Both the position numbers and the translations under genes were made by a program. Source: Saccharothrix sp. (GTDB taxonomy: Bacteria; Actinomycetota; Actinomycetes; Mycobacteriales; Pseudonocardiaceae). From it: DNA of 64,000 bases. The notes below the pieces were generated by a model, which worked only from the letters and a program-made list of their open reading frames with translations, made no database searches and was not told where the DNA came from. The stretch spans positions 28,089 to 92,088 of the forward strand of contig NZ_JAPSLK010000027.1 in assembly GCF_031180885.1 (NCBI RefSeq). The letters are read 5' to 3'. Below are positions 1 to 64,000 of the stretch, piece by piece (the stretch's first letter is position 1; every line of letters begins with the position of its first letter).

Positions 1-12
1 GGAGACAACGCC

Positions 13-594
13 ATGACCGCCGCCATCGTCGAACGCGACGAAACCGCCGAAACCCACCGCGACTACTACCGACTCGTCCGAACCGTCGAGATCACCGGAC
101 GCACCGTCCGCGCCACCGTCCACCGCGACTTCTACGCCGAGCAAAGCCTCGCCCACGTCGAAATGATCAACGACTACGGCACGTGGACCCATCTCGCCGA
201 CGAACCAACGGTCGAATGGTGGTACGACACCCCGCACCCACGCACCGACCTCACCGCCGACACGTTCCTCGGCAAGACCGCAGAACGCCTCATCCGCCGC
301 GCCGCCGCGATCCTCGCGCCCCCGACCACCAGCGCCCCCGCCCTCACGCCCCACCTGCTCGACGCGATCAGCGCGCTCCTGGCCAACGCCCACGGCTATG
401 ACAGCCAACACCGCGTCGACCCGGACGACATCACCTGGGCGACAACCCACGGCAACCGATTGCACATCATCCAGCACGACGACGGCAGCGTCACCTTCAC
501 CCAAGCCCACCGCGACGACTGCCCCTTCATCACCACCACCGGCACCCAGGAGTGCGACGAAGACTGCTACCTCCCCCACGCCGCCGACCAGTGA
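13..594 (+). CDS. Hypothetical protein, 193 aa
   Basis: I do not recognise the family. The ATG is preceded by a clear GGAGA ribosome site seven bases upstream (positions 1-5), and codon use is strongly G/C-ending, so it looks like a real gene. The protein is acidic, has no membrane segment or signal peptide, and ends in a cysteine-containing tail (C in DDCPF, then ECDEDC near residues 170-183) that could bind metal. The same 12-base leader (GGAGACAACGCC) precedes the next plus-strand gene at 626, so the two probably formed one operon of an integrative element or plasmid-like region. Its role cannot be inferred. Confidence 0.6.
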   Translation: MTAAIVERDETAETHRDYYRLVRTVEITGRTVRATVHRDFYAEQSLAHVEMINDYGTWTHLADEPTVEWWYDTPHPRTDLTADTFLGKTAERLIRRAAAILAPPTTSAPALTPHLLDAISALLANAHGYDSQHRVDPDDITWATTHGNRLHIIQHDDGSVTFTQAHRDDCPFITTTGTQECDEDCYLPHAADQ

Positions 595-601
595 CCGCCG
601 A

Positions 602-1066
602 TCACCAACACGAGGAGACAACGCCGTGGTGCACAACGAGACCACCGATCCCCGGACACCATCGCCACCCCTGATCGACTTCATCGAGCGGTGCCCGGAC
701 TGCGCCGTACCGGTCGGCGAACCCCACGTCTTCGACCCCGACGACGGCGGCTGCGACGTCGCCCGCTGCCTCGTCACCGGATACCAACGCCTCATGTGCG
801 CCCTCGACCACGACTGTGGCGAGGCCGTTGATGCGGACGGTCAGGAGCATCGAGGAGGGTTCGCCGTCGTCGTTCCACAGCTTGCTGAGGGTGGTGGCAC
901 CGACCGTGAACTCGACGTGGTCGGGGAGTTCGCCCGTGTCGCGCGCGGTGATCAGGTCGGTGTGCGCGCTGTGGGCGAACGCGCCGAAGCAGTCGGTCCC
1001 GGCAGGATCTTCGGAGCGGCGTCCGTTGATCCACACGCCCGGTTCCCAGTCGTGGTTGACCAGCAT
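602..1066 (-). CDS. Hypothetical protein, 154 aa, C-terminus probably chimeric
   Basis: The start at 1066 has a strong ribosome site (GGGAGGAA, four bases before ATG), and the first 85 residues have normal codon use. The beginning (VNHDWEPGVWINGRR) and middle (DHVEFTVGATTLSKLW) suggest a small globular cytoplasmic protein. I do not know the family. It is the last gene of a leftward set with the VWA protein, 18 bases from it. After about residue 85 the frame is the complement of the cysteine-rich plus-strand gene starting at 626, so the last 65 to 70 residues are probably not ancestral but were gained by a deletion joining two convergent genes tail to tail. Confidence 0.5.
   Translation of the reverse strand: MLVNHDWEPGVWINGRRSEDPAGTDCFGAFAHSAHTDLITARDTGELPDHVEFTVGATTLSKLWNDDGEPSSMLLTVRINGLATVVVEGAHEALVSGDEAAGDVAAAVVGVEDVGFADRYGAVRAPLDEVDQGWRWCPGIGGLVVHHGVVSSCW
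626..825 (+). pseudogene. Truncated small cysteine-rich (zinc-ribbon-like) protein
   Basis: A GTG at 626 follows AGGAGACAACGCC, the same leader as the gene at 13. The first 65 or so residues look genuine: a CPDC pair, a second part with RCLVTGYQRL and then HDCG. From memory, similar short actinomycete proteins continue after HDCG with a tryptophan-rich stretch. Here the frame instead runs on into sequence that is coding on the opposite strand and finds no stop until 1723. The gene therefore seems to have lost its 3' end near 815-825, where it meets the convergent gene at 602-1066. The end given is the estimated junction, not a stop codon. Confidence 0.4.
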
Positions 1067-1084
1067 GATGTTCCTCCCGTGCGT

Positions 1085-2944
1085 TTAGCGGGCGGTGCGG
1101 AGGGCGGCGACGGCCGCGCGGCCGACTGCCTTGGCGATGTCGGTGGCGGGTGGTGCGGTGGCGAGGTGGTGTGCGGTGTGCGTGTCCGCGTCGGTGGTGG
1201 TCGGGCAGTCCTTGACCCATCCGCACGAGCAGTAGAGAGTCACGCTGCCCCGGCGGTGGGGGATCGTTTGGATTTCGTGGTGGGTCAGGCGGTGGACGGT
1301 CGCGCCGGCCAGTGGGGTGTCGCGGTGGTTGAGGGTCAGCCACAGGACGGCGCAACCTCTGGCGCGCAACCGGTCGAGTCGTTTCTGCCCGTCGTTGCGA
1401 GGCTGCTCGCGGAAGTCGCCGTCGGACACGATGACCAGCAGGCGGGCGGCGTCGGGGCGGGACAGGCCGAGTGCGCCGTCGATGGCGTCGATGGCGGTGG
1501 GAATGTCCTCCCAGTTGTCGCGCGCGTCGAACAGGGTGACCTCGGCCGGGGTGGTGCCGGGGCGGGTGATCGGGCGGACGTGGTGACCGAAGATCACCGT
1601 TGCGGTCCGGGTCGGGACGGTGGTGTGGCGGGCGGCGTTGGCGATGATCCAGGCGGTGGAGGCGACGGCTTTGGTGACGGCGTGAGTGGAACCGGACACG
1701 TCGCAGGCGATGCCCAGCCGTAGCGGTGGTGTCGGGACCGGGGTGCGGGTGGTGCGGGTGAACGGTGCGGCGGTGGGCAGCGCGCCGGCGGCGCGTTGGG
1801 CGTCGGCGGCCAGGGCCCCGCGCATCCGCAGCCGTCCGGGCGGGACGGGCGAGGCGGTCTTCACCGCTACGCGGTCACGGATTCCGGCGGTGGTCAACGT
1901 CCGGCCGAGGACGCGTGCGGCGTTGCGTTCCTGTGCGGTGGGCGGGCGGGTGCCGGCGGTCTCGGTCGTGCCGTCACCGGGTTCGGACGAGTCGAACACG
2001 ACCTCGCGTGCGTGTTCGGCCGCTGTTGCGGCGGCGGACTCGCGCGCGCGTTCATCGGCGGCGCGGGCGGCGGGATCTTGGGGGAGGCGGTGTTTGGCGA
2101 CCGCGCGGGCGACTTTGCCGAGTACGGCGTCGATGGCGTCGGACAACGGCGTCGGCTCCGAGGAGGTGCCGGACGGGTCGGGTGTGCCGGACGGGTCGGA
2201 TTCAGGGTCGGTGGCGACGATCTCGCACCATCGGCGGCCTAGTTCCACCATGGTGTCGGCGTCGTCGTCGGCGGTGCGCAGTGCCTCACGCCACAACGCC
2301 CGTAGTTCGCGCAGGGTGTCCTTGCCGAGTACGCCTCGGACCACCGAGGTCAGCGGCGCGGTTTCGGCGCGGGTGAGGATGCCGGCGTCGACCCGTCCCA
2401 GCAGCAGGGTGGCGGACCGCGCGGCGTTGTACTTGGTCATCTGCGGCGGCTCGTCGGGATCGTCGAACAAGTCGGCGGCGACGATCTCCTTGGTGCACGC
2501 CCGCAGCCAGTGTCGGTCGTCGGGGCGGCGGCGGACCTGTGCCGCCTCCATTCTGGGCTCCTCCATCAACTTCGCGGCGTCGAGCACGTCCGGCGGTGTG
2601 TCGTCGGGTGGTTTCCACGTGGTGTGCTTGGCGTGTCCGCATTCGTGGGTGAGCGCGCCCCACACGCCTGCGTAGCGGGTCCGGTCGGACGGGTTGGCGG
2701 GGTCGGCGGTCGCGGGGTCGATCTTGAGGTGGTCGCCGTCCACCTCGATCAGGTCGAGGGTGGGGTAGAAACACGCCGCAGCACCGTTGCCCGCACCGGG
2801 CGCGATGGTGACCACGATGCCCTCGCGGTCGGCGATCAGGGGCACCTCGCCGGCCAACGCGGCGGACAGGGTGAGCCATTCCGGGCGTGCCGGGAACACG
2901 GCGGTGCCGGTCGCGGTCGGGTCGGCGGTGATGTGCGCGCTCAT
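1085..2944 (-). CDS. VWA-domain protein with HExxH motif (VWA-like metallopeptidase family)
   Basis: 619 aa. The N-terminal third carries THECGHAKH (His100-Glu101...His104), an HExxH zinc-peptidase signature. A charged alanine-rich linker follows. The C-terminal part holds a von Willebrand A fold with the MIDAS motif DVSGST near residue 415 and SDGDF near 500. The last 100 residues contain CSCGW. ATG at 2944 follows AAAGGA by eight bases. It lies 36 bases downstream of a MoxR-type AAA ATPase in the same direction. MoxR/VWA pairs usually act together as chaperone-like or chelatase-like remodelling machines, with the ATPase working on a substrate held by the VWA protein. Whether the HExxH site is catalytic is unknown. 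Such pairs are common on actinomycete mobile elements. Confidence 0.75.
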   Translation of the reverse strand: MSAHITADPTATGTAVFPARPEWLTLSAALAGEVPLIADREGIVVTIAPGAGNGAAACFYPTLDLIEVDGDHLKIDPATADPANPSDRTRYAGVWGALTHECGHAKHTTWKPPDDTPPDVLDAAKLMEEPRMEAAQVRRRPDDRHWLRACTKEIVAADLFDDPDEPPQMTKYNAARSATLLLGRVDAGILTRAETAPLTSVVRGVLGKDTLRELRALWREALRTADDDADTMVELGRRWCEIVATDPESDPSGTPDPSGTSSEPTPLSDAIDAVLGKVARAVAKHRLPQDPAARAADERARESAAATAAEHAREVVFDSSEPGDGTTETAGTRPPTAQERNAARVLGRTLTTAGIRDRVAVKTASPVPPGRLRMRGALAADAQRAAGALPTAAPFTRTTRTPVPTPPLRLGIACDVSGSTHAVTKAVASTAWIIANAARHTTVPTRTATVIFGHHVRPITRPGTTPAEVTLFDARDNWEDIPTAIDAIDGALGLSRPDAARLLVIVSDGDFREQPRNDGQKRLDRLRARGCAVLWLTLNHRDTPLAGATVHRLTHHEIQTIPHRRGSVTLYCSCGWVKDCPTTTDADTHTAHHLATAPPATDIAKAVGRAAVAALRTAR

Positions 2945-2980
2945 CGGGTCTGTCCTTTCGGGACGGTGCTGGTGTGGTGG

Positions 2981-4159
2981 TCAGATGCGGGAACCGAGTG
3001 CGAGCGGTTCGAACGGGGATCCGAACACTTGGCGTACGACGGCGGCGACGGTGTCGCGGTCCTCTTCCGGGGCGGTGCCCACGAGGTTCCCGGCGGCGGC
3101 ACCCACGCCCAACACGCCGGCGATCTTCTGAAACGCCAACAGTTCCCGTAGTTGCGGTGCCCACCCGATCTCGCCGTTGGACTGCCGGGTGGCGAGGTTG
3201 CGGGCGACGGTGACCGCCCGTTTGTCGATCTTGAGTTGGGTCGCGAGGTCGTAGTCGGTGGACACCCGGATCTGCGCGCTGAACCGGGAGGACAGGGCGT
3301 CGGTGAGCACCGCGCCGTGAACCCCGGGGTTGTGGCCGGCGACCACGTAGAACCCGGGTGCCGCGTCGACCACTTCGCCGCCGTTGGCCTTGACGATGAT
3401 CTGCCTGCGCCCGTCCATCGCCGGGTAGACCACGGCGAGCACGGTCGGCGGGATCAGGGTCGCGTCGTCGACGAACAGCGTCCGACCTTCGCGCATCGCG
3501 CGGACCAGGGGTCCGTGCACGAAAACGTAGCGCCCGTCGCCGGTTTGCGTGTACTCGCCGACCAGGTCGGCGACCGTGGTGTCGCCGTCGCCCTGAACCG
3601 TGATCAGGTCCGGGAACGCCGCCTCCACCACCGAGGTCTTCCCCGTCCCCGGCGGTCCGTACATCAGCGCGGCGACGCCCGCCTCACGCAACTTCCGCAA
3701 CGCCGTGACGTCCGGCATCCCGGACAACCGGCGGGGGTGGTACGCCATCCCGTTCGGTCGCATGACCGGACCCGTCACCGCCGCAGTCGACAAGGACACC
3801 GCCGGCGGGGGTGGGGACGTCGTGGAGGATGCCTTCGAGCGGCGTTTCCGGGGCGGCGGCGGGGTCCCGGCAATGATCGCGACGGCGGCGACCGTGGACG
3901 TGGTCGCGGTCGCCCGGTACGCCAACGGCGAGCCCGACACGACCTCCGCCTCACGCCGCGAAGCCAACACCCGGCAGGCGTTGCCCACCGCGCCCGAGGA
4001 CCGGTTGAGCGTGCGCGCGATCGCGCGCGGCGTGAGCGTCGACCCTGCGGGAGCATCGGCGAGCACCCGGGCGACCATCGCGCGCAGTTGCCCATTGCGC
4101 AGCCGTGCGGACGACGTGGACGCGGGCGGTGGCGTCGGAGGTGGTGTGGGAGCGGACAT
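2981..4159 (-). CDS. MoxR-family AAA+ ATPase with N-terminal winged-helix-like region
   Basis: 392 aa. The first 75 residues after a proline-rich start resemble a small DNA-binding fold (RAIARTLNRSSGAVGNACRVL). A proline/serine linker leads to the AAA+ core: Walker A GPPGTGKT near residue 167, Walker B TLFVDDA near 225, and sensor-1-like GHNPG. The DALSSRF segment is typical of MoxR/CbbQ proteins. The start at 4159 follows AAGGGG by eight bases. It is followed after 36 bases by the VWA gene, the standard partner, so the two are very likely co-transcribed and act as one complex. The fused N-terminal DNA-binding-like part is less usual and could tether the complex to DNA, which is inference. 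Confidence 0.78.
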   Translation of the reverse strand: MSAPTPPPTPPPASTSSARLRNGQLRAMVARVLADAPAGSTLTPRAIARTLNRSSGAVGNACRVLASRREAEVVSGSPLAYRATATTSTVAAVAIIAGTPPPPRKRRSKASSTTSPPPPAVSLSTAAVTGPVMRPNGMAYHPRRLSGMPDVTALRKLREAGVAALMYGPPGTGKTSVVEAAFPDLITVQGDGDTTVADLVGEYTQTGDGRYVFVHGPLVRAMREGRTLFVDDATLIPPTVLAVVYPAMDGRRQIIVKANGGEVVDAAPGFYVVAGHNPGVHGAVLTDALSSRFSAQIRVSTDYDLATQLKIDKRAVTVARNLATRQSNGEIGWAPQLRELLAFQKIAGVLGVGAAAGNLVGTAPEEDRDTVAAVVRQVFGSPFEPLALGSRI

Positions 4160-4217
4160 CGTCGCAACCCCTTTCCGGTCGCGGGTGTTCGGTTCGGCGC
4201 GGTGGGGACCGGGCGGG

Positions 4218-4448
4218 TTACCGGCGGTAGTAGTCGGATGCGGGACCGGGCGGGGGAAGTTCCGTGCAAAAAACGTCGTGGATGTCGATGATCTCGTCTT
4301 GTCGGTAAACTGAGCCGGCGGGTGCCACCTGCAAAAACCGTCGGCCGTCCGAACAACCCGGGCAACCCGTGGACGGTAGTTCGAAACACCCGTTCTGCCA
4401 TGCGCGGGCGATGTCCGGACGCACGCCCGGGAACTGTTCGGTTGTCAT
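4218..4448 (-). CDS. Small hypothetical protein with CPGC motif, 76 aa
   Basis: The start at 4448 (ATGACAACC) is chosen over the upstream ATG at 4472 because AGGGG lies eight bases before it. The protein carries a single CPGC pair and a polar tail. It has no membrane segment. It precedes the MoxR and VWA genes in the same direction with a 58-base gap, so it likely belongs to that transcription unit. The stop of a possible further small frame (about 4445-4600) overlaps this start as ATGA, hinting at one more upstream gene. Family unknown. Confidence 0.5.
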   Translation of the reverse strand: MTTEQFPGVRPDIARAWQNGCFELPSTGCPGCSDGRRFLQVAPAGSVYRQDEIIDIHDVFCTELPPPGPASDYYRR

Positions 4449-5275
4449 GTCGGACCCCTGATGTGCGGGCATGGCTCACGCCACGCGTGGATTTGGGAAA
4501 TGATTGCCGGGATGTGGTCGGCGTTTCCGCCCCGTCCCGTCTGCCAATTCAATTGTTGCTCGACTTGTGGCGGTGTGCAACCGGTTTGACGGACTTTTTC
4601 AAGACTCTTTTGGTTGCAATGTCGGCAGCTTGTACTTGAAAGGATTTCGCCAATCGCGCGACATGCGCGAACGCCGCGCGAATGCGAACCGGTCGATTTC
4701 GTTCGCGCGATGACAATGCAAAATGCAAACGGGCTGACTGAAGTGAGAGGGAATGGGGTGGCAGGAATCAAGGAAGGTGGATGGCCGCGAGAGCGGCAGG
4801 TGACCGCCTGCTGGACCGGCCCCAGAGAGTTCCGAGGAGCCAGCCCGCCACCCGGCCCGATGTCTCCACCTGCTTGTGGTCAAGCGAGTCTGGGAGGACG
4901 GCGAGCCCCTTGCCGTCCCGCCTTCCGGCACCTTCTCCGGCTGCGTGGGCACCGGTCTAACCTGATCCCCGACCTGATCCCCAGTGTGATCCTCTGTCTG
5001 CACCTCGGTCGCCTCGCGGAGGATGGGTCGCACGCGTCCCGACCGTTGCAGTCGGTGCATCTCGCGGCTGCCGCGCCGGCACTCCCCAATGCCTTTTCGG
5101 GTGCGCGAGTGAGGATCTTCGCACGTTCTACTCATCTTCTGTCTTGGTGAATGATGCGATCCTGCTCGATGTGTTTGCACATTAGCATTGACGGCCGGTC
5201 GATTGAAAACCGGTACAACGACGGAGGATGGATACCTCTCTCGTATTCGATCGATGCGGAAGACGCGGAAGTCTT
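4449..5275. other. Intergenic, AT-richer stretch; no confident gene
   Basis: About 830 bases without a gene I can support. The 4500-4760 part is clearly lower in GC than its surroundings and contains short repeated words around CGCGAA/CGCGCGA. A minus-strand frame ending at 4445 (last residues REPCPHIRGPT) overlaps the next start as ATGA and turns to G/C-ending codons near its end, so a small gene of uncertain start may sit at about 4445-4600. A weak inverted repeat CCGGT/ACCGG lies at 5195-5213, just past the stop of the regulator at 5276. The region separates the MoxR/VWA unit from the Tad operon and probably holds the promoter of the former. Confidence 0.4.
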
Positions 5276-7864
5276 TCAGTCGCCCGCTGGCTGCGTGACT
5301 TGTTCGGTGTCGCTGCGTGCGCGCAGGCGTGCGGCCAGGCTGAAAGCGTGCTCGGTGGGGCGCTCGTCGATTTCGGCGAGTCGGGCGGTCAGCAGGTCGA
5401 GCGTGCGTGGGATGGCGTCCAACTGCCCGAGGCGTTCCTGCAATCGCATGATGTCCCGGTAGATCAGCTCGTTGTGCGGGTCGAAGGAGCGCGCCACCTC
5501 CAGCAGGTCGAGTGTCCTTTGCGGGTCTTGGTCGATCAGCGTGCGGGCGAGAGCTGCCACGGCGTCGATGGCGTCCCGGCGAACTGCTTCCCTAGGCGTT
5601 TCGATCCATTCGGCGTCGAGTCCGTCGGCCAGCGGGCCGGTATAGGAGTCGACGATGTCGCGGTACGCCTCTGCCCGTTGCCGGTCGGTCGTCGCGGTGC
5701 GGCGTCGGGCGACGGCGGTCGTGAAGCGGTAGTAGTCGACTTCGACGAGGGCCGTGTTGAGCCTGAAGCGACCCTCGCCGACGAGGATGATGTCGGGGAC
5801 TGATCCTTCGGTCGCGGCGGCCACACATCGGCGGAGCCGGCTCATGGTGGAGTTCAGGGCGTTGGTTGTCTTGTCCGGGCGGCTGTTCGGCCAGAGCGCG
5901 GATGTCAGCGCGTCACGGTTCACGCCCTCGAGGTGCAGTGCCAGGAACACGACCAGTTCTCGCACGCGTGGCTGGAACGCTGAAGTGACCTCGCGCTGCT
6001 CATCGATAGCCCCGGGACGCCACCACACCCGCGGCGGGCCCAACACCGTGATCCGCAACGGCGCCGGGGCCGCCTCGCTGCTCGCAGGTGGCTGGCCGAC
6101 CGGTGGTTTCGTCACGTCAGGTGGCGGACTGACGGCGCTGGTGTCGGCGGCTGGTCGGTCGTCCTCGCCATCGAGGAGTTCGAGTTCGGCGTCGGCGGCC
6201 GAGGCTTCGTCGGGCTCGTTCGAATGCGCCAGGAGCAGCAGGTCAAGGATTTCTCGGGCGTGGTGATCACCCAAGCGGAACATGCTGGTGCCGCGCAAAG
6301 GCTCGCCGGGGCCGGGGCTCGTCGCCGACACGGTCCCGTCCTCGCGAACGTAGGCGGTCACACCCGGACTCCACTGGCCCAGCAACAGCCCGACCACGCC
6401 GACACCGGCCCCGTTGTCCAGCACCGCCTGCAACCGCCGGGACTGCGGTCCGGGCACGCGCGCCACCAGCACGACCGGTCCATGGCGGTCGTCGAGCGGA
6501 AGTCGGCTGGCGCGCACCAGGGTCTCCGTCTCCAGAACGTCCAGCGCGGTATCGAGGTCCGACACGACGCACACGCTCGCCGGCAGGGAACTCCGGGCAA
6601 CCTGCCGACCGAACAGCTGCTCGACGTCCTCGGCGGGCACGACCACCCGCGCGCCCTCGGCGTTGGACGTCGAAGCCAGGGCAGTGACGACCAGCGCGCG
6701 GATTGCTGCGGAGGCGCCCGCGCCGATCAGCCCAAGGCCGTGCAGCGCGGCCAGGTCCACGGCGATCTCACGACCATCCCGAACCCCGGCTGGCACGACA
6801 CCCGGCTCGTCACAGCTGCCGTCGGACCCTGGCACCACCAGCGGAGGTCGGCTGGCGACGTCCGGCTCGTCGAAGTCGCGATCATCACGGCTCGTGCGTA
6901 GGTGCGCCAGCCGGAGCTGGTAAACCACAGGTGCGACAGGCAGGTCGCTCCGATCGCGACTGCCTGGCCGGTACCGGCGGCGGTTCCGCCGGCGAACGAC
7001 CACGAGGGCCGTGCTCACCGCGGAAGCCAGACCCAGCCCGACGAACAGTTCCTCGCCCCACCTGAACCCCGGTTCGCCCGAAGGTGCGGTGCTTGCCGTC
7101 GTTGGGGCGCTCGTGGGTGGCGTTGTGGTGGGGGCTGGCGTTGTCGCCGGCACGGCTGGGGCTGTCGGTGTCGGGGCTGGCGGAGATGGCTGAGGGTCGG
7201 GTGTCGTGGCGGTTGTCGCGTCGGCGGGCAAGATCATCTCTTCGCCGGGGAAGATCAGGCTGGGTTGGGTGAGGGTGTCGCCGTTGGGTTGCGGTTTGCC
7301 CTTGTTGAGTTCGAAGATCTCGGGCCACCGGTTGCCGTTGCCCAGGGTGCGTTCGGCCATCCTCCACAGCGAGTCGTACACATCGGTTTCGGGGTCGTAC
7401 GGCTGGACGACTGCGGACTTCGCGCGGGGAGCCTCCTCCTCTGCACGTGGCCATTCCTCGTGTGAAGCGGCGGTCGGCCTGCCCCACGTGTTTGACGACG
7501 CGGCGACTGCTGGGACTTCTTGTTCGATGACGTGTTCGGAGATGGGGATCAGGAGCGTGCCGACGAGCACGGCCGCGATCCGGTACACCGGTCCGACGGC
7601 TGACAGGTCCGGCAGTCGCCTGCCGCGGGCGATCGTCGTGGCGCAGCGTGTGACGTCAAGGGCGAACAACACCCACGCCAGCCAGGTCGCGGCGGTCAGG
7701 ACGTCCAGCAGCAACGCTGGTGTCATCGGTCCCAGCAGGACGTCGCGGACTTGCTCCCAAGACGGGAGGCGGTCGGGCAGCGGCCAGCCGATGAAGTGCG
7801 TGAGCGCCCACGGCAGGCCCGCCAAGAGCGTGGCCAGCGCCGCGGCGGCAAGCGACGTCCGCAC
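5276..7864 (-). CDS. Membrane-anchored LysM-BTAD transcriptional regulator of the Tad cluster
   Basis: 862 aa. Order of parts: hydrophobic segments near residues 4-25, 45-70 and 93-112; a LysM-like segment at about 160-213 (SLWRMAERTLG, then LIFPGEEMILP); a long proline/threonine linker; a further membrane helix near 278-297; a middle domain; and a C-terminal SARP-type region at about 615-845 with an OmpR-like winged helix and a BTAD tetratricopeptide domain (ALWPNSRPDKTTNAL). The GTG at 7864 follows GAGGTGAC. This architecture is a known companion of actinomycete Tad pilus operons and is thought to link envelope state to transcription. Here it is the last gene of the Tad operon. Target genes are not evident from sequence. 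Confidence 0.8.
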   Translation of the reverse strand: MRTSLAAAALATLLAGLPWALTHFIGWPLPDRLPSWEQVRDVLLGPMTPALLLDVLTAATWLAWVLFALDVTRCATTIARGRRLPDLSAVGPVYRIAAVLVGTLLIPISEHVIEQEVPAVAASSNTWGRPTAASHEEWPRAEEEAPRAKSAVVQPYDPETDVYDSLWRMAERTLGNGNRWPEIFELNKGKPQPNGDTLTQPSLIFPGEEMILPADATTATTPDPQPSPPAPTPTAPAVPATTPAPTTTPPTSAPTTASTAPSGEPGFRWGEELFVGLGLASAVSTALVVVRRRNRRRYRPGSRDRSDLPVAPVVYQLRLAHLRTSRDDRDFDEPDVASRPPLVVPGSDGSCDEPGVVPAGVRDGREIAVDLAALHGLGLIGAGASAAIRALVVTALASTSNAEGARVVVPAEDVEQLFGRQVARSSLPASVCVVSDLDTALDVLETETLVRASRLPLDDRHGPVVLVARVPGPQSRRLQAVLDNGAGVGVVGLLLGQWSPGVTAYVREDGTVSATSPGPGEPLRGTSMFRLGDHHAREILDLLLLAHSNEPDEASAADAELELLDGEDDRPAADTSAVSPPPDVTKPPVGQPPASSEAAPAPLRITVLGPPRVWWRPGAIDEQREVTSAFQPRVRELVVFLALHLEGVNRDALTSALWPNSRPDKTTNALNSTMSRLRRCVAAATEGSVPDIILVGEGRFRLNTALVEVDYYRFTTAVARRRTATTDRQRAEAYRDIVDSYTGPLADGLDAEWIETPREAVRRDAIDAVAALARTLIDQDPQRTLDLLEVARSFDPHNELIYRDIMRLQERLGQLDAIPRTLDLLTARLAEIDERPTEHAFSLAARLRARSDTEQVTQPAGD

Positions 7865-7873
7865 GTTGTCACC

Positions 7874-8278
7874 TCATTCCCCGGCCACTCCTGCGAGTGC
7901 GGTCGAACTCCGGCCGTCGTGCCGGGTGGGCGACTGCTCCGGGATCGGAGATCGCGCGCCGGAGGAAGGTCGGCGCGCGTCGCCACGCTCGCTCGCGGTC
8001 TTCGTGCGTTTGCCCCGTCCGGACCTGCGTCGTCCGAGCCACTGGTTGAGGTCTGCGGGTTTGAGATCGGTGAACTCGGCCAGCTCGTCGATGTCCATGA
8101 CGTCTTGCGCCTCGGCGAGCACGGCTGCGAGTGCACGATCGACCTCGCCGAGCTGCTGGACGATCTGGGCCCGTTGCTGGGCGAGTTCGGCGATCTTTTG
8201 CGCGGTGTCGGCTCGGCGCGTGCTGCGGGCGGTGTCCGCGGTCTCGACGCGTCGGCGGATCTCCTCGGGTGTCGCCAT
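7874..8278 (-). CDS. Small coiled-coil protein of the Tad operon, 134 aa
   Basis: The N-terminal 60 residues form a charged heptad-rich helix (ETADTARSTRRADTAQKIAELA) likely to be a coiled coil. A short segment around ELAEFTDLKPADLNQWLG resembles a helix-turn-helix. The rest is a basic disordered tail. The ATG at 8278 has CAGGAGGA eight bases upstream. It sits between the third TadE-like gene and the LysM-BTAD regulator, with gaps of under 30 bases on both sides, so it is part of the operon. It may be an assembly or regulatory accessory. I do not recognise a named family. Confidence 0.55.
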   Translation of the reverse strand: MATPEEIRRRVETADTARSTRRADTAQKIAELAQQRAQIVQQLGEVDRALAAVLAEAQDVMDIDELAEFTDLKPADLNQWLGRRRSGRGKRTKTASERGDARRPSSGARSPIPEQSPTRHDGRSSTALAGVAGE

Positions 8279-8305
8279 GGTGTATTCCTCCTGGGGGGTT
8301 GGGTG

Positions 8306-8736
8306 TCATGGGTCGATCGCGGTCACGCCGTGGACCGGTCGGGCGCTGCCTGTGCCGTGTACCTGGAGCGAGCCGATGCCGATCAGTCCGAGTAGCTGGG
8401 TGCGCTGAGCGCGGCTGACGGTGACCAGGACGGTGTCAGCGGAGACGGTGACTGTGCCGACGGCACCTTCGGCGGCCAGGTGGGCTTGGGCACCGGCAAC
8501 GGCCTGCTCGGGAACGAGCCGCACCGTCCCGGTCGACCGGTAAGCCGACAGGTCGATCGCTTGGGCTCCGGCGCGGGCGGCGGCTTCCGCCTGCCGCCTG
8601 CCCGCACATGTGAGGCCAGCGCGAGGCCGCCGTCGAGGACGAGCCCGGCCATGGCAAGCATTCCGGTGGCGATCACCACGACGAACGCGGTCGCTCGCCC
8701 CTCGTCAGCGGACGACCGGAGGACACGACGGGTCAT
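8306..8736 (-). pseudogene. TadE-like pseudopilin or helicase-associated secreted protein, broken by a one-base frameshift
   Basis: The start at 8736 overlaps the stop of the upstream TadE gene as ATGA. The N-terminal half reads as a TadE/TadG-like protein with one membrane helix (FVVVIATGMLAMAGLVLDGG) followed by LALASHVRA. After that the frame turns into proline-rich nonsense, while the plus-one neighbour frame continues naturally (QAEAAARAGAQAIDL, then the C-terminal part ending at 8306 with HGVTAID). Adding one C near 8612 would join them as HVRARRQAEAAARAGAQ. So the gene either carries a genuine one-base deletion or a sequencing error. Its place in the operon matches the third small TadE-type protein usual in actinomycetes. 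Confidence 0.7.
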
Positions 8737-9179
8737 GGCGCCGACCTCGCGTTCGGTGTGGAACGCCAGAGGTCGACCGGCTCGACCGCGCTGGCCGAGA
8801 GCGTCTTCCCGCTGGGCACGCCGAGGATGAGCGCGTCGCCGAAGTCCACCTGGCACGTCACCGACACGCCCACCGCACCGCCGGGGCGCAGCTCGCCGGT
8901 CGAGGCGCTCACGGACAAGGACGTGCACACGACCCCTGCCTGCGCCAGGGCGCTCGTCGCGGCGGCCTGGGCGGCGGTGGCGGCTGCGGACGGAGTGCGC
9001 TCGATGCTGGCAGCGCGTGCCGCCTGGTGGGCGGCGTCGTCGATCCGGATGCGAGCGTCCACGCCGCGATGGATCACGGCGCCCACGAACACCAGGAGCA
9101 TGACCAGGAACGGCGCGGCGATCGCGACTTCGGCCGCTGCGGAACCGTCGTCTGGTCGCGCCGTCGTCGGGGTGGACAT
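8733..9179 (-). CDS. tadE: TadE-family pseudopilin-like protein, 148 aa
   Basis: A short charged N-terminus ([17 protein letters not shown]) leads into a single hydrophobic helix at about residues 16-38. The conserved Glu at helix start (AAEVAIAAP) is the TadE hallmark. The remaining 100 residues are an extracytoplasmic domain with a Cys pair (VVCTSL, VTCQVDF) that may form a disulfide. It is coupled by ATGA to the next gene and separated by six bases from the previous one. In Tad systems such minor pseudopilins are processed by the prepilin peptidase and help assemble the pilus or secretion filament. Confidence 0.75.
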
Positions 9180-9185
9180 CTTCTC

Positions 9186-9620
9186 TCACCCGCTTTCCAG
9201 ATCCGGGACGAAACGTTCGACGGGCCCCGTCGCCTCGGCGTGTACCGGCAGACTCAGGAACGGCAGCACCGGGGTTGCCACTCCACGGACCGCGACAGCG
9301 GCCCTGTCCGCGCCGCGCTCGGACGTCACGGTCGCGTTGCGCAGCGGCCCGGCCGCGAGCTGGTCGAGCACTCGTTGCGCGGCTTCACTTCCCGCCGTGG
9401 ACGTGCCGTCTTGAACCCGGGCGGTCGCCAGGCCCCGTGACGCGGCGGACTGGGCGATGTGGGTGGCGTGGGACCACAGCGCGAACTGCACGATCGCCAT
9501 CAGCGTCAACAGCAGCAGCGGGGCGGCGACCACCAGCTCGGCGCTGGCCGAGCCGCGATCCTCCCGGGGCCGCAGAAGACGACGCAACCACGGCCTGCGC
9601 GTTCTTCCCTTGTCGCTCAT
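9186..9620 (-). CDS. tadE: TadE-family pseudopilin-like protein, 144 aa
   Basis: The start at 9620 (ATGAGCGAC) is chosen because it gives the standard TadE layout; the longer open frame upstream is the antisense or shifted copy of neighbouring genes. Basic residues are followed by DRGSASAELVVAAPLLLLTLM, a TadE helix with its conserved Glu. The mature part carries AARGLATARVQDG, typical of these proteins. It lies five bases after the Flp-like pilin and six bases before the next TadE gene. Role: minor pseudopilin of the Tad apparatus in the cell envelope. Confidence 0.75.
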   Translation of the reverse strand: MSDKGRTRRPWLRRLLRPREDRGSASAELVVAAPLLLLTLMAIVQFALWSHATHIAQSAASRGLATARVQDGTSTAGSEAAQRVLDQLAAGPLRNATVTSERGADRAAVAVRGVATPVLPFLSLPVHAEATGPVERFVPDLESG

Positions 9621-9625
9621 GAGGA

Positions 9626-9814
9626 TCACAACGTGATTCCGCTGGCCTTCTCGGTGACCTTGGCGATGACGATCGCGATCACGGTCAGCGCCCCGAGCAC
9701 GAGCAGCGCGGTCACCAGGACGGTTTCGGTGGAGTACCCGGCGTCCGAGTGGCTGCGCAGCCGCTCCCACTGCGCACGAAGCAATGTCCACCAAGGGTCG
9801 ATAAGTGCACGCAT
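9626..9814 (-). CDS. Flp/Tad-type small pilin, 62 aa
   Basis: The protein starts with an amphipathic segment and has the prepilin-like site SDAGYSTE at residues 23-30, with Gly26 as the likely cleavage residue and Glu30 at the mature position +4. A single hydrophobic helix (VLVTALLVLGALTVIAIVIA) and a short polar tail follow. This is the size and layout of actinomycete Flp-type major pilins. It sits directly between TadC and the TadE genes. It should be cleaved by the prepilin peptidase encoded at 15924 and polymerised by TadA/B/C. Family assignment rests on layout and context rather than strong sequence identity. Confidence 0.65.
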   Translation of the reverse strand: MRALIDPWWTLLRAQWERLRSHSDAGYSTETVLVTALLVLGALTVIAIVIAKVTEKASGITL

Positions 9815-9829
9815 GACAATCTCCGTTCG

Positions 9830-10708
9830 TCATAGTCCACTGAGGACTTGGATTAGCGCTGGATACGCGATGAAGGCGAGGAACCCGAGGAACAGCGCCA
9901 TCACCGGCAGGCTCATGCGCTCGGTGGCGGCTTGTGCTTCGCCTTCAGCCTCGATCACCTGACGGGTGCGCATAGCGCGGGCTTTGGCGGCCAACGACGA
10001 GCGGACCTTGGCCCCTTCGACACCCGCAAGGTCGGCGGAGGCGGCGAGTTCGGTCAACTCGGTCACGTCGAGTTCCTCACCGAGCCGCCGAAGCGTGGCC
10101 CACGGCGTGGTTCGCGTCAGCCGAGCCGTCTCCAAAGCGCGCCGAATGAGGTCGAACGCCCATCCGGTTCCGGTCCTGGCCGAGTCGTTGAGCGCGCTGT
10201 CGATCCCGGCGCCGCCAGCCAGCGTGATCCACACGAGGTCGAGGTACGCGGACAGGGCGAGGCGGAAGCCGGCTCGCATCCGCGCCGCCGCGGACCTGGC
10301 CTTCAAGTCCGGTACAACGAAGGCGATGGCCGCGAGCACCAGCCCGGCGATCAGCGGGACCCCGAAACCCGGAGCAAAGCCCACAGCGGCGAGGCCGATC
10401 GTCGCCAGCATCGGAACCAACAGCCCGGCAATGCCGAAAGCGACCTTCTCAGCGAGGTGAGCGGACACCGACCTGCCGGTAACTGCCAGATCACGCTCCA
10501 CCCGAACGCCGGGAAGTCCGAGCCCACGCAGCAGTCCCACCACTGGCCGCACAACGCGCGGGTGCCGGTCGGCTGTGGTCGTGTACACCGCCGGGGAAGT
10601 CGCGTGGACGAGGGCAGTCTTGAGCGACGGACGTGGTGGGAACAACCAGACCGCCAACGCCCACAGGCCGAGGCCGGTGCCCGCACCGAGCGCGATGGCC
10701 GTGCTCAT
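9830..10708 (-). CDS. tadC: Tad platform membrane protein, type II secretion F family (TadC-like)
   Basis: 292 aa from the ATG at 10708, which overlaps the TadB stop as ATGA. Hydrophobic segments lie near the N-terminus, at about 110-155 and at the C-terminus (MALFLGFLAFIAYPAL). The cytoplasmic part contains the T2SSF signature (FRLALSAYLDLVWITLAGG, then LRRLGEELDVTELTELA). Together with TadB it forms the inner-membrane platform that couples the TadA ATPase to pilin assembly. Length and topology fit the family. Confidence 0.82.
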   Translation of the reverse strand: MSTAIALGAGTGLGLWALAVWLFPPRPSLKTALVHATSPAVYTTTADRHPRVVRPVVGLLRGLGLPGVRVERDLAVTGRSVSAHLAEKVAFGIAGLLVPMLATIGLAAVGFAPGFGVPLIAGLVLAAIAFVVPDLKARSAAARMRAGFRLALSAYLDLVWITLAGGAGIDSALNDSARTGTGWAFDLIRRALETARLTRTTPWATLRRLGEELDVTELTELAASADLAGVEGAKVRSSLAAKARAMRTRQVIEAEGEAQAATERMSLPVMALFLGFLAFIAYPALIQVLSGL

Positions 10709-11565
10709 TGCTGCCCTCCCGCGCTCAAAGCGGTCGTGGCGGACAGGAACCGCTCCGGCTCCGCGATCCGCGCGATCCGGGCCAGCCAGGCGAAGCCTGC
10801 CGCGAACAAACCTCCGATCATGAGCAGCACCAGTTGACCGGTGATGCCGTCGAATGCAGCCAGGTAATCGCGGTTGAGGACGACCACAGCGGCGGCGAAC
10901 GTCGCGGTAGTGCCGACGATGACCCGCACGGAAGTCCGCGTCCGGGAGCGGCCGGCCTCCACGCGCATCCGCATCGTGGCCTGACTGCGAGCGGCGTCGG
11001 CCAACGAGCCGAGCAACTCGGCCAGTTGAAGGGTCTGCTGACGAGCGGCCAGGAGCAGCGCGGCAACGACGAGGTCGCCGACCGGGTCCTCCCACCGGTC
11101 AGCCAAGCGACGCAGAGCGGGTTCGAGGCGTTCGCCGGTCCGGATGCCCGCCGCGAGTTCGCCTACGTCCTCGCGGATCGGCGAGGGGGCAAGCGGCGCG
11201 GTGGCCAAGATCGCCTGCTCCAGCCCGGCGGCGGCCGACAGGGTGTCCCGCAGCATCTCCGCCCACGACGCGATCGCCTCGATGCGTTCCACGCGGCGCG
11301 TGTGGCCAGGATCGCGGCCCAATGCGCGGGGAAGGCTCCAGCACGCGAGCCCTGCCAGGAGGGCGCCGACGACCCACCCGGTCAACAGTCCGACGACCCC
11401 TCCGACGACGGCCGCCAGTGCACAGCGGCGTGCTCGACGGGGGTCGGCCGGAGGACGACGCGGTCGACGTTGAGGCCCGCCGCGCCACCCACGGATCGCC
11501 AGTAGCACGCCGACCGCTGTTCCAAGACCCAGCACCGCGGCCACAGCCGGGCTCGATGGGATCAT
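10705..11565 (-). CDS. tadB: Tad platform membrane protein, type II secretion F family (TadB-like)
   Basis: 286 aa. The ATG at 11565 is preferred because it overlaps the TadA stop (ATGA); a GTG three codons upstream is also possible. Two hydrophobic segments near the N-terminus (VLGLGTAVGVLLAIRG; VVGGVVGLLTGWVVGALLAG) and two near the C-terminus flank a cytoplasmic helical domain with EMLRDTLSAAAGLEQAIL, the usual T2SSF sequence. It pairs with the TadC gene immediately downstream. Membrane platform of the Tad machine. Confidence 0.82.
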   Translation of the reverse strand: MIPSSPAVAAVLGLGTAVGVLLAIRGWRGGPQRRPRRPPADPRRARRCALAAVVGGVVGLLTGWVVGALLAGLACWSLPRALGRDPGHTRRVERIEAIASWAEMLRDTLSAAAGLEQAILATAPLAPSPIREDVGELAAGIRTGERLEPALRRLADRWEDPVGDLVVAALLLAARQQTLQLAELLGSLADAARSQATMRMRVEAGRSRTRTSVRVIVGTTATFAAAVVVLNRDYLAAFDGITGQLVLLMIGGLFAAGFAWLARIARIAEPERFLSATTALSAGGQQ

Positions 11566-12911
11566 GGCAGCCACCAGCCCTCCGGCCGTTCCAGCAGCTC
11601 GCGGTCGAAGCCGACGTCCTGGAGGTCTTCGGCGGTCTCCCCGCGAAGGGCCCCGGCGACAGGCCGGGCACGGCGATCGGGACCTGGACGGAACACCTCG
11701 TTGGACACGACCTCAGGGCCATCGGCGCCGACGACCTCGCGGATTGAGGACACCACTCGGTGGTGACCGTCCGCAGTGCGCGTGAGGTGCACCACGAAGT
11801 GCACCGCCCCGGCCACCAGCATCGTCGTCGCCTCCACCGGTAGCCGTTCGACGCCCTGGGCGGCGTAGGAGGCGAGCCGGGTGAACGCGATTCGGGAACT
11901 GCTGGCGTGGAGGGTGGCCATCGAGCCGTCGTTGCCCTGGCTCATGGCGTTGCACATCGGGATGACCTCGGGACCGCGGATCTCACCGACGATCACGCGG
12001 TCCGGCGACATGCGCAGCGCCCACCGCACCAGATCGGCTTGGCTGACCGCGCCGACCCCTTCGACGTTGGGCTCGCGGGCCTGGAGGGCGGTGACGTCGG
12101 CGTGGATGTCCGGATCGTGGTCGAGCCCGAGTTCGAAGGCGTCCTCGATGGTCACGATGCGCTCCAACGGGTCCATCTCGCCCGCCAGCGCGCGCAGCAG
12201 CGTGGTCTTGCCCGCCGCCGTGCCGCCGGTGATGAGGATGTTCTTGCGTGCCTTGACCAGCGCCCGCAAGAACTGCTCCAGGCCGCGGTCGAGCGTGCCC
12301 CGGCGGCGCAGCTCGGACAGGGTGACCGAGAGGTAGCCGTGGCGGCGGATGGACAGCGCGGTCACACCACCGGCGGTCAGGGCCATGACGGCGAACATCC
12401 GCTCGCCGCCCGGCAATTGGACGTTGACCGCCGGACTACCCGGATCGAACCGGCGTTCCTGACTCGACGCCCGCGCCGCCAGCAGCCGCACCAGCTCGGT
12501 CAGCTCCTCGTTGGAGCCGGCCACGGGCTCGAACTGGGCGCGACGGCCGTCGGCGTACTGGACGAAGACCCGGTCGAACCTGTTGACGTTGATCGTCTCG
12601 ACGGTCGGGTCGTCCAGCAGCGGCTGGAGCCCGGCCAGGCCGAACAGGTCGTTCACGACCTCGGCGACGACGCGCTGCTCCACCTCCGAGGGCAGCAGGC
12701 GGCGGCCCGCGGCGAGTTCCTGCTCGGTGTGGACCCGCAGCGCTTCGCCGAGCGTTCGAGCCGCCCACTCACGACGAGACCCGTTCGACGTGGCCTGGTC
12801 GCCGACCCGCTGGGCCAGTTCGGTGTTCAGCTGGGAGCGGAGGAACTGCCGCAGGCGCGCCACAGCCTCCGACTCGCTCGCCACGGTTGAAGCGGACGAC
12901 CGGGAGGTCAT
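11562..12911 (-). CDS. tadA: Tad/CpaF-type secretion ATPase (TadA)
   Basis: 449 aa. The N-terminal domain of the CpaF family (LFGLAGLQPLLDDPTVETINVN) is followed by the RecA-like core: Walker A GGTAAGKTT near residue 235, the Asp box TIEDAFELG, Walker B VIVGEIRGPEV, and the His box region GSMATLHASS. All catalytic motifs of a type II/IV secretion ATPase are intact. The start at 12911 overlaps the TadZ stop as ATGA. It powers pilin polymerisation through TadB/TadC. The family is well characterised. Confidence 0.9.
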   Translation of the reverse strand: MTSRSSASTVASESEAVARLRQFLRSQLNTELAQRVGDQATSNGSRREWAARTLGEALRVHTEQELAAGRRLLPSEVEQRVVAEVVNDLFGLAGLQPLLDDPTVETINVNRFDRVFVQYADGRRAQFEPVAGSNEELTELVRLLAARASSQERRFDPGSPAVNVQLPGGERMFAVMALTAGGVTALSIRRHGYLSVTLSELRRRGTLDRGLEQFLRALVKARKNILITGGTAAGKTTLLRALAGEMDPLERIVTIEDAFELGLDHDPDIHADVTALQAREPNVEGVGAVSQADLVRWALRMSPDRVIVGEIRGPEVIPMCNAMSQGNDGSMATLHASSSRIAFTRLASYAAQGVERLPVEATTMLVAGAVHFVVHLTRTADGHHRVVSSIREVVGADGPEVVSNEVFRPGPDRRARPVAGALRGETAEDLQDVGFDRELLERPEGWWLP

Positions 12912-13708
12912 GGCGTCCACCGCCCTTCAAGATCGCCTTTCGTCGCAACAGCAAGCGCAGCCGGCTGAGCGCTCGGCGGCACAATGGAAAGCTCTGCCGG
13001 TTCCGGCGTTCGGGATGTCAGCTCGACCGCGAGCTTGTGCGCGAACCGCCCGAGCGCGGAGCGCGCCAGCCCTCTCCTCGACCGGCCCCACAATGCGGCT
13101 GCGCCGACGCGGTCCCATGGCACCCGACCCAGGGGTGCCACACCCAGCGCCCACGCGACCTCGACCGTCGAGTACCCAGTGCCCGCAAGCAGGAATACCG
13201 CACGCCGACCCCAACGACCGACCGCGTCGAGCCGGTTGAGCAGGTGCGCCAAGTCCTCAGCATGCGCGCGGGACAAGAGAACGACCACGTCCGAGCGCTG
13301 CACGATCGCCATCGCCGATGACCCGGGATCCATCCGACCACAGTCGGCCACTACAACTGTGTCGGACTGGTCTGCCGCCGCACGAATCACGTCGACCCCT
13401 TCTGCGAGCGCGCGCAATGCCCCGCTCGCCTGCTCTGCGTCCGGCGGCGCGACGACCACTCCCAACCCGCCGGGCAACTGCCGGGAGTGACGCCACAACG
13501 CCTCGGCATCACAGCCATGCCGCACTGCAGCGGCCACACCGACCAAACCCAGTGCCGCAGGCACACCCAACCGCACGGCCAGGTCACCACCTGACGGGTC
13601 CGCCTCAACCAGTAGCGCGCGGCCGGCCGACGGCCAGGACGCCGCCAAAGCCACCGCGAAGGTGGTCACACCGGGAGAGCCCTTCAACGACACGACCGAC
13701 ACCAACAT
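12908..13708 (-). CDS. TadZ/CpaE-like MinD/ParA-type protein
   Basis: 266 aa. It begins directly with a deviant P-loop, SLKGSPGVTT at residues 7-16, after a beta strand, then EADPSGGDLAVRLG and ADCGRMDPGS, matching the SIMIBI (MinD/ParA) fold with a conserved Asp in the strand before. Such proteins place the Tad machine at the pole or septum. The start overlaps the preceding stop as TGATG. The first lysine of the KGGxGxT motif is kept but glycine two is replaced by serine (KGSPGVTT), as often seen in actinomycete TadZ-like proteins that may bind but poorly hydrolyse ATP. Confidence 0.72.
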   Translation of the reverse strand: MLVSVVSLKGSPGVTTFAVALAASWPSAGRALLVEADPSGGDLAVRLGVPAALGLVGVAAAVRHGCDAEALWRHSRQLPGGLGVVVAPPDAEQASGALRALAEGVDVIRAAADQSDTVVVADCGRMDPGSSAMAIVQRSDVVVLLSRAHAEDLAHLLNRLDAVGRWGRRAVFLLAGTGYSTVEVAWALGVAPLGRVPWDRVGAAALWGRSRRGLARSALGRFAHKLAVELTSRTPEPAELSIVPPSAQPAALAVATKGDLEGRWTP

Positions 13709-14406
13709 CAGCGACCTCCGTTGGGTAGCACCACGACCGCCAGGTGACCCGCTGGCACGGCAGCAACCTCACGGGCCGCCGACTCACGCAGCTGCACCGT
13801 CACCACCGACGCCTGGTCGCCAGGCGTGCTGGACACGTCCAGGACCACCGCCTGCCACGAGGGCACTGCGGTCGAAGCACCGCCGGCGGCCAACTGATCT
13901 GGGGCGTGCACCAACACCACCGTCGAGCCCGCCGCAAGGCCGGGCGGGAACCGTCCGGGTTTGAGCGCCAGCGCGGCGATCCCGTAGCCAGCTTCGGGAT
14001 TCCCTGCCAGGCCGATGGCACTGGGGAATAGCAGCGACCCGGCGGGAAGGCTCGCCGCAGCCGACCTCCCCACCACCGCGCTGGCGTCGCGCGCCGCAAC
14101 TACCGCGACGCCTGCGTCCACCGCGACGAGGACCTCCCGCAGGTCTCCCGCCGACAAGACTTGTCCGATACGGACGTCACGGGCCAACGCCAACACGGGA
14201 TCGCGGTGGTCCGCCTTCATCGAGACCATCACGAACCCACCGACACAACCCAGCAGGAGCAGCACTCCCAGAAGCAGGTGCGGAACACTGCGACGGCGGG
14301 CCGCTCCGCGAAGCCGCGATGTGGCCGTCGTCGCGCTCTTGCCGAGCCACTGTCCGTCGCTCGCTGTTCGACGGCCTTGGCCAGATGTCGTCAGAGTCTC
14401 GTTCAT
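13708..14406 (-). CDS. SAF-domain membrane protein (CpaB/RcpC-like)
   Basis: 232 aa from the ATG at 14406, which follows GGAGGACAG; an in-frame ATG at 14424 lacks a good ribosome site. One membrane helix (HLLLGVLLLLGCVGGFVMVS) near residues 43-62, then a SAF domain (ALARDVRIGQVLSAGDLREV, then LPAGSLLFPSAI), typical of CpaB/RcpC-type periplasmic pilus assembly proteins that may bind peptidoglycan. It precedes TadZ and TadA in the operon as usual. Function in Gram-positive bacteria, which lack an outer-membrane channel, is not settled. Confidence 0.75.
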   Translation of the reverse strand: MNETLTTSGQGRRTASDGQWLGKSATTATSRLRGAARRRSVPHLLLGVLLLLGCVGGFVMVSMKADHRDPVLALARDVRIGQVLSAGDLREVLVAVDAGVAVVAARDASAVVGRSAAASLPAGSLLFPSAIGLAGNPEAGYGIAALALKPGRFPPGLAAGSTVVLVHAPDQLAAGGASTAVPSWQAVVLDVSSTPGDQASVVTVQLRESAAREVAAVPAGHLAVVVLPNGGR

Positions 14407-14488
14407 AGCCTGTCCTCCAGGCATGGGTGTAGTGCGCCGCGTCGTCGAAACGGTTTCGGCGAGCGGAGATCCGGTAGGAAGAAGGCGG

Positions 14489-15298
14489 TCAGCCGCCGTT
14501 GTTGAGGGCCTGCGCCTCCGCGACGCGGAGGCCGACAGTGCTCGACGTGCTCATGTCGGGGAACACGCCACTCTGGCCGGCACCCGACCACGACACGGCC
14601 CAGCGCACGGTCACCGTGACGGGGAACGCCTGCTCGGGTTGGCTGGCGGACGAGCGGCGGTACACGTGGCCACAGTCAGGAGATGGAGCCTTCGGGTCCA
14701 TACCCGAGGTGTAGGGCGTGCCCGGGCCGGAACAAGTCACGACCGACCCGTCGCCCATTGACCAGATCACCGAGGACGCGGCGGCAGTCGCCGTCACCGA
14801 CACACCGGGAACCGAAGCGGTCGCCGAGGTTGACGTCCAGCCGCTCGACAACCACATCCACGTGGGCAGGTTCACCAATTGGTCCCCAGCCGGGTTCACC
14901 GCGATCCCTGGCGAGGGCAACCGAAGACGGGCCCGCGCAATCTGCGCCAGGCTTGCGGGTGAAATCGGCTCGTCGGGGGAGTCGACTATCCACACCGGAC
15001 CGTGCGACAACGGGTCCTTGCCGTCAGGAGAGCACAACACCATGAACCAGCCGCCAGTCTCACCCGCGTCAGGTGGCGGTGCTCCGTTCACTGGAACACG
15101 ACGACATCCAGCGAACGGGTCTTCGCCGCCAGCAAGCGGGTCTCCAGGAACGACGTCCCATCCCGGTTGCTGCCCGATACCGGCACCGATGTCGCACGTT
15201 GCCACGTCACAGTGGACGTTGCCCCAGGTGTCCGCCAAGGCATCGGAGGAGTTGAGCGACAGCAAGACCGCCACGACTACCGCTCCGCGCGTCAACAT
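14489..15298 (-). CDS. Secreted protein of the Tad operon, 269 aa
   Basis: The start at 15298 gives a signal peptide (MLTRGAVVVAVLLSLNS, cleavage near SSDALA). The mature part is rich in Gly, Pro and Ser with paired cysteines (CDVATCDIG; CSPDGK; CSGPGTP; CGHVYRR), so disulfides are likely. The middle has an immunoglobulin/PKD-like flavour (VIWSMGDGSVVTCSG; FPVTVTVRWAVSWSG). The start overlaps the stop of the lipoprotein gene by a few bases. Similar proteins accompany actinomycete Tad operons and are often mislabelled ATP/GTP-binding proteins; I see no nucleotide-binding motif. Likely an exported structural or adhesive component. Confidence 0.65.
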   Translation of the reverse strand: MLTRGAVVVAVLLSLNSSDALADTWGNVHCDVATCDIGAGIGQQPGWDVVPGDPLAGGEDPFAGCRRVPVNGAPPPDAGETGGWFMVLCSPDGKDPLSHGPVWIVDSPDEPISPASLAQIARARLRLPSPGIAVNPAGDQLVNLPTWMWLSSGWTSTSATASVPGVSVTATAAASSVIWSMGDGSVVTCSGPGTPYTSGMDPKAPSPDCGHVYRRSSASQPEQAFPVTVTVRWAVSWSGAGQSGVFPDMSTSSTVGLRVAEAQALNNGG

Positions 15299-15861
15299 GT
15301 CCCTATCCCACTCACCGCGAACTTCACGACTCGCCATGCGCCGTCCCCCTGCTTGGTCACGATCGCCTCGATACGCCGCCGTCCCCTCGGATCGTCCGGA
15401 ACGTGTCGCCCGCTGCCCGACTCGTACCTGATCCAGTTCGTGGAGTCCCCGCAGTCCAAGACCAACACCTCCTTCGGATCGTGGGCCGGCGTCACTGCTT
15501 TCACCGAAGGATTGAGGACCGGTTGCCCTCGGCTGATCCAGCCGCGGTCGTGATCGGCTTTGACCCCTTGGGTCAAGGTGGACAACGCTTCGCCGGTCGC
15601 GAACTGCGCCATGCGGGCGGACGTCCAGTCACCTGTGGCCGCGGCATCGGCGAACGTCTGCCACATGCCGCGGTAGGCGGTCAGCGCAGCCTCCTCGCCA
15701 CCCGGCGGTTCGGGTGCCGGTGCGGACGCCTCGGTGGGGGAGGAAGCATCCGCACCGGCGGGCGTGCCCGACTGCGCGGGCGAGCTGGAAGTCGCCGGGC
15801 TGCACGCCGTGACGGTGATGAGGGCCACCAGCGCGGTCGCGGCGCTGTGGAACACGTGCAT
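15292..15861 (-). CDS. Lipoprotein of the Tad operon, 189 aa
   Basis: The start at 15861 follows TGAGGAGTGAC. A signal peptide ends in a lipobox (ITVTAC, Cys20), after which a serine/proline/alanine-rich linker leads to a small globular domain (EEAALTAYRGMWQTFADAAATG). That domain resembles the NTF2-like domains of many actinomycete lipoproteins (AMWQTFADAA... RYESGSGRHV... WRVVKFAVS). It should be anchored to the outer face of the membrane. It lies 62 bases after the prepilin peptidase gene and overlaps the next secreted-protein gene, so it belongs to the pilus operon. Confidence 0.7.
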   Translation of the reverse strand: MHVFHSAATALVALITVTACSPATSSSPAQSGTPAGADASSPTEASAPAPEPPGGEEAALTAYRGMWQTFADAAATGDWTSARMAQFATGEALSTLTQGVKADHDRGWISRGQPVLNPSVKAVTPAHDPKEVLVLDCGDSTNWIRYESGSGRHVPDDPRGRRRIEAIVTKQGDGAWRVVKFAVSGIGTC

Positions 15862-15923
15862 GTCACTCCTCAGGTCGTTGTCATTGCAGCGGAAGGGAAG
15901 ACACATCGACGTCCTCCGCGGTG

Positions 15924-16532
15924 TCATGGCAGCAGTGCTATGAGCGCACCGCCGAAGATCGCGGGGCCAACCGCGATCGGATCGCGGCTGGAGACCCGTC
16001 GGAGCGTGACCAATGCCAACGCCGCGCAGCCGGCCAATGCCACGGCAGCCGCCAGCCCGTGGACGAGTTGCTCCCACCCGGCCTTACCGAGGTATAGCCC
16101 GACAGCGGCCAGCAGATTCGCATCACCTCCGCCGATGCCGCCGCGACTCACCGCCAGGTGCATAGCGATGAACAACACGCTCGCGGTGGTCAGCCCCCGA
16201 AGCAGTCCGCCGAGGTCGTCCTCCACAAGGGCTGCGCGGGTGAGGAGCGGTAGACCGCCGAGGACCATCGCCCCGACGTGTAGATGGGGAAGGCGGCGGC
16301 TGACCAGGTCGAGCTGGATGAGGCGCACGCCGATGGCCGCGAACCAGCACATTGCGGGCAACTCTGGAGACCCGGCGAACCGGTACCCGACCAGCGCGAC
16401 GAGCCCGGAGGTCACCACCATGCACGTCAGCACCTCGCCGATGCCTGTCGGATGTCTTCCGCTCACCGGAAGGAACAAGGGTTTTCGAGAGGTTCGCGTG
16501 GGCGGCCACATGAAGTGTCGTGAGACGCACAT
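15924..16532 (-). CDS. Prepilin peptidase, A24 family (type IV/Tad leader peptidase)
   Basis: 202 aa. The start at 16532 follows GGGGAGGAGAATCG; further upstream ATGs lack a ribosome site. It is a polytopic membrane protein with the two catalytic aspartates of the family: Asp75 in QLDLVSRRLPH and Asp137 in GGIGGGDANLL. The N-terminal methylase domain of PilD is absent, as in TadV/CpaA enzymes. It is the first gene of the operon and should process the Flp-like pilin and TadE-like proteins encoded downstream. Confidence 0.85.
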   Translation of the reverse strand: MCVSRHFMWPPTRTSRKPLFLPVSGRHPTGIGEVLTCMVVTSGLVALVGYRFAGSPELPAMCWFAAIGVRLIQLDLVSRRLPHLHVGAMVLGGLPLLTRAALVEDDLGGLLRGLTTASVLFIAMHLAVSRGGIGGGDANLLAAVGLYLGKAGWEQLVHGLAAAVALAGCAALALVTLRRVSSRDPIAVGPAIFGGALIALLP

Positions 16533-16911
16533 CGATTCTCCTCCCCGCACTAGTAGTAGCTTGATTTGCCTCACCGATCCCTCGATCGGTGGCGGTGTCA
16601 CTCGAACGGGGATTTGATGCGCTTGCGTGTGACCCTGAGTTGAATCCCGTGTCGAGGCCGCGGCCCTTGGAGGCAAGTTCAGTGTGGGAACCATTGCTCA
16701 CCGCGACAAGGGATGGCTGTATTCGTTCTCGAAGGAATAGCGAATAGTCGTGGCTCAAGTCCCGCTGTCGATCACGCCGGTGGCTGCCGGCGCCCTGAAC
16801 GGAGGAACAGGACCGATCCCCAGGTTGTGGCGCAACCGCGGTACCTGTAGCCGTTGTGGTGGTCGAAGCGTCGGTTGCAGCGGCGTCGCGGCCTGCGAAA
16901 GGCTCCGAATA
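16533..16911. promoter_or_regulatory. Leader/promoter region of the Tad operon with a short hairpin
   Basis: This 379-base gap lies upstream of the first Tad gene and downstream of the FAD oxidase stop. It holds a perfect 7-bp inverted repeat, CACCGAT at 16572-16578 and ATCGGTG at 16585-16591, about 40 bases before the prepilin peptidase start. It could be an operator or a leader hairpin. I could not place a convincing -35/-10 pair. No gene is visible. Confidence 0.4.
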
Positions 16912-18231
16912 CTAGAGAAGCGTCGGTGTCGTCCCTGCGGTTCGCGGGCTGCGGAGGTAGACCGTTCCTCCGGACGCAGTGACGAGGGCCTGTGCTCGGA
17001 GGTTGTGTTCGATCATCCTGTTGAGGATGTCCGGTGAGTTCGGCGGGGCGGTGCGAAGCACGGCGAGCAGGAAGATGACCGGCGTGGCCGGCAGGGCGAG
17101 TTGCGGTGTGCGGAGCCGGACGCGGGGGATGGGGTAGAGGAGGACCAGTCCGGTGTCGCCGAGAGCTTCATGGTCCACTTCGGACAGTGTTTCCGTGACG
17201 ATCTCCTCGACGGCGTTGTCGGGTACGAGGAGGTTGTTCCAGGGGTGCGGGTCTTGCCACGGACCGATGCGGCGAAGGAGGGCGACGTCGTCGGCGATGC
17301 GGTTAAGGAAGTCCCAGTAGGTGGTGTCGCTGACTTCGATCTCGGCCGTGGCGAGCCCGGCGAGCAGCAGCGTGTCGTCCGGCTGCGCCGGAGGGGTGAA
17401 GAAGTGGGCGACCTCGAGGACGAAGGTCCAGTTGCCGTCGTCTTCGAGCTTGGCCTGGCCCTCCAGGTAATCGAAGCGTTGTTCGACCGCGAGGCTGCGT
17501 TGCATGGCCAAGAAGTCGGTCAGGCGCCGGTAGCGCAGCCGGTAGGTGCGGGTGTGGGTCGGCGCGGGGATCAGGCGCAGGGTGGCCTGGACGATGACGC
17601 CGTGTTCGCCGTAGCCGCCGCGGACGGCGTCGAAGAGGTCGGGATCGACCGTGGGCGAGCACTTGTGGAGGGTGCCGTCGCTGGTGACGACCTCCAGTTC
17701 CAGGACGTTGTCGGTCTGGGCACCGTGTTGGTGGCTCGCTCCGCCCAACCCTCCGACCGAGAGCGTGCCGCCGACGGAGAGTTCCAGGTAGTCGGTGAGT
17801 ACCGGGGGAGTTGCGCCACGGGCGAGTGCGGCGGTGACGACTTTGCTCCATGTGGCCCCGGCATCGACGACGATGCGGTCGTCCGCGATGTGGTGGATGG
17901 TCTCCAGTTGGTTGAGGTCGAGCACGATCCCGCCTGGGGCCTGAGCTTGGCCGTTGGTCGAGTGGCCTTGTGCACGTGGAACGACGGTCAGGTTGTGAGC
18001 GCGGGCGAACCGCTGGATGGCTGCGACGTCGTGTCGTGATGCGGCGTGCATTACGGCCATGGGGCGGTGGCGGACGACTCGACCGAAGTCCTCGGCAGCC
18101 CAGGCGAGGTCGGCCTCGCTGGTCGAGAGGACGCCCTCCAACTGCGGGAGGGGAACGGCGTCGGGCCGCGGGTGCCCGTCCAGGAAACTGCGTTGCTCGG
18201 GGTCGAAGTGGGTCACGATCCCGTCGGGCAC
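16912..18231 (-). CDS. Cytokinin-dehydrogenase-like FAD-linked oxidase, C-terminally shortened
   Basis: 439 aa. A PCMH-type FAD domain covers residues about 50-235: GHSTNGQAQAPGGIVLDL with His90 in the position of the covalent FAD histidine of cytokinin dehydrogenases, then LELSVGGTLSVGGLGG and the substrate region (RFDYLEGQ, FFTPPAQPDD). The GTG at 18231 follows GGAGGTGA. The protein stops soon after the TAPPNSPDILNRM segment; relatives I recall continue about 40-50 residues with a tryptophan/histidine motif and a PGQ-type end that contacts FAD. It may thus be inactive. It lies 24 bases after an HTH-NB-ARC-TPR regulator on the same strand. Substrate is unproven. Confidence 0.75.
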   Translation of the reverse strand: MPDGIVTHFDPEQRSFLDGHPRPDAVPLPQLEGVLSTSEADLAWAAEDFGRVVRHRPMAVMHAASRHDVAAIQRFARAHNLTVVPRAQGHSTNGQAQAPGGIVLDLNQLETIHHIADDRIVVDAGATWSKVVTAALARGATPPVLTDYLELSVGGTLSVGGLGGASHQHGAQTDNVLELEVVTSDGTLHKCSPTVDPDLFDAVRGGYGEHGVIVQATLRLIPAPTHTRTYRLRYRRLTDFLAMQRSLAVEQRFDYLEGQAKLEDDGNWTFVLEVAHFFTPPAQPDDTLLLAGLATAEIEVSDTTYWDFLNRIADDVALLRRIGPWQDPHPWNNLLVPDNAVEEIVTETLSEVDHEALGDTGLVLLYPIPRVRLRTPQLALPATPVIFLLAVLRTAPPNSPDILNRMIEHNLRAQALVTASGGTVYLRSPRTAGTTPTLL

Positions 18232-18255
18232 CAGGTCACCTCCGGTGGTGGTAGA

Positions 18256-20559
18256 TCAGCCCGCCTGGCGGGGCGTCGGAACGGCCAACTGGTCGAGGGA
18301 GTCGAGGTCGCCGCGAATCCGCGCTGCGCGTGGGTCGCCGAGTGCCTCGAATTCGCGCTGCGCTTCGGTCCAGGCTTGGCGGGCTCGTGCTCGGTCGCCT
18401 GCCTCAAGGTAGCGGTGGCCGAGCTTGCGGCGGTACTCCGCGCGGCCCCAGCGGTCGGCGGCCGAAGCGCTGGCTTCCAGTGCCTTCTCGAGGTGGGCGA
18501 GGGAGGCGGCGTGGTCGCCACGGTCGTAGTACACCTCCGACACCCTCTCAAGCGCGCACGCCTGTGCCTGGGGATCACCGTGGGTGCGCAGTATGCCGAT
18601 CGCTTCGGTCAACATGTCCAAAGCCGTTTGGTGGCGGCCCGCGGCCCGTTCGGTGTCGGCGATGTAGGACGTGACGACCGCCCAGGACCACTGGCTGCCC
18701 GGGTCGGTGCACAGCTGAAGGGCTCGGCAGTAGTACGACGCCGCTGCGGCATGGTGACCCTTGGCCTGTTGTACACGGCCGACCCCGACCAACCCCCAGA
18801 TCTTCCCGATCCCACCATCGTGGAGTTCGGCGGCCTCGCTGAAGCTGTGTTCCGCCTCGCTCAGCCGCAGTTGTTCGAGGAAGGCGTTGCCGAGGTTGAT
18901 CAGGATCCACGCTTGGGCGGTGCGGTCACCACACCGCCGCGCTTCCTCCAGACACGCCGTCAGCGGCTCGAGCCACAATCCCCAGCAATGCCTCCAGTAC
19001 AGATAGTCGCCCAGCACCGTCGGCAGACCGAACGCCACATCATGGAACCCCAACGTCGACGCGTGCCGGACCGCAGCGGCGAGATTGGGCAACTCCGTGT
19101 CGAACCAACGCAGCGCTTCCTCCGACGAGACGAATGCGCGCGGCGTCGGCATCGGCGAGATCGTCCACTGGTCGACCGGTACCTGCGGCCTGTTGGGCGA
19201 CATCGTCAGGTTCGCTGCAGCGGCGCTGTGGAGGTACCAGTAGAGCAACTGCCGTTCCGCCGTCGCAGCGTCCGCGGGTGCCTCCTCGGCCGCCAGGAGT
19301 TCCACGGCGTAGTCCCTGACGAGGTCGTGGAAGCGGTAGCGGCGGACACCCGACTCCTGAAGAAGGTGGACACCCACCAACCCGTCGAGAAGTCGTTGAA
19401 CTTCGCCGTGCTGGTGGCCGGTGATCGCCGCTGCCGCGTCCGCGCCGAACTCGCGACCGGGGTGCACGCTCAGTAGGCGAAAAAGCTGGCTCTCCGCCGG
19501 GCTCAGCGCCCGGTAGGACCACGACAGGACCGCGCGGACAGCGCCATCGGTGGCGGGCGGCGACAACACGTCCAGTCGTTGGCCGACCTTGGCCAAGTCC
19601 TCGGCCAATCCGGTGAGGGTCAGGTGACTGCTCGCCGCCACGCGCTCGGCAGCCACCCGCACTGCCAACGGCAAACCGCCGCACAGGCGCGCGATGCGCT
19701 CGGCAGCGATGCGTTCGGCGTCGACTCGCTCTGGCCCCACCACGTCGCGCAACAGGGCAACCGAGTCGGCGTCGCCCAACATGTCGACGGTCAGGCAGTG
19801 GGCGCTGTAGTGCACCGCGAGGCCGGACAGGCGCTGACGACTCGTGACGATCACCAGGCAGCCGGGTGAAGCCGGGATCAACGGCCGGACTTGTTCGAAA
19901 CGGGCGGCGTTGTCGAACACCAACAGCGTGCGCGTCCCGTCCAGCACAGTGCGAAGCAGAGCTGATCGCCAGTCCAAGGTCGCCGGGATCTCGGCAGGCG
20001 GCACGCCGAGAGCTTTGAGCAGATGCTCCAACACCTCGTGCGGCCCGATCGGCTCACCCTCGGCGGCGTGTCCGTGGAGATCGACGAACAACGCGCCGTC
20101 TGGGAAGCGGTTCTTCACGTGGTGGGCCCAGGCCACCGCCAGGGTCGTCTTGCCGACACCGGCGTTGCCGTCCAGTGCGATCACGTCCGCTGACGTCCCG
20201 CTTGGCTCATGGTCCAAAAACCGCTCCAGGACGTCGAACACCCCGGTTCGGCCGATCAATCGTGGAACAGGCGGCAACTGCGCCGGCCGTGCTGGGGTCT
20301 TCCGGTGCGTCGGCAGACATTCGGCCTCGTACAACTCGACGAACCGGCTTCCCGTGTCGAACGCGATGTCACAAGCGCGGGCGAAGTCGAAAGTAGGGGG
20401 TTTGTGCCCGTTTTCGACATTCGAGTAATGGCTTGCGCTGTATCCGACTCGGCATGCTGTCGCGGTCTGCGACGAGCCTCCCCTCGCCGCGCGCAACTCC
20501 TTGGCGAACGTCCCGCCTGCCAGGGCGTCCCTGTGAAGCGCATTCACGTTCCTGGTCAT
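18256..20559 (-). CDS. HTH-NB-ARC-TPR (STAND) transcriptional regulator
   Basis: 767 aa. An XRE-type helix-turn-helix lies at about 15-70 (GYSASHYSNVENGHKPP). Next comes an NB-ARC ATPase: Walker A DGNAGVGKTT near 130, Walker B TLLVFDNA near 215, TSRQR sensor, GGLPLAVRVAAE (GLPL motif) and the winged-helix region. Tetratricopeptide repeats fill about 480-760. This is the usual AfsR-like STAND regulator architecture without a SARP domain. Ligand binding to the TPR region is presumed to trigger ATP-driven oligomerisation. It is the first gene of a two-gene unit with the FAD oxidase, so it may control it. Ligand unknown. Confidence 0.82.
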   Translation of the reverse strand: MTRNVNALHRDALAGGTFAKELRAARGGSSQTATACRVGYSASHYSNVENGHKPPTFDFARACDIAFDTGSRFVELYEAECLPTHRKTPARPAQLPPVPRLIGRTGVFDVLERFLDHEPSGTSADVIALDGNAGVGKTTLAVAWAHHVKNRFPDGALFVDLHGHAAEGEPIGPHEVLEHLLKALGVPPAEIPATLDWRSALLRTVLDGTRTLLVFDNAARFEQVRPLIPASPGCLVIVTSRQRLSGLAVHYSAHCLTVDMLGDADSVALLRDVVGPERVDAERIAAERIARLCGGLPLAVRVAAERVAASSHLTLTGLAEDLAKVGQRLDVLSPPATDGAVRAVLSWSYRALSPAESQLFRLLSVHPGREFGADAAAAITGHQHGEVQRLLDGLVGVHLLQESGVRRYRFHDLVRDYAVELLAAEEAPADAATAERQLLYWYLHSAAAANLTMSPNRPQVPVDQWTISPMPTPRAFVSSEEALRWFDTELPNLAAAVRHASTLGFHDVAFGLPTVLGDYLYWRHCWGLWLEPLTACLEEARRCGDRTAQAWILINLGNAFLEQLRLSEAEHSFSEAAELHDGGIGKIWGLVGVGRVQQAKGHHAAAASYYCRALQLCTDPGSQWSWAVVTSYIADTERAAGRHQTALDMLTEAIGILRTHGDPQAQACALERVSEVYYDRGDHAASLAHLEKALEASASAADRWGRAEYRRKLGHRYLEAGDRARARQAWTEAQREFEALGDPRAARIRGDLDSLDQLAVPTPRQAG

Positions 20560-20751
20560 TCGAGTGCCCCCGTTGTGCCTGGCTCACCCCTCGCTCAGGT
20601 GGCCATGCGTTCCAGCCACCTCCCCCGAGGAGTCGAGGATAGGTGGAATAAAACGCCGTTTCGGTCTTCTGGCAGCACATGTGCCTGTTCAGGTGACGTG
20701 GTAGCTCTCCGTGACAACTCGCTGGCCGCGGCCCGTGCCTGCGATCAAACG

Positions 20752-20964
20752 TCAGCGTCGCGCTGACTGATCGTCCAGGAACGCGCGCCACGAGTTCCTG
20801 CTGAACACAAGGACACAGCCGTCCGGGCGCTTCGTGTCCCGGACGCCGATGCTTGCGCCCGACCGTCCGACCTCCAGGCAGTCGCCGTTCGGGGTGGGTT
20901 GGCTGTGACTGGACTTCCGCCAGTTGGTGAACACGGTGTCGAGCCGTGTCGTCTGCTCGTCCAT
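20752..20964 (-). CDS. DUF397-domain protein, 70 aa
   Basis: The start at 20964 follows GGAAGGA. The sequence has the DUF397 pattern: WRKSSHSQPTPNGDCLEVG, then VRDTKRPDG and a final FSRNSWRAFL. Such proteins are very abundant in actinomycetes and sit beside XRE-DUF5753 regulators. By analogy with BldB/WhiJ-type systems they are thought to modulate the partner regulator. It is separated from the second DUF397 gene by a strong terminator hairpin, so it likely has its own promoter. Confidence 0.85.
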   Translation of the reverse strand: MDEQTTRLDTVFTNWRKSSHSQPTPNGDCLEVGRSGASIGVRDTKRPDGCVLVFSRNSWRAFLDDQSARR

Positions 20965-21015
20965 GACGTCCGTCCTTCCGAGCTGCATCGCGGCTGGCTC
21001 ACGACGAGGTGACTG

Positions 21016-21056
21016 GGGCGCGTTGCCCGACGACACTGCCGTCGGGCAACGCGCCC
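21016..21056 (-). terminator. Strong 17-bp hairpin between two DUF397 genes
   Basis: A perfect 17-base stem, GGGCGCGTTGCCCGACG at 21016-21032 with its exact complement at 21040-21056, and a 7-base loop. It lies just after the stop of the DUF397 gene at 21067 and before the start of the next at 20964. No U-run follows, as is common for actinomycete terminators. Being symmetric it would form on either strand. Confidence 0.75.
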
Positions 21057-21066
21057 AACCCGATGC

Positions 21067-21285
21067 TCAGGCGCCAAGGCGGTCGTCGCTGAGGTTCGAG
21101 AGGAACTTCGCCCAGGCGTTCGCTGAGAACCTCAAGGTTCCAGCCGTGCGGCTCTTAGTGTCGCGCACGCCGACGACTCGTGCGTCCGGGTTGCCTCCAA
21201 CCTCGACGCACGACTGTTCAGGATCGCTGTGCTTGGACTTGCGCCACCCACCGAGTGTCGGCTCCTGGGGCAAGGGGCTGATCAT
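21067..21285 (-). CDS. DUF397-domain protein, 72 aa
   Basis: The start at 21285 has GAGGAGGG upstream. DUF397 pattern: GGWRKSKHSDPEQSCVEVGG, GVRDTKSR, LRFSANAWAKFL. It follows the XRE-DUF5753 regulator by 34 bases on the same strand, the standard arrangement, and is closed by the hairpin at 21016. It is probably the cognate small partner of that regulator. Confidence 0.85.
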   Translation of the reverse strand: MISPLPQEPTLGGWRKSKHSDPEQSCVEVGGNPDARVVGVRDTKSRTAGTLRFSANAWAKFLSNLSDDRLGA

Positions 21286-21319
21286 TGTCGATTCCCTCCT
21301 CGTGTGCTGCATCGACCGA

Positions 21320-22171
21320 TCACGACGTGAGCAGGAACGCGCGAGACTGCTCCGGGCCGAGCGCGGCGGCCCGTTGGTGGTCCCACACGGTGAGGTAGTC
21401 GTTCACCTCTTCCAAGTTCGACGTGACGTGACCGTCCCGGAGACCTTCGACGTGAACCAGTTCCACGTGCGGGTCGCTGTCGAATCCGAAGATCGTGTAG
21501 GTGAACGCCTGTCCGATGTAGTAGCCGACGTGCCACGGCACGACCTGCACCTCGACGTTCGGCCGGTCCATGGCCTCGACGATGGCGGCCTTCTGCTCGC
21601 GCTGGATCGTCGCGCTGCCGTCCATGTTCGTCATGCGTTCCAAGGCGGCTTGGTCGATGACGAACCAGAACTGCTGGTCGACGTTGTCGATGATCTCCTG
21701 TCGTCGCAGCCGCAACATCGTCCTGTGCTCGATCTCGTCGTGGCTCTTCGACGGCCGGGCGGCGCGGAACAGCGATCGCATGTACGCCTCGGTCTGGAGC
21801 AAGCCAGGGATCGTCATGCTGTTGTGCTGCCACAGGTAGTGCGCGCTCGTCTCGAGGTCGACGACTTCGCGCATGGTGCCCTGGAAGCTGGCGCGCAACG
21901 CGGTGCGCGACGCTCGCTTCTCGCGTCCCTTGGCCAGCACCGTCAGGCGCGCCTTGGTCGGCTCGTCGGCGCGGTAATGCTCGAAGAGTGCTCGCAGGTC
22001 GGGCAACGTGATGCTGCTGTCCCCGCGCTCGATGTTGCCGATCTTGTTCTGTGTGCAGTCCAGAACCTTGCCGGCGGCGGCTTGGCTCATGCCGCTCGCC
22101 ATCCGAAGAGCCGCCAGCTTGCGGCCGATGATCACGTCGGCGACGCGCTTCGGGACGGCAGCGGTGGTCAT
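21320..22171 (-). CDS. XRE-family regulator with DUF5753 domain
   Basis: 283 aa from the ATG at 22171, which follows CGGAGGA. HTH at about 10-65 (ALRMASGMSQAAAGKVLD, TQNKIGNIERG). DUF5753 from about 95: LETSAHYLWQHNSMTIPGLL, then FRAARPS and the C-terminal half with VVPWHVGYY. This pair of domains is one of the largest regulator families in actinomycetes (WhiJ-like). Partner DUF397 genes lie directly downstream. The intergenic region toward the divergent gene contains a perfect 18-base palindrome, a likely operator. Confidence 0.87.
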   Translation of the reverse strand: MTTAAVPKRVADVIIGRKLAALRMASGMSQAAAGKVLDCTQNKIGNIERGDSSITLPDLRALFEHYRADEPTKARLTVLAKGREKRASRTALRASFQGTMREVVDLETSAHYLWQHNSMTIPGLLQTEAYMRSLFRAARPSKSHDEIEHRTMLRLRRQEIIDNVDQQFWFVIDQAALERMTNMDGSATIQREQKAAIVEAMDRPNVEVQVVPWHVGYYIGQAFTYTIFGFDSDPHVELVHVEGLRDGHVTSNLEEVNDYLTVWDHQRAAALGPEQSRAFLLTS

Positions 22172-22243
22172 CGATCCTCCGGGTCGAAGAGCTGTCTGAT
22201 GACGGAACGTAGCAGCAATGTTCACCCTGTTAGGCAGCTAGCT

Positions 22244-22261
22244 AACTTGTTTAAACAAGTT
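22244..22261. promoter_or_regulatory. Perfect 18-nt palindrome between divergent genes, candidate operator
   Basis: AACTTGTTTAAACAAGTT reads the same on both strands. It is AT-rich in a GC-rich genome and stands 73 bases before the XRE-DUF5753 start (22171, minus) and 187 bases before the small zinc-finger gene (22448, plus). The neighbouring AGCTAGCT is also palindromic. This fits the binding site of a dimeric HTH protein, most simply the adjacent regulator controlling itself and the divergent genes. Confidence 0.6.
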
Positions 22262-22447
22262 TACGGTGATGCTGCTGTTCAGTGCGTTGCATCGGAGGCA
22301 CACATGGTCTCGGTTGTTCAAGTTAGCAGTGTCCAGAAGAACGTTGACGGTGGCGCACCGTCTCCAAGGTTCGATCGGTTGAGTACGGCCGGAACCGGCT
22401 CGGCGGCCATCCGTCCGGGTCCCTCGCCGAGTGGCTGGCGGTTGTGA

Positions 22448-22732
22448 ATGGCTACCCGGGCGTTCCGCTGGCTGCCGTACGCCGGCGGGCGGCACGCGAT
22501 TTCGGTCCGGCTCGTGCCGTGCGAGGCCGGTGTGACGCTGTGCGGTCTCGAGGTGGTCGTTCCGCACGATCCGCCGCCCGCGTTCCCGGACGGCTGTTGG
22601 CCCACCTGCGTGGAGTGCGACGCGAAGTGGCGGGCGTTCGAACGGATTCCGGTGTTCCCGAGGCCCAGGAAGGCCGGCGATTCGGTCGGTGAGGTGCGGG
22701 CGGTTGCCAAGCGTTCAGGAGGTGGGCGGTGA
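22448..22732 (+). CDS. Small zinc-finger-like protein, 94 aa
   Basis: It contains RRHAI-like start (GGRHAISVRLVPCEAGVTLCG) and GCWPTCVECDAKW, with C-x2-C pairs that likely hold a metal. Comparable small proteins occur next to DUF397/XRE sets in Pseudonocardiaceae, from memory. The next gene starts within its stop codon (GTGA), so they are translationally coupled. Start choice: ATG at 22448, nine bases after the previous stop-rich region, with weak ribosome site. Function unknown. Confidence 0.6.
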   Translation: MATRAFRWLPYAGGRHAISVRLVPCEAGVTLCGLEVVVPHDPPPAFPDGCWPTCVECDAKWRAFERIPVFPRPRKAGDSVGEVRAVAKRSGGGR

Positions 22733-23088
22733 CGCTGACGAGGGACAACAACGTGGTGTTCCGCGCGGTGATGGGGGAGATCTTCACGCATCTGCGGGTC
22801 GCGTGCGAGGTCGCGTTGGATGGCGACGATCGTGCTGCGGCGTCCGTTGCGCGTAGGGAGCTTCCGGGATTGGTGGCGGGCTTGCAGGAGTTGCTGGCGG
22901 GGCACCAGCCTGATGAGAACGGTCACTGCCGGCGTTGCCGGGCGTGGCGCTGGTGGCGGAAACCCGTTCCGTGCCGGGAGGTCCTGGCCTTCCGCAAGGC
23001 GCTGCACCATCAACCCGTGTCGCGGGCCAAACACCGCTTGCTCGGCGAGGACCACGATTCCCGCCGATCGGAAGACGCGGACGGCTGA
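22729..23088 (+). CDS. Small protein with CRRCR motif, paralogue of the gene at 27060
   Basis: 119 aa. GTG at 22729 overlaps the upstream stop (GTGA) and has AGGAGGTGGGC before it. The first half is helical; the second half carries HQPDENGHCRRCRAWRWW then PVPCREVLAF. The same pattern (HRPDDQGRCRACRAGRWW... PVPCRPLLEF) is found in the 129-aa protein at 27060-27449, so the two are paralogues. The three cysteines may bind zinc. It belongs to the plus-strand set divergent from the XRE-DUF5753 gene. Function unknown. Confidence 0.65.
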   Translation: MTLTRDNNVVFRAVMGEIFTHLRVACEVALDGDDRAAASVARRELPGLVAGLQELLAGHQPDENGHCRRCRAWRWWRKPVPCREVLAFRKALHHQPVSRAKHRLLGEDHDSRRSEDADG

Positions 23089-23191
23089 ACGTGCCTGCCG
23101 CTTCGTCGTGCGAGCGGCTCCAGCAACGCGCGCGGTTCGGTTGCCCCCTCATCCGGACCGGGGCTGGAGCGCCCTGGCGAAGCGGTTCCCC

Positions 23192-23227
23192 GGGGTCGGC
23201 AGGGCAGGCTTCTGGCCTGCCGACCCC
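23192..23227 (+). terminator. 12-bp hairpin terminator
   Basis: GGGGTCGGCAGG at 23192-23203 pairs exactly with CCTGCCGACCCC at 23216-23227 across a 12-base loop. It lies about 100 bases after the stop of the CRRCR gene and before the start of the next gene at 23262. Probably a factor-independent terminator, although no U-run follows. Confidence 0.6.
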
Positions 23228-23261
23228 TCTAGCGGCTTGCGAGTCGAGAGTGGGTGGAGTT

Positions 23262-23750
23262 GTGGCGTTTCACGGCGATGGTGTGGTGGTGAACATCGGG
23301 TTGCAGGTTCCTGAGGGCGTGCCGGTGCGTCTGTGTGGGAGCTTGGAGTCCAGAATCTTCTTGGTGATCGGGGACGGTTGCGAGATCACGTTGGATCCGG
23401 CGCACGTGCGCGTGTTGGCGGAGCAGTGCGGCACGGCGTTGCGGGACACGAGTCTGGTGGCTGCCGCAGAGGAGGTCTTGGACGAGGTCTACGAAGCGGG
23501 TGCGCAGGCCCGGACGGCGGCGGAGCGGGCACTGCGAGAGGCCGAACGGGCGGACGAGGTGAGCGCTCGCGACCAGGCAGATGATGCGCGTGCTGCGGCG
23601 CGGGAGGCCACGGTGGCGGCGGAGCGGGCCCAGAATGCCGTCGAGACGGCTTTCGTGGCGATGGAGGGTGCCGAACGTGCCGCGATGAAGGCTGAAGTCG
23701 CGGCGGCAGTGGCGGCCTCGGCCTTCGAGCGCGCCCGAACCGATCGGTGA
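23262..23750 (+). CDS. Hypothetical protein with long coiled coil, 162 aa
   Basis: The GTG at 23262 follows GGTGGAG. The first 75 residues form a small beta-rich domain (VNIGLQVPEGVPVRLCG, then GDGCEITLDPAHVRVLAEQCG). The rest is a continuous Ala/Glu/Arg heptad-rich helix (AEEVLDEVYEAGAQARTAAE to the end), almost certainly a coiled coil. It is set off from the upstream genes by a hairpin, so it may be separately expressed. No known family recognised. Confidence 0.6.
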   Translation: MAFHGDGVVVNIGLQVPEGVPVRLCGSLESRIFLVIGDGCEITLDPAHVRVLAEQCGTALRDTSLVAAAEEVLDEVYEAGAQARTAAERALREAERADEVSARDQADDARAAAREATVAAERAQNAVETAFVAMEGAERAAMKAEVAAAVAASAFERARTDR

Positions 23751-23868
23751 ACGCCGCGCCATCGACTTCGAGACGTTGCCTTCCCGGCGTGTCCGCCCTG
23801 GCCTACTGACAACCCGCCGCGACGAGTGCTGGATGCGAGGGGCCGACGGGCCGTTCGGCCAGTTGGGT

Positions 23869-24342
23869 TCACTGTCCGCCGTTGGGTCCGAAGCGCAGGA
23901 GGGGGACGTCGTAGAGGTCGGGTTGGCGTTCGCGGTGCATGGTGGGGTTGGTGACTTCGATGACGAGCATTTCGGTGAGGAACAGGACCTGGGCGCGTAG
24001 TAGGTGGCTGGTGTAGCCGGTGGCGCTGTGTTCTTTGAGGCCGACGGCGACGTGGATGTGGGGTTGGACCTGGTCGGTGTCGGGGTCGTAGGCGAGGGTG
24101 CCGCCGCCGAAGGCTTCGACGTTGGTGAGGTGGACTTTGGACCAGACCGGGGCGGCGGGGTCGTCGAGTTTGTCGCAGGTGCCGACGATGTCGACTTCGG
24201 CGAAGCCGGCGATGAAGGAGGGGATGTAGCCCTGGCGGACGTTGTTGGTGCGGCAGAACTCGGTCAGGGCGGTGAAGAAGTCTTCGCCGTGGTCGAAGGT
24301 GACGCCGAAGGTGCGGCCCAGGGTGAGGTCATGACTGCGCAT
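23869..24342 (-). CDS. PPC (DUF296) domain protein
   Basis: 157 aa covering a single PPC domain: GVTFDHGEDFFTALTEFC at the start, IPSFIAGFAEVDIVGTC, VEAFGGGTLAYD, then PHIHVAVGLKEHSATGYTSH with the paired histidines seen in the trimeric PPC fold. In plants this domain is part of AT-hook proteins; in bacteria it stands alone and its role is undefined. The start overlaps the end of the asparaginase gene by 14 bases, so the two are translationally coupled. Confidence 0.8.
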   Translation of the reverse strand: MRSHDLTLGRTFGVTFDHGEDFFTALTEFCRTNNVRQGYIPSFIAGFAEVDIVGTCDKLDDPAAPVWSKVHLTNVEAFGGGTLAYDPDTDQVQPHIHVAVGLKEHSATGYTSHLLRAQVLFLTEMLVIEVTNPTMHRERQPDLYDVPLLRFGPNGGQ

Positions 24343-25402
24343 CGGTGGGGTTCTCCGCGGAGGTGGTCGGCCAGGGCCAGGTGTGGTGGTCGCCGTGGCC
24401 GCCGGCGGTGTGGAAGGCGGCGCTGATGGTGGTGTGGTCGGCCTCGGCGGTGAGGAGGCGGTGCAGCAGGATCCGTGCTTTGAGCGGGTCGAGGAAGCCT
24501 GCGGGAATCAGGCCGCGGTCGAGCAGGTCGCGTTCGCTGCCGGGGAAGGCGTAGGTGCTGCGCAGTGTGGTGCCCGCGCCGGCGCGGGAGGCCAGCACGA
24601 CCGGGATGCGGGCGGCGGCGTCGCCCAGGAGCGGGACCAGCTTCGCGGGAACGTGGCCGACGCCCATGGCGGCGACGACCAGGCCGTCCACGCGGTCGGT
24701 GATGGCCTCGATGACGGTCGGGTCGTCGTCGAGGGTGATCGTGAGCAGGCCGACCCGTTTGTCTGGCGCGGTGCTGGTGGTGGGGATGAGGGTGCGGTGG
24801 GTGAGTCGGTTGAGCAGGATGGGTCGGCTTTCGGTGATGACGCCGAGTGGTCCGCCGTTGGGGGACTGGAAGGTGGCGCCGCTGGTGGTGTGGGTTTTGC
24901 GTACGCGGCGGGCGGCGTGGATCTCGTCGGCGAGCACGACCAGGCAGCCCTGGTGGGCGGCGGTGGGGTCGGCGGCGGTGAGCACGGCGGCCAGGACGTT
25001 CGCGGGTCCGTCCGCGCCGGCCAGGGTGGGGTTGCGCATGGCGCCGGTGACGACCAGCGGTTGCGGGGCGGCGTGGTGCAGGTCGAGGAAGTAGGCGGTC
25101 TCTTCGATGGTGTCGGTGCCCTGGGTGACCACGACGCCGTCGACACCGCCACGCGCGAGCCGCGCCGTGATCGCCTCGCCCAGCGTGGCCAGGTCGCCAA
25201 AGGTCAACGACGCGCCAGGGACGCGGCGGAAGTCCTCGACCTCCACGGTGATCCCGGTGTCGGCCAATCCCGGGACGGCGGCCACGAGCTGCTCGGCGGA
25301 CAGGGCGGGGACGACACCGCCGGACTCGGCACGGGTCATGGCGATGGTGCCGCCGAGACCGAACACGACGACCCGGCGGCCGGTGGGTTGTGCTGCTGCC
25401 AC
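24329..25402 (-). CDS. L-asparaginase (type I/II bacterial family)
   Basis: 357 aa. Catalytic first threonine Thr19 in GLGGTIAM, second motif VTQGTDTIEE with Thr96-Asp97, and the base Lys169 in RKTHTT, so all key residues are present. The GTG at 25402 follows AAGGGAG. No signal peptide, so it is cytoplasmic, hydrolysing asparagine to aspartate and ammonia. It is cotranscribed with the PPC-domain protein downstream. The combination is not one I know as a standard unit. Confidence 0.88.
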   Translation of the reverse strand: MAAAQPTGRRVVVFGLGGTIAMTRAESGGVVPALSAEQLVAAVPGLADTGITVEVEDFRRVPGASLTFGDLATLGEAITARLARGGVDGVVVTQGTDTIEETAYFLDLHHAAPQPLVVTGAMRNPTLAGADGPANVLAAVLTAADPTAAHQGCLVVLADEIHAARRVRKTHTTSGATFQSPNGGPLGVITESRPILLNRLTHRTLIPTTSTAPDKRVGLLTITLDDDPTVIEAITDRVDGLVVAAMGVGHVPAKLVPLLGDAAARIPVVLASRAGAGTTLRSTYAFPGSERDLLDRGLIPAGFLDPLKARILLHRLLTAEADHTTISAAFHTAGGHGDHHTWPWPTTSAENPTDAQS

Positions 25403-25443
25403 CCCGAGGCTCCCTTGATCACGAGCGGACAGTGATCGGCAGC

Positions 25444-26937
25444 CTACTGCGGGGCATCGGATGAGCCGAGGCCGCCGAGGAAACGGCAGGCCCGGTCCAG
25501 CGCGGTGGTGGACAGCAACCTGCTACGGGGACCGGCGAGACCCGCGGTGCCGTAGTCGCCGAGTTCCGCGCAGCGCCGGGTCAGCCAGTGCCAGTCCAGG
25601 TCGAGATAGTCGGCGAACGCCCGCAACCGGGCCGCGGGCGTCGGGCCCGCGATCACCGAGTGCGCCTGGGCGTAGCCGTGGGCGTCGGCGAACTCGCGCA
25701 GCTGGGGCCGGTGGTCGGTGACGTCGACCTGCCAGATGCCGTCGCCGCCGACCCAGTTCGCCACGATGGCGCGGCGCCGCTGGTCGAGCGCGAACCCTTG
25801 GACGGCGCTGTACTCCGGTTCGGCGCACACCTCGACGCGGATGCCCGAGGCTTCCATCAACGCCACGGTGAGCAGCAGCAGGATCCGCTCCGGCCGACCG
25901 GAGTCGGTCACGCTCTCGGGCGGGACGCAGAACGAGCGGGTGGGCGGGGTGTCCGCGTGGCGGAACAGCGCGGCGGTGCGGGACAGGTACAGGTGCTTGT
26001 GGGTGAACAGCAGCCAGGTGCTGGCCTCCTCGCCGCGCTGTTCGCGGGTCCAGAACGCCGGAACGTCCTCCAGGACACCCACATGGCGCAGGATGTGGCG
26101 GGCGCAGAAGTCCGAGCCGAGCCACATCCTCGACGCCACGGACAGGTCGGCGCCCAGGTAACGCCCGCCGCTGGACCGGGCGTCCCGGGCGTAGGTGCGG
26201 AGCGTGGACTGGCGGTCGGCGAGGCCGCTGTCGTCGTCGAGCAGGGCGTCGTCGTAGTTGGCCACCGCCCACAACACGCCCAGCGTGAGGTCGTCGAGTT
26301 CGTAGGCGGGCGGGATCAGCAGCGGCGCGCCGTCGACAGCCTTGGCCACGCGGGTGCGGGCGACCCGGTTGTCCAGCCCGAACAACCGCCGCCCGCTTGG
26401 ACCCTCGGTGACACCCACGACCAAGCCCCGGACAGGGCGACGCAGCAACGGGCTGTCGGAGAAGTTCGGCGGAACGCTCACCACGACGCGTCCGTCGTCG
26501 GAGGCCGGGTAGCTTTCGCCGACAACCGTGGAACCGGCGACGAACCGACCCGGCGGCAAGTCGATGCTGAACCCGCCATTCGACAGTCCTTTCAGGACCT
26601 GCGCGTCGAAACCCTTGTGGGAGTGGGGCAGCGTCACGGGTGTGCTCGTGTTCGAGAGGGACCGGCGCCGGTCACGCTGTTCAGCGGCGGCCCTCGCCCG
26701 CAGCGCGATCAACGCGCCGCCCATGTCGAACCGGGCATCGAGCGCGGCGACCAGTTCCTTCGACGGGAGGTTGCGGTTCACACGTTCGGCCAACGACACG
26801 TACTGCCGGGTGTAACCGACTTCGACGGCGAGCTTCTGGTGGCTCAGCCTCGCCTCGCCACGCAACCGCCTGATCTCATGCGCAAGCTGCGCCGCGGCCG
26901 TGGTCGCGGCGTCGGTTTGAGCTTCGCCTTCGCTCAT
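25444..26937 (-). CDS. XRE-family regulator with large uncharacterised C-terminal domain, 497 aa
   Basis: HTH at about residues 15-70 (RRLRGEARLSHQKLAVEVGYTRQYVSLAERVN is its region). The GYTRQYVS/AE signature is shared with the regulators at 35270 and 39853. The long remainder has SFYL-free alpha/beta sequence with FCARHILRHVGV and LEDVPAFWTREQRGEEASTW; no enzyme motif is evident. ATG at 26937 is preferred (GGAG four bases before); an in-frame GTG lies at 26952. It ends 41 bases from the asparaginase start on the same strand and may control it, which is inference. Confidence 0.7.
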   Translation of the reverse strand: MSEGEAQTDAATTAAAQLAHEIRRLRGEARLSHQKLAVEVGYTRQYVSLAERVNRNLPSKELVAALDARFDMGGALIALRARAAAEQRDRRRSLSNTSTPVTLPHSHKGFDAQVLKGLSNGGFSIDLPPGRFVAGSTVVGESYPASDDGRVVVSVPPNFSDSPLLRRPVRGLVVGVTEGPSGRRLFGLDNRVARTRVAKAVDGAPLLIPPAYELDDLTLGVLWAVANYDDALLDDDSGLADRQSTLRTYARDARSSGGRYLGADLSVASRMWLGSDFCARHILRHVGVLEDVPAFWTREQRGEEASTWLLFTHKHLYLSRTAALFRHADTPPTRSFCVPPESVTDSGRPERILLLLTVALMEASGIRVEVCAEPEYSAVQGFALDQRRRAIVANWVGGDGIWQVDVTDHRPQLREFADAHGYAQAHSVIAGPTPAARLRAFADYLDLDWHWLTRRCAELGDYGTAGLAGPRSRLLSTTALDRACRFLGGLGSSDAPQ

Positions 26938-27059
26938 TGCGCTCCGACTCACATCGCCCGTACGAAATGCCCGGGTAGCACGCTCTGTAGCCGAACGACC
27001 TCGTTACGTGATTGTATGTTGTTTCGGGTGCTGAGAGGAAGGCGACGCCCGGATTCACT

Positions 27060-27449
27060 TCAAACCGATTTGGGCCGCGCGGTTCCAATGGCCTTGCTGC
27101 CGGCAGGGGCGGGATGTGGTGAGGAGTGGCGGCGGTGACGTCCGTGGCCGGTGTTGGCGGCGGCGTGGACTGCCAGTTGGAACTCCAGCAGCGGACGGCA
27201 CGGTACCGGCCGGCGGCGCCACCACCGGCCGGCGCGGCAGGCCCGGCAGCGGCCTTGGTCGTCGGGCCGGTGCAGGGAGATCAACGCGACGGTCCCGGCG
27301 AGCAGGGCGGGAACCTCGGTTCTCGCCATGGCGAGGACCGTGTCGTCGTCGGCGTCCTCGGCGATGTCACGTACTTGGTTTAGATGTGCGATCACTGACG
27401 CGCGGATTTCGTTGTAGGACACGTAGTTGGGTTTGAGGGCTGTCAACAC
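27060..27449 (-). CDS. Small protein with CRACR motif, paralogue of the gene at 22729
   Basis: 129 aa. The GTG at 27449 follows AGGAGGTGC. A helical N-terminal half is followed by HRPDDQGRCRACRAGRWWRR and PVPCRPLLEFQLAVH, matching the protein at 22729-23088 almost residue for residue in this core. The tail is basic and low-complexity. It lies between the P-loop protein (27485) and the XRE regulator (26937) with small gaps. A metal-binding role for the cysteines is possible. Confidence 0.6.
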   Translation of the reverse strand: MLTALKPNYVSYNEIRASVIAHLNQVRDIAEDADDDTVLAMARTEVPALLAGTVALISLHRPDDQGRCRACRAGRWWRRRPVPCRPLLEFQLAVHAAANTGHGRHRRHSSPHPAPAGSKAIGTARPKSV

Positions 27450-27484
27450 GCACCTCCTACCGAGCGGCCACTTGGGCAGTCGGG

Positions 27485-28126
27485 TTACAACCGTTGGTGC
27501 TCAGGAGTTCCGGTCGGTTCGACGTCTTCGGACAGGCGGTCGAGGATGAAGTCGACGCTGTCGGCCACGGCCTGGTCGTGCTGGTGTGCTCGCAGGAGGC
27601 GGTGGGCGATGTCGAGGTCACGTAGGACGTCGGCCACGTGCTGGTCGGCCAGTTCGCGGAAGGTCGTGTCGTTGTCGCGGGGTTTGTCGGTTCCCAGCGG
27701 GATCGACTCGTCGAGTGTCGTGCGGTACAGCAGGTCGTAGACCTGGCTGTGGTTGCGGACGATGGTCTCCATGTGCGCGGTGAGGTCGGGGTCGGGTTCC
27801 TCGCTGCGGTGGGCCAATGCGGCGCGGTAGTAGCCCAGGGCGTCGGGTACCGCGCGGTCGACCAGGATCACGTCGGCGTGCGGCCACTGCGCCATTTCCT
27901 GGCTGATGCCGTGGGTGATGAACCACATCGTGGAGACCCACGTGTGGTTGTGCAGGATGGGCAACCCCAGCTGCTGGGCGTGCTCGCCCAGGTCGACCAC
28001 TGTGGACACCTGGACCGAACGCCTGCGCAGTTCGTGGGTGAGGCGGGCGATGAACGTGCTCTTGCCGGTGGAATGGGTACCCATCACCCCGACGATCACC
28101 GGCTTGTTCGATGGGAGGTTCACCAC
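27485..28126 (-). CDS. P-loop nucleotide kinase-like ATPase (AAA_28-type)
   Basis: 213 aa. A Walker A of the form MGTHSTGKST at residues 15-24, then HTWVSTMWFITHGISQEM and VILVDRAVPDALGYYRAAL, the last resembling the lid/Asp region of NadR- or deoxynucleoside-kinase-like P-loop proteins. The GTG at 28126 follows GGAAGG by six bases, and the alternative GTG at 28123 overlaps the upstream stop as GTGA. It is the third gene of an operon with a radical SAM enzyme and a DEDDh exonuclease. Substrate is not deducible; a nucleotide or nucleic-acid end seems plausible. Confidence 0.7.
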   Translation of the reverse strand: MVNLPSNKPVIVGVMGTHSTGKSTFIARLTHELRRRSVQVSTVVDLGEHAQQLGLPILHNHTWVSTMWFITHGISQEMAQWPHADVILVDRAVPDALGYYRAALAHRSEEPDPDLTAHMETIVRNHSQVYDLLYRTTLDESIPLGTDKPRDNDTTFRELADQHVADVLRDLDIAHRLLRAHQHDQAVADSVDFILDRLSEDVEPTGTPEHQRL

Positions 28127-28740
28127 AACCCGCCTTCCGGCTCGACGAGCGGAGCGAACTGGGGAAGGGCTGCCGCAGCGACCAATTCCTCCCATGTTGG
28201 GCCGGCGTCCTCGACGAGGGCGAGCAGCAGCAGCCAGGTGCACCAGGTGTCGAACCCTGCTCGGTGCGGGCGGCGCTGCTGGGTCGTGTCACCGACCGGG
28301 AGGCTGGCGTGCGCGACCAGGTCGGACAGGCCGTAGCCCGGTAGGCCCGGCCAGACGTGCCGGGCCAGTCGCAGGGTGTCCAGCACCATCGGTGGCCGCC
28401 AGGACGGCAGGTGTTCGCCCAGCACGCGGTAGTCACCGGCGGCCGAGTGCGCCACCATCGTCCTGCCCTCCAGCAACTGCTGCACCGCCGGCGCAGTGTC
28501 ACGCCACAGGGGACAGGACTCGACGTCGCTGTTGCCGATGCCGTGGATGCGCCGGGCGATACCGTTGATCCTGGTCCTGGGTCTGACGAGCCATTCACGC
28601 AACTCGTCCTCGGCGGGCGGTGCGCCGTCGACCGGCAGGATGGCGATCTCGACGATCTCGGGCGGCTGGCCGCCGTTGCCCTCCAGGTCGACCACCGCCA
28701 CCGCGCGGTCGAGCAAGGCGGCCGGGAGTGCGGTGTTCAT
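28120..28740 (-). CDS. DEDDh-type 3'-5' exonuclease (DnaQ-like)
   Basis: 206 aa. Exo I motif VVDLEGNGG (Asp18, Glu20), an Exo II region around VAHSAAGDYRVL, and an Exo III region HRAGFDTW with the conserved His and Asp. This is the RNase T/DnaQ epsilon fold. The start overlaps the radical SAM stop as ATGA. Stand-alone small DEDDh enzymes trim DNA or RNA 3' ends. Coupling to a radical SAM enzyme and a P-loop kinase suggests nucleic-acid or nucleotide modification and turnover, which is inference. Confidence 0.75.
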   Translation of the reverse strand: MNTALPAALLDRAVAVVDLEGNGGQPPEIVEIAILPVDGAPPAEDELREWLVRPRTRINGIARRIHGIGNSDVESCPLWRDTAPAVQQLLEGRTMVAHSAAGDYRVLGEHLPSWRPPMVLDTLRLARHVWPGLPGYGLSDLVAHASLPVGDTTQQRRPHRAGFDTWCTWLLLLALVEDAGPTWEELVAAAALPQFAPLVEPEGGLW

Positions 28741-29903
28741 GAGACCTCCACGGGGGCGGGCCAGCCGAGATCGGCGCGGCCGTGACGGTGTGGGTGGTGC
28801 GGCTTGGCCACGTCGTGGATCTGGAACCCGAGAGTGTGCTGCATGAGATAGCGCCGCTGCTCGTCCAACCCCTCGACCACGACCGCGCGCTCCGTCACCG
28901 CGACCAGCCTGCCGCCCAACTCCCGCGCCATGGTCTCGACCCGCCGCGCGTCCGGCACAACCCACCCGTCCGCGCAGCGAGCCACCTGCGCCGCGGGACA
29001 GATGTCGCACAGCTCCCGGATCCCGTAGTGGCCGTTGTAGTCCGCCACCCCGTGCGCGTAGGTCACCGCGCAGGACGTCTTGCGGAACAACGGCGACCCC
29101 TCGTTTCCGGCCGCCGCCGTCAGGATGCGCTGCTCCAACTGCTCGGGGAAGATCTTGCGCCGCGCCGACTGCTCGTAGGGCTCCGGCAGGCCGTGGTCGC
29201 GGTAGTAGTCGCGGATCTGGTCGCGGAAGAACAACCCGGTGAACACCGTCGCATGTGCCGAACCCGACAACTCCAACGCCCGCGCCAGGTGCCGGTCGCT
29301 GTCGTTGAGGCCGGGCACGATGGGCCGCCAGTACAGGATCACCCGGTACCGCTCCGCGCACCGGTAGGCCACCTCCAGCGACCGTGCGGCGATGTCGGAG
29401 TCGACCGGTTCGATCCGCTCGTCCTCGATCCCCGAATGGGTGACCAACAACGTCACCTTCAGGTGCCGCAGGGCGTTCAGCCGGGCGCAGTCCTCCTCCC
29501 CGACCCGCCACCGGGTGATCAGCAGTACGTGGTTGGTCAACTCCTGCTCGTCCAACCGCTGCAACACCTCGAACACGTGCGGCTTGACCACCGGCAGCAT
29601 CGGGTCGGTCGCCCGGTTCATCAACTGCACCGGCGTCACGTGCGGACGGAAGAACCGGTGCCCGGTCAACGCGGCCACCGCCTCCCGCGGCCCCACCACC
29701 GCACGCGGGACCTTCATCCCGAAGTTGCCGAACACGTGCCGCACGCAGTACCCGCAATCCAACGGACACCCGATCACCGAGTTCAGGCTCAACCCGGACT
29801 TGCGGTACTCCACCACGTCCAACAACGCGGGCTCCACGCCGTCTCGCTCGACAGCGCTCAACACCCGAAGCCCACCACCGCCGCCTCGACCCCCACCAGG
29901 CAT
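28737..29903 (-). CDS. Radical SAM protein
   Basis: 388 aa from the ATG at 29903, which has GGTGAGGAGG upstream; the longer frame further upstream is out of family. The canonical cluster motif is GCPLDCGYC with Cys46-x3-Cys50-x2-Cys53. The C-terminal part adds KTSC, LCDICPAAQVARC and a late GFQIHD, so an auxiliary iron-sulfur cluster is possible. Family within the superfamily is unclear to me; it shows features shared with DNA/RNA- or nucleotide-acting members. It leads a tightly overlapped three-gene operon with the exonuclease and P-loop protein. Confidence 0.75.
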   Translation of the reverse strand: MPGGGRGGGGGLRVLSAVERDGVEPALLDVVEYRKSGLSLNSVIGCPLDCGYCVRHVFGNFGMKVPRAVVGPREAVAALTGHRFFRPHVTPVQLMNRATDPMLPVVKPHVFEVLQRLDEQELTNHVLLITRWRVGEEDCARLNALRHLKVTLLVTHSGIEDERIEPVDSDIAARSLEVAYRCAERYRVILYWRPIVPGLNDSDRHLARALELSGSAHATVFTGLFFRDQIRDYYRDHGLPEPYEQSARRKIFPEQLEQRILTAAAGNEGSPLFRKTSCAVTYAHGVADYNGHYGIRELCDICPAAQVARCADGWVVPDARRVETMARELGGRLVAVTERAVVVEGLDEQRRYLMQHTLGFQIHDVAKPHHPHRHGRADLGWPAPVEVS

Positions 29904-30113
29904 CAGCGCCTCCTCACCTCGCCGCCGCCGTGACCGTTCCGGCTCAATGCGACCAGCACCAGCAGCCTCCGTGGGAGGAGGCAAACCGACCCAGGCCGGG
30001 ATTTGCCCCCGTCTTCGTTCGCGTCGACGACCCACCTGCTGACCTTCCGGGTCGCGCTGCGCCACCAGCGCTTACGTATGGCCTACACAGCGGCGCATCG
30101 GCGGCGGCCGTAA
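29904..30113. other. Leader of the radical SAM operon; no gene seen
   Basis: Together with the degenerate frame that follows, nearly 480 bases separate the radical SAM start from the HAD gene stop. No clear promoter can be picked out, and frames on the plus strand here are low-complexity and lack ribosome sites. Confidence 0.3.
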
Positions 30114-30368
30114 GCCCGCGAACACCTCATCGAGGCCCAGCGGGTCGCGCGAGGAGTGTGCGAAGGCATCTACCACGGCAACGGCGTTCGCGGGCGCCCG
30201 AACGAGGCGTTCACCTGCATCCAGTCCGCCAAGAGCACCGCCCCGCAGCACACCCACGGACATCCGCAGGTGAAGCAGATCCTCGGCAACGTCCTGAGCA
30301 CCTGGCGCCACGTTGACGAACAACTCCTCGACCTCGCCGTGTGGGCGAAAGTCGACGCACGGAGGTAA
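30114..30368 (+). pseudogene. Fragment of an unidentified gene
   Basis: An open frame follows a TAA at 30111 and ends at 30368. It reads AREHLIEAQRVARGVCEGIY, then GRPNEAFTCIQSAKST and a C-terminal VDEQLLDLAVWAKV, which looks like the helical tail of a larger protein. There is no ribosome site at the only in-frame GTG (30156). It probably is the 3' remnant of a lost gene. Confidence 0.3.
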
Positions 30369-30387
30369 CCGTTCGGGGCGCCCGACC

Positions 30388-31041
30388 TCACCCCGCGGTC
30401 GAAGCGATGACCCCGGGAAGCTCCATGAGCGAGTCGATCACCCAGTCCGCGTTCGCCCGCACAACAGGATCGTCCGCCCACAGAAAACCCCACGGACCGC
30501 GGCGGACCATCGCCGTGCACAAACCAGCCGTCCTCGCCGGGACGATGTCGTTGTCACGATGATCACCGACATAGAGCACGCTCTCGGCCGTCCCGCCCGG
30601 CGTCATCGCGACCACCCGGCGGAAGAACTCCGGCGAAGGCTTCGCGACACCCCACTCACCAGAGGTGGCGATCCCGTCGATCGGCAGCGCCAGCTCACGC
30701 AGCAGCTCAGCGGCGCGGACCGTCTGATTCCCCGCGATGCCGACCCACAGATCAAGTTCCTTCAGCCTCGCCAGAGCCGGACGGGCGTCCGGGTACAGAT
30801 CCTCTTCGTCGAACCGCTCGCCCTTACCGGCTTGTTCGCGAAGGATCCGCTCCCAGCCGACGTCGAAGCCCGGCTTGAAGTACGCGAAGGTCTCCGCGTT
30901 GTCCCGACCGGCCGCGGTCACGGCACCCAGCACGGTCGAGAACGTGTGTCGGGAGACCCCAATCCAGTCCGCCCAGGCACCCCACTCGCGCGAGTCGTCC
31001 AACAGCGTCTCGCCCACATCGAACACGACCGCGGAGATCAC
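30388..31041 (-). CDS. HAD-superfamily hydrolase
   Basis: 217 aa. Motif I is FDVGETLLDDS, with Gly in place of the second acidic residue of DxD, as in a subset of HAD proteins; motif II is IAGNQT; motif III/IV is AKPSPEFF and YVGDHRDNDI. A helical cap fills the part between. The C1-cap layout and length fit haloacid-dehalogenase-like phosphatases. GTG at 31041 has no clear ribosome site. Its stop is 20 bases past the fragment at 30368; it stands alone. Confidence 0.82.
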   Translation of the reverse strand: MISAVVFDVGETLLDDSREWGAWADWIGVSRHTFSTVLGAVTAAGRDNAETFAYFKPGFDVGWERILREQAGKGERFDEEDLYPDARPALARLKELDLWVGIAGNQTVRAAELLRELALPIDGIATSGEWGVAKPSPEFFRRVVAMTPGGTAESVLYVGDHRDNDIVPARTAGLCTAMVRRGPWGFLWADDPVVRANADWVIDSLMELPGVIASTAG

Positions 31042-31142
31042 GGACTACACATACGGCATCCACCGCGGGTGTGGCCAGTCGAGCGCCGGGCCGCCATGGC
31101 TGACGACGGCGCGCGCTCGTGTCGTTCGTCATTCCTCTGCTG

Positions 31143-34100
31143 CTACCCGTGCCAGGACCGCGCGATGCGGTGGGCGAGTCGGGCCGTCGCCTTCGTCGGC
31201 CTGAGCTGGCCTTCGGCGTCGCGTTCGACGAGGAACCGGTAGAGCTGGGCGCGGTCGGCCAGCCGTGCCTGGAGCGCTTCCTGGATGCTGGGCGAGTAAC
31301 CCAGGTCGGGCGCCTGTCGGATCAACTGGCGGATGATGTCCCGCCGCGCCCGCAGCGGCAGGAGCCAGCCGACGACCAGCGTCAGCGACAGGCCGAACAC
31401 GAGCGCGGTGCCGAGGACGGCTTGCCAACCGGGAAACCGGAGTCCCGACAACAGCAGCGCGTCCACGACGAGCAGGTAGGCGCAACCGTAGACGAACGCC
31501 CATCCGGCCGTGGCGATGGCGGGCGCTTCGGCCGGCGACTGCACCCAGGCACCTGAGCGCAGCGTCCAGCGCTGGAGGCCGCGGGTGGCCCGGAAGGTGG
31601 CCCAGCCGCCGAAGACCATCACCGCGACCGTGGCGACAACGGTCGCCCAGGCTGGCGGGGTGAGCCAGTCCATCCGGTACAGCCGATACCTGACGACCAC
31701 CCAGAAAGCGGCGCACAGTGCGGCGACGAGCAACACCCTAGGGAGCAGAGAGGAAACGAAGCGGAAGTCCCGCAGCCACGCGAGTGCCGCGCTGAGCGGA
31801 GGCCGGATCGGCGTAGGCAGGCTTCCCAGGATGATCAGCGCGAGGACGATCAGGGCGACGCCGCCGAGTGCGACCGCGCCGGTGGTGACCGCTTCCTTGG
31901 CGGTCGGCGTGGCGGCGACCGAGGTCTGCGCGCGGCCGAGGGCGACGCCGATCAGTGGCAGCACGGGGGACAGCAGCACGAGCGCGTGGAGCAGGGTGCC
32001 GGTACGGAGTGCGGAGTAGCCGACGGCGGCGAGCAGCCATGCCCCGCCGAGTGCCGCGGCCGGCCCGGTGGCCGCCGCGGGCAGCAGGTTGAACACGGCG
32101 AGTACCAGCAGACCGCCGCTGACGATGACGTCGACCAGACCGAGCAGGTGTGCCCACTTGCGTCCGCTGGTGAGCCGGTTGATGGTCCAGTAGGGCAGCA
32201 GGGCGGCGCCGCGCACCGCCCGGGTGAGCGGTTTCGCGGGCGCGAGACCGGAGTTCTCGCTGTCGGCGACGGTCAGGGCCACGGAGCCGGCGGTGACCGC
32301 CATGCGGATCATGTGGTCGCTGCGCACCTCCTCGTCGAGGGGTTCACGGCTGATGCCGGCCTTGTCGAAGGCGCGCAGGGCGCGGATGCCGATCGCGGCG
32401 CGGGTGGTGGGCGACGCGTCGATGCCCGCGCCATCGATGCTGTCCAGCAGCGATTGGTGCGCCTCCAAGAACAGTTCGCCGCGGGTGTGCCTGCTGCCGC
32501 TCTCTTTCCGGTCGGCGAGGATCGCCATGCGCAGAGCCGGCAGTTCCTCGGTGATGATGTGCACGTGCAGGCCCCAGGCGGCGAGATCGGCCAACTCGCG
32601 TGCGGTCGGGGGCAGGTCGGACGGGTCGTCCGCGGTGTAGATCCCGGTGAGTTCCTGCCGCGCCCTGGCGATCGTGCCGGCGATCTCGGGCAGACTGCCG
32701 CCGAACATCGTCTCAACCAACTGGTCGACGAACCGGTCCGCGCGCTCGCGTGGATCGGTCGACTCCGAGCCTGGGTTCAGCCGGTCAAGCAGGTGCAGCC
32801 GCCGCGGGTCGAACAGCACGCGGCACAGGATCGTCGCGGTGTCCAAACGGCCCCAGATCCAGTCGTTGACACGCCAGGACCTCTTGAGGAAACCGGACAG
32901 CCGGCTCAACGACGTGCTGCCGACCTTGTCCGCCGGCGTCCGGCTCGTCTCGGCGAAGGGAGGTGTGGTCTGGAGCGTGACGTCGACGAGTTCGGCAGGT
33001 TCGTCAAGCCGCCCTCCCGCTCTCTCGGACAGGCACGTCGCCGCGACATCCCACGCGATCAGCCGCGACAGCCACAGCGCCGGGCCGCCGTCCACTCCTG
33101 CGGCGGACTCCGCCGTGGTGGGCTCGGCGACCAGGAGCGTGCGCCATTCGACCAATCCGCCCAGTCGCACCCGCTGCTCGTCCAGACTTGTCACAACGTT
33201 GTGCACCACCTCGACGGCGTCACCGATCCGCTGGACCTGCTCGCGCACCCGTGCGCCCACGGACTTCTTCTTCTCGCCCGGTTCGAGCATCTGCGCGGCG
33301 TAGGCCTCCAGCCAGAAAGACCAACTGGTCGCGTCGAGCACCTCTGTCGGCCCGGGCATGATCTGGTTCAGTTCGCGGCGCAGCTCCCTCAGCTGTGCCT
33401 TGACGTCGTGTAGTTGCGCGCGGGCCCTCGCCACCAGCGGGGCGTCGTCGTCCGGCACAACCCACGCCAGGCGCTTGAGCAGGTCCATCGCGGAGGAGAC
33501 CAACTCCAGCGCGGTCGACATGCCCCACGGCCAGCCCGACTCCGGCAGCGGACTCGGCGGTGGTTCGCGGTCGACGTACGGCAGCAGCCTGTTCCTGTAC
33601 AGCCATTGTCGTTGAGCGACCTCGATGTCGGCGCGCATCCGTTCGTAGGTGAAACCCGGCAGGCCGCCCACCCCCATCTCCATCCGCAACGCCGCCACGT
33701 CCTGGGCGGTGTGCCGGATGCGGAGATCCTCGTAGACTCCGTACAGCGTGGCGGCCAAGCCGTACATCCGGTCGACCGCGTCGTCCGGATTCCCCGAGGC
33801 CTCCACGATCACCCGCCGAAGTACGTTCACCCGTCCGGCCCGCACCGCGGCGGCCCGGCGGTTGTGCTCATAGATACCCGTGGCGAACCGCTGGGTGTTC
33901 TGGTCGGCCATCGCGCTGAGCAGCCGGGCTGCCGCGCCGAACGCACTGGGCGGCGCACCGGCTTTGGACGCTTGAAACACGTCATCGGGCGCGGTCTGGG
34001 GCGATACGAGCAGCACCGTCCGGCGCACTGGTCCTTCGGCCGGCATCCGGTCGATCGCGCCGAGCACCTCTCGCACCGGCGCGTTGGCCAGCAGCCCGCC

Positions 34101-34844
34101 GTCGACCGCGTGCCGCGACCTGGGGCTCGCCCCGTCCGACCACGACGCCACTGACGACATGTCGATCGCCTCGGTCCAGGCGCCGGGGTCGACGGGGATG
34201 AAGGCCGGCTCGAAGGCAAACGGGAAGGAGGCCGACGCCCTCGCGGCCAGCGCCAACTGGTCGATCAACTGAGACTCGGCGAGTCCGGCGAAGTCGTCCC
34301 GACCGTCGGGACGGGGGTCGCGGCGGAACGAGAAGCTCGCCGGGTACCTCGACCGCACGACGGCTTGACCGAGGTCGTCTTGGGCGAGGTAGGGAATGCC
34401 GGGCAACAACGTCGTGGTGATGCGCAGGTCCATCGGGCGATCGCCGGTCTCTGCACGCGTGGCGTCGACGGTGAGCCGGTTCAGCGCCTCCCTCAGACGA
34501 GGCAGCACGTAATCGTCGCCCTTGAGCAGGGACACCGGCTCGCCTTCGAACGGGGTGCGCAGCATCTCCTCCATGTGGCCCTCGTCGACCCACACGTCCC
34601 TCAGCCGTGACAGATCAGCACGGTCGTTGAGCTGCGCGAGGGCCAGCGCGGCCCCGTTGATACCACCCGCTGACGTCCCGCAGACGACGTCGGCGCGGGC
34701 CGAGCAGTTGACGAGGTCGAGCAGGTGCCAGTAGTGGCCGTGCCCCTTGCTCAGGCGGTCGACCTCCAATACGGCTCCACCCATCCACACCGCGCTGCTG
34801 ACTCCGCCGTTGAGGATGACGGCGAACCTGATCTCTTGGCGCAC
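31143..34844 (-). CDS. Patatin-like phospholipase with DUF3376 and C-terminal membrane region, 1233 aa
   Basis: The N-terminal patatin domain has the glycine-rich oxyanion loop LNGGVSSAVWMGG, the nucleophile elbow GTSAGG with Ser58, and the aspartate dyad in VDGG near residue 245. A long helical DUF3376-type region follows. The last 250-300 residues hold several membrane helices (VALIVLALIILGSLP; VLLVAALCAAFWVVV; others). The GTG at 34844 is preferred, since the family starts with QEIRFAVILNGG; an ATG at 34871 lacks a ribosome site. It probably acts on membrane lipids. Much larger than most bacterial patatins, but this length is known for the DUF3376 branch. Divergent to an XRE-TPR regulator. 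Confidence 0.8.
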   Translation of the reverse strand: MRQEIRFAVILNGGVSSAVWMGGAVLEVDRLSKGHGHYWHLLDLVNCSARADVVCGTSAGGINGAALALAQLNDRADLSRLRDVWVDEGHMEEMLRTPFEGEPVSLLKGDDYVLPRLREALNRLTVDATRAETGDRPMDLRITTTLLPGIPYLAQDDLGQAVVRSRYPASFSFRRDPRPDGRDDFAGLAESQLIDQLALAARASASFPFAFEPAFIPVDPGAWTEAIDMSSVASWSDGASPRSRHAVDGGLLANAPVREVLGAIDRMPAEGPVRRTVLLVSPQTAPDDVFQASKAGAPPSAFGAAARLLSAMADQNTQRFATGIYEHNRRAAAVRAGRVNVLRRVIVEASGNPDDAVDRMYGLAATLYGVYEDLRIRHTAQDVAALRMEMGVGGLPGFTYERMRADIEVAQRQWLYRNRLLPYVDREPPPSPLPESGWPWGMSTALELVSSAMDLLKRLAWVVPDDDAPLVARARAQLHDVKAQLRELRRELNQIMPGPTEVLDATSWSFWLEAYAAQMLEPGEKKKSVGARVREQVQRIGDAVEVVHNVVTSLDEQRVRLGGLVEWRTLLVAEPTTAESAAGVDGGPALWLSRLIAWDVAATCLSERAGGRLDEPAELVDVTLQTTPPFAETSRTPADKVGSTSLSRLSGFLKRSWRVNDWIWGRLDTATILCRVLFDPRRLHLLDRLNPGSESTDPRERADRFVDQLVETMFGGSLPEIAGTIARARQELTGIYTADDPSDLPPTARELADLAAWGLHVHIITEELPALRMAILADRKESGSRHTRGELFLEAHQSLLDSIDGAGIDASPTTRAAIGIRALRAFDKAGISREPLDEEVRSDHMIRMAVTAGSVALTVADSENSGLAPAKPLTRAVRGAALLPYWTINRLTSGRKWAHLLGLVDVIVSGGLLVLAVFNLLPAAATGPAAALGGAWLLAAVGYSALRTGTLLHALVLLSPVLPLIGVALGRAQTSVAATPTAKEAVTTGAVALGGVALIVLALIILGSLPTPIRPPLSAALAWLRDFRFVSSLLPRVLLVAALCAAFWVVVRYRLYRMDWLTPPAWATVVATVAVMVFGGWATFRATRGLQRWTLRSGAWVQSPAEAPAIATAGWAFVYGCAYLLVVDALLLSGLRFPGWQAVLGTALVFGLSLTLVVGWLLPLRARRDIIRQLIRQAPDLGYSPSIQEALQARLADRAQLYRFLVERDAEGQLRPTKATARLAHRIARSWHG

Positions 34845-35269
34845 GCGACCCCCGCAATCATTCCCGGTCATCTGAATAATCGCGTGCAGGCCCCAACTGG
34901 TTACGCAACGTGCCAGCGGGTCACACGACTCGGTTCGCAAGCCCTGGAGTCAGCACGTTGCGAGTATCGGTGGTTGCCGGGCTCGAAGCCGGGATCGACT
35001 GGTGTGCCATCGCGTTCAACCAAGCGTTGCGGTACCTCCACCGCATCATCCGATTGAGCGCTCCTCACGGGTGGCTTGCTCGGTCGCTCAACGGTCGAGC
35101 CCGCCAGCTCCACGACCTCGACGGTTTTGCAGCATCCTTTTGACGAATGGCTCGACGCCCGCCGTGTGCTCCTGTCTGTCTAGTATCCAGCGGTACGATT
35201 ACTGAGGGCGGCAAGTCGACTACATGTCGTACGGCCATCTGTTGCGGGTACTGAGCGAACGGAGCCACG
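34845..35269. promoter_or_regulatory. Divergent promoter region between patatin-like gene and XRE-TPR regulator
   Basis: The 425-base gap separates outward-facing genes and should carry both promoters. Near the regulator lies CGACTACATGTCG (35217-35229), a short imperfect inverted repeat. No coding frame with a ribosome site is seen. Confidence 0.35.
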
Positions 35270-36589
35270 GTGATCGAGGAGCCGGGGGACGACGCCGAGC
35301 CGCGGTCGGCGCACGCTCGCTTGCGCCATGCGCTCAAGGCGGCTCGGGATGGCGCAGGGCTGAGTCAGGCAGAACTCGGCGCGCTCGTCGGGTACACCCG
35401 CCAGTACGTGTCGTTGGCCGAGCGCGAAGGGCACAATCTGCCTTCGCACGAGCTGGTGGCGGCGATCGACCAAGCGCTCGGTTCGGGCGGAACCCTGGTT
35501 CGACTGCGGGATGCGGCTCGACAGGAGCAGTTGCGAGGGCGAAACCGATCGTCGTCGACGGCGCGTCCGCCGATGCCCAACACCGTGGAGGAGCTGCTGA
35601 TGAGCGCGGCCGGAGAGTCCTCGGAGTTCCTGGCCTGGGCAGAGTCCACCAATGTCGGTGACCTCACTATCGAGCAGATGCACGACGAGATTCGGCGCAT
35701 CGCCCACTCCTACCTCAAGGTTCCGACACTCCCGCTGTTCGCCCGTGCCAAAGGGCTGCGAAACCGGGCGTTCACGATCCTGGGCGGACACCAGGACCCT
35801 CGCCATACCCGTGAGCTGTATGCCGCGGCCGGGTGGTCGCTGACCATCTTGGCGTGGATCTCGGTGGACCTGGGGCGCGCCGATGCCGCCCGGGATCACG
35901 CCCGTGCCGCGTGGATGTGCGCCGAGCGGGCCGATCACAACCCGTTGCGCGCGTGGGTGCGCGCCACCCAACACACGGCAGCGTTCTGGCAGGCCGACTA
36001 CGACACCGCCGCCGGTTACGCCACCGACGGGCTGAACTACGTCGGCACCGGCACGGCGGAGCTGTTCCTGCACAGCGCTCGCGCGTTGGACTTGGCCCGC
36101 GCGGGGGACACCCAGGCGGCGGAAACCGCGCTGCACCAGGCACAGCGCGTCGCGGACACGGCAGTTCGCGCGCAGGACGAGCTGGCCGGCCCACTGACCT
36201 GCACCGTCGATCGGGCCGGGTCGCTGTGGTCGGACACCGAGCTGGCGTTGGGCCGAGCCGACAACGCCCTCTCGCTCGCTGACCGGGCTGTCGCGCAGTT
36301 CGAAGCCGCTCCTGAGGAGCAGCGCAACTTCGGCTCCGAGCGGATGACCCGACTCCAGCAGGTCAAAGCGCATCTGGCGCTCGGTGACCTGCGCTCGGCG
36401 GAGGACGCGCTCGTGCCGGTGCTGGACACACCGTCCACCCAGCGCGTCCGCCCCCTGGTGCACCGCGTGACCGAGGTCGGGACGCTGGCCGCGCAGGCGG
36501 GTGGAACCTCAGACCCGGCGATCAGGCGGATCCGCGCCGCCGTCACGGACTTCCGCAACGACACCGTGGTGAGGGAGCTGACCGCGTGA
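35270..36589 (+). CDS. XRE-family regulator with TPR-like domain
   Basis: 439 aa. HTH at about 20-85 with GYTRQYVSLAEREG, the same signature as the regulators at 25444 and 39853. The rest is helical with repeat-like segments (TAAGYATDGLNYVGTG; LHSARALDLARAGDTQAAE; LADRAVAQFEAAPEE), as in actinomycete XRE-TPR proteins that sense peptides or small ligands. GTG at 35270 follows GGAGCCACG. Its stop overlaps the start of a 2H phosphoesterase gene (GTGA), so the two are coupled. Confidence 0.8.
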   Translation: MIEEPGDDAEPRSAHARLRHALKAARDGAGLSQAELGALVGYTRQYVSLAEREGHNLPSHELVAAIDQALGSGGTLVRLRDAARQEQLRGRNRSSSTARPPMPNTVEELLMSAAGESSEFLAWAESTNVGDLTIEQMHDEIRRIAHSYLKVPTLPLFARAKGLRNRAFTILGGHQDPRHTRELYAAAGWSLTILAWISVDLGRADAARDHARAAWMCAERADHNPLRAWVRATQHTAAFWQADYDTAAGYATDGLNYVGTGTAELFLHSARALDLARAGDTQAAETALHQAQRVADTAVRAQDELAGPLTCTVDRAGSLWSDTELALGRADNALSLADRAVAQFEAAPEEQRNFGSERMTRLQQVKAHLALGDLRSAEDALVPVLDTPSTQRVRPLVHRVTEVGTLAAQAGGTSDPAIRRIRAAVTDFRNDTVVRELTA

Positions 36590-37239
36590 GCGACCTTGAG
36601 CCGATGCGGGACCACTGGTGGTGGAGGCCAGGCTGGAGGGTCGGCAGGTCGTTCTACACCTGGCACATCACCTTCGCCGACCAGCCCGGGATGCAGGGCT
36701 TCGTCGCCGACTACGCCCCTGTGCTCGCTCGGCTTCCGCAACTCGACCCCGTCCCGGCACGATGGCTCCACCTGACGCTGCAAGGGCTTGGCTTCACCGA
36801 CGAGATCGACCCCGGCGATGTGGACCAGATCGTCGCGGCCACCCGTAAGCGTTGTGCCGAACTGGAGCCGTTCACCGTCACGCTCGGCCCGGCCCACGTC
36901 GATCCCGAGACGATCCAAGCACCCGCCAGGCCGCTGGAACCCCTGGCGGAACTGCGTTTGGCGATCCGAGCCGCCATCAGTGACGTGTGGGGACAGGACA
37001 ACGTGCCAGAACCCGAAGTCGGGTTCCGCGCCCACGTCAGCCTCGGCTACAGCAACACAGCCGGGCCAGCCGAGCCCGTCGCCGCCGCACTCCGCGTCCA
37101 CGATGGACACACGGTCGAGGCGGTCGTCTCGTCCGTGTCGCTGATCGACCTCAACCGGGACCGCAAGGCGTATGAGTGGACGGAAATCGCGTCGGTCGGA
37201 CTGGGTGCCGGACGACACCCGTCAGCATCTACAAACTGA
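36586..37239 (+). CDS. 2H phosphoesterase (2'-5' RNA ligase-like)
   Basis: 217 aa. The two catalytic H-x-[ST] motifs of the family are present: WLHLTLQG (His62-x-Thr64) and FRAHVSLGY (His150-x-Ser152). The GTG start overlaps the stop of the XRE-TPR regulator. 2H enzymes open or make 2',3'-cyclic or 2'-5' phosphodiester bonds in RNA and nucleotides. Coupling to a TPR regulator suggests a regulated stress function; the substrate is not known. Confidence 0.82.
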   Translation: MSDLEPMRDHWWWRPGWRVGRSFYTWHITFADQPGMQGFVADYAPVLARLPQLDPVPARWLHLTLQGLGFTDEIDPGDVDQIVAATRKRCAELEPFTVTLGPAHVDPETIQAPARPLEPLAELRLAIRAAISDVWGQDNVPEPEVGFRAHVSLGYSNTAGPAEPVAAALRVHDGHTVEAVVSSVSLIDLNRDRKAYEWTEIASVGLGAGRHPSASTN

Positions 37240-37485
37240 CCACCGCGCCGTCCCGACCTCCATGTGCACGGGTTCCGCTAGTGAGGGCCGGTTGGCGGCC
37301 CCTTGGACTGGCGTGTCGTCCACACCGCCAGACATGCGATGATCAGCGGGATTCTGGAACGTCTCTCGGCGCAGGCCGTGTAGGGCAGCGCCGGGGCGCG
37401 TTCCGGCGAGGACCGCACCAGCGCTGCCGCTGGGGTCGCTCATGCACTCCCGAGCGAACTGGCACGTGGATGACGAGCTTCTGGG

Positions 37486-38409
37486 TTATGCGTTCGGATA
37501 AGGCGCGGATCCGGAGCACCGCGGTCGGTGGCGGAATCGGCCGAACTCCACGTTGGGGTCCGCTTCGACTTCGACGACGAGTCGTGGGTGTACCGGCAGG
37601 TAGGTGGCGGCCGGTTGGCCTGGCAGGCCGCCGACGGGGCCTGGGAGGGTGGTTCGCTCCGCGCCCGGGATCGGGGTCAGGCGGCCGCTGAGGTTGGCGC
37701 GGATGGTGCGGGTGAGCGGTAGTGACAGGCCGACGGCGCGGAGTTGGCCGTGTCCGTCGGATTGGGCCAGGACGAGTGCGTCGGGGTGGCCGACGGTTCC
37801 GGTGACCCCGATGACGACGGCGTCGACGCGTTCCTGGTGACGGACCTTGATCCAGTCGCGGTGGTTGCCGAGGTAGCGGCCGTCTGCGTGTTTGGCGACG
37901 ACGCCCTCGATCCCGACGGCGGCGAAATCGGGGTTGAGCCAGGCCAGGGCGGCTTGTCGGTCGGTGGTGGCGGGAGTGAGTGCGATGGGTGGCCGGACGG
38001 GCGTGAGGGTTTGTTCGAGGAGTTCGCGGCGTGTGCGGTAGGGCTGGTTGCGGAGGTCGTGGTCGTCGTTGGCGAGCAGGTCGAAGGCCATGAAGTGGAT
38101 GGTGATGCCTTCGGTGGCGCGTCGGCTGGGTGCTGACTGCAGTGCGGCGAAGTCCAGGCGCCCGCCGCGCAGTGCGACCAGTTCGCCGTCGAGGACGACA
38201 TCGCCCAGATGTCGGCGCGCGGCGTGCACGATCTCCGGGAAGCGTCGGGACAGGTTGGCGCCCGATCGGGAGTGCAGCACGCCTCGGGCGAGGTGCAGGC
38301 AGCCGCGCCACCCGTCGTGCTTGGGTTCGAACCACCAGCCGGGCGCGTCCGGGACGGTGCGCTCCGGCTGTGCGAGCGCCAGCGGTACCGGCGGGTCGAG
38401 GACTGGCAT
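37486..38409 (-). CDS. ATP-dependent DNA ligase (short LigC/LigD-like)
   Basis: 307 aa. Motif I FEPKHDGWR places the adenylated lysine at Lys30; downstream GELVALRGG (motif III region), VEGVVAK-like GIEGVVAKH (motif IV) and WIKVRH (motif V) are present. An OB-fold domain with GLSLPLTR and RLVVEVEAD ends the protein. ATG at 38409 has GGGAG nine bases upstream. Length matches the small actinobacterial ATP ligases used in DNA repair alongside NHEJ. No Ku gene is visible near it. Confidence 0.85.
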   Translation of the reverse strand: MPVLDPPVPLALAQPERTVPDAPGWWFEPKHDGWRGCLHLARGVLHSRSGANLSRRFPEIVHAARRHLGDVVLDGELVALRGGRLDFAALQSAPSRRATEGITIHFMAFDLLANDDHDLRNQPYRTRRELLEQTLTPVRPPIALTPATTDRQAALAWLNPDFAAVGIEGVVAKHADGRYLGNHRDWIKVRHQERVDAVVIGVTGTVGHPDALVLAQSDGHGQLRAVGLSLPLTRTIRANLSGRLTPIPGAERTTLPGPVGGLPGQPAATYLPVHPRLVVEVEADPNVEFGRFRHRPRCSGSAPYPNA

Positions 38410-38827
38410 CGGCAGTGGCTCCCGAACTCCCCGCTTCTGAGGCTAACGCGAACGTCGTAGCGGCGCGCGGCTTCGAGCACTTGGGCGCGGTGGCGGGGAG
38501 GGCGCGGTGCGCTGGGTTTGCGGTGCGTTTGCGGCTGGTGACGTGGCTTGGGAGGGTCATTCGCATTGGCTGGGAGTGGTCGAACCTGTGTTCGGCTGGT
38601 CGGGTGGGTTGGTTCGACCGTGTTCCGCCGGCTTCCCAACGGTATTTGTGGCCTTCGGGGAAGGTGTGATGGCGGGTGGGGTTGGCAGCATCACCTCGAT
38701 GCCCTGATCGGGTGCAAAACCACCGCCGATGTGGTGACGCGAACCAGGCTGTCGACAGAGCGTGCCTCAGTGTCCGATCGTCCTGATCGCCCCCTCGACG
38801 AGATGGAGGCCGTCTGCGGCTGTTCCT
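38410..38827. other. Divergent intergenic region; no gene seen
   Basis: 418 bases between the outward-facing ligase and small-helical-protein genes. Open frames here are continuations of the ligase's shadow and have no ribosome site. Probably carries the two promoters. Confidence 0.3.
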
Positions 38828-39040
38828 GTGAACCTGGACAAGCAGCTGGACAAGGCTTACGAGAACCTTGACCTGTCGGCGATCCTCGACGCCCCGGTCG
38901 ACGGCCTGGCAGGCGTCAGCGCGGGCGACGTGGAGAAGCTGGCCGCGGCGTTCAACATCAAGATCGTTCGGCAACTCGGCACCAACAAGCACTTCACTCT
39001 CGCCGCGAGCCTGGTCCAGCTGGAACAGGCCACCAGCTGA
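38828..39040 (+). CDS. Small helical protein (helix-hairpin-helix-like), 70 aa
   Basis: From the GTG at 38828: NLDKQLDKAYENLDLSAIL, then DAPVDGLAGVSAGDVEKLAA and AFNIKIVRQLGTNKHFTLA. The pattern of APVxALxGVS followed by AFNIxTVxxL and NKxF is one I recall from a family of short, often annotated as helix-hairpin-helix, proteins in actinobacteria and cyanobacteria. The ribosome site is weak. No obvious neighbours in operon. Function unknown. Confidence 0.55.
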   Translation: MNLDKQLDKAYENLDLSAILDAPVDGLAGVSAGDVEKLAAAFNIKIVRQLGTNKHFTLAASLVQLEQATS

Positions 39041-39266
39041 CGCGCGAGCGGTCCGGACGGTGCGGGTTCGATCGCCCGCAGCGCAGACCGTCCTCCAAGA
39101 TCGAGGCAGTCCGCCTCGCGGATGGGATCCGGACTTGCCCAGCGGCTTGAGCCGGTAGCGGAACCGGCCGATTTCCCCTGCCCGCGCTCGCTGCACTCGA
39201 AGTCGGTCTCACCACGTTTGGCCTTATGAACGAGCTGTCCGGCGGGACTTGTTCGGAGAGTGCGGC

Positions 39267-39695
39267 TCAGGACGGCGGCAAGGCATGCTGATTGTCAGTC
39301 GGGACGATCAGCCAGCCTGACCGCACAGGACTCCCTGGTTGCGGTGAATCCTGCCCGTGGCACCGATGGTGTAGGTGGGCAAGGCGGCTGCCGAGTTCGG
39401 CGAGGATCGCGGTGTCGCTGAGTCCGGCGGGATCGGGTTGGGCGTGTCGTAGGTCGGCTTCTTGGGCGGTGATCAGGTCGGCCGCGACCATGACCTCCAG
39501 CAGCGGGCTGCCGAAGAAGGCGGCGAGTGTTCGTGCGGTCTCGATGGTGATCTTGCTTCCGCGTCGCCAGGCGCTGAACTGGCTGCGGTTGAGACCGGTG
39601 GCTCGGGCGAGGTCGCCCGTGGACAAACCTTGGGCGGTCAACCGGGACTCGACGTAGGTCCACAGGCGGGGCGGAGTGTCGATGGTGGGACACAT
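39267..39695 (-). CDS. Small HTH regulator, first of three paralogues
   Basis: 142 aa. Helix-turn-helix: TYVESRLTAQGLSTGDLARA, TGLNRSQFSAWRRG, ITIETARTLAAFFGSPLLEV. The order RLxxxGLxTxDLxRAxGxxRSxxxxWRxGxxxxxxTAR is shared with the proteins at 41507 and 44277. ATG at 39695 falls inside a perfect palindrome (39690-39704). It is divergent to a broken XRE-TPR gene at 39853. Its C-terminal tail (after residue 90) is unlike the others. Confidence 0.72.
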   Translation of the reverse strand: MCPTIDTPPRLWTYVESRLTAQGLSTGDLARATGLNRSQFSAWRRGSKITIETARTLAAFFGSPLLEVMVAADLITAQEADLRHAQPDPAGLSDTAILAELGSRLAHLHHRCHGQDSPQPGSPVRSGWLIVPTDNQHALPPS

Positions 39696-39740
39696 GCCAT
39701 GTGTGTAGCGCGCGCAGGCAAGACGTCGCGTGCACGCTAC
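39690..39740. promoter_or_regulatory. Palindromes in the divergent region at 39.7 kb, candidate operators
   Basis: ACACATG at 39690-39696 and CATGTGT at 39698-39704 form a perfect 7+7 inverted repeat that includes the HTH start codon. GTAGCG at 39705-39710 and CGCTAC at 39735-39740 form a second, wider repeat directly beside it. Binding here would block both the HTH gene and the divergent XRE-TPR gene. Confidence 0.5.
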
Positions 39741-39852
39741 CTTCATTCGTGGTTCTGGGTGCTGCCGCGCCGGAGTTACGATGACAGGCGGAACTGCATC
39801 CGCTACTGCGCGTGGTCGGCCTGGTGCCTCGGCGCGTATCGGACGGGGCGTC

Positions 39853-41063
39853 ATGACCCGGGAGCACCGGCCCGTCGGTGAGACGGTCTCGGCCGCGGCG
39901 CGGCTGCGTCGGGAGATCAAGTCTTTGCGTGGCGAGGTCAGTCAGGCGAGGTTGGCGGCCCGCATCGGCTACACCCGCCAGTACGTGTCGATGGCGGAGC
40001 GGGAGAGCCACAACCTGCCCTCGCGGGAGTTGGTGGGCGCGATCGACGATGCCCTCAGCGGGGGCGGCAGGTTGCTGGTGTTGTACGAGGAGGCGCGGCG
40101 GGAGCAGCGGCGGCTTCGTCGTCGGGGTCGTGTGGCCGGGCCGTCGGGGGAGGTGAGTGCTGGTCCGGTTACCCGTCCCGGGGCTGTGCGGTTCGTGGCG
40201 GCGGCGTTGGACGCCCTGCATCGTGACTACCAGGCGGCGCGCTACCACACGGTGGAAATCCGCCTGCCGGACGTGATCGACGCGGTGACCGCGTTGTGCC
40301 ACGCCGGCGAGGGTGAGCGTCGCGTCCGGGCGTTGAGGCTGCACAGTGGTGTCATGGCGCTGAAGGCGAAGTCGACCAAGCTGGATGACGGTGTGACCGC
40401 GTACGCCGCGGCGGGCCAGGCTCTGGACTCGGCCGACGAAGCCGAGGACCTGATCAGCCGGCCGCCGCGTCCTACCAGCTTTCCTGTGCGCTGGTGAAAC
40501 TCGACGGGGTCGAGGATGCCGAACGCAACGCGGTCGAGTCCGCGGACCTGGTCCGCGGTGACGGCCCGGCTGAGCTGACCTGGCGCGGATCGCTGTCGCT
40601 GATCGCGGCGATCATCGCCGCCCGGCGGGTCGATGCCGCGGAGGCGAGGGCACGCCTGGAGCAGGCGGAGTCGTTGGCGCGGCGGCTGGGTCGTGACGGC
40701 AACATCGGGTTCAGCGCGTTCGGGCCGACCAATGTGACGATCCACCGCATGTCGGCGGCGGTCGCGCTGGACGATCCCGATACGGTGCTGGCGCTGGGGG
40801 AGCGGCTCGACGTCACGGCGATGCCCGAAGGGCTGCACGGGCGGCAGGGCCAGTACCACCTGGACAGCGCGTGGGCGCACGGTATGCGGAAGCGGGACGC
40901 GGAGACGGTCATCCACCTGCTGGAAGCCGAACGGATCGCGCCCGAGTTGCTGGGCACCAGCCGCACCGCACGCCAGGTGGTGAAGGACCTGATGGGCCGT
41001 GAGCGCCGCCATGCCGTTCCGGGACTGCGCGGTCTGGCCGGCCGGGTCGGTGTCCTCACGTGA
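39853..41063 (+). pseudogene. XRE-family TPR-type regulator, split by a one-base deletion
   Basis: ATG at 39853. The first part has the HTH (RIGYTRQYVSMAERESHNLPS) and goes to DEAEDLISR, after which the frame reads PPRPTSFPVRW and stops at 40497. The neighbouring frame carries on as AAASYQLSCALVKLDG through ELTWRGSLSLIAAIIAAR to 41063. Adding one G in the GG run near 40461 restores a single protein of about 402 aa. So a regulator akin to the one at 35270 has been broken, or the assembly lacks a base. The 3' end overlaps the flavoprotein gene as GTGA. Confidence 0.75.
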
Positions 41064-41517
41064 CCGCCCCGCGGTGGGTGTACCTGGTCGCGTCGGCCGC
41101 ACCACCCGTACTGCGCATCGAGAGCATGGTCGAACTGCTGACCGGGGCGGGCTGGAACGTCGGCTTGATCGCCACACCGACCGCCTCGTCCTGGGTCGAC
41201 CTGGACGCGATCGGCACCCGAACCGGGTGCCTGGTCCGGGTGACCGCACGGCCGCCTGGTCAGGACACGTCGTTGCCGCGCGCGGACGCGGTGTTGGCCG
41301 CGCCGTTGACGTGTCCGCGGACGTGCCGATCATCGCCGCGCCCTGCGTCAAGGCGCTGCTGCGTGCGCATCCGGCCTATGGCGAGAGTATCCCCAGGTTG
41401 ACCGCCGCGGGGGTGAGGATGCTCGACCCCGACACCATCACCAGTCGCGGGCCCGACGGGCTGGCCGCGTTCGACTGGCCCGGGATCGCCGGTGAGCTGG
41501 CACGGCTCACCGGATAG
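41060..41517 (+). pseudogene. Flavoprotein (DFP-like) remnant with internal deletion
   Basis: GTG at 41060 overlaps the preceding stop. The N-terminal 75 residues (WVYLVASAAPPVLRIESMVE, then GWNVGLIATPTASSWVD and ADAVLAAPLT) match the flavin-binding start of DFP-type flavoproteins common beside XRE-TPR genes. After that the usual NKWA-type middle is missing and the frame changes: the other frame gives DVSADVPIIAAPCVKALLRA, HPAYGESIPRL, and ends at 41517. About 20-25 residues seem deleted along with a frame change near 41298. Likely non-functional. Confidence 0.7.
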
Positions 41518-41875
41518 CCGTCGCGCTGTCAGCGTCGGATCCTCGGCCTTCCTGCAGTCGGCGTTGCACCTCGGCGACCAGTGCCTTGGCGCTGTAGTCG
41601 GCGAGCCGGCGAGGGGCACCCTCCATCCTCGCTTCGTCGGGGGTGATGACGCCGCCGATGACGAGGAGTTCGAGGAGGGGTTTGTCGAAGAACTTGGCCA
41701 TGGCTCGGGCGGTGTCGATCGTCATCGACTTGCCGCGCCGCCAGTCGGTGAGCCGGCTGCGGTGGATGCCGAGCGCACGGACCATGTCGCCGGTGTCCAG
41801 GTCGCGATCGGCCAGGTTTTCGACGATGTACGCCCAGAGCGGCGACGACGGGGTGGTGTTGTGCTTGGTGTTCAC
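41507..41875 (-). CDS. Small HTH regulator, second of three paralogues
   Basis: 122 aa. GTG at 41875 follows GGTGGAAG. HTH core: YIVENLADRDLDTGDMVRA, LGIHRSRLTDWRRGKSM, TIDTARAMAKFFDKPLLEL, matching the proteins at 39267 and 44277. The C-terminal part contains EARMEGAPRRLADYS. Its stop overlaps the end of the convergent flavoprotein remnant by 11 bases. Start and HTH are clear. Confidence 0.72.
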   Translation of the reverse strand: MNTKHNTTPSSPLWAYIVENLADRDLDTGDMVRALGIHRSRLTDWRRGKSMTIDTARAMAKFFDKPLLELLVIGGVITPDEARMEGAPRRLADYSAKALVAEVQRRLQEGRGSDADSATAIR

Positions 41876-41891
41876 GGGTCTTCCACCTGGT

Positions 41892-42233
41892 TCAGAGTCG
41901 GTCGCGGTCCTGCCGGTCGGCGTCGTGGGAGCGGTGGGCCGCCCACACGAGGTGGAGCTGCGCTCCGGTGTCCTGGAAGTGGCGCAGGGCGCGTTCGGGG
42001 GAGGTCGTGTGCACGTGGTGGCAGCCGTCGACGGAGACCACGTCGGTGTGCTCGGGAAAAGCCAAGCCCCACGCGAGGATTCCGCAGTCCTCGCCGTCGT
42101 ACTGCGCCCCGACCGCGAACAGTCCCGGCGTGTGCGCGGCGACCAGGCGGTGAAGGGTCGCCGACGGCGCATGCGGGTCCCCGTCGGCGTCCCGCGCCGT
42201 CGCGCTGGTGTGCCTGCGTTGCTTTCCGGTCAC
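41892..42233 (-). CDS. Hypothetical protein, 113 aa
   Basis: GTG at 42233 overlaps the upstream stop (GTGA). The protein is histidine-rich and polar: LHRLVAAHTPGLFAVGAQYD, DCGILAWGLAFPEHTDVV, GCHHVHTTSPERAL. It looks globular, without membrane segments. It is 16 bases before the HTH gene at 41875, so the three minus-strand genes form an operon. No family recognised. Confidence 0.5.
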   Translation of the reverse strand: MTGKQRRHTSATARDADGDPHAPSATLHRLVAAHTPGLFAVGAQYDGEDCGILAWGLAFPEHTDVVSVDGCHHVHTTSPERALRHFQDTGAQLHLVWAAHRSHDADRQDRDRL

Positions 42234-42532
42234 CTGGTCACCCTCCTGCCAGCAAGCTCGGACGGCTGGTCGATGATGCCGGGCCGCGCGGCGGGCAGCG
42301 TTCCCTCGACACGGCCGCGAATCTGGCGTGGCAGCACGTGGCGCCGGGCCGCGACGGCTTGCGCGGCCTCGGCGAGGTCCGCCGCGAGCTGGCTCTCGAT
42401 CTCGACCAGCTCGGTGGTGTACTCGGTGGTGCACAACGGGTTCGCCTCGTCCACCAGCCGCACGACGTAACGGCCGAGGTCCTGGTTGACCCGGCTCACC
42501 CACGCGACGAACGCCAACTCCTCCTCCGTCAC
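42230..42532 (-). CDS. Hypothetical protein, 100 aa
   Basis: GTG at 42532 follows AAGGAGG by six bases. A helical, acidic protein: TEEELAFVAWVSRVNQDL, RYVVRLVDEANP, then SQLAADLAEAAQAV. Its stop overlaps the next start (GTGA). First gene of the small operon that ends with the HTH regulator. Function unknown. Confidence 0.5.
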   Translation of the reverse strand: MTEEELAFVAWVSRVNQDLGRYVVRLVDEANPLCTTEYTTELVEIESQLAADLAEAAQAVAARRHVLPRQIRGRVEGTLPAARPGIIDQPSELAGRRVTR

Positions 42533-42968
42533 GAGCAACCTCCTTCACCCGCGGCCTTTCCCGGCACAGTGCCTAGTGCTCACACTCCAGGACCCGCACG
42601 GCCCGGACATGGCCACCATGGCCGCAGCTACGGGCGTGCGTAAGGGGGCAACAACGTTGCGGGCGCATTTGCCCCCTACGCCACCGCACCTGGTGCCGAA
42701 GGTAGAAGCACGCACCACGACGGACATGACCCCGGCACCTCCACGGAAGCACGGGAATCGTTTCGGCCTGCTGATCGCTGGGTCGGTCGAGGAGGTCGTG
42801 ATCGGCCGATCGTGTCGGACAGGCCGGGAGCTGCCGGTGACCTCGTCGGAGACGCGGTCAGCGCTTCGGCAGCGCGGTCGTTCGTCCAGGTGCATCCACG
42901 GGTTAACGCGCCACCGGCCGATCGACGATGCCGCCGGCGGGCGCCGGAAGAACGGAAGTTGACCGTCG
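42533..42968. promoter_or_regulatory. Divergent intergenic region with a hairpin
   Basis: 436 bases between outward-facing genes. GGGGGCAA at 42644-42651 pairs with TTGCCCCC at 42669-42676; adjoining CGTA/TACG extends it across one bulged base. Could be an operator or an attenuator. No coding frame with a ribosome site is evident. Confidence 0.35.
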
Positions 42969-43586
42969 ATGCCGATCACCGGCCGGATAATGCTGATCGA
43001 CCTGGAGAACGTGGTCGGCACCAACCGCAAGCCCGCCGCGCTGCGGTCCTTGGTGACCGCGTTCCTGGATGCCGCAGGGCCACATCACCACACCGTGGCG
43101 GCCTACGCCGTACACTCTCCCGACAGCAAATCCGTCGCCTCGGTCCTCACCGCGCTCGGCGTGGCGCCGTTGCCGGTCGAACCTGGTCCCGATGCCGCGG
43201 AGAACGCGTTGATCGCGCACGCTGTCCGGATGCACCGGGAAGGCTGCTGCCGGTTCACCGTCGCCTCCGGCGACGGCGCGTTCACGAGACTGGCCGACGC
43301 CACGAACGCCCGCCTCGACATTCTGGTCTGGAAGGGACAACCGATCGCGACCCGACTGTCCAAGATCGCCGGCACTGTCCAACGTGTCCCCCTCCCGGCC
43401 AAAGGTGTGCAGGCAGGTTCCGCTCCATCGGGCCAGGCTGTAGCCCGCAAAGGCTCCGACTACACGTCGACTCTTGTCTCGAGTGACCCGGCGGCCCGCT
43501 TGTCGTTGTTCGTGTCAGCGTTGCTGGTCGGCATCGGTGTGGCGTTGGGGCAACGGCTGGTCGACGTTGCGCTTCGCCGACGGTAA
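42969..43586 (+). CDS. NYN/PIN-like nuclease with C-terminal membrane helix
   Basis: 205 aa. MLIDLENVVG near the start (Asp11, Glu13-Asn14) is the typical NYN first strand, and RFTVASGDGAFTRLA with Asp102 is the usual second acidic site, so a metal-dependent RNase fold is likely. The middle DPAAENALIAHAV-like stretch carries further acidic residues. One hydrophobic segment at about 175-193 (LFVSALLVGIGVALG) before a basic tail suggests membrane anchoring. An alternative ATG is at 42990. It stands alone in the regulator cluster. Confidence 0.7.
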   Translation: MPITGRIMLIDLENVVGTNRKPAALRSLVTAFLDAAGPHHHTVAAYAVHSPDSKSVASVLTALGVAPLPVEPGPDAAENALIAHAVRMHREGCCRFTVASGDGAFTRLADATNARLDILVWKGQPIATRLSKIAGTVQRVPLPAKGVQAGSAPSGQAVARKGSDYTSTLVSSDPAARLSLFVSALLVGIGVALGQRLVDVALRRR

Positions 43587-43666
43587 CCCCGCCGTGCACC
43601 GGCGCTCGCCTACCGCGCGGCCGCGAGGGATTGCGGCAGTCCTACGTCCAACAGCACGTCGCTGCG

Positions 43667-43843
43667 ATGCCGGATGACGGCTGCAAGTCCATTGTGGACC
43701 GCATTGGTGTATGGATCCGAGACGGCACATCGCGCGGAGAACGTGAGGCTGTGCGCGGGCACCTTGCGGTATGCCGTCGCTGTCGCGACTTGGTCGAGGA
43801 ACTGGTCGATGTCGCTGGTGGGCTTGCGAGGGTCGCCGCGTGA
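43667..43843 (+). CDS. Small protein with anti-sigma-type zinc-finger motif, 58 aa
   Basis: From ATG at 43667: DDGCKSIVDRIGVWIRDG, then REAVRGHLAVCRRCRDLVEEL. The H-x3-C-x2-C at HLAVCRRC is the pattern of zinc-finger anti-sigma factors (zf-HC2). The rest of such a protein is missing, so this is either a stand-alone domain or a fragment. The start is uncertain (TTG at 43631 possible), and there is no sigma factor nearby. Confidence 0.35.
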   Translation: MPDDGCKSIVDRIGVWIRDGTSRGEREAVRGHLAVCRRCRDLVEELVDVAGGLARVAA

Positions 43844-43935
43844 TCATCGTGAGTACGCAAGCTCGAACAGTCACCTGATCAGAACGCCGACCATGTCCAT
43901 GGCCGCTGGATCTCACCCTTCAAACAAGCCACTCG

Positions 43936-44192
43936 ATGACGAGCCTGCGTGGCTGCCTTCGGGTCGAGGTTCGCACCCTCGGGGACAGCCCCAGGCAAGT
44001 CCGGGAAGGCGGACCTACTCCACTGTGGACACACGTCGACAATGCCTGGTGCGCCTGGAACGACAACGGACAACCGAGCTGGGAACGCTTCGGCCTCACC
44101 GTCACCCCGACACCCACACACTCTGGCTCGACCACCCGGACAACCCGCTCTCAGAGCTGCTCAGTCGTGCCGACCACAACAAGCCCGAGTGA
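43936..44192 (+). pseudogene. Small unidentified protein, frameshifted
   Basis: The frame from ATG 43936 gives PTPLWTHVDNAWCAW, NDNGQPSWERFGLTVT and then loses sense. The neighbouring frame continues PDTHTLWLDHPDNPLSELL, SRADHNKPE and stops at 44192. Adding one C in the CCCC run near 44115 joins them. So there seems to be one small gene of about 85 aa with a one-base deletion. Family unknown to me. Confidence 0.4.
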
Positions 44193-44276
44193 CCGGCACC
44201 GCCGTCCTCATCCGCGAAACAATATTGCGGGCGCACTGCACACCGTACGTCCCGTGTCTGCGCCTAACATGACCTT

Positions 44277-45041
44277 GTGCCTACTCAACGGGCGTCCTCG
44301 CCTCCCTGGGTCTACATCGAGAACGAACTCCGCAAGCGCGGGCTGACCACCAGGGATCTCATGCGCGGCCTTGACGCGAGCCGCAGCGCCCTGACCGGCT
44401 GGCGCGACGGTCGGTCGATGACCCTGCCCACCGCGCGGTTGATCGCCGCACTGCTCAAGGTCCCCATCCTCGAAGTCCTCGTCGGCACGGGCGTCCTCAC
44501 CCCGCAGGAGGCTCGTCTCCGACCCGCCGCGGAGCCGGACCCGACCGCCATCCCCGATGGGGGGCTGTTCCTCGAACTCGCCGAGCGTCTCCGAAACCGC
44601 CCCTGGCTGTCGTCCTTGGCGTCCACGCCGATGCCGTCGGAGGGCTGCAGTGACGACGCCCCTTGTCGACTTGACGTGGAATCGAACCGTGTTCGAGTGG
44701 AATCGGCGGCTCTCCCCGGCCGCCGTGGACGCCCGGAGACGGCGCGTCCGACGCCGACGGTGAAAGGAGAACGGTCATGGACTGGCGGGAACGGCGTGAG
44801 TACGAGGACATGGTCGACAGGGTTGCGCCGTGTTGTCGGTTCGCTGCCGTACTGGACGGTGGAAGAACACGACGGTCAACCCGTCGACGTCGAGGGCGAT
44901 GAGGTTCTCCTGCGGTTGAACAGCCCGTGGAACCCGAATCTGTCGGCGTCTTTTCTCGGCGTTCGACCGGTACCGGCTGCTGGAACTGGTCGCGTTGCTG
45001 GAGGTCGTGCCCGAGGGAAGCTGCTCAGCAGCCGGTCGTAG
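44277..45041 (+). CDS. Small HTH regulator, third of three paralogues; 3' part probably out of frame
   Basis: GTG at 44277. HTH core: YIENELRKRGLTTRDLMRG, LDASRSALTGWRDGRSM, TLPTARLIAALLKVPILEV, GVLTPQEARL, as in the genes at 39267 and 41507. The open frame continues to 45041, but after about residue 110 (RNRPW) codon use becomes poor. In the frame one base on, the sequence runs PLAVVLGVHADAVGGLQ and stops at 44652 overlapping the next GTG, so one missing C near 44604 is likely. The expected natural length would then be about 125 aa. Confidence 0.55.
   Translation: MPTQRASSPPWVYIENELRKRGLTTRDLMRGLDASRSALTGWRDGRSMTLPTARLIAALLKVPILEVLVGTGVLTPQEARLRPAAEPDPTAIPDGGLFLELAERLRNRPWLSSLASTPMPSEGCSDDAPCRLDVESNRVRVESAALPGRRGRPETARPTPTVKGERSWTGGNGVSTRTWSTGLRRVVGSLPYWTVEEHDGQPVDVEGDEVLLRLNSPWNPNLSASFLGVRPVPAAGTGRVAGGRARGKLLSSRS
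44650..44763 (+). CDS. Very small basic protein, 37 aa
   Basis: GTG at 44650 overlaps the presumed end of the HTH gene as GTGA. It reads TTPLVDLTWNRTVFEWNR, RLSPAAVDARRRRVRRRR. Codon use is G/C-rich. It may be coupled to the HTH gene. Too short to assign. Confidence 0.3.
   Translation: MTTPLVDLTWNRTVFEWNRRLSPAAVDARRRRVRRRR
44777..45030 (+). pseudogene. Small protein truncated and frameshifted at the NACHT junction
   Basis: ATG at 44777 has a strong ribosome site (AAAGGAGAACGGTC). The frame gives MDWRERREYEDMVDR. After that, sense continues in a second frame (LRRVVGSLPYWTVEEHDG, then VEGDEVLLRLNSPWNPNLSA) and again in a third (FDRYRLLELVALLEVVPEG). Removing one G near 44795 and one T near 44945 would join all three. 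The gene then runs into the NACHT remnant of the opposite strand with no stop of its own. So it lost its 3' end. Confidence 0.45.
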
Positions 45042-45606
45042 AGTTCGGCGCGGGGCAGGTCACCGTCGTCACGCCGGAGCGCGTCGTCGGTGGCGTCGTA
45101 GAGAGCGAGCATCAACAGCAGCAGCGGCTGGATCGCCAGGTCCCGGTGGGCCAGCACGGTGGCCGATGTCAGCGCGCCGCGCCGGCAGTCGTGGAAGAAG
45201 TCGGTGTTAATGGCGTTCCACACCTCCAGCCACGACGCGACCTGGTCGTCGGTGAACGGTGCCAGGCGGAGCACGCTCGTGTCGGTGGGAATGCGCATCG
45301 ACGACGCGACCCCGATACGGCTGGTCACGATGACCACGATCGGGCGGCCCGCCTCAGCGCACGCCTGTTGGAGTTTCTCCACCCTGGCCAGATACGCGAC
45401 CCCGCCTTCGACAGCAGCTCATGAGCCAACCTCACGAAGTCGGCCTTCGCGTCGAACCAACCCAACAGCTCCGCGAACCCGAACGCCACCCCACCCAGCA
45501 ACGCCCCGCCGACCAACCGGTCCAACGCCGCCACCAGCTTGTGCTGACGAACACCCAGAAGCCGCACCGCGTCGGCATAGCCGAACCTCTTCGCCAGGCC
45601 GCGCAT
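45016..45606 (-). pseudogene. NACHT NTPase remnant
   Basis: N-terminal piece from 45606: YADAVRLLGVRQHKLVAALD, RLVGGALLGGVAFGFAELLG, FDAKADFVRLAHELL, which I recognise as the NNH-type helical start of actinomycete NACHT proteins. Near 45410 the frame changes directly to YLARVEKLQQACAEAGRPIV, VTSRIGVASSMRIP and onward to LYDRLLSSF, which belongs after Walker B. So the whole P-loop/Walker A-B part is deleted, and the 3' end is cut near 45020 by the truncated plus-strand gene. Intact relatives are STAND ATPases, several with antiphage roles. This one cannot work. Confidence 0.65.
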
Positions 45607-45706
45607 GGTGACAGGCCACCTCGACCGCGAGCGTGCAACTACGACTGCCGTCACCCCATCTAGTGGACCGCTCGGACGGTTTGGTCACGTGAGGCGATGC
45701 CGACGA

Positions 45707-47986
45707 CTACAGGCCGGCTTCCACCAGATCGCGGAGGAAAGTCGCGCCGATGATCACGCGGTCCGTCGAGTCCACTAGACCACTACCGAAGTCGTGCTGG
45801 GGAACCTTCAGCACGATGCCTTCCCCTGCAGTGTCCACGACGTCGTACCGGCTGCAGATCTCGATGAACGTCGGTCGGAGGGCCTCATGTTCGGGGCCTC
45901 GGAGCGCGAAGCCAGTGCTTACACTGCGCATGCCGGCCCCGCTGAGTTCCAGTCGTAGCCACCGAGGGTTCGTCTCGTAGCCGGTAAACCAAGGGTCTTG
46001 AACCCGGTCGCCGACTTCGCTAGTCCTCCACACCTCCAGGAGGATCGGGTCCCGGTAGTAGCCGTTGCGTTGTTTTGTGCGGAGCATGCACATGGAGTAG
46101 CCCAGCTTTCCGTCCACACCGTAGTAGATTCCTGTATCTCCACTCCTCATAGCCGGGTACTTGACGAGGTAGTAGCGCCAGTCGTAGACGCCGGACGCTT
46201 CACGTTCGACGAGCCAGGTGTCCATCACGGCCGCGAAGTGCGCTCCGGCATCATCGTCGGCAGCAGCCAGTCCGTCGAGCAACGTGCCCAGGACAGCTCG
46301 AGTGCTCGACAGGTTCTCGTACGTGCCCTCGGTGAGGAGTTGGCGCCACACCGTTTCGTGCTGGGTGGAAGCGGTTCCGAACTGCCAGGCTGAAGACTTG
46401 GGTCGCAGGCGCTGGTAGTCGCCCGTGGCTAGCAGAGAACCGGTCAAGCTCATCCACTGACGCGGATCGCCGAATGCTTTCTCGAACGCCTCCGAGCGCT
46501 GTCGGAACGTTCCGCTGTCAAGCGCGAACGCGGTGAGGGTGCCTCGTAGGATCGAGTGGTCCTCTAGTCTGCACAGCGCCTCGGTCAACTCCGGGTGGGC
46601 CTCGAGGAACTGTTTCTTGCGGAGTTCGTCCTCGACCTGGTTGCGGCTGAACCTGGTCACCGCGCCGAGATCGCCGTTGACGGTGATCTCTTCCACGTCA
46701 CGGACCAGGGCCGGCATGTTCGGGCGGCGCAGTTCGTCCTCGGAGGCGGCAATGAGGTTCCGGAGGACGCGCAGCCTGCGCGGGAAGTCCGTGGTGTCAT
46801 TGATCAAATGCAAGAGAACCGCGTACAGCAGAAGGCTCTGCTGCAGACTGAAGGGGCGGAGGCCACCGGCCCGCAGGCACTGCTCGAACAGGGCGGTGCC
46901 GTTGAAACCGAAGACAACGACCTTCTGCCAATCGTAGCCGGCGCTGCCTGGAAGCGCCGTGGCGAAGACGCTGTCCAAGAGCCGCTTGATGTGCTCGGCG
47001 TCCTGCCACCGGTCAAACGCGCCGAACAGGAAATCCAGGTGCTCGCCGGCCCGAGGGTTGTCCTTGCCGAACACGGCACGTGCCCGAGGGCCGAGGCGGC
47101 CGGAGTAGGTGACTCGTCTCTCCCGGAACTCGCAGAGCTCGGTGATGAAACCAAGGTAAGCGGTGAACTCGTCGTCCACGATGTTGTCGCCGCCGTGGAA
47201 CGGCCAGAGGAGGTCGGACCACGCTCCGTCGATCTTGTGCGCGAACTCGTCGGCACGGACCGAGTGCCGGATGTCCTGCTCGAAGCGCGCTTTGAAACTC
47301 TCGAACGAGGTCAGCGGCTTCCCGCGTGAGTTCATCTTGATGTACAGGTCCTCGTCGGACTCCATGTCGTCCAGAGGCAGCAGATAGAACGACACCGCCG
47401 GGGACTCGGCGTGGGTGAGGCGCTCCCACGCCGCCTGCGGGTCGAGGTCCGGATGGCGGAGTCGAACTTTTTCGTGGATCGTATCAATCATGACGAGCAT
47501 CGCCTGGATGGTCGGATCTGCTCGCCACACGTGGAGATACCACGCCTGGTCGATGATCCATTTCGACGGGATGCCTTCGCCGTGAGGTAGCGGGTTGGCG
47601 ACGAGCCGTTGACAGAAGAGCCGGGCACTCGCACGCGTCGCGTAGGAGAAACGGGTCCACGCTGCCCCGGCGTGCAGGCGGTCGGCGGCCGAGGCGAGGT
47701 ACCAGTGGAGCAGGAACAGCGTGGTCAGTCGTTGCTGCCCGTCGAGGGGGCGGAACGTCGTTCCCGCGATCCTGCCGTACACGAAGTCCAGGCCGACCGG
47801 CTCGCCACCAGCGACCGCGTCCAGGAGCACTTCCAGGAAGTTGGCCCGGATCTCCGTCGCCGCAGGGTCTTTGCGTCCCTGGGCGAAGTCGCGCTGGATG
47901 AGCGGAATCTCGATGCTGCCGATGTTCGGCACGTCACCCGCCTGCGCCTCGAAGAGGCCCACGTACGACGTCAAATGACCCTTCAC
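45707..47986 (-). CDS. DUF262 protein (GmrS-like), second gene of a two-gene restriction-type system
   Basis: 759 aa. DUF262 core: IPLIQRDFAQGR, PLDGQQRLTTLFLLHWYL (residues 81-98) and IKMNSRGKPLTSFESFK. This ParB-like fold is the NTP-binding part of GmrSD and SspE proteins. No HNH motif is visible; the C-terminal half has a separate beta-rich domain (DWRYYLVKYPAMRSG, DPILLEVWRTSEVGD, PRWLRLELSGAG). The start overlaps the upstream DUF262-DUF1524 gene (ATGA), so they are one unit. The product probably cooperates with it in a DNA-targeting complex. Confidence 0.8.
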   Translation of the reverse strand: MKGHLTSYVGLFEAQAGDVPNIGSIEIPLIQRDFAQGRKDPAATEIRANFLEVLLDAVAGGEPVGLDFVYGRIAGTTFRPLDGQQRLTTLFLLHWYLASAADRLHAGAAWTRFSYATRASARLFCQRLVANPLPHGEGIPSKWIIDQAWYLHVWRADPTIQAMLVMIDTIHEKVRLRHPDLDPQAAWERLTHAESPAVSFYLLPLDDMESDEDLYIKMNSRGKPLTSFESFKARFEQDIRHSVRADEFAHKIDGAWSDLLWPFHGGDNIVDDEFTAYLGFITELCEFRERRVTYSGRLGPRARAVFGKDNPRAGEHLDFLFGAFDRWQDAEHIKRLLDSVFATALPGSAGYDWQKVVVFGFNGTALFEQCLRAGGLRPFSLQQSLLLYAVLLHLINDTTDFPRRLRVLRNLIAASEDELRRPNMPALVRDVEEITVNGDLGAVTRFSRNQVEDELRKKQFLEAHPELTEALCRLEDHSILRGTLTAFALDSGTFRQRSEAFEKAFGDPRQWMSLTGSLLATGDYQRLRPKSSAWQFGTASTQHETVWRQLLTEGTYENLSSTRAVLGTLLDGLAAADDDAGAHFAAVMDTWLVEREASGVYDWRYYLVKYPAMRSGDTGIYYGVDGKLGYSMCMLRTKQRNGYYRDPILLEVWRTSEVGDRVQDPWFTGYETNPRWLRLELSGAGMRSVSTGFALRGPEHEALRPTFIEICSRYDVVDTAGEGIVLKVPQHDFGSGLVDSTDRVIIGATFLRDLVEAGL

Positions 47987-49686
47987 CGAGCAGCCTCCTC
48001 GTCGGCCAGAAGATAGTCGCCGAGGATGGTGACCATCTCTTCGAGGTAGTAGGACCGATCTTGCGCACTCCAGAAGTGCATCTGGTGCTCATCGGACGGT
48101 GAGTAGTACTTTAGGAACACATTCCTGGTGCAGACGGGAATGTACGAACCCTGCCGGTCGCGATCGAGGACTGCGGCGCGCTTGACGGCGAACACCGAGT
48201 TGCTCAGCGCGCTGTTGTCGCCGCCGTCGAGCAACGCGAGGTTGGCGATCGAATCCACGCCACCATCACCCGGATCGTTGCCGGCCGAGAGCAGGACGCT
48301 GAGCTCGCGTTCGAGCGGACGGAAGTCTGCTTCGGTTATGGTCGAACTGTCGAGTACCTCATCCAGCCGGTCAAGGACCGCCTTCTTCTCGGTCTGGTCG
48401 ATCCCGTCGACGACCTTCAGCGCCTTGCGGTGCAGGCGCAGCCACTCCTTCCACTGCTCCGCGCGGTTGAGCTGTTCCGCGTTCTGCGCGTGGATGTGCT
48501 CCAGGGACCACCGGCCCAGCGCGTGTTCCCGGAAGGAATACCGTTCGGAGGAGTGCGCCCTCCGGCGAACGGTCTCGACGTTCATGAGCAGCAGTACCCG
48601 GCTCGCCTTGGCGCTCGAGTACTCCAACTCCTTCAGGGTTGCCTCGGACAGTCCCAGGTCGTCGCGGATGAGCCGGTCGAGGTCGGCATCAAACGCCGAC
48701 TTGGGCTTGTCGCGGGACTGGTCGATCAGAGTGCTGAACCGCGTTCCCCTGGCGACGAGGAAGCCGATCTTGTGGAACAGGTCTCGGTTCTCGTACCACC
48801 CCAGGACCAGCGAGTGCAGATCGACCACGTCATTCCAGAACTCCTGGGGATCGGCGGTGATCCGCTTCCTGAGCGTCTCGAACGTGTGGAATTGTGGCCG
48901 ATCACGGCCGGTCGGGCCGCCCGCGATCGTGTCCAACAGGAGGCTGATGTGCGTGGGGTCCTCCGACGCCTTGCCGGTGATGAAGGCCCACAGTTCCGGG
49001 TCGCGGAGATCGCGTTCGATGACGTCCCACTGTGCGGCGATCTCGAGTGCTCGGTCGGTCACGCCGGCGTTGTTGCGGCTTCGTGACAGCAGGAGGGCTT
49101 TGACGAGCTCGGCGTCCGTCAAGGGGATGCGGCCGACGTTGAGCCGAGTGAAGAGCGTGGTCGCATCGAGATCGTCGGAAGCCTCGTACCAGATTACCCG
49201 AACGTGTTCGAAGAGGGCGTCGTAGAACTTGTTCGCGACATATTGACGTCGACTCCCGTGGGCGGCGAACCATGCGCGAATGCACTGGTAGGACTCGTAT
49301 ATGTGGAAGAAGTCGATGTTGTCCTGGCTGCGCTCGGGATCGAGTTCCTCCAGGTAGGCGGCGCTGCCCGGCCGTGTCTCGTACCGGAGGGAGTAGCCGG
49401 CACCGGAACTCTGGAGTCCCTCGCTCTTCATGTGCTGGAAGATGAGGAACAGCGTGGTGAGCCGCTGCTGGCCGTCGACAAGCTCCCACGTGTCACCGTG
49501 TCGCTTCACGACCACCGGCTGGAGGTAGTAGGGCTTGTCGCGACTCTCCCAGATGTCATCGAGCAGCCTACGCACCTCGACAGTGCCCCACCGGTACCCG
49601 CGTTGGTAGGCGGGAACGTAGAACCTGCCCGAGATGTCACCCACGAGCCGGGGCTCCAGATAAGCGTCCCCTCCGGATGCTGTCAC
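47983..49686 (-). CDS. DUF262-DUF1524 protein (GmrSD/SspE-like), HNH nuclease
   Basis: 567 aa. N-terminal DUF262: FYVPAYQRGYRWGTVEV, VDGQQRLTTLFL at residues 70-81, and FTRLNVGRIPLTDAELVK. C-terminal DUF1524 HNH region: RWSLEHIHAQN near residue 395 and SIANLALLDGGDNSALSN near 490, the usual EHIxPQN...N...LSN pattern. This is the architecture of GmrSD-type modification-dependent restriction enzymes and of the SspE effector of phosphorothioate systems. No Ssp or Dnd modification genes are in the window. Its stop overlaps the start of the second DUF262 gene. Confidence 0.85.
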   Translation of the reverse strand: MTASGGDAYLEPRLVGDISGRFYVPAYQRGYRWGTVEVRRLLDDIWESRDKPYYLQPVVVKRHGDTWELVDGQQRLTTLFLIFQHMKSEGLQSSGAGYSLRYETRPGSAAYLEELDPERSQDNIDFFHIYESYQCIRAWFAAHGSRRQYVANKFYDALFEHVRVIWYEASDDLDATTLFTRLNVGRIPLTDAELVKALLLSRSRNNAGVTDRALEIAAQWDVIERDLRDPELWAFITGKASEDPTHISLLLDTIAGGPTGRDRPQFHTFETLRKRITADPQEFWNDVVDLHSLVLGWYENRDLFHKIGFLVARGTRFSTLIDQSRDKPKSAFDADLDRLIRDDLGLSEATLKELEYSSAKASRVLLLMNVETVRRRAHSSERYSFREHALGRWSLEHIHAQNAEQLNRAEQWKEWLRLHRKALKVVDGIDQTEKKAVLDRLDEVLDSSTITEADFRPLERELSVLLSAGNDPGDGGVDSIANLALLDGGDNSALSNSVFAVKRAAVLDRDRQGSYIPVCTRNVFLKYYSPSDEHQMHFWSAQDRSYYLEEMVTILGDYLLADEEAAR

Positions 49687-50200
49687 GGCCGTTGATCCTA
49701 GTGAAGGAGTCCGACATCGAGGATGCCCAAGTCAGAGGACGGGTACCTCGACCGGCGACTGGCGGGACAGCGTCCTGGGGTGCGTCACACGTCCGCGCGG
49801 TCGCCTCGGTGGTCTGAGTGTGGATGGATGAGCCGGTGGCCGGGGCGGTCAGGGACCAACCTCATGCGTTGCGCCGGCGGATGTAGGCGGGGAAGGCGAC
49901 GTTGGATCGGCGTTGCTGCGGTAATCGATGCTGTCGAGGCGAGGTAGCGCAGCGCGGTGAACTTGGCCCGGCTGTCCAACCAGGCACGTTTCAGCGGCGG
50001 AGGCGCCGTTGTAGGTCTGTCCGCTCGCGGGCCACAGCGCTCCAATCAGCATTACGAGCGGACATGCCTCCGCCGCCCGCCTCGTCAGAGCGGCTGGTGC
50101 AGAAGATCGACGTGCGGCGGGTGGTACGCCAGGCTACGGCCAAGGGTGTAGCCCAGGGCACGCTCCGCCCCGCACGCGACGCTTCGGGCTCTCTGTTGCG
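49687..50200. other. Divergent intergenic region; no recognised gene
   Basis: 514 bases between the DUF262 operon and the HTH gene. A minus-strand frame at 49785-50045 has helical-looking sequence but no ribosome site, and I cannot assign it. It should carry both promoters. A possible old insertion or decayed gene cannot be excluded. Confidence 0.3.
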
Positions 50201-51493
50201 ATGAAGTCTTCAGTCGACTTGTATCGCCTTATGCCTCTTCCCTTGCGTGGGATCGACCCGTCGCGGCTGGCGGCGCGTCGTGAGGAGTTGGGGCTTACCT
50301 GTGAGGCGTTGGCCAAGCGGGTCGGGGTTTCGGCGAGGATGATCTTCTTCTACGAGGAGGGCAGGCATACGCCCACGCCGCAACGGTTGAGGCGGTTGGC
50401 TGCGGCGCTGGACTGCGGTGTGGATGTGCTCACGGGTGCCGCCCGTGGGCAGGAAACACTGGTGGATCTGCGGTACACGGCCGGGTTGACCCTGGAGCGG
50501 GTCGCGGAGTTGCTGCGGGACTCGGCGGCGGGGCGGGAGTTGCGTGTGTCCGCGTCCAAGATCTCGGAGTTGGAGAGCGGGCGGCCGGTTCGCGGACGGT
50601 ATTGGCGGGAGCCCGAGATGACGGGCAGGCTCGTCGCTCCGCTGGCGAAGGCTTACAGGGTTCCGGTGCGGATGGTCGTGGACGCGTGGATGCGCACACG
50701 CCCTGGTGAACCGGCTCCCGTCGTGGCGCCGCAGCGAAAGCCCGAGGCTTCTGGGATGGCGGCGTTGGCGACCTGGCGGTCGTTGAACGAGCGTCAGCGG
50801 GTCTACCTCGGAGAGATCATGCGGGAGGACCGCATGAGGGAGACCGAGATGTGGATGCGGCGAGTCCAGCGTTTGCCCGTGGAGAAAGCGGCGCAGTGGC
50901 GGGCGTTGCCGTTGGCGCTGCAGGCACCGCCGTCGGTGGTCGGGTACACCCGGTTGCAGGAGCGGTTGCGTGGACGCGAGGTGCACGACCCCGGTGCGGG
51001 GCCGACGATCCACGCGCTGGAACGGCGTGGTCTGGTCGTGGTCACCGAGGACTCGGTGGAGCATCCCGCTGTCGGCACCGTGGGGCGTGTGCTGGTGGAG
51101 ATCACGCGTCGTGGGCGTGCCGCTGCTCGGGAAGGGTTGGGTGAACCGCGCGATCCCGGCCCGGCGGCGCATCTGCTCTCCGAGTGGTTGTGGGGTGTCG
51201 TGGCGCGCGTCGCCGCGGCCGAGCCCGCCGGGTTGGAGGACGACGGGCTGGCCGGTCGTTCGTTGTTCTTCATCGGTGTGGGCTACCGCGGCAGGACTGG
51301 TGGGCGGCCGAGTCGTGGCCTGGTGGACTCGGTGCCCGTCATGGCGCCGGGCGGGACGCACGTCGTCGAGTACCGGTGGCGCTTGACGCCGTTGGGCCGC
51401 CGTCACGTCGCGGAATTCCTTCACGTTTATCGTGAGCTCTATTCGCATATCGACACTGCCGGGCTCGATCGCCTCGCGGCCGGGGAACCGTAA
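50201..51493 (+). CDS. Two-HTH regulator upstream of the pPIWI-RE island
   Basis: 430 aa from ATG 50201 (ATG 50231 possible). Two XRE-like regions: REELGLTCEALAKRVGVSAR, MIFFYEEGRHTPTPQRLRRL, and a second around GLTLERVAELLRDS, VSASKISELESGRPV. The C-terminal 200 residues are a winged-helix-like domain (GPTIHALERRGLVVV, VEYRWRLTPLGRRHVAEFL). It precedes the pPIWI-RE genes in the same direction with a gap of about 65 bases holding a small hairpin. It may regulate the island, which is inference. Confidence 0.7.
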   Translation: MKSSVDLYRLMPLPLRGIDPSRLAARREELGLTCEALAKRVGVSARMIFFYEEGRHTPTPQRLRRLAAALDCGVDVLTGAARGQETLVDLRYTAGLTLERVAELLRDSAAGRELRVSASKISELESGRPVRGRYWREPEMTGRLVAPLAKAYRVPVRMVVDAWMRTRPGEPAPVVAPQRKPEASGMAALATWRSLNERQRVYLGEIMREDRMRETEMWMRRVQRLPVEKAAQWRALPLALQAPPSVVGYTRLQERLRGREVHDPGAGPTIHALERRGLVVVTEDSVEHPAVGTVGRVLVEITRRGRAAAREGLGEPRDPGPAAHLLSEWLWGVVARVAAAEPAGLEDDGLAGRSLFFIGVGYRGRTGGRPSRGLVDSVPVMAPGGTHVVEYRWRLTPLGRRHVAEFLHVYRELYSHIDTAGLDRLAAGEP

Positions 51494-51494
51494 A

Positions 51495-51513
51495 CAAGAA
51501 AGCCCTATTCTTG
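51495..51513 (+). promoter_or_regulatory. Small hairpin and possible promoter before the pPIWI-RE island
   Basis: CAAGAA at 51495-51500 pairs with TTCTTG at 51508-51513 just after the HTH stop, followed by a TTTTT run, so weak termination is possible. Further on, TATGCT ends eight bases before the GTG at 51558, where no ribosome site is seen; that spacing would suit a -10 box for a leaderless mRNA. Confidence 0.35.
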
Positions 51514-51557
51514 CGGTCGCGCGTTTTTGTCGGTGGTGCTGTCTATGCTCCCCGGCC

Positions 51558-52802
51558 GTGACGAGTTCCCCCGAGCACGACGTACAGGCGCTCGACGACG
51601 TCCGGGTCCGCTACCTGGTGACCCGGTCCGCCCTGCGTGCGGCGAAGGCGATGACCGAACCGGGGCTCAGGCCCGAAAAGCGCCTGGAAACACTGATGGA
51701 GTGTCATGGCGCCTTGCTGGCCGCCCGAGGGCCCGGCAGCCCGCTGTCGTTCGGACAGTTCCGTCGGGCGCTCAAGGACGACCTGGCCGTGCTGCTGCCC
51801 GACGGTGTCACTCCGCTGGACTTGAAGGGGACGCGGGTCGTCGACCAGGACGGTCGGGTGCCCGAGGACGCGTTCGACCTGGATCTCGAGCAGCAGATGC
51901 TGCTGAGGATGCTGCACAAGTCCGACGGTGCCGCGGCGGTGATCAGTGATCGGGAATTCCAGGCGGAACTCGATCAGGAGACCGTGTTCACCCTGTTGCG
52001 CAAGCAGGGCGAACAGGCGGTGTACGAGGCGGGCCGCACAGACTTGATCCGCCGTCCCGCGGGCCCTGTGCACGAATTGGCCGAGTTGCGGCTGCCGCCG
52101 TTGGTCGTGGACTTCTACCGGGATATTCCCTACGACTCGGCATATCGGGGTTGGTGGTTCCCCTGTCCGATCTGCCGGTGGCCGATGCGGATCACCGTGC
52201 GGAACAACGCCGGAACCACCGTGGGCGCGGCGCGCTGCTGGCATGCGCCCCACGCCGAGATGGGCGCCTCCTACCTGTTCAGCGTGCCCGCGGACGCCGG
52301 CGCTCCCCGGCTGCTTCCCGAACCCGAGCCCGTGCGGCCCACCGGCCGTGAGGCGGTGCTGTATCCGGATCTGGGCGAGGTTCCGGCGGCGTTGCCCACG
52401 GAGGGCCACAAGGCCCTCACCCGGGGAATCTGGCGCTACACGACCATTCCGGGGCTGCCCGAGCTGGCACTGCACGACAAGCTGGCCGCTCGGGGACTGA
52501 AGGTCAGTCTGTGGCCAGGGCTGGACGCCTTCGACCTCCTGGTGGAGGTGGGCCCGAAACAGGGAAGAAAGACCTCGTTCAAGGTCGACATCAAGGACTA
52601 CACGTCGGCCAGGACACTGGCCGAGCTCATCCACGCCCAGGAAGGCGATCGAGGCGGAGCCGACTGGCTCGTGGTGCCCGATCACCATGGTGGCCACGTG
52701 CCGCTGCTGTCGGGCGTGTGCGCCAAGTACGACATGCGGGTGGCCACCGCCTCCGAGTTCGGCGAGATGGTCTGCGAGAAGGCCGGGGTGAGCTGGGCAT
52801 GA
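51558..52802 (+). CDS. PD-(D/E)xK-type endonuclease of the pPIWI-RE island (pPIWI_RE_REase)
   Basis: 414 aa. A central zinc-ribbon-like part has FPCPICRWPMR near residue 205 and then RCWHAPHAEMG near 228. The C-terminal nuclease domain starts at WPGLDAFDLLVEV (Asp near 323-326) and has FKVDIKDYTSA near 340, the D...(D/E)xK arrangement of restriction endonuclease folds; then VVPDHHGGH and the tail. The product is the first gene of the three-gene pPIWI-RE island. Its stop overlaps the helicase start (ATGA). No ribosome site precedes GTG 51558; leaderless translation is possible. Role: cutting DNA, presumably at the site selected by the partner proteins. Confidence 0.78.
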   Translation: MTSSPEHDVQALDDVRVRYLVTRSALRAAKAMTEPGLRPEKRLETLMECHGALLAARGPGSPLSFGQFRRALKDDLAVLLPDGVTPLDLKGTRVVDQDGRVPEDAFDLDLEQQMLLRMLHKSDGAAAVISDREFQAELDQETVFTLLRKQGEQAVYEAGRTDLIRRPAGPVHELAELRLPPLVVDFYRDIPYDSAYRGWWFPCPICRWPMRITVRNNAGTTVGAARCWHAPHAEMGASYLFSVPADAGAPRLLPEPEPVRPTGREAVLYPDLGEVPAALPTEGHKALTRGIWRYTTIPGLPELALHDKLAARGLKVSLWPGLDAFDLLVEVGPKQGRKTSFKVDIKDYTSARTLAELIHAQEGDRGGADWLVVPDHHGGHVPLLSGVCAKYDMRVATASEFGEMVCEKAGVSWA

Positions 52803-55800
52803 GCGACCTGCCGACCGGGCACACCGCGATCTACGCCGCACTGGCCCTCGCGGCCCACTACTTCCCCCGGGAAAGCGAGGACGGCTCGCGCGGCGCCGCG
52901 CCGTTCGCCGAGGCGGCGTTCCTCCTGTCGGGGAAGTACCGGGCATGGGACCGCTGGACGCTGCTGCCGCACGAGGAGAAGCAGCGGATCGCCCTGGTGT
53001 GCTCGATTGCCCCCGCCGAACTCGCCGACGTCGCGCGATTCTCCGTGGCGGCGCGCTCGCTGCTGGCACGGCTGGACACCGACTCACCCGGTGACACGTT
53101 GGTCATGGCGCCCTTCGACCTCGCGGGCGACAACCCGTTCGCCGCCGACGCGGTGTTGCCCCGGCTCGGGGGCGACCCGCTGGGCTATGTCGACCGTCTG
53201 ACCGCGCGGTTCCGGCGCCCGAGCGCTCGCCCCAAGCCCGCGGAATTCGCCGGACCCGGCACGTGGAAGACCGGAGAGATCTTCGTCAAGGACCTCGGAC
53301 AGATCCACGGACGGGTAACGATCCCCGCCTACCCCCGATTCACCCAGGCTCTCGACCACGACAGCCTGCCCCACGTGTCGACCGCGCCGCACCTGGCCGA
53401 CCTGCGCATCCCGAAACCCGAGCTGCTCGACCTCGCCGAGAAGATCGACTCGCGCTACCCGGAGGACGTGCGCTATCTGCACAGCGTCCTGGAGGGCTTG
53501 TTCGCCGTGCTCGACACCAGCGACACCATCTCCCCCGCGGAGGTGTTACGGCTGACCGCCGGCGGCATGGAGATCTTCAACGCGCCGACCGGCACCGGCA
53601 AGAGCGTGCTGGTGCGCGTCATGGCCGCCTGGTTCGCCGCGCGGAACCTGCGGGTGGCGATCGTCCTGCCCGACATCAAGGCATGCCTGGCCCTGACCCG
53701 CAACGTGCGTGGGGACCTGGCCCACCTGCACCGCAGCCGGGTCATCGAGCACGAGCCCGGCTGCGCGCACCTGATGTCGTCCTCGGGCATGCACGAGCGG
53801 GCGGTCAAACTCGCCTCCTTGATCAAGGAGGACCCGGACGCGCCGGGGGAGTGGGGCGACCGGGCCGAACGCGATGTCGACCCGCTGGCGTACGGGTGTG
53901 CGCTCAAGACGTTCCTCGACGCCACCGGCGACTATCCGCCCGGCCGTGAACCGTGCCTGTCGCTGCACCGCCAGGGCGTCGGATCGGCGGCCTGCCCCTG
54001 GATCCCGACGTGCGGGAAGTACACGCCGGTGTACGAGTCGGCCCAGGCCAACGTCGTGATCATGAACCACTACGTGTTCATGCAGGGCAACCTGCGCATC
54101 GGCGTCAATCTCGATGGCCGCGCGGTGCGTGGGATGACCGCTGCGGAGTTCGCGCTGCGGACCTGCCACGCGGTCCTGGTCGACGAGGTCGACCAATTCC
54201 AGTCCCGGGCCGTGGACAAGTGCGCCAGCGAGATCGTCCTGCACTCGCGACGTCACTGGTCGGCTGCGCCCCAGGAGATCGACACCGACGCCAAGCGGTT
54301 GACCATCGACGACGAGCACAACCTCCTGCCAGCCGTCAGCCACGTCCGGCTCATGGCCGAGTTCCTCCTGCTCAGCATCTGCAAGAACGCCCTGAGCCTG
54401 CACGTCACCGAGGACGAACGGACACAGACGCGAATCCCGGACCAGACCAGCACCCGTTGGCACCTGGCCCGCGGACGCGACCGCACCCTGCTGCGGCTGT
54501 TGTGGCCGGAGGAGGAAACGGAGGACGAGACGTCCATTCCGGTCGAGCTGTTCCACAGACTCAACGCGCTCATGCCCGCCCGATACCGGAGCCGGGACCC
54601 GCTGCTCGGTCCGTCTGGGCCTCTCGATCCGGTCTGGCAGGACGTGCGGGAAGCGCTCAGCGCGCTGATCGCACCCCGCGGCGAGCACCTGCTCGACCAG
54701 GTCAAGATCGAACTGCACAGGCTGCTCGAGGCCGGCGTCAAGGACCCGCACCGACGCGCCCAGGCCATCAACCTGCTCGTCACCCGGACCGCGATGATCG
54801 AACTGGACGAGGCGCTGGCGGTCCTGCAGGGCAAAGCTCACGACTACCGGTCCTCGGGACTGCGCTCGGCCCACAGGATCGTCGAAGGCGTGCAGCCCTC
54901 CGCCGTCTCCGCCGCCCTGCCGTTGGGGATGCTCGGACGATCCATCACCGGCTACCGCGTCACCGGCCTCGACGACAAGGAGAAGAACGCCACCTTGGTC
55001 GCTCAGACCATCGCCGGCGACCCGCACACCTTCACCGCCGAACTGGGCGGCATCGTGTCGCTGATCCTGGCCGGCGTCGAACGACCGGTGATGGGCCTGT
55101 CCGCCACCGCATACTTTCCCCAGGCGGTGCGCGAACACCTGTTCGCCCCGGTGCGGTGGTGGATGACCGACGCGCAGGCCGAGTCCATCCGGGCCCGCAA
55201 ACACCGCATCGACTACGGCGAAGGCCACCCCCTGTTCGGCGAGCCCATCAAGATCTCCGGAACCCACCCCAGCCGCAAGAAAGACGCACTCATCGAACTG
55301 GGCACCAACCTCTACGACCGGCACATCCACCGCGAACTCACCCGCAGCAGCAAAGACGGCCGGGGACGTGTCCTGGTCGTGGCCAACTCCTACCAACAGT
55401 GCGCGTGGCTGGCCCGCGGCATCAGCCGAGCCGGACACTACGACGGCGGACTGTGCCTGGCCGTGCGCGCCGAAGACCTCACCAGCACCGACCCGGAGCT
55501 GCCCCGGCAGAATGTCGCCGTACGGCTGACGGCAGAGGAGTTTGAGGACTTCCCCAGCCACGGCAAGATCCTGGTCGTCCCTCTGTCGCTGATCGCGCGC
55601 GGCCTCAACATCGTCGTCGGCACCCGCTCGGCGGTCCGATCGGTGTACCTGTGCGTGCGTCCTCTCGCGCTGCTCGACGACCCCGCCGAGATGTACGGCA
55701 GCATCAACGCCGCCGGTCTGCGCGCGCTGCTCGCGGGCGGTTCGCCCGACCCGTCATACGTCCTCGCCGAAGCCCGCGAGGCGGCCACGGAGCGACTCGC

Positions 55801-56122
55801 GCTGCTGTTGCGCACAGCGCCGCAGTTCACGGCGATGCACAAGTCGCTACAGGACGAAGTCGTCGCGGGCATGATCGTCGATCTGATCCAGCTCGCCGGA
55901 CGTGCCCGCCGCGGCGGCACCGATGCCGTGCTGCACATGGTCGACTACGCCTTCCACGAGGACACCTGGAGCGCCGACCTGGAGACCGTCCTGCGACGCA
56001 TCCACTCCCTGTGGCCCCCCGACGTGCGACAGCGCATGAACGACCTGTACGGGGAGGCCCTCAACGCCTTCCTTTCCTACGCCGGTATCGACGCCCCCGC
56101 ATCCGGCCACCCCAGCATCTGA
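52799..56122 (+). CDS. DinG/XPD-type superfamily 2 helicase of the pPIWI-RE island
   Basis: 1107 aa. An N-terminal 240-residue extension precedes the motor. Walker A: NAPTGTGKSVLVR near residue 261-272. An iron-sulfur-type cysteine set follows (GCALKTF, REPCLS, SAACPWIPTCGKY) and NHYVFMQ. Motif II is LVDEVDQF near 460. C-terminal motifs include PVMGLSATAYFP, LVVANSYQQ, and IQLAGRARRGG (motif VI). This matches the DinG-like helicase linked to pPIWI-RE. The ATG overlaps the nuclease stop. It should unwind DNA or RNA:DNA hybrids for the complex. Confidence 0.82.
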   Translation: MSDLPTGHTAIYAALALAAHYFPRESEDGSRGAAPFAEAAFLLSGKYRAWDRWTLLPHEEKQRIALVCSIAPAELADVARFSVAARSLLARLDTDSPGDTLVMAPFDLAGDNPFAADAVLPRLGGDPLGYVDRLTARFRRPSARPKPAEFAGPGTWKTGEIFVKDLGQIHGRVTIPAYPRFTQALDHDSLPHVSTAPHLADLRIPKPELLDLAEKIDSRYPEDVRYLHSVLEGLFAVLDTSDTISPAEVLRLTAGGMEIFNAPTGTGKSVLVRVMAAWFAARNLRVAIVLPDIKACLALTRNVRGDLAHLHRSRVIEHEPGCAHLMSSSGMHERAVKLASLIKEDPDAPGEWGDRAERDVDPLAYGCALKTFLDATGDYPPGREPCLSLHRQGVGSAACPWIPTCGKYTPVYESAQANVVIMNHYVFMQGNLRIGVNLDGRAVRGMTAAEFALRTCHAVLVDEVDQFQSRAVDKCASEIVLHSRRHWSAAPQEIDTDAKRLTIDDEHNLLPAVSHVRLMAEFLLLSICKNALSLHVTEDERTQTRIPDQTSTRWHLARGRDRTLLRLLWPEEETEDETSIPVELFHRLNALMPARYRSRDPLLGPSGPLDPVWQDVREALSALIAPRGEHLLDQVKIELHRLLEAGVKDPHRRAQAINLLVTRTAMIELDEALAVLQGKAHDYRSSGLRSAHRIVEGVQPSAVSAALPLGMLGRSITGYRVTGLDDKEKNATLVAQTIAGDPHTFTAELGGIVSLILAGVERPVMGLSATAYFPQAVREHLFAPVRWWMTDAQAESIRARKHRIDYGEGHPLFGEPIKISGTHPSRKKDALIELGTNLYDRHIHRELTRSSKDGRGRVLVVANSYQQCAWLARGISRAGHYDGGLCLAVRAEDLTSTDPELPRQNVAVRLTAEEFEDFPSHGKILVVPLSLIARGLNIVVGTRSAVRSVYLCVRPLALLDDPAEMYGSINAAGLRALLAGGSPDPSYVLAEAREAATERLALLLRTAPQFTAMHKSLQDEVVAGMIVDLIQLAGRARRGGTDAVLHMVDYAFHEDTWSADLETVLRRIHSLWPPDVRQRMNDLYGEALNAFLSYAGIDAPASGHPSI

Positions 56123-56150
56123 TGGAAAGCACGAGAGAGAACGAGACCCC

Positions 56151-59000
56151 GTGACCGAGCACGACCTGGCACCCGGCAAGTACCTCAACACCCTAGCCGT
56201 CCGTTGCACCCCTGAGCTGGTCGGCGACTCCGCGGTCCACGTACGGCACTTCGACGACGTGACCTGGAAGTTGTGGGACGACTTCGACCTGCACTGCAAG
56301 CGGAAATGCGGCAGCGACGACGCCCAAGCCCCCTACTCCGTCGCCACCACCGTCCTGAGCATGATCACCGGCGGCTACGTCTACCTCGAACCCGACCGAC
56401 GTGGACCGTTCCTCGCCTCGCTCACTCCGATCGACAGCACGCTGCTGCGCCGCGCGTTCACGCTCACCTACCACCTGGCCCTCGGGCAGCAGGTTGGCAC
56501 GATCGACCTGACCGCGCCACCGGAGCTGGCCAAGCGGATCGCCGACACCCCGGAGACCAAGTACCAGCTGGCCGACCATCTCCAGCCCGTCCACGACACC
56601 CAGCCCACCGCCCCTGGCTGGCTGTACCGCACAGTCACCTGGGAGCTGTCCCAGCGGCTGGCCGCCCAACCCTGGGCGATCTCCGACGACAGGAGCATCA
56701 CGCTACGGCCCGACTCCACGGGCGGCCTCGTGGCCTTCGACGATCCCTGGCAGAACGAGCAAGGCGGCCGTTACGCCCTGTCTCGGACCGCGCTGCGCCT
56801 CAAGACCGTTCCCAACATCAAAAATCCCGTCGTGCTGGTGGGTTCACGCGTTACCCGCATCTCCTCCTCCCTGGTCTTCGCCAGAACCGCGCTGGCCGAA
56901 CAGCCCGGCCGCGGGCACCCCCTGCTGGAGGTCACCCTCAACGGCAGGGGCGGCGCCCGCACCATCAACCGCCTCGCCCTGCAAGCCCTCGGCCGGCTGG
57001 AGATGGACTACTCCGTCCTGCGCACCATCGACGAGCGGTCCAAGCGGGAACAGAAGCTTCTCGCCGAGGCCAAGGAGAACAACCAACCGGCCCGCTTCCC
57101 TCAAGACCATCCCGGACAGGTCTGGCCGATCCTGCCCAAGAACTACACCTTTCCCATCGGCACCGGCACCGGTATGCAGCACCTCAGGCTCCTGCACCGC
57201 CACGTCATCAGCGTTTTCCCCGACACGGCAGTACCGCTGGAAGCCCGCGAGGTGCGCGTCGCCATGCCACGCCGCCCCACGGACCCGGAGAACATCTCCA
57301 AGCAGGAATACCAGCGCCGCAAGCAAGCACGAGAGCAACATCCGGACCCCAAGACGCTCGGGCCGATCCGTGAACGCGGCAGCCTGTTCCCCACACCGGA
57401 GTCCATCCGAGCCAGCGTCGAGAGCGCCGGATTCACGTCACTGCGAATCCTGTGCCTGTGGTACCGGGACGAGACCCGCCTGCGGATGCTCGACACCCTC
57501 CGCAAGACCTTCGACCTCGACCCCCAGGCCCTGGACCCCCACGACGGCGAGGAACTCCGCCTGCACGGCGAGCAGATCACCGCGGTCTTCCACCACGCCG
57601 AGAACTTCCTCAAGCCCGGCACCGCAGGCAACCGCACTGCGGCGCTGACCGCCGTGGACGCCTCCCTGACGACCCACCACCACGTGCTCGTCGGCGCCTG
57701 GTGTGAAACCGAGATCCCCACCCCGGCCGACAGCGACAACCCCGGCGAGACCAGCCTCGACGACCTCGACGCCAAGCCACAGACCAAGAAATTCCTCGCC
57801 GCGCGCGGCGTGCCGACGCAGTACCTGCTCGGCAAGGACGACAAGGGCGTGATCCAACCGAAAGCCAAAGACCACGCCGCCGAGATGGCACTGCTGGACC
57901 TCTACCGCTCGCTGGGCATCGTCGACGACCGCATCGCCAACGCCCTACGGCCCGAGAAGAACGGCTATCCCGTCGACCGCATCGCCCACGTCGGAATCTA
58001 CGTGCGCCAACAGAACCGGCGCAGGGGCGAGTTCGGCCAACCCAAGGTGATCGTCACCGCGTCGGCCCTCGTGCCCCCGCAGGACGGCAACGGGGTCTGG
58101 ACCATGCTCGGCTGGAGTTCCATCAAACCGGAATGGCAGCCCTACCACTCCGCACAGACCGCCTTCCACGCCGGCGCCTACCCGGAGGGCATCAACGACA
58201 AGAAGTCCTACCGGCAACGCTGGGACGACGCGGCCGACACCGTCGAACGCGCCCTCGCCGACCTGGCGGAGGAACTGGACGACATCCCGTACGCCGTCAC
58301 CATCGACGCCGCCGCCTCACGGCGGATGTGGGACGGGCTGCAGAACATGCACCTCGGCGGCTCCTCCGACAACAAGAAGAGCCGCTACTGGCTTCCCGGC
58401 AGCAGCCTGCCCCCGGACGAGCGCCCCCGCGCTGTCATCCGCGTCAACACCGACGACGAAGAAGTACCCCAACCGGTCGGCACCACCCACATCGCCCGAT
58501 CCAAGCACAGCGAACCCGTCGAGAAAGAAACCGCGCGAACCCTCTACGCGATCACCACGGACTTCGGCACCCCGGTATGGATCCTCTGCAACGTACCCCG
58601 AGCCTACGACGGAGACGGCGCCGGGCGACTCGGGTCGAAGTACACTCGGTGGGACGCCAAGCGATCCGTCTCCTCCGAGAAAAAGGAGGAGCGGCGCAAG
58701 GGCGAGATGTCCCAAAACTGGTACTCCATGACGGCCAACGAGATCATCCCGCTCGCGTGCGCCGACGACGTATCCGCGGAAGCCCTCGCCATTACCACCG
58801 CGAAGCTCTGCCACCAAGCCCAATTCTGGGACGGCCGGTCGCGCCTGCCCATCCCACTCCACGCCGCCAAGCAGATGGACCTGGACCACCCCCAATACCG
58901 GCGCACCGTCGCCCCAGAAGAGAAGATCGACACCGAACCCGGGTCAGCCCAGGGCGTGCTGGATGAGCGTCTCGCAAGCCAGGACATACAGCAGCGGTAG
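56151..59000 (+). CDS. pPIWI-RE protein (Argonaute/PIWI-superfamily, RE clade)
   Basis: 949 aa. GTG at 56151, 28 bases after the helicase stop. The N-terminal half matches the pPIWI-RE X-type region; the C-terminal half is the RNase H-like PIWI module: GIYVRQQNRRRGEF near 614, VTIDAAASRRMWDGLQN near 716, AVIRVNTDDEEVPQP near 760 with a candidate conserved Arg, and NWYSMTANEIIPL near 856-868 with the candidate conserved Glu that give the clade its name. The end has CHQAQFWDGRSRLPIPLH. Prokaryotic pPIWI-RE proteins were predicted to bind RNA or RNA:DNA hybrids and guide the helicase and nuclease; activity has not been tested in this system, as far as I know. Confidence 0.85.
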   Translation: MTEHDLAPGKYLNTLAVRCTPELVGDSAVHVRHFDDVTWKLWDDFDLHCKRKCGSDDAQAPYSVATTVLSMITGGYVYLEPDRRGPFLASLTPIDSTLLRRAFTLTYHLALGQQVGTIDLTAPPELAKRIADTPETKYQLADHLQPVHDTQPTAPGWLYRTVTWELSQRLAAQPWAISDDRSITLRPDSTGGLVAFDDPWQNEQGGRYALSRTALRLKTVPNIKNPVVLVGSRVTRISSSLVFARTALAEQPGRGHPLLEVTLNGRGGARTINRLALQALGRLEMDYSVLRTIDERSKREQKLLAEAKENNQPARFPQDHPGQVWPILPKNYTFPIGTGTGMQHLRLLHRHVISVFPDTAVPLEAREVRVAMPRRPTDPENISKQEYQRRKQAREQHPDPKTLGPIRERGSLFPTPESIRASVESAGFTSLRILCLWYRDETRLRMLDTLRKTFDLDPQALDPHDGEELRLHGEQITAVFHHAENFLKPGTAGNRTAALTAVDASLTTHHHVLVGAWCETEIPTPADSDNPGETSLDDLDAKPQTKKFLAARGVPTQYLLGKDDKGVIQPKAKDHAAEMALLDLYRSLGIVDDRIANALRPEKNGYPVDRIAHVGIYVRQQNRRRGEFGQPKVIVTASALVPPQDGNGVWTMLGWSSIKPEWQPYHSAQTAFHAGAYPEGINDKKSYRQRWDDAADTVERALADLAEELDDIPYAVTIDAAASRRMWDGLQNMHLGGSSDNKKSRYWLPGSSLPPDERPRAVIRVNTDDEEVPQPVGTTHIARSKHSEPVEKETARTLYAITTDFGTPVWILCNVPRAYDGDGAGRLGSKYTRWDAKRSVSSEKKEERRKGEMSQNWYSMTANEIIPLACADDVSAEALAITTAKLCHQAQFWDGRSRLPIPLHAAKQMDLDHPQYRRTVAPEEKIDTEPGSAQGVLDERLASQDIQQR

Positions 59001-59004
59001 AGAT

Positions 59005-59040
59005 GTGCGGGGTCAGGTGGATTACCGCCGGGCCCCGCAC
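59005..59040 (+). terminator. Hairpin terminator of the pPIWI-RE island
   Basis: GTGCGGGG at 59005-59012 and CCCCGCAC at 59033-59040 form a perfect 8-bp stem with a 20-base loop, five bases past the pPIWI-RE stop. It is the likely end of the transcript. Confidence 0.6.
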
Positions 59041-59269
59041 GATCCCTCTAGAATTAACCGAATGGGAAAGTTGGTTAACGTCAGGTCGGCCGGTTGGTAA
59101 TCGGTTGATCGTCAGGGTCTTTGAGAACTCGTGCGATCGCTAAAACGTTATTGCAATGGCCTTCGTTGTCTGGCAGTCCAAGTGCCCATCGAGGGTTCCC
59201 CCGGGCTTGCCGTTAAAGCTTTAGCGGGATCGACGTTAGTTAATGCATTACTGCAAGGTGGAGGTAGAA
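59041..59269. promoter_or_regulatory. AT-rich promoter region of the Mrr gene
   Basis: 229 bases of clearly lower GC than average, with TTAACC at 59054-59059 and GGTTAA at 59073-59078 forming an inverted repeat, and further GGTTGGTAATCGGTTG and TTAGTTAATGCATTA words. Such composition suggests horizontal acquisition of the unit that follows. Confidence 0.4.
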
Positions 59270-59896
59270 ATGACAGTCCTGGAACGAATCAAGAAGATGT
59301 CGCCGGCCTCGCGGGTTGTCGCGGCGATAGTGATACTCATGGCGTCGGACTTCGCCCGGGAACATCCCGTGCTGTCGACGGTGACTGCGGCAATGTTAAT
59401 GGGCATATTAGTGGCCGTGCTGGTGACGCGGCGGCGTAATCGCCATGCTGAGCGATTGCGCCAGATTGAACGCGAACGTGCAATTGAGGTCACCGACGGT
59501 ATGGATGGGGCCGAATTCGAGAAATGGACTGCGCGACTGTTGGCGCGATCGGGCTGTAGAGATGTTAGAGTTGTCGGTCGCTCAGGGGATATGGGTGCCG
59601 ATGTGGTGGCCATATCCCCAAGCGGTGGCCGGCTTGTCGTGCAGTGCAAACGTTACACTGACAAGAAGGTGGGAAGCGGGTCGGTTCAATCCTTCTCGGG
59701 GACCGCCTGGCACATTCACAAAGCAAGTCTTGCGATGATGGTCACCACAACGGCTTTCACGAAGCCGGCTCAGGAGGTGGCGGCGAGGATACCCGGAATG
59801 GTGCTCATCGATCGGTCCGCTCTCGCTGAGTGGGCCCGCACTGATGTCCTCCCCGGGATCGACGGTGCAGTTCGGCGCTCACCTGCATCCGCATGA
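59270..59896 (+). CDS. Mrr-type restriction endonuclease with N-terminal membrane helices
   Basis: 208 aa; the ATG at 59270 follows AAGGTGGAGGT. Two hydrophobic segments at about 14-27 and 36-54, then a basic linker and an Mrr catalytic domain: DGAEFEKWTARLLARSG, GDMGADVVAIS (Asp111), LVVQCKRY (Gln125-x-Lys127), and GSVQSFSGTAWHIHKA. All the (D)-(QxK) residues of Mrr nucleases are present. The membrane anchor is unusual for classical Mrr but common in actinobacterial versions. It lies directly after the pPIWI-RE island and may belong to the same defence region. Confidence 0.82.
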   Translation: MTVLERIKKMSPASRVVAAIVILMASDFAREHPVLSTVTAAMLMGILVAVLVTRRRNRHAERLRQIERERAIEVTDGMDGAEFEKWTARLLARSGCRDVRVVGRSGDMGADVVAISPSGGRLVVQCKRYTDKKVGSGSVQSFSGTAWHIHKASLAMMVTTTAFTKPAQEVAARIPGMVLIDRSALAEWARTDVLPGIDGAVRRSPASA

Positions 59897-60264
59897 CGCT
59901 GCCTAGCGCACTGTAGGTCTCTTGTGTCCGGAATGGGTGTCGGCCAATTGAAACGGTGCTGCGCGGAACAGTCGATTTCGTCACCCCTGCGGCCGACCTC
60001 GTGGAGCTCGACCGCAACCACCTCGATCGCGGTCTCCGCAGCGCCCTCGAGTTCGGCGAACACGTCCTCCAGTTCGTCCGACGGCTCCCCGTCAAGTCCG
60101 ACGACGGTGTAGAAGTCCTTCTCCACCGTGGCGTCGTTGATCGAGATCCGGTGCCGCGTGGTGCCCGGGATTACGACGCGCATGAGCTGGTTGCGGTCGT
60201 CGGCGAAACGCCGCAGGTGCGACTTCGGCACGGTGTGGTGGCGCCGCTTGCGCTGAGGGCTCAT
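59770..60264 (-). pseudogene. DUF4238 protein, truncated
   Basis: The N-terminal 85-90 residues are DUF4238-like: RRHHTVPKSHLRRFADD, GTTRHRISINDATVEKDFY, DGEPSDELEDVFAELEG, AIEVVAVE. Family members are usually 250-300 aa. Here sense stops near 59990 and the frame runs into the complement of the Mrr 3' end, stopping at 59770. The 3' part has been lost in a deletion joining the two convergent genes. Confidence 0.55.
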
Positions 60265-60383
60265 GGGCGCAGTTCCGATCGAGTGTTGGACGCCGTTGAT
60301 GCCGGCGCTGTCCCGGCCGGCAGGACTTTCCGAACCTGGACGATCTCGTCTGAGGGGACCAGGGTCCGAGCGCGCCGTGCCGG

Positions 60384-60548
60384 TCAGTAGTTTCCCATGC
60401 CGGTGTCGTCACCCCGGCTGGTTCCGCGGCGGTCGTCGCCTTTCGACGTTCGGCCGTCGGGCGGCGTTCGTCCGTGCCGTTGCTCCCAGGCGTCCTTCGC
60501 TTGCCGGACCTTCTCACGGAACTTGGTCCGATTAAATCCGAGGCCCAT
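60384..60548 (-). CDS. Small basic protein, 54 aa
   Basis: ATG at 60548 follows GAGGTGG. It reads GLGFNRTKFREKVRQAKDAW, EQRHGRTPPDG and a charged tail. It may be a small nucleic-acid-binding or antitoxin-like protein. No family recognised. Confidence 0.45.
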   Translation of the reverse strand: MGLGFNRTKFREKVRQAKDAWEQRHGRTPPDGRTSKGDDRRGTSRGDDTGMGNY

Positions 60549-60628
60549 GTCGACCACCTCACGGTGCCACCGGCGCGGGCGTCCGATGCGGACGTGCGCC
60601 CAGGCAGCTCTCAATGGGGTAATCGGCG

Positions 60629-60969
60629 TTGCGCCATGCGTGGTACGACGCCTGCGGCTGCGAGCAGGAGGTCGACCGGGACTTCGTGCCCGACCACGAG
60701 ATCCGCGCTCTCATGGCGCGGGGTCAACACCCAACTTTGGCCACGCGGGCCGCCGGCGGTCACCGGGGTCGTGTTCGTCGACCAGCAGCTCCGGTGGAGG
60801 CGTTGGACGGGCCGGTGCTGCCTTGCCTGCTGGCCATGCTGGACCGGGTCCGCTCAGCGCTGGGAGGGCTGCCGCTGACAGGCGACCGACGCCCTGCCCC
60901 TGACATCCCGATGACGCCTCGCAGCAGATGCACGTGTTGTCGGTCCGCGCCGATAGCGTGGTCGCGTGA
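60629..60969 (+). pseudogene. Small unidentified protein with three apparent one-base indels
   Basis: The first frame gives WYDACGCEQEVDRDFVPDHE, IRALMARGQHPTLATRA. Sense then shifts to another frame (VTGVVFVDQQL) and back (PVEALDGPVLPCLLAML, DRVRSALGGLPL), then to a third (DDASQQMHVLSVRADSVVA) that ends at 60969 overlapping the next GTG start as GTGA. That needs one G removed near 60758 and one C added near 60789 and 60912. So either a decayed gene or assembly errors. The start is uncertain (TTG 60629). Confidence 0.45.
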
Positions 60970-61883
60970 GCGAGGAACACCCGAGCCAGCCGACACGCGA
61001 CGAGATCCTGGCCGAGCAGTCCGGCCCGCGCGAGCGCGTGCTGGACGAGCACATGTACCGCGTCGAGCAGGCCGGGCTCAGGGCGACATTCCGTTTGCAG
61101 CTGTTCACCGCGGCTGGCCTGCGGCCGGTCGCGGTCGCCACCCAGAACATGTCCGAGGGGCAATCCCTGCTCAACGGCTGCGAGACGTTCTGCATGCACG
61201 TGTGGCACCATCGATTCCCCGACCAGGAACACCCGCCGCTATGGGTTCAACGCCTGGTCCACGAGCACTTTGGGCACTGGCAGCTGGTCACGTTCGACGT
61301 CGACGACGACCGCACGCTGCACAACCCCCTCTGGCCACGCCTGTCCCAGCAGCAACTCGACACGCTCGTCGGAACCACGGTCGACCCCGACCGGGGCAGC
61401 GGATTCGTGCCCTGGCCGAAGGCCCCGGAGTACCGGATGCGGTACGCGCCGGCGCCGGTGGCCCGGATGCCGACGACGCGCCCGTTCCGCACGACGTGCA
61501 TGACCGGCCGCGCCCGACGTCGAGGTCGGTGGGCTTACCGGGTGCTGCGCCGCTGGCGACCGCTGACTGGGGAGACCTGCTGCTGGTACCACGGAGGGGA
61601 CTGGCGCACCGTCAACCAGCACGCTCTCCGCCTCTTGCGCCTCGCAGAGTCCGCCAGCGTGGACCCGGAGGATGTCGCCGACCACGTGGTTGCCACCGCA
61701 CGCGCCGAAGGGCTGACCGAGTGGGAGATGGAGGCGTTGGGCAGCCTGTTCGACGATCCGATCGAGACCACCGACAGCGAGCCGCCGACATACGTCAACG
61801 GCCAACACCGCATCCAGGCGATGCGCGACGCCGGAGTGAAAACCACCATCACCGGCCGCCTCGAACAGGTCGAGAGCAGCTGA
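60966..61883 (+). CDS. Hypothetical protein with YVNGQHR (ParB-like) C-terminal motif, 305 aa
   Basis: GTG at 60966 overlaps the previous stop. The N-terminal 150 residues form one domain (RATFRLQLFTAAGLRPVAVA, HEHFGHWQLVTFDVDDDR). The C-terminal part has GGDWRTVNQHALRLLRLAE, TEWEMEALGSLFDD and TYVNGQHRIQAMRDAGVKT, the last resembling the nucleotide-binding box of ParB-like proteins. The linker around 150-180 is low-complexity and may be shifted. Function unknown. Confidence 0.55.
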   Translation: MSEEHPSQPTRDEILAEQSGPRERVLDEHMYRVEQAGLRATFRLQLFTAAGLRPVAVATQNMSEGQSLLNGCETFCMHVWHHRFPDQEHPPLWVQRLVHEHFGHWQLVTFDVDDDRTLHNPLWPRLSQQQLDTLVGTTVDPDRGSGFVPWPKAPEYRMRYAPAPVARMPTTRPFRTTCMTGRARRRGRWAYRVLRRWRPLTGETCCWYHGGDWRTVNQHALRLLRLAESASVDPEDVADHVVATARAEGLTEWEMEALGSLFDDPIETTDSEPPTYVNGQHRIQAMRDAGVKTTITGRLEQVESS

Positions 61884-61994
61884 TCGTCGGAACCTGTGCG
61901 AACGTTCGCAGAGGTGCGAACACTCGCATCCCTGCGAGGGGCATCTGACCTGATCAGAAGAGCGGGTGTTCGAAGAAACAGTCGACCGCTCGAT

Positions 61995-62741
61995 CTAACC
62001 CCAGGGCTGCCGGGCCAGCGTGACGCCCCGGACCGTGCGGGCTCCGGCCTCGCGCAGGCGCCGTGCCACCGCGTTGAGCGTGTTACCGGTGGTGAACACG
62101 TCGTCGAAGACCACCACGGTGGCACCGACGACGGCAGCAGGATCGAGCACTTGCAGTGCGTCGTAGATGCTGCTGGAGACGGAGAGACGCTCCCCGTAGT
62201 CGTTGGTGCTGGCCATTCTTGGGGTCGCCTGGGTCTTGACGATCACGGGTGGGTCGGCTCGGAACGCATAGCCGACGGTGTCCTGGGCTGCCGCGGATTC
62301 GATGACCCAACCCGCATGGTCGATCTCCTTGCGGGTCGTCGCGCCTGGAGGAAGCGGCAGGGTGGGCATCGGAATGATCAGGTCAGCCTCCGCCACCGCT
62401 GGGTCGCGGGCGAGGTGCCCGAGCAGCACGCGGGCGAATATGATCCCCCACCCCCAGCGCTGGTTGTACTTGTGGTCCTTGATGGCGCGGTCGAGGGCTC
62501 CGGTCTTCATCGCAATCGCGTGGTTGAACTCGAACTGCCGGCCGGGGTCTCCACACAGGCGGTTCGAGCAGCGGTCCTGCGCAGTGGCGATGCGCTGACC
62601 GCACGCCGTGCAGTAGAAGGGCGCTGCCGGCTCCAGGGTGGCCGCAGCGCATTGCTGGCAGACCAGCGGCGGCCCGGAGGCGAAGTAGGCGCACGTGCCG
62701 CAGTTGCCGAAGCCCGCAGGGGTCGGGAGCTGGTAGGTCAC
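61995..62741 (-). CDS. ComF-like phosphoribosyltransferase with N-terminal zinc ribbons
   Basis: 248 aa. Two or three CxxC zinc-ribbon pairs in the first 65 residues (CGTCAYF, VCQQC, CTACGQR, CSNRLCG), then a PRTase domain with the PRPP motif VVVFDDVFTTGNTL at about 209-222. This is the layout of ComF/amidophosphoribosyltransferase-like PRTases. It follows a DprA-like gene by 19 bases on the same strand. A PRTase/DprA pair is unlike housekeeping dprA, which usually sits with topA, and such pairs have been proposed as conflict systems; this is inference. Confidence 0.75.
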   Translation of the reverse strand: MTYQLPTPAGFGNCGTCAYFASGPPLVCQQCAAATLEPAAPFYCTACGQRIATAQDRCSNRLCGDPGRQFEFNHAIAMKTGALDRAIKDHKYNQRWGWGIIFARVLLGHLARDPAVAEADLIIPMPTLPLPPGATTRKEIDHAGWVIESAAAQDTVGYAFRADPPVIVKTQATPRMASTNDYGERLSVSSSIYDALQVLDPAAVVGATVVVFDDVFTTGNTLNAVARRLREAGARTVRGVTLARQPWG

Positions 62742-62760
62742 CAGGGCGGGAACCCTTCGA

Positions 62761-63711
62761 TCAGGCGAAGTCCATCACTAGTTGGGAGCGTAGGGAATCG
62801 ACGGCCTGGATGCGCTCCGGTTGGGTGAGGGCGTCGGCAACGGCCTCGACGTCCTCCACCTGCACCGCGCCCCTGGTCTCGACGTACTTCCGCGCCCATT
62901 CCTGTTGCTCGGTGAGGCTCTTGATCAGGAACACCTTCTTGCCATGCTCCAGGGCGACGCGAGCCTGCATCTTGGCACCGGAGGTGCTCCCGGCCTCGAT
63001 GACGACGGTGCCCTGGGCGATGCCGGACATGGTGACGTTGCGGCGAGGGAAGGTGTAGGTCGCACCGGCGGCGTCGGGCCAGAACTGCGACACCACGGCC
63101 CCGTGGCCTCCGGTAGCGATCCGGTCGGTGAGATCGCGGTTCTCGGCCGGGAAGTAGCGGTTGATGCCGGTGCCGATCACGGCGATCGTCCGTCCGCCGG
63201 CCTCCAGCGCCGCAGTATGGGCCGCGGTGTCGATGCCCCGCGCCAGACCCGACACGACGGTCACGCCCCTCTGGACCAGCTCGCGCGCCATGCGCCCGGC
63301 GCGAAGTCGGCCGGCGTCGCTGGCGTTGCGGGTTCCCACCACCGCGACGCTGCGCAGGTCGGCCTTGACCATCGCGCCCCGGACGAACAGGAACGGCGGT
63401 GCGTTGGGAACCATGCGCAAGTTGGACGGGAAGTCCTCGTCGATCACGGTGATCAGCCGGACCTCGTCGTCACGGACACGGACCTTGTCGACCTCGGACT
63501 GGGCGGCCTCCACGTACTCCTCGACCGCGCCCTTCAGCGGCTTCAGCACCTCGATTGCCTTGAGCGCGTCCGCCGATGCCTCGAGCGGCTCGGCGTTCCA
63601 CAGTCGCTCGATTCCGCCAGGCCGCTGTGCCTCACGGGCGATGAGGTACCAGTTGACGCCCTTGACCTTGCATAGGGCAAGCAGCCTGAGCTGCTGTTCT
63701 GTCAGTCGCAT
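62761..63711 (-). CDS. DprA/Smf-like DNA-processing protein
   Basis: 316 aa from the ATG at 63711, preceded by GGAG. The DprA Rossmann-like domain is clear: DFPSNLRMVPNAPPFLFVRG, SVAVVGTRNASDAG, VVSGLARGIDTAAHTAAL, IAVIGTGINRYFPAEN, YTFPRRNVTMSGIAQGTVVIEAG, and SGAKMQARVALEHGKKVF. The usual motifs that bind single-stranded DNA are kept; the terminal winged helix appears degenerate. Partner of the PRTase gene downstream. A mobile second copy of dprA rather than the natural-transformation gene is likely. Confidence 0.8.
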   Translation of the reverse strand: MRLTEQQLRLLALCKVKGVNWYLIAREAQRPGGIERLWNAEPLEASADALKAIEVLKPLKGAVEEYVEAAQSEVDKVRVRDDEVRLITVIDEDFPSNLRMVPNAPPFLFVRGAMVKADLRSVAVVGTRNASDAGRLRAGRMARELVQRGVTVVSGLARGIDTAAHTAALEAGGRTIAVIGTGINRYFPAENRDLTDRIATGGHGAVVSQFWPDAAGATYTFPRRNVTMSGIAQGTVVIEAGSTSGAKMQARVALEHGKKVFLIKSLTEQQEWARKYVETRGAVQVEDVEAVADALTQPERIQAVDSLRSQLVMDFA

Positions 63712-63800
63712 CCTACTCCGATCAAACAACTGTTCGAATGCGTCGGGTCAGATCATTGCATAGATTAGCGATTACACACCCGGAAGCCCCGCCATGCGAC

Positions 63801-64000
63801 TGAACCGCCCCGGGTTCGATGGAGACTCCATTGCTTGTGGAGGATGGAGTCATGGCAGGAACGTCACGGCACTCGGTCGAGGTGCGTCAGCGGGCGGTGC
63901 GGCTGGTCCAGGACCATCGGGACGAGTACCCGTCGTGGTGGGCGGCGGTGTCCTCGATCGCGCCGAAGTTCGGGGTGACCCCGGAGACGCTGCGCAAGTG
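63801..64000 (+). mobile_element. IS3-family insertion sequence, left end (cut by the window)
   Basis: A left terminal sequence TGAACCGCCCCGGGTTCG starts at 63801, matching the inverted-repeat ends known for actinomycete IS3-family elements. The orfA gene begins at 63852 and runs past 64000. The direct repeat, right end and orfB are outside the window. Confidence 0.7.
63852..64000 (+). CDS. IS3-family transposase OrfA, N-terminal part
   Basis: ATG at 63852 follows GGATGGAGTC. The visible 49 residues ([38 protein letters not shown]) form the first HTH of IS3 OrfA proteins. The gene is cut by the window end. Confidence 0.75.

What the first reader, a model, noticed from the sequence alone, without database searches (positions are those of the whole stretch)
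51558..59000. Complete pPIWI-RE three-gene island (nuclease, DinG helicase, pPIWI-RE) in one transcript
Seen: three intact genes with ATGA coupling between the first two and a 28-base gap to the third, ending in a hairpin at 59005. The nuclease has a zinc-ribbon part and a PD-(D/E)xK core. The helicase has Walker A, DEVD and a cysteine set. The third has the NWYSMTANEI and VIRVN segments of pPIWI-RE. Known: this island type was predicted as an RNA- or R-loop-guided defence system. Inference: it is functional here, since no frameshift is visible in 7.4 kb despite decay in nearby genes.
Basis: partly seen in the sequence, partly recalled or inferred. Interest (0 to 1): 0.88.

Follow-up and report, generated by a model that had tools for sequence, protein, structure and literature searches.

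The report
Four-gene bacterial PIWI island
A known but little-studied bacterial gene set built around a distant relative of Argonaute, found here with an overlooked fourth gene and with a promoter sequence of the kind that switches genes on after DNA damage.

Summary
In detail: 51558-59000 encodes an intact pPIWI-RE island (REase, DinG-type helicase, pPIWI-RE) with family models met, diagnostic residues kept and purifying selection on every gene. The system kind is known (predicted 2013, one enzyme studied 2022, listed in PADLOC). Added here: (1) A fourth gene, 50231-51493 (XRE HTH plus winged-helix-like C-terminal domain), precedes the REase in 16 of 16 close relatives; among 394 genomes, 5 of 5 strong hits to that domain lie beside pPIWI-RE. 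(2) The REase-DinG-pPIWI unit has an exact RecA-NDp/PafBC DNA-damage promoter (51527-51549), 8 nt before a leaderless GTG. It is kept in the 17 window-type loci (one base off in L009) and recurs in other lineages (20 of 36 loci by script, about 0.04 expected); in this genome the motif also precedes recQ, ligA, uvrA and proteasomal-ATPase genes. (3) The first PIWI catalytic position is not Asp in any of 39 aligned proteins. Best reading: a damage/ssDNA-induced system in which a non-slicing PIWI finds targets and the REase cuts. Defence versus repair is unresolved; both AlphaFold models were too poor for a fold test.

The parts
50196..50230 (+). Conserved element (consensus TTGCnATGAAGTCTTCAnTC, with a TAT-like box and then the ATG) before the HTH gene; the palindrome TGAAGTCTTCA is 50202-50212. 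Probable promoter/operator of the fourth gene (inference).
   Evidence: TGAAGnCTTC stands upstream of the gene in 15 of 17 window-type loci (not L010, L017) and in L071 and L072, once in each of those loci. The upstream ATG (50201) leads to a stop in L005, is out of frame in L006/L007/L011/L013/L016 and is absent in L014/L015, so ATG 50231 is the likely start.
50231..51493 (+). Fourth gene of the island: XRE-type HTH (two HTH_31 stretches) plus winged-helix-like C-terminal domain, 420 aa (430 aa from ATG 50201)
   Evidence: Pfam HTH_31 5e-15; directly upstream of REase in 16 of 16 related loci, 54-87% identity; C-terminal domain strong in 5 of 394 genomes, all beside pPIWI-RE
51527..51549 (+). 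RecA-NDp/PafBC-type promoter TTGTCGGTG-N8-TATGCT; -10 hexamer 51544-51549
   Evidence: Exact match to tTGTCRgtg-8nt-TannnT quoted in PMC5656591; one match in the window, none in 100 shuffles; core columns conserved in 17 of 17 window-type loci
51558..52802 (+). pPIWI-RE-associated REase, probably leaderless GTG start, 414 aa; zinc ribbon 52164-52253, PD-(D/E)xK domain 52452-52790
   Evidence: PF18154 4.7e-26, residues 299-411; PADLOC pPIWI_RE_REase 4.7e-29; invariant residues
52799..56122 (+). DinG-type SF2 helicase with four-Cys (Fe-S type) set, 1107 aa
   Evidence: PADLOC PprDinG 1e-100; motifs invariant in 34 sequences
56151..59000 (+). pPIWI-RE protein, 949 aa: X domain 56202-57323, MID 57630-57929, PIWI/RNase H 57987-58895; Tyr617 at the expected first catalytic Asp position
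   Evidence: PF13111, PF18157, PF13032; alignments
59004..59041 (+). Strong hairpin after the last gene, no T-run; probable transcript end
   Evidence: -34.6 kcal/mol, z -5.56

Best explanation
This is a pPIWI-RE (PADLOC 'Ppr') system in a four-gene actinobacterial form. SHOWN by sequence: an XRE/winged-helix-like protein gene, then a RecA-NDp (PafBC) type promoter placed for a leaderless start, then REase, DinG-type helicase and pPIWI-RE genes under purifying selection, with nuclease and helicase motifs intact and no Asp at the expected first PIWI catalytic position. INFERRED: when single-stranded DNA accumulates (phage or plasmid replication, gyrase poisons, stalled forks), PafBC reprogrammes RNA polymerase and the three effector genes are made. 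pPIWI-RE holds a short guide or an RNA/DNA hybrid without cutting it. The DinG helicase opens the hybrid or R-loop, and the zinc-ribbon REase cuts the DNA. The fourth protein keeps its own gene low (operator palindrome) and may also act as a DNA-binding partner of the complex. Damage-dependent expression would keep a methylase-free nuclease silent in healthy cells. Likelihoods: family identity about 0.98; damage-inducible promoter about 0.8; non-slicing PIWI about 0.8; immunity rather than repair as the main role about 0.6.
For: Families. Motif residues. Selection. Promoter: exact consensus and 8-nt distance to the GTG; 15 strict sites in 9.46 Mb with 0 for the reversed control. For the 14 sites other than the island's, ORFs downstream were scanned with Pfam: RecQ, LigA, UvrA, DnaN-like, proteasomal ATPase, YgjP/SprT, Macro (below its cut-off), SWIM, YjbR, DUF4132; four had no match. 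Motif 7-8 nt before an in-frame REase start in 20 of 36 loci, about 0.04 expected by a rough estimate, including the divergent lineages L034 and L076. PafBC is activated by ssDNA (PMC11804915, passages). A P. stutzeri piwi-re knockout survives ciprofloxacin about 15-fold less, and that enzyme acts on RNA/DNA hybrids (PMC10991935, parts 1-3 of 4 read). Fourth gene.
Against: No expression, binding or phage data. None of the 14 other strict sites was shown to lead recA; four lead to ORFs without a Pfam match, and one of these (L098) faces the far end of an opposite-strand gene and may be a chance site. Sixteen of 36 loci do not score for the promoter (L009 for one base, L016 for a broken REase frame, L029 for spacing, 13 without it), so it is not a property of the whole family; the 17 window-type loci share descent and are not independent. 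Motif and fourth gene were seen first in close relatives and then tested more widely. 12 of the 17 pPIWI-RE genomes lack a strong hit to the fourth protein's C-terminal domain. The first-Asp call rests on the hydrophobic pattern of strand 1; no active relative was available as a positive control, and the AlphaFold model is unusable (pLDDT 44). Weak relatives of the C-terminal domain occur away from pPIWI-RE.
Confidence: 0.6

Rival explanations
1. A genome-maintenance system rather than immunity: a damage-induced R-loop/fork-processing complex in which pPIWI-RE recognises RNA/DNA hybrids at collisions of replication and transcription, DinG removes them and the REase trims DNA.
For: Promoter shared with repair genes; ciprofloxacin sensitivity and filamentation of the P. 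stutzeri knockout, growth otherwise normal (PMC10991935).
Against: Patchy distribution (17 of 394 class genomes; 6 of 396 in the phylum draw), presence on 15 Streptomyces plasmids and on cyanobacterial plasmids, and a neighbourhood of restriction-type genes (GmrSD, Mrr, ShosA-like) fit defence better.
Confidence: 0.28
2. The conserved box before the REase is the operator of the island's own HTH protein, and its likeness to RecA-NDp is incidental.
For: The HTH gene accompanies the box in all 17 window-type loci, and many of the relatives have an extra GGCGCC in the spacer.
Against: The same strict string precedes repair genes elsewhere in this genome; L076 has the strict box with no hit to the HTH family's C-terminal domain, and L034 has it with only a stand-alone C-terminal domain at the other end of the operon. 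The HTH gene has a different conserved palindrome of its own.
Confidence: 0.1
3. The fourth gene is only a neighbouring regulator carried along, not part of the system.
For: XRE proteins often sit beside mobile genes (recalled); weak relatives of its C-terminal domain occur elsewhere without pPIWI-RE; 12 of 17 pPIWI-RE genomes do without a strong hit.
Against: Kept in 16 of 16 loci at 54-87% identity while the window's other neighbours are not; its C-terminal domain alone is kept in G667 (upstream) and in G182, where it overlaps the stop of the PIWI gene; dN/dS 0.13-0.16.
Confidence: 0.3
4. The island is a decaying remnant.
For: L016 and L017 show broken frames, and L027 has an IS3-type insertion in its helicase gene.
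Against: All four window genes are intact with dN/dS 0.13-0.25, and the active-site residues of nuclease and helicase are invariant.
Confidence: 0.03

Closest known systems
pPIWI-RE three-gene island (Burroughs, Iyer and Aravind 2013, PMC3702460; PADLOC Ppr)
   Same: Same families, same fixed order REase-DinG-pPIWI, overlapping or close gene ends, conserved R and E, zinc ribbon, four-Cys DinG
   Different: Separate fourth XRE/winged-helix-like gene instead of an HTH fused to the REase (the paper reports LexA, TetR, MerR and other fusions); RecA-NDp promoter and leaderless start, not mentioned in the section read (section 6)
PsPIWI-RE of Pseudomonas stutzeri DSM 4166 (PMC10991935)
   Same: pPIWI-RE gene directly after dinG, clustered with a nuclease gene; knockout links it to DNA damage/replication
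   Different: PsPIWI-RE keeps D525/D610 and cuts RNA-guided DNA and DNA-guided RNA; here the first Asp position is Tyr in the window and Tyr, His, Trp or Lys in the relatives
PafBC / RecA-NDp regulon of actinobacteria (PMC5656591, PMC8223512, PMC11804915; Streptomyces SCO6735, PMC5087735)
   Same: Exact promoter consensus; same genome has the motif at repair genes
   Different: No paper found that places a pPIWI-RE or Argonaute-like operon in it (searches)
Catalytically inactive long pAgos such as RsAgo (recalled; named in PMC10991935)
   Same: Guide-binding, non-slicing PIWI that would need a partner nuclease
   Different: X domain in place of PAZ/N; partner REase and helicase fixed in one operon

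Membership tests
pPIWI-RE (Ppr) three-gene system | PIWI module matching the pPIWI-RE RNase H, MID and X models | tested here: met
   PF13032 1.4e-69, PF18157 1.5e-8, PF13111 1.9e-28, all over cut-off
pPIWI-RE (Ppr) three-gene system | Conserved Arg and Glu of the family | tested here: met
   R764 and E864: 36 of 37 each (R missing in truncated L035, E gapped in L033); 39 of 39 each in the second alignment
pPIWI-RE (Ppr) three-gene system | REase-fold partner with zinc ribbon, first in order | tested here: met
   PF18154 4.7e-26; Zn ligands and E/D/DxK invariant in 21 of 21. In this branch the HTH gene stands before it
pPIWI-RE (Ppr) three-gene system | Helical Y domain with conserved Arg before the zinc ribbon | tested here: inconclusive
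   Only weak PADLOC pPIWI_RE_Y hit 1.5e-4, 56-169; none in Pfam at 0.01
pPIWI-RE (Ppr) three-gene system | DinG-type helicase with Fe-S-type cysteines, second in order | tested here: met
   PprDinG 1e-100; four Cys 34 of 34
pPIWI-RE (Ppr) three-gene system | RNase H-like fold in a structure model | tested here: inconclusive
   Model mean pLDDT 44, pTM 0.28; no fold search was run on it
pPIWI-RE (Ppr) three-gene system | Activity against invading DNA | not testable with these tools
   Needs bench work
Catalytically active PIWI-RE (as PsPIWI-RE) | Two catalytic Asp (D525, D610 in PsPIWI-RE) | tested here: not met
   First position Tyr617 in the window; over 39 rows 21 His, 12 Trp, 5 Tyr, 1 Lys, 0 Asp. 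Position inferred; no active relative in the alignment. The likely second position (719) is Asp in the window and in 20 of 39 rows
RecA-NDp/PafBC promoter | tTGTCRgtg-8nt-TannnT upstream of the gene | tested here: met
   51527-51549 exact; consensus from PMC5656591
RecA-NDp/PafBC promoter | Host carries PafB/PafC and uses the motif at repair genes | tested here: inconclusive
   Motif at repair genes: yes. Two adjacent WYL genes on C4, about 29 kb from the proteasomal-ATPase site, are candidates; orthology not tested
RecA-NDp/PafBC promoter | Induction by DNA damage through PafBC | not testable with these tools
   Needs expression data
LexA/SOS control | CGAAC-N4-GTTCG at the promoter | tested here: not met
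   No match with up to 1 mismatch between 38594 and 55132; the nearest exact one lies inside the helicase gene at 55132

The most novel reading that the evidence does not exclude
In a large actinobacterial branch, pPIWI-RE is a damage-inducible, non-slicing Argonaute relative in the PafBC (ssDNA-sensing) regulon. It forms a four-protein machine with a dedicated DNA-binding subunit, and PafBC's ssDNA signal acts as the infection or damage alarm that arms a methylase-free nuclease.
Probability: 0.5. Interest if true: 0.78.

Novelty: new variant of a known kind. Interest (0 to 1): 0.6.

Why it matters
pPIWI-RE islands were predicted in 2013 as RNA-guided restriction systems, and I found a single biochemical study in the library searched; neither trigger nor in vivo role is settled. 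A conserved PafBC-type promoter gives a concrete, testable trigger (ssDNA/DNA damage), explains how a methylase-free nuclease could be kept silent, and fits the one published knockout phenotype. The fourth gene and the missing catalytic Asp say which parts to test: the REase as effector, the PIWI protein as a binder, and an overlooked DNA-binding partner that the three-gene model omits.

Tried and rejected
Neighbours as parts: Mrr (59243-59896), the GmrSD pair (45707-49686) and ORF 60966 have no counterpart in the fetched stretches of L002-L017 (10 kb each side of the PIWI gene, less where contigs end) and are left out. The ComF/DprA pair recurs only in L002, on the other side of the island. 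LexA control: no SOS box at the promoter. Rfam RNAs in 44000-64000: none at gathering scores. tRNA genes in the window: none. Phage and viral-contig homes: no relatives of the PIWI protein. PDB: no sequence relative of the REase or helicase; for the PIWI protein only chance-level hits. NCBIfam has no match for the three proteins at 0.01. Structure: AlphaFold gave pLDDT 55 for the HTH protein (N-terminal HTH region good, C-terminal part poor) and 44 for pPIWI-RE, so no fold search was run. Papers: searches (15 was too broad to be useful); PMC7641849, seen in passages, is on another subject. A genomes search with the whole HTH protein mostly returned unrelated XRE domains, scored few candidates per genome and was cut in its listing; it was replaced by the C-terminal profile. 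A positive control with the catalytic Asp was sought through plasmid searches and not found.


Full report
Observation. Three intact genes lie at 51558-52802, 52799-56122 and 56151-59000. The REase, X, MID and RNase H models of Pfam are met above cut-off. The helicase, which no Pfam model recognises at 0.01, matches PADLOC PprDinG at 1e-100, and PADLOC also names PprPIWI. Zinc-ribbon and REase residues are invariant in 21 of 21 sequences. Helicase Walker A lysine, DExD residues and the four cysteines are invariant in 34 of 34. The family R (R764, in VIRVN) and E (E864, in TANEI) are kept in 36 of 37 rows each in one alignment and 39 of 39 in another. dN/dS of the window against L002, L003 and L004 is 0.13-0.25 for all four genes. 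The hairpin at 59004-59041 is strong but lacks a T-run.

Relatives. One scan of genome contigs gave 16 loci (L002-L017, 58-86% identity; Saccharothrix, Crossiella, Streptomyces, Microtetraspora, Spongiactinospora, Kribbella, Actinomadura and others). They were chosen by closeness to the PIWI protein, so they are biased to the window's own branch. In wider draws PF13032 was found in 6 of 396 genomes of the phylum and 17 of 394 of the class, 16 of them over cut-off. Fifteen Streptomyces plasmids carry divergent relatives (24.6-31.6% identity); in all five of those inspected, the PIWI gene follows REase- and helicase-type genes, the helicase gene of L027 being interrupted. Cyanobacterial plasmids carry more distant relatives; in the four inspected, two genes in the same direction and of about the expected sizes precede the PIWI gene, the first annotated MerR in one and Fis in two. 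No phage or viral-contig relative was found.

Fourth gene. In 16 of 16 of L002-L017 the gene directly upstream of the REase is an orthologue of the window's HTH gene (54-87% identity), on the same strand, with 56-68 nt between them in the 16 loci measured (window and L002-L016); the window's other neighbours (Mrr, GmrSD pair, ORF 60966) have no counterpart in the stretches fetched. Its N-terminus is XRE-like; no Pfam or NCBIfam match has its best stretch beyond residue 88. Because XRE domains are everywhere, the C-terminal domain was searched alone: strong matches (over 200 bits) occur in 5 of 394 class genomes (G000, G182, G500, G501, G667), every one on the same contig as PF13032 and within about 7 kb of it; five weaker matches (20-69 bits) are in genomes without PF13032. 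In G667 the domain stands alone upstream of the REase; in G182 it is a 220-aa ORF overlapping the stop of the PIWI gene. So the C-terminal domain, not the XRE part, is the constant piece. Against this: 12 of the 17 pPIWI-RE genomes lack a strong hit, the profile was built from pPIWI-RE loci, and weak relatives exist on other plasmids. A palindrome, TGAAGTCTTCA in the window, stands before the gene; TGAAGnCTTC is kept in 15 of 17 window-type loci and in L071 and L072. It suggests self-regulation (inference). The comparison also moves the likely start to ATG 50231.

Promoter. The 64-nt gap before the REase holds TTGTCGGTG-N8-TATGCT at 51527-51549, then 8 nt, then GTG. The consensus of the RecA-independent damage promoter, tTGTCRgtg-8nt-TannnT, is printed in PMC5656591 (passages); I first recognised it from memory. 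The window has one match, 100 shuffles none. The genome has 15 strict matches and 0 for the reversed control. One is the island. For the other 14, the ORF downstream was scanned with Pfam: RecQ, LigA, UvrA (93 nt on), a DnaN-like clamp, the proteasomal ATPase, a YgjP/SprT protein, a macro domain (below cut-off; the Streptomyces macrodomain gene SCO6735 is UV-inducible and has such a promoter, PMC5087735, passages), SWIM, YjbR and DUF4132; four had no match, and one of these, L098, probably leads no gene. recA was not met. In the 17 window-type loci the columns TGT, TA and CT are invariant and the -10 lies 7-8 nt before the start in 17 of 17, while the flanks have drifted; L009 has TGTG. By script, 20 of 36 pPIWI-RE loci have the relaxed motif 7-8 nt before an in-frame REase start, about 0.04 expected by a rough estimate from the rate in the same loci; this includes L034, L070, L071, L072 and L076. 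Sixteen do not: L009 (one base), L016 (broken REase frame), L029 (motif, other spacing) and 13 without it. On a tree of 35 PIWI proteins the label (L029 counted as having it) needs 4 changes against a shuffled mean of 11.0 (0 of 500 as low), and L034 and L076 lie on the other side of the midpoint root from the window; the root is for drawing only and L034's branch is long, so its place is unsure. A pair of WYL genes that could be pafBC lies on C4 near the proteasomal-ATPase site, orthology untested.

PIWI chemistry. In PsPIWI-RE, D525 and D610 are needed for cleavage and R639/E718 are not (PMC10991935). The window has AHVGIYVRQQ where strand 1 of the RNase H fold should carry the first Asp; of 39 rows, 21 have His, 12 Trp, 5 Tyr, 1 Lys and none Asp. 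The likely second position is Asp in the window and in 20 of 39 rows. I had no active relative to align, and the AlphaFold model is poor, so the assignment is an inference from the strand pattern and the start of PF13032 at residue 613.

Mechanism. I favour a damage/ssDNA-armed nuclease system: PafBC, which ssDNA activates (PMC11804915, passages), turns on REase-DinG-pPIWI; a non-slicing PIWI protein finds RNA/DNA hybrids or guided targets; DinG opens them; the REase cuts. The 2013 paper proposed the last three steps, with both active and inactive PIWI versions; the trigger, the fourth partner and the non-slicing call for this branch are what this work adds. Whether the targets are invaders or the cell's own R-loops is open: plasmid homes, patchiness and the defence neighbourhood favour invaders; the repair regulon and the ciprofloxacin phenotype favour maintenance. 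Both may be true, since phage replication also makes ssDNA.

Novelty. The system kind is known. In the library searched, 13 papers from 2013 on hold the whole word PIWI-RE (listing, two of them read in part), 53 hold RecA-NDp or PafBC (20 listed, four of these read in passages: PMC6789036, PMC8223512, PMC11804915, PMC5656591), and only one holds both PafBC and Argonaute, on another subject. I found no statement of a damage promoter or a fourth gene for pPIWI-RE in what I read; subscription papers and preprints outside the library were not searched.

Noticed in passing
61995-63729 (-); L002 1981-3707: A ComF-like and DprA-like (PADLOC ShosA 1.2e-70) gene pair lies just downstream of the island here and, at 84-90% identity, just upstream of it in Saccharothrix sp. 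NRRL B-16348: two defence-type modules that stay together but change sides.
   Followed up: partly
45707-49686 (-): Two GmrSD_N genes overlapping by 4 bases, a probable type IV restriction-like pair next to the island; no counterpart in the stretches of the 16 relatives.
   Followed up: partly
59243-59896 (+): Mrr_cat nuclease with a hydrophobic N-terminal stretch (possible membrane anchor), directly downstream of the island; no counterpart in the stretches of the 16 relatives.
   Followed up: no
L025 3949-4497, L026 3883-4374, L027 5036-5611, L028 3199-3786: In 4 of 5 inspected Streptomyces plasmids a gene annotated 'phosphothreonine lyase domain' (Pfam Bles03, 3.8e-19 for L025, the one scanned) is divergently transcribed right before the pPIWI-RE island: a possible further partner.
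   Followed up: partly
G000:C38:25552-25574 (L089), 2.5 kb left of the window: Another strict RecA-NDp site, 6 nt before a 392-aa ORF with no Pfam match.
   Followed up: partly
window 38581-38594 and 55132-55145: Exact SOS-box-like CGAACnnnnGTTCG strings; with 1 mismatch allowed the window has 13 against 4.66 expected (0 of 100 shuffles reach 13).
   Followed up: no
L005-L009, L013-L015, L017: gap before REase: These relatives share GGCGCC inside the promoter spacer (GGTGCC in L016), which the RecA-NDp consensus does not ask for; possible second binding site.
   Followed up: no
L027 7286-8496; L016; L017: Broken islands: an IS3-type transposase inside the helicase gene of a Streptomyces plasmid, and frame breaks in the islands of Streptacidiphilus sp. 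4-A2 and Allosalinactinospora lopnorensis (decay or sequencing error).
   Followed up: no
L032 and L078 (G246, G557): Nearly identical pPIWI-RE proteins (end branches 0.007) in two genomes held as different species: recent transfer or close kin.
   Followed up: no
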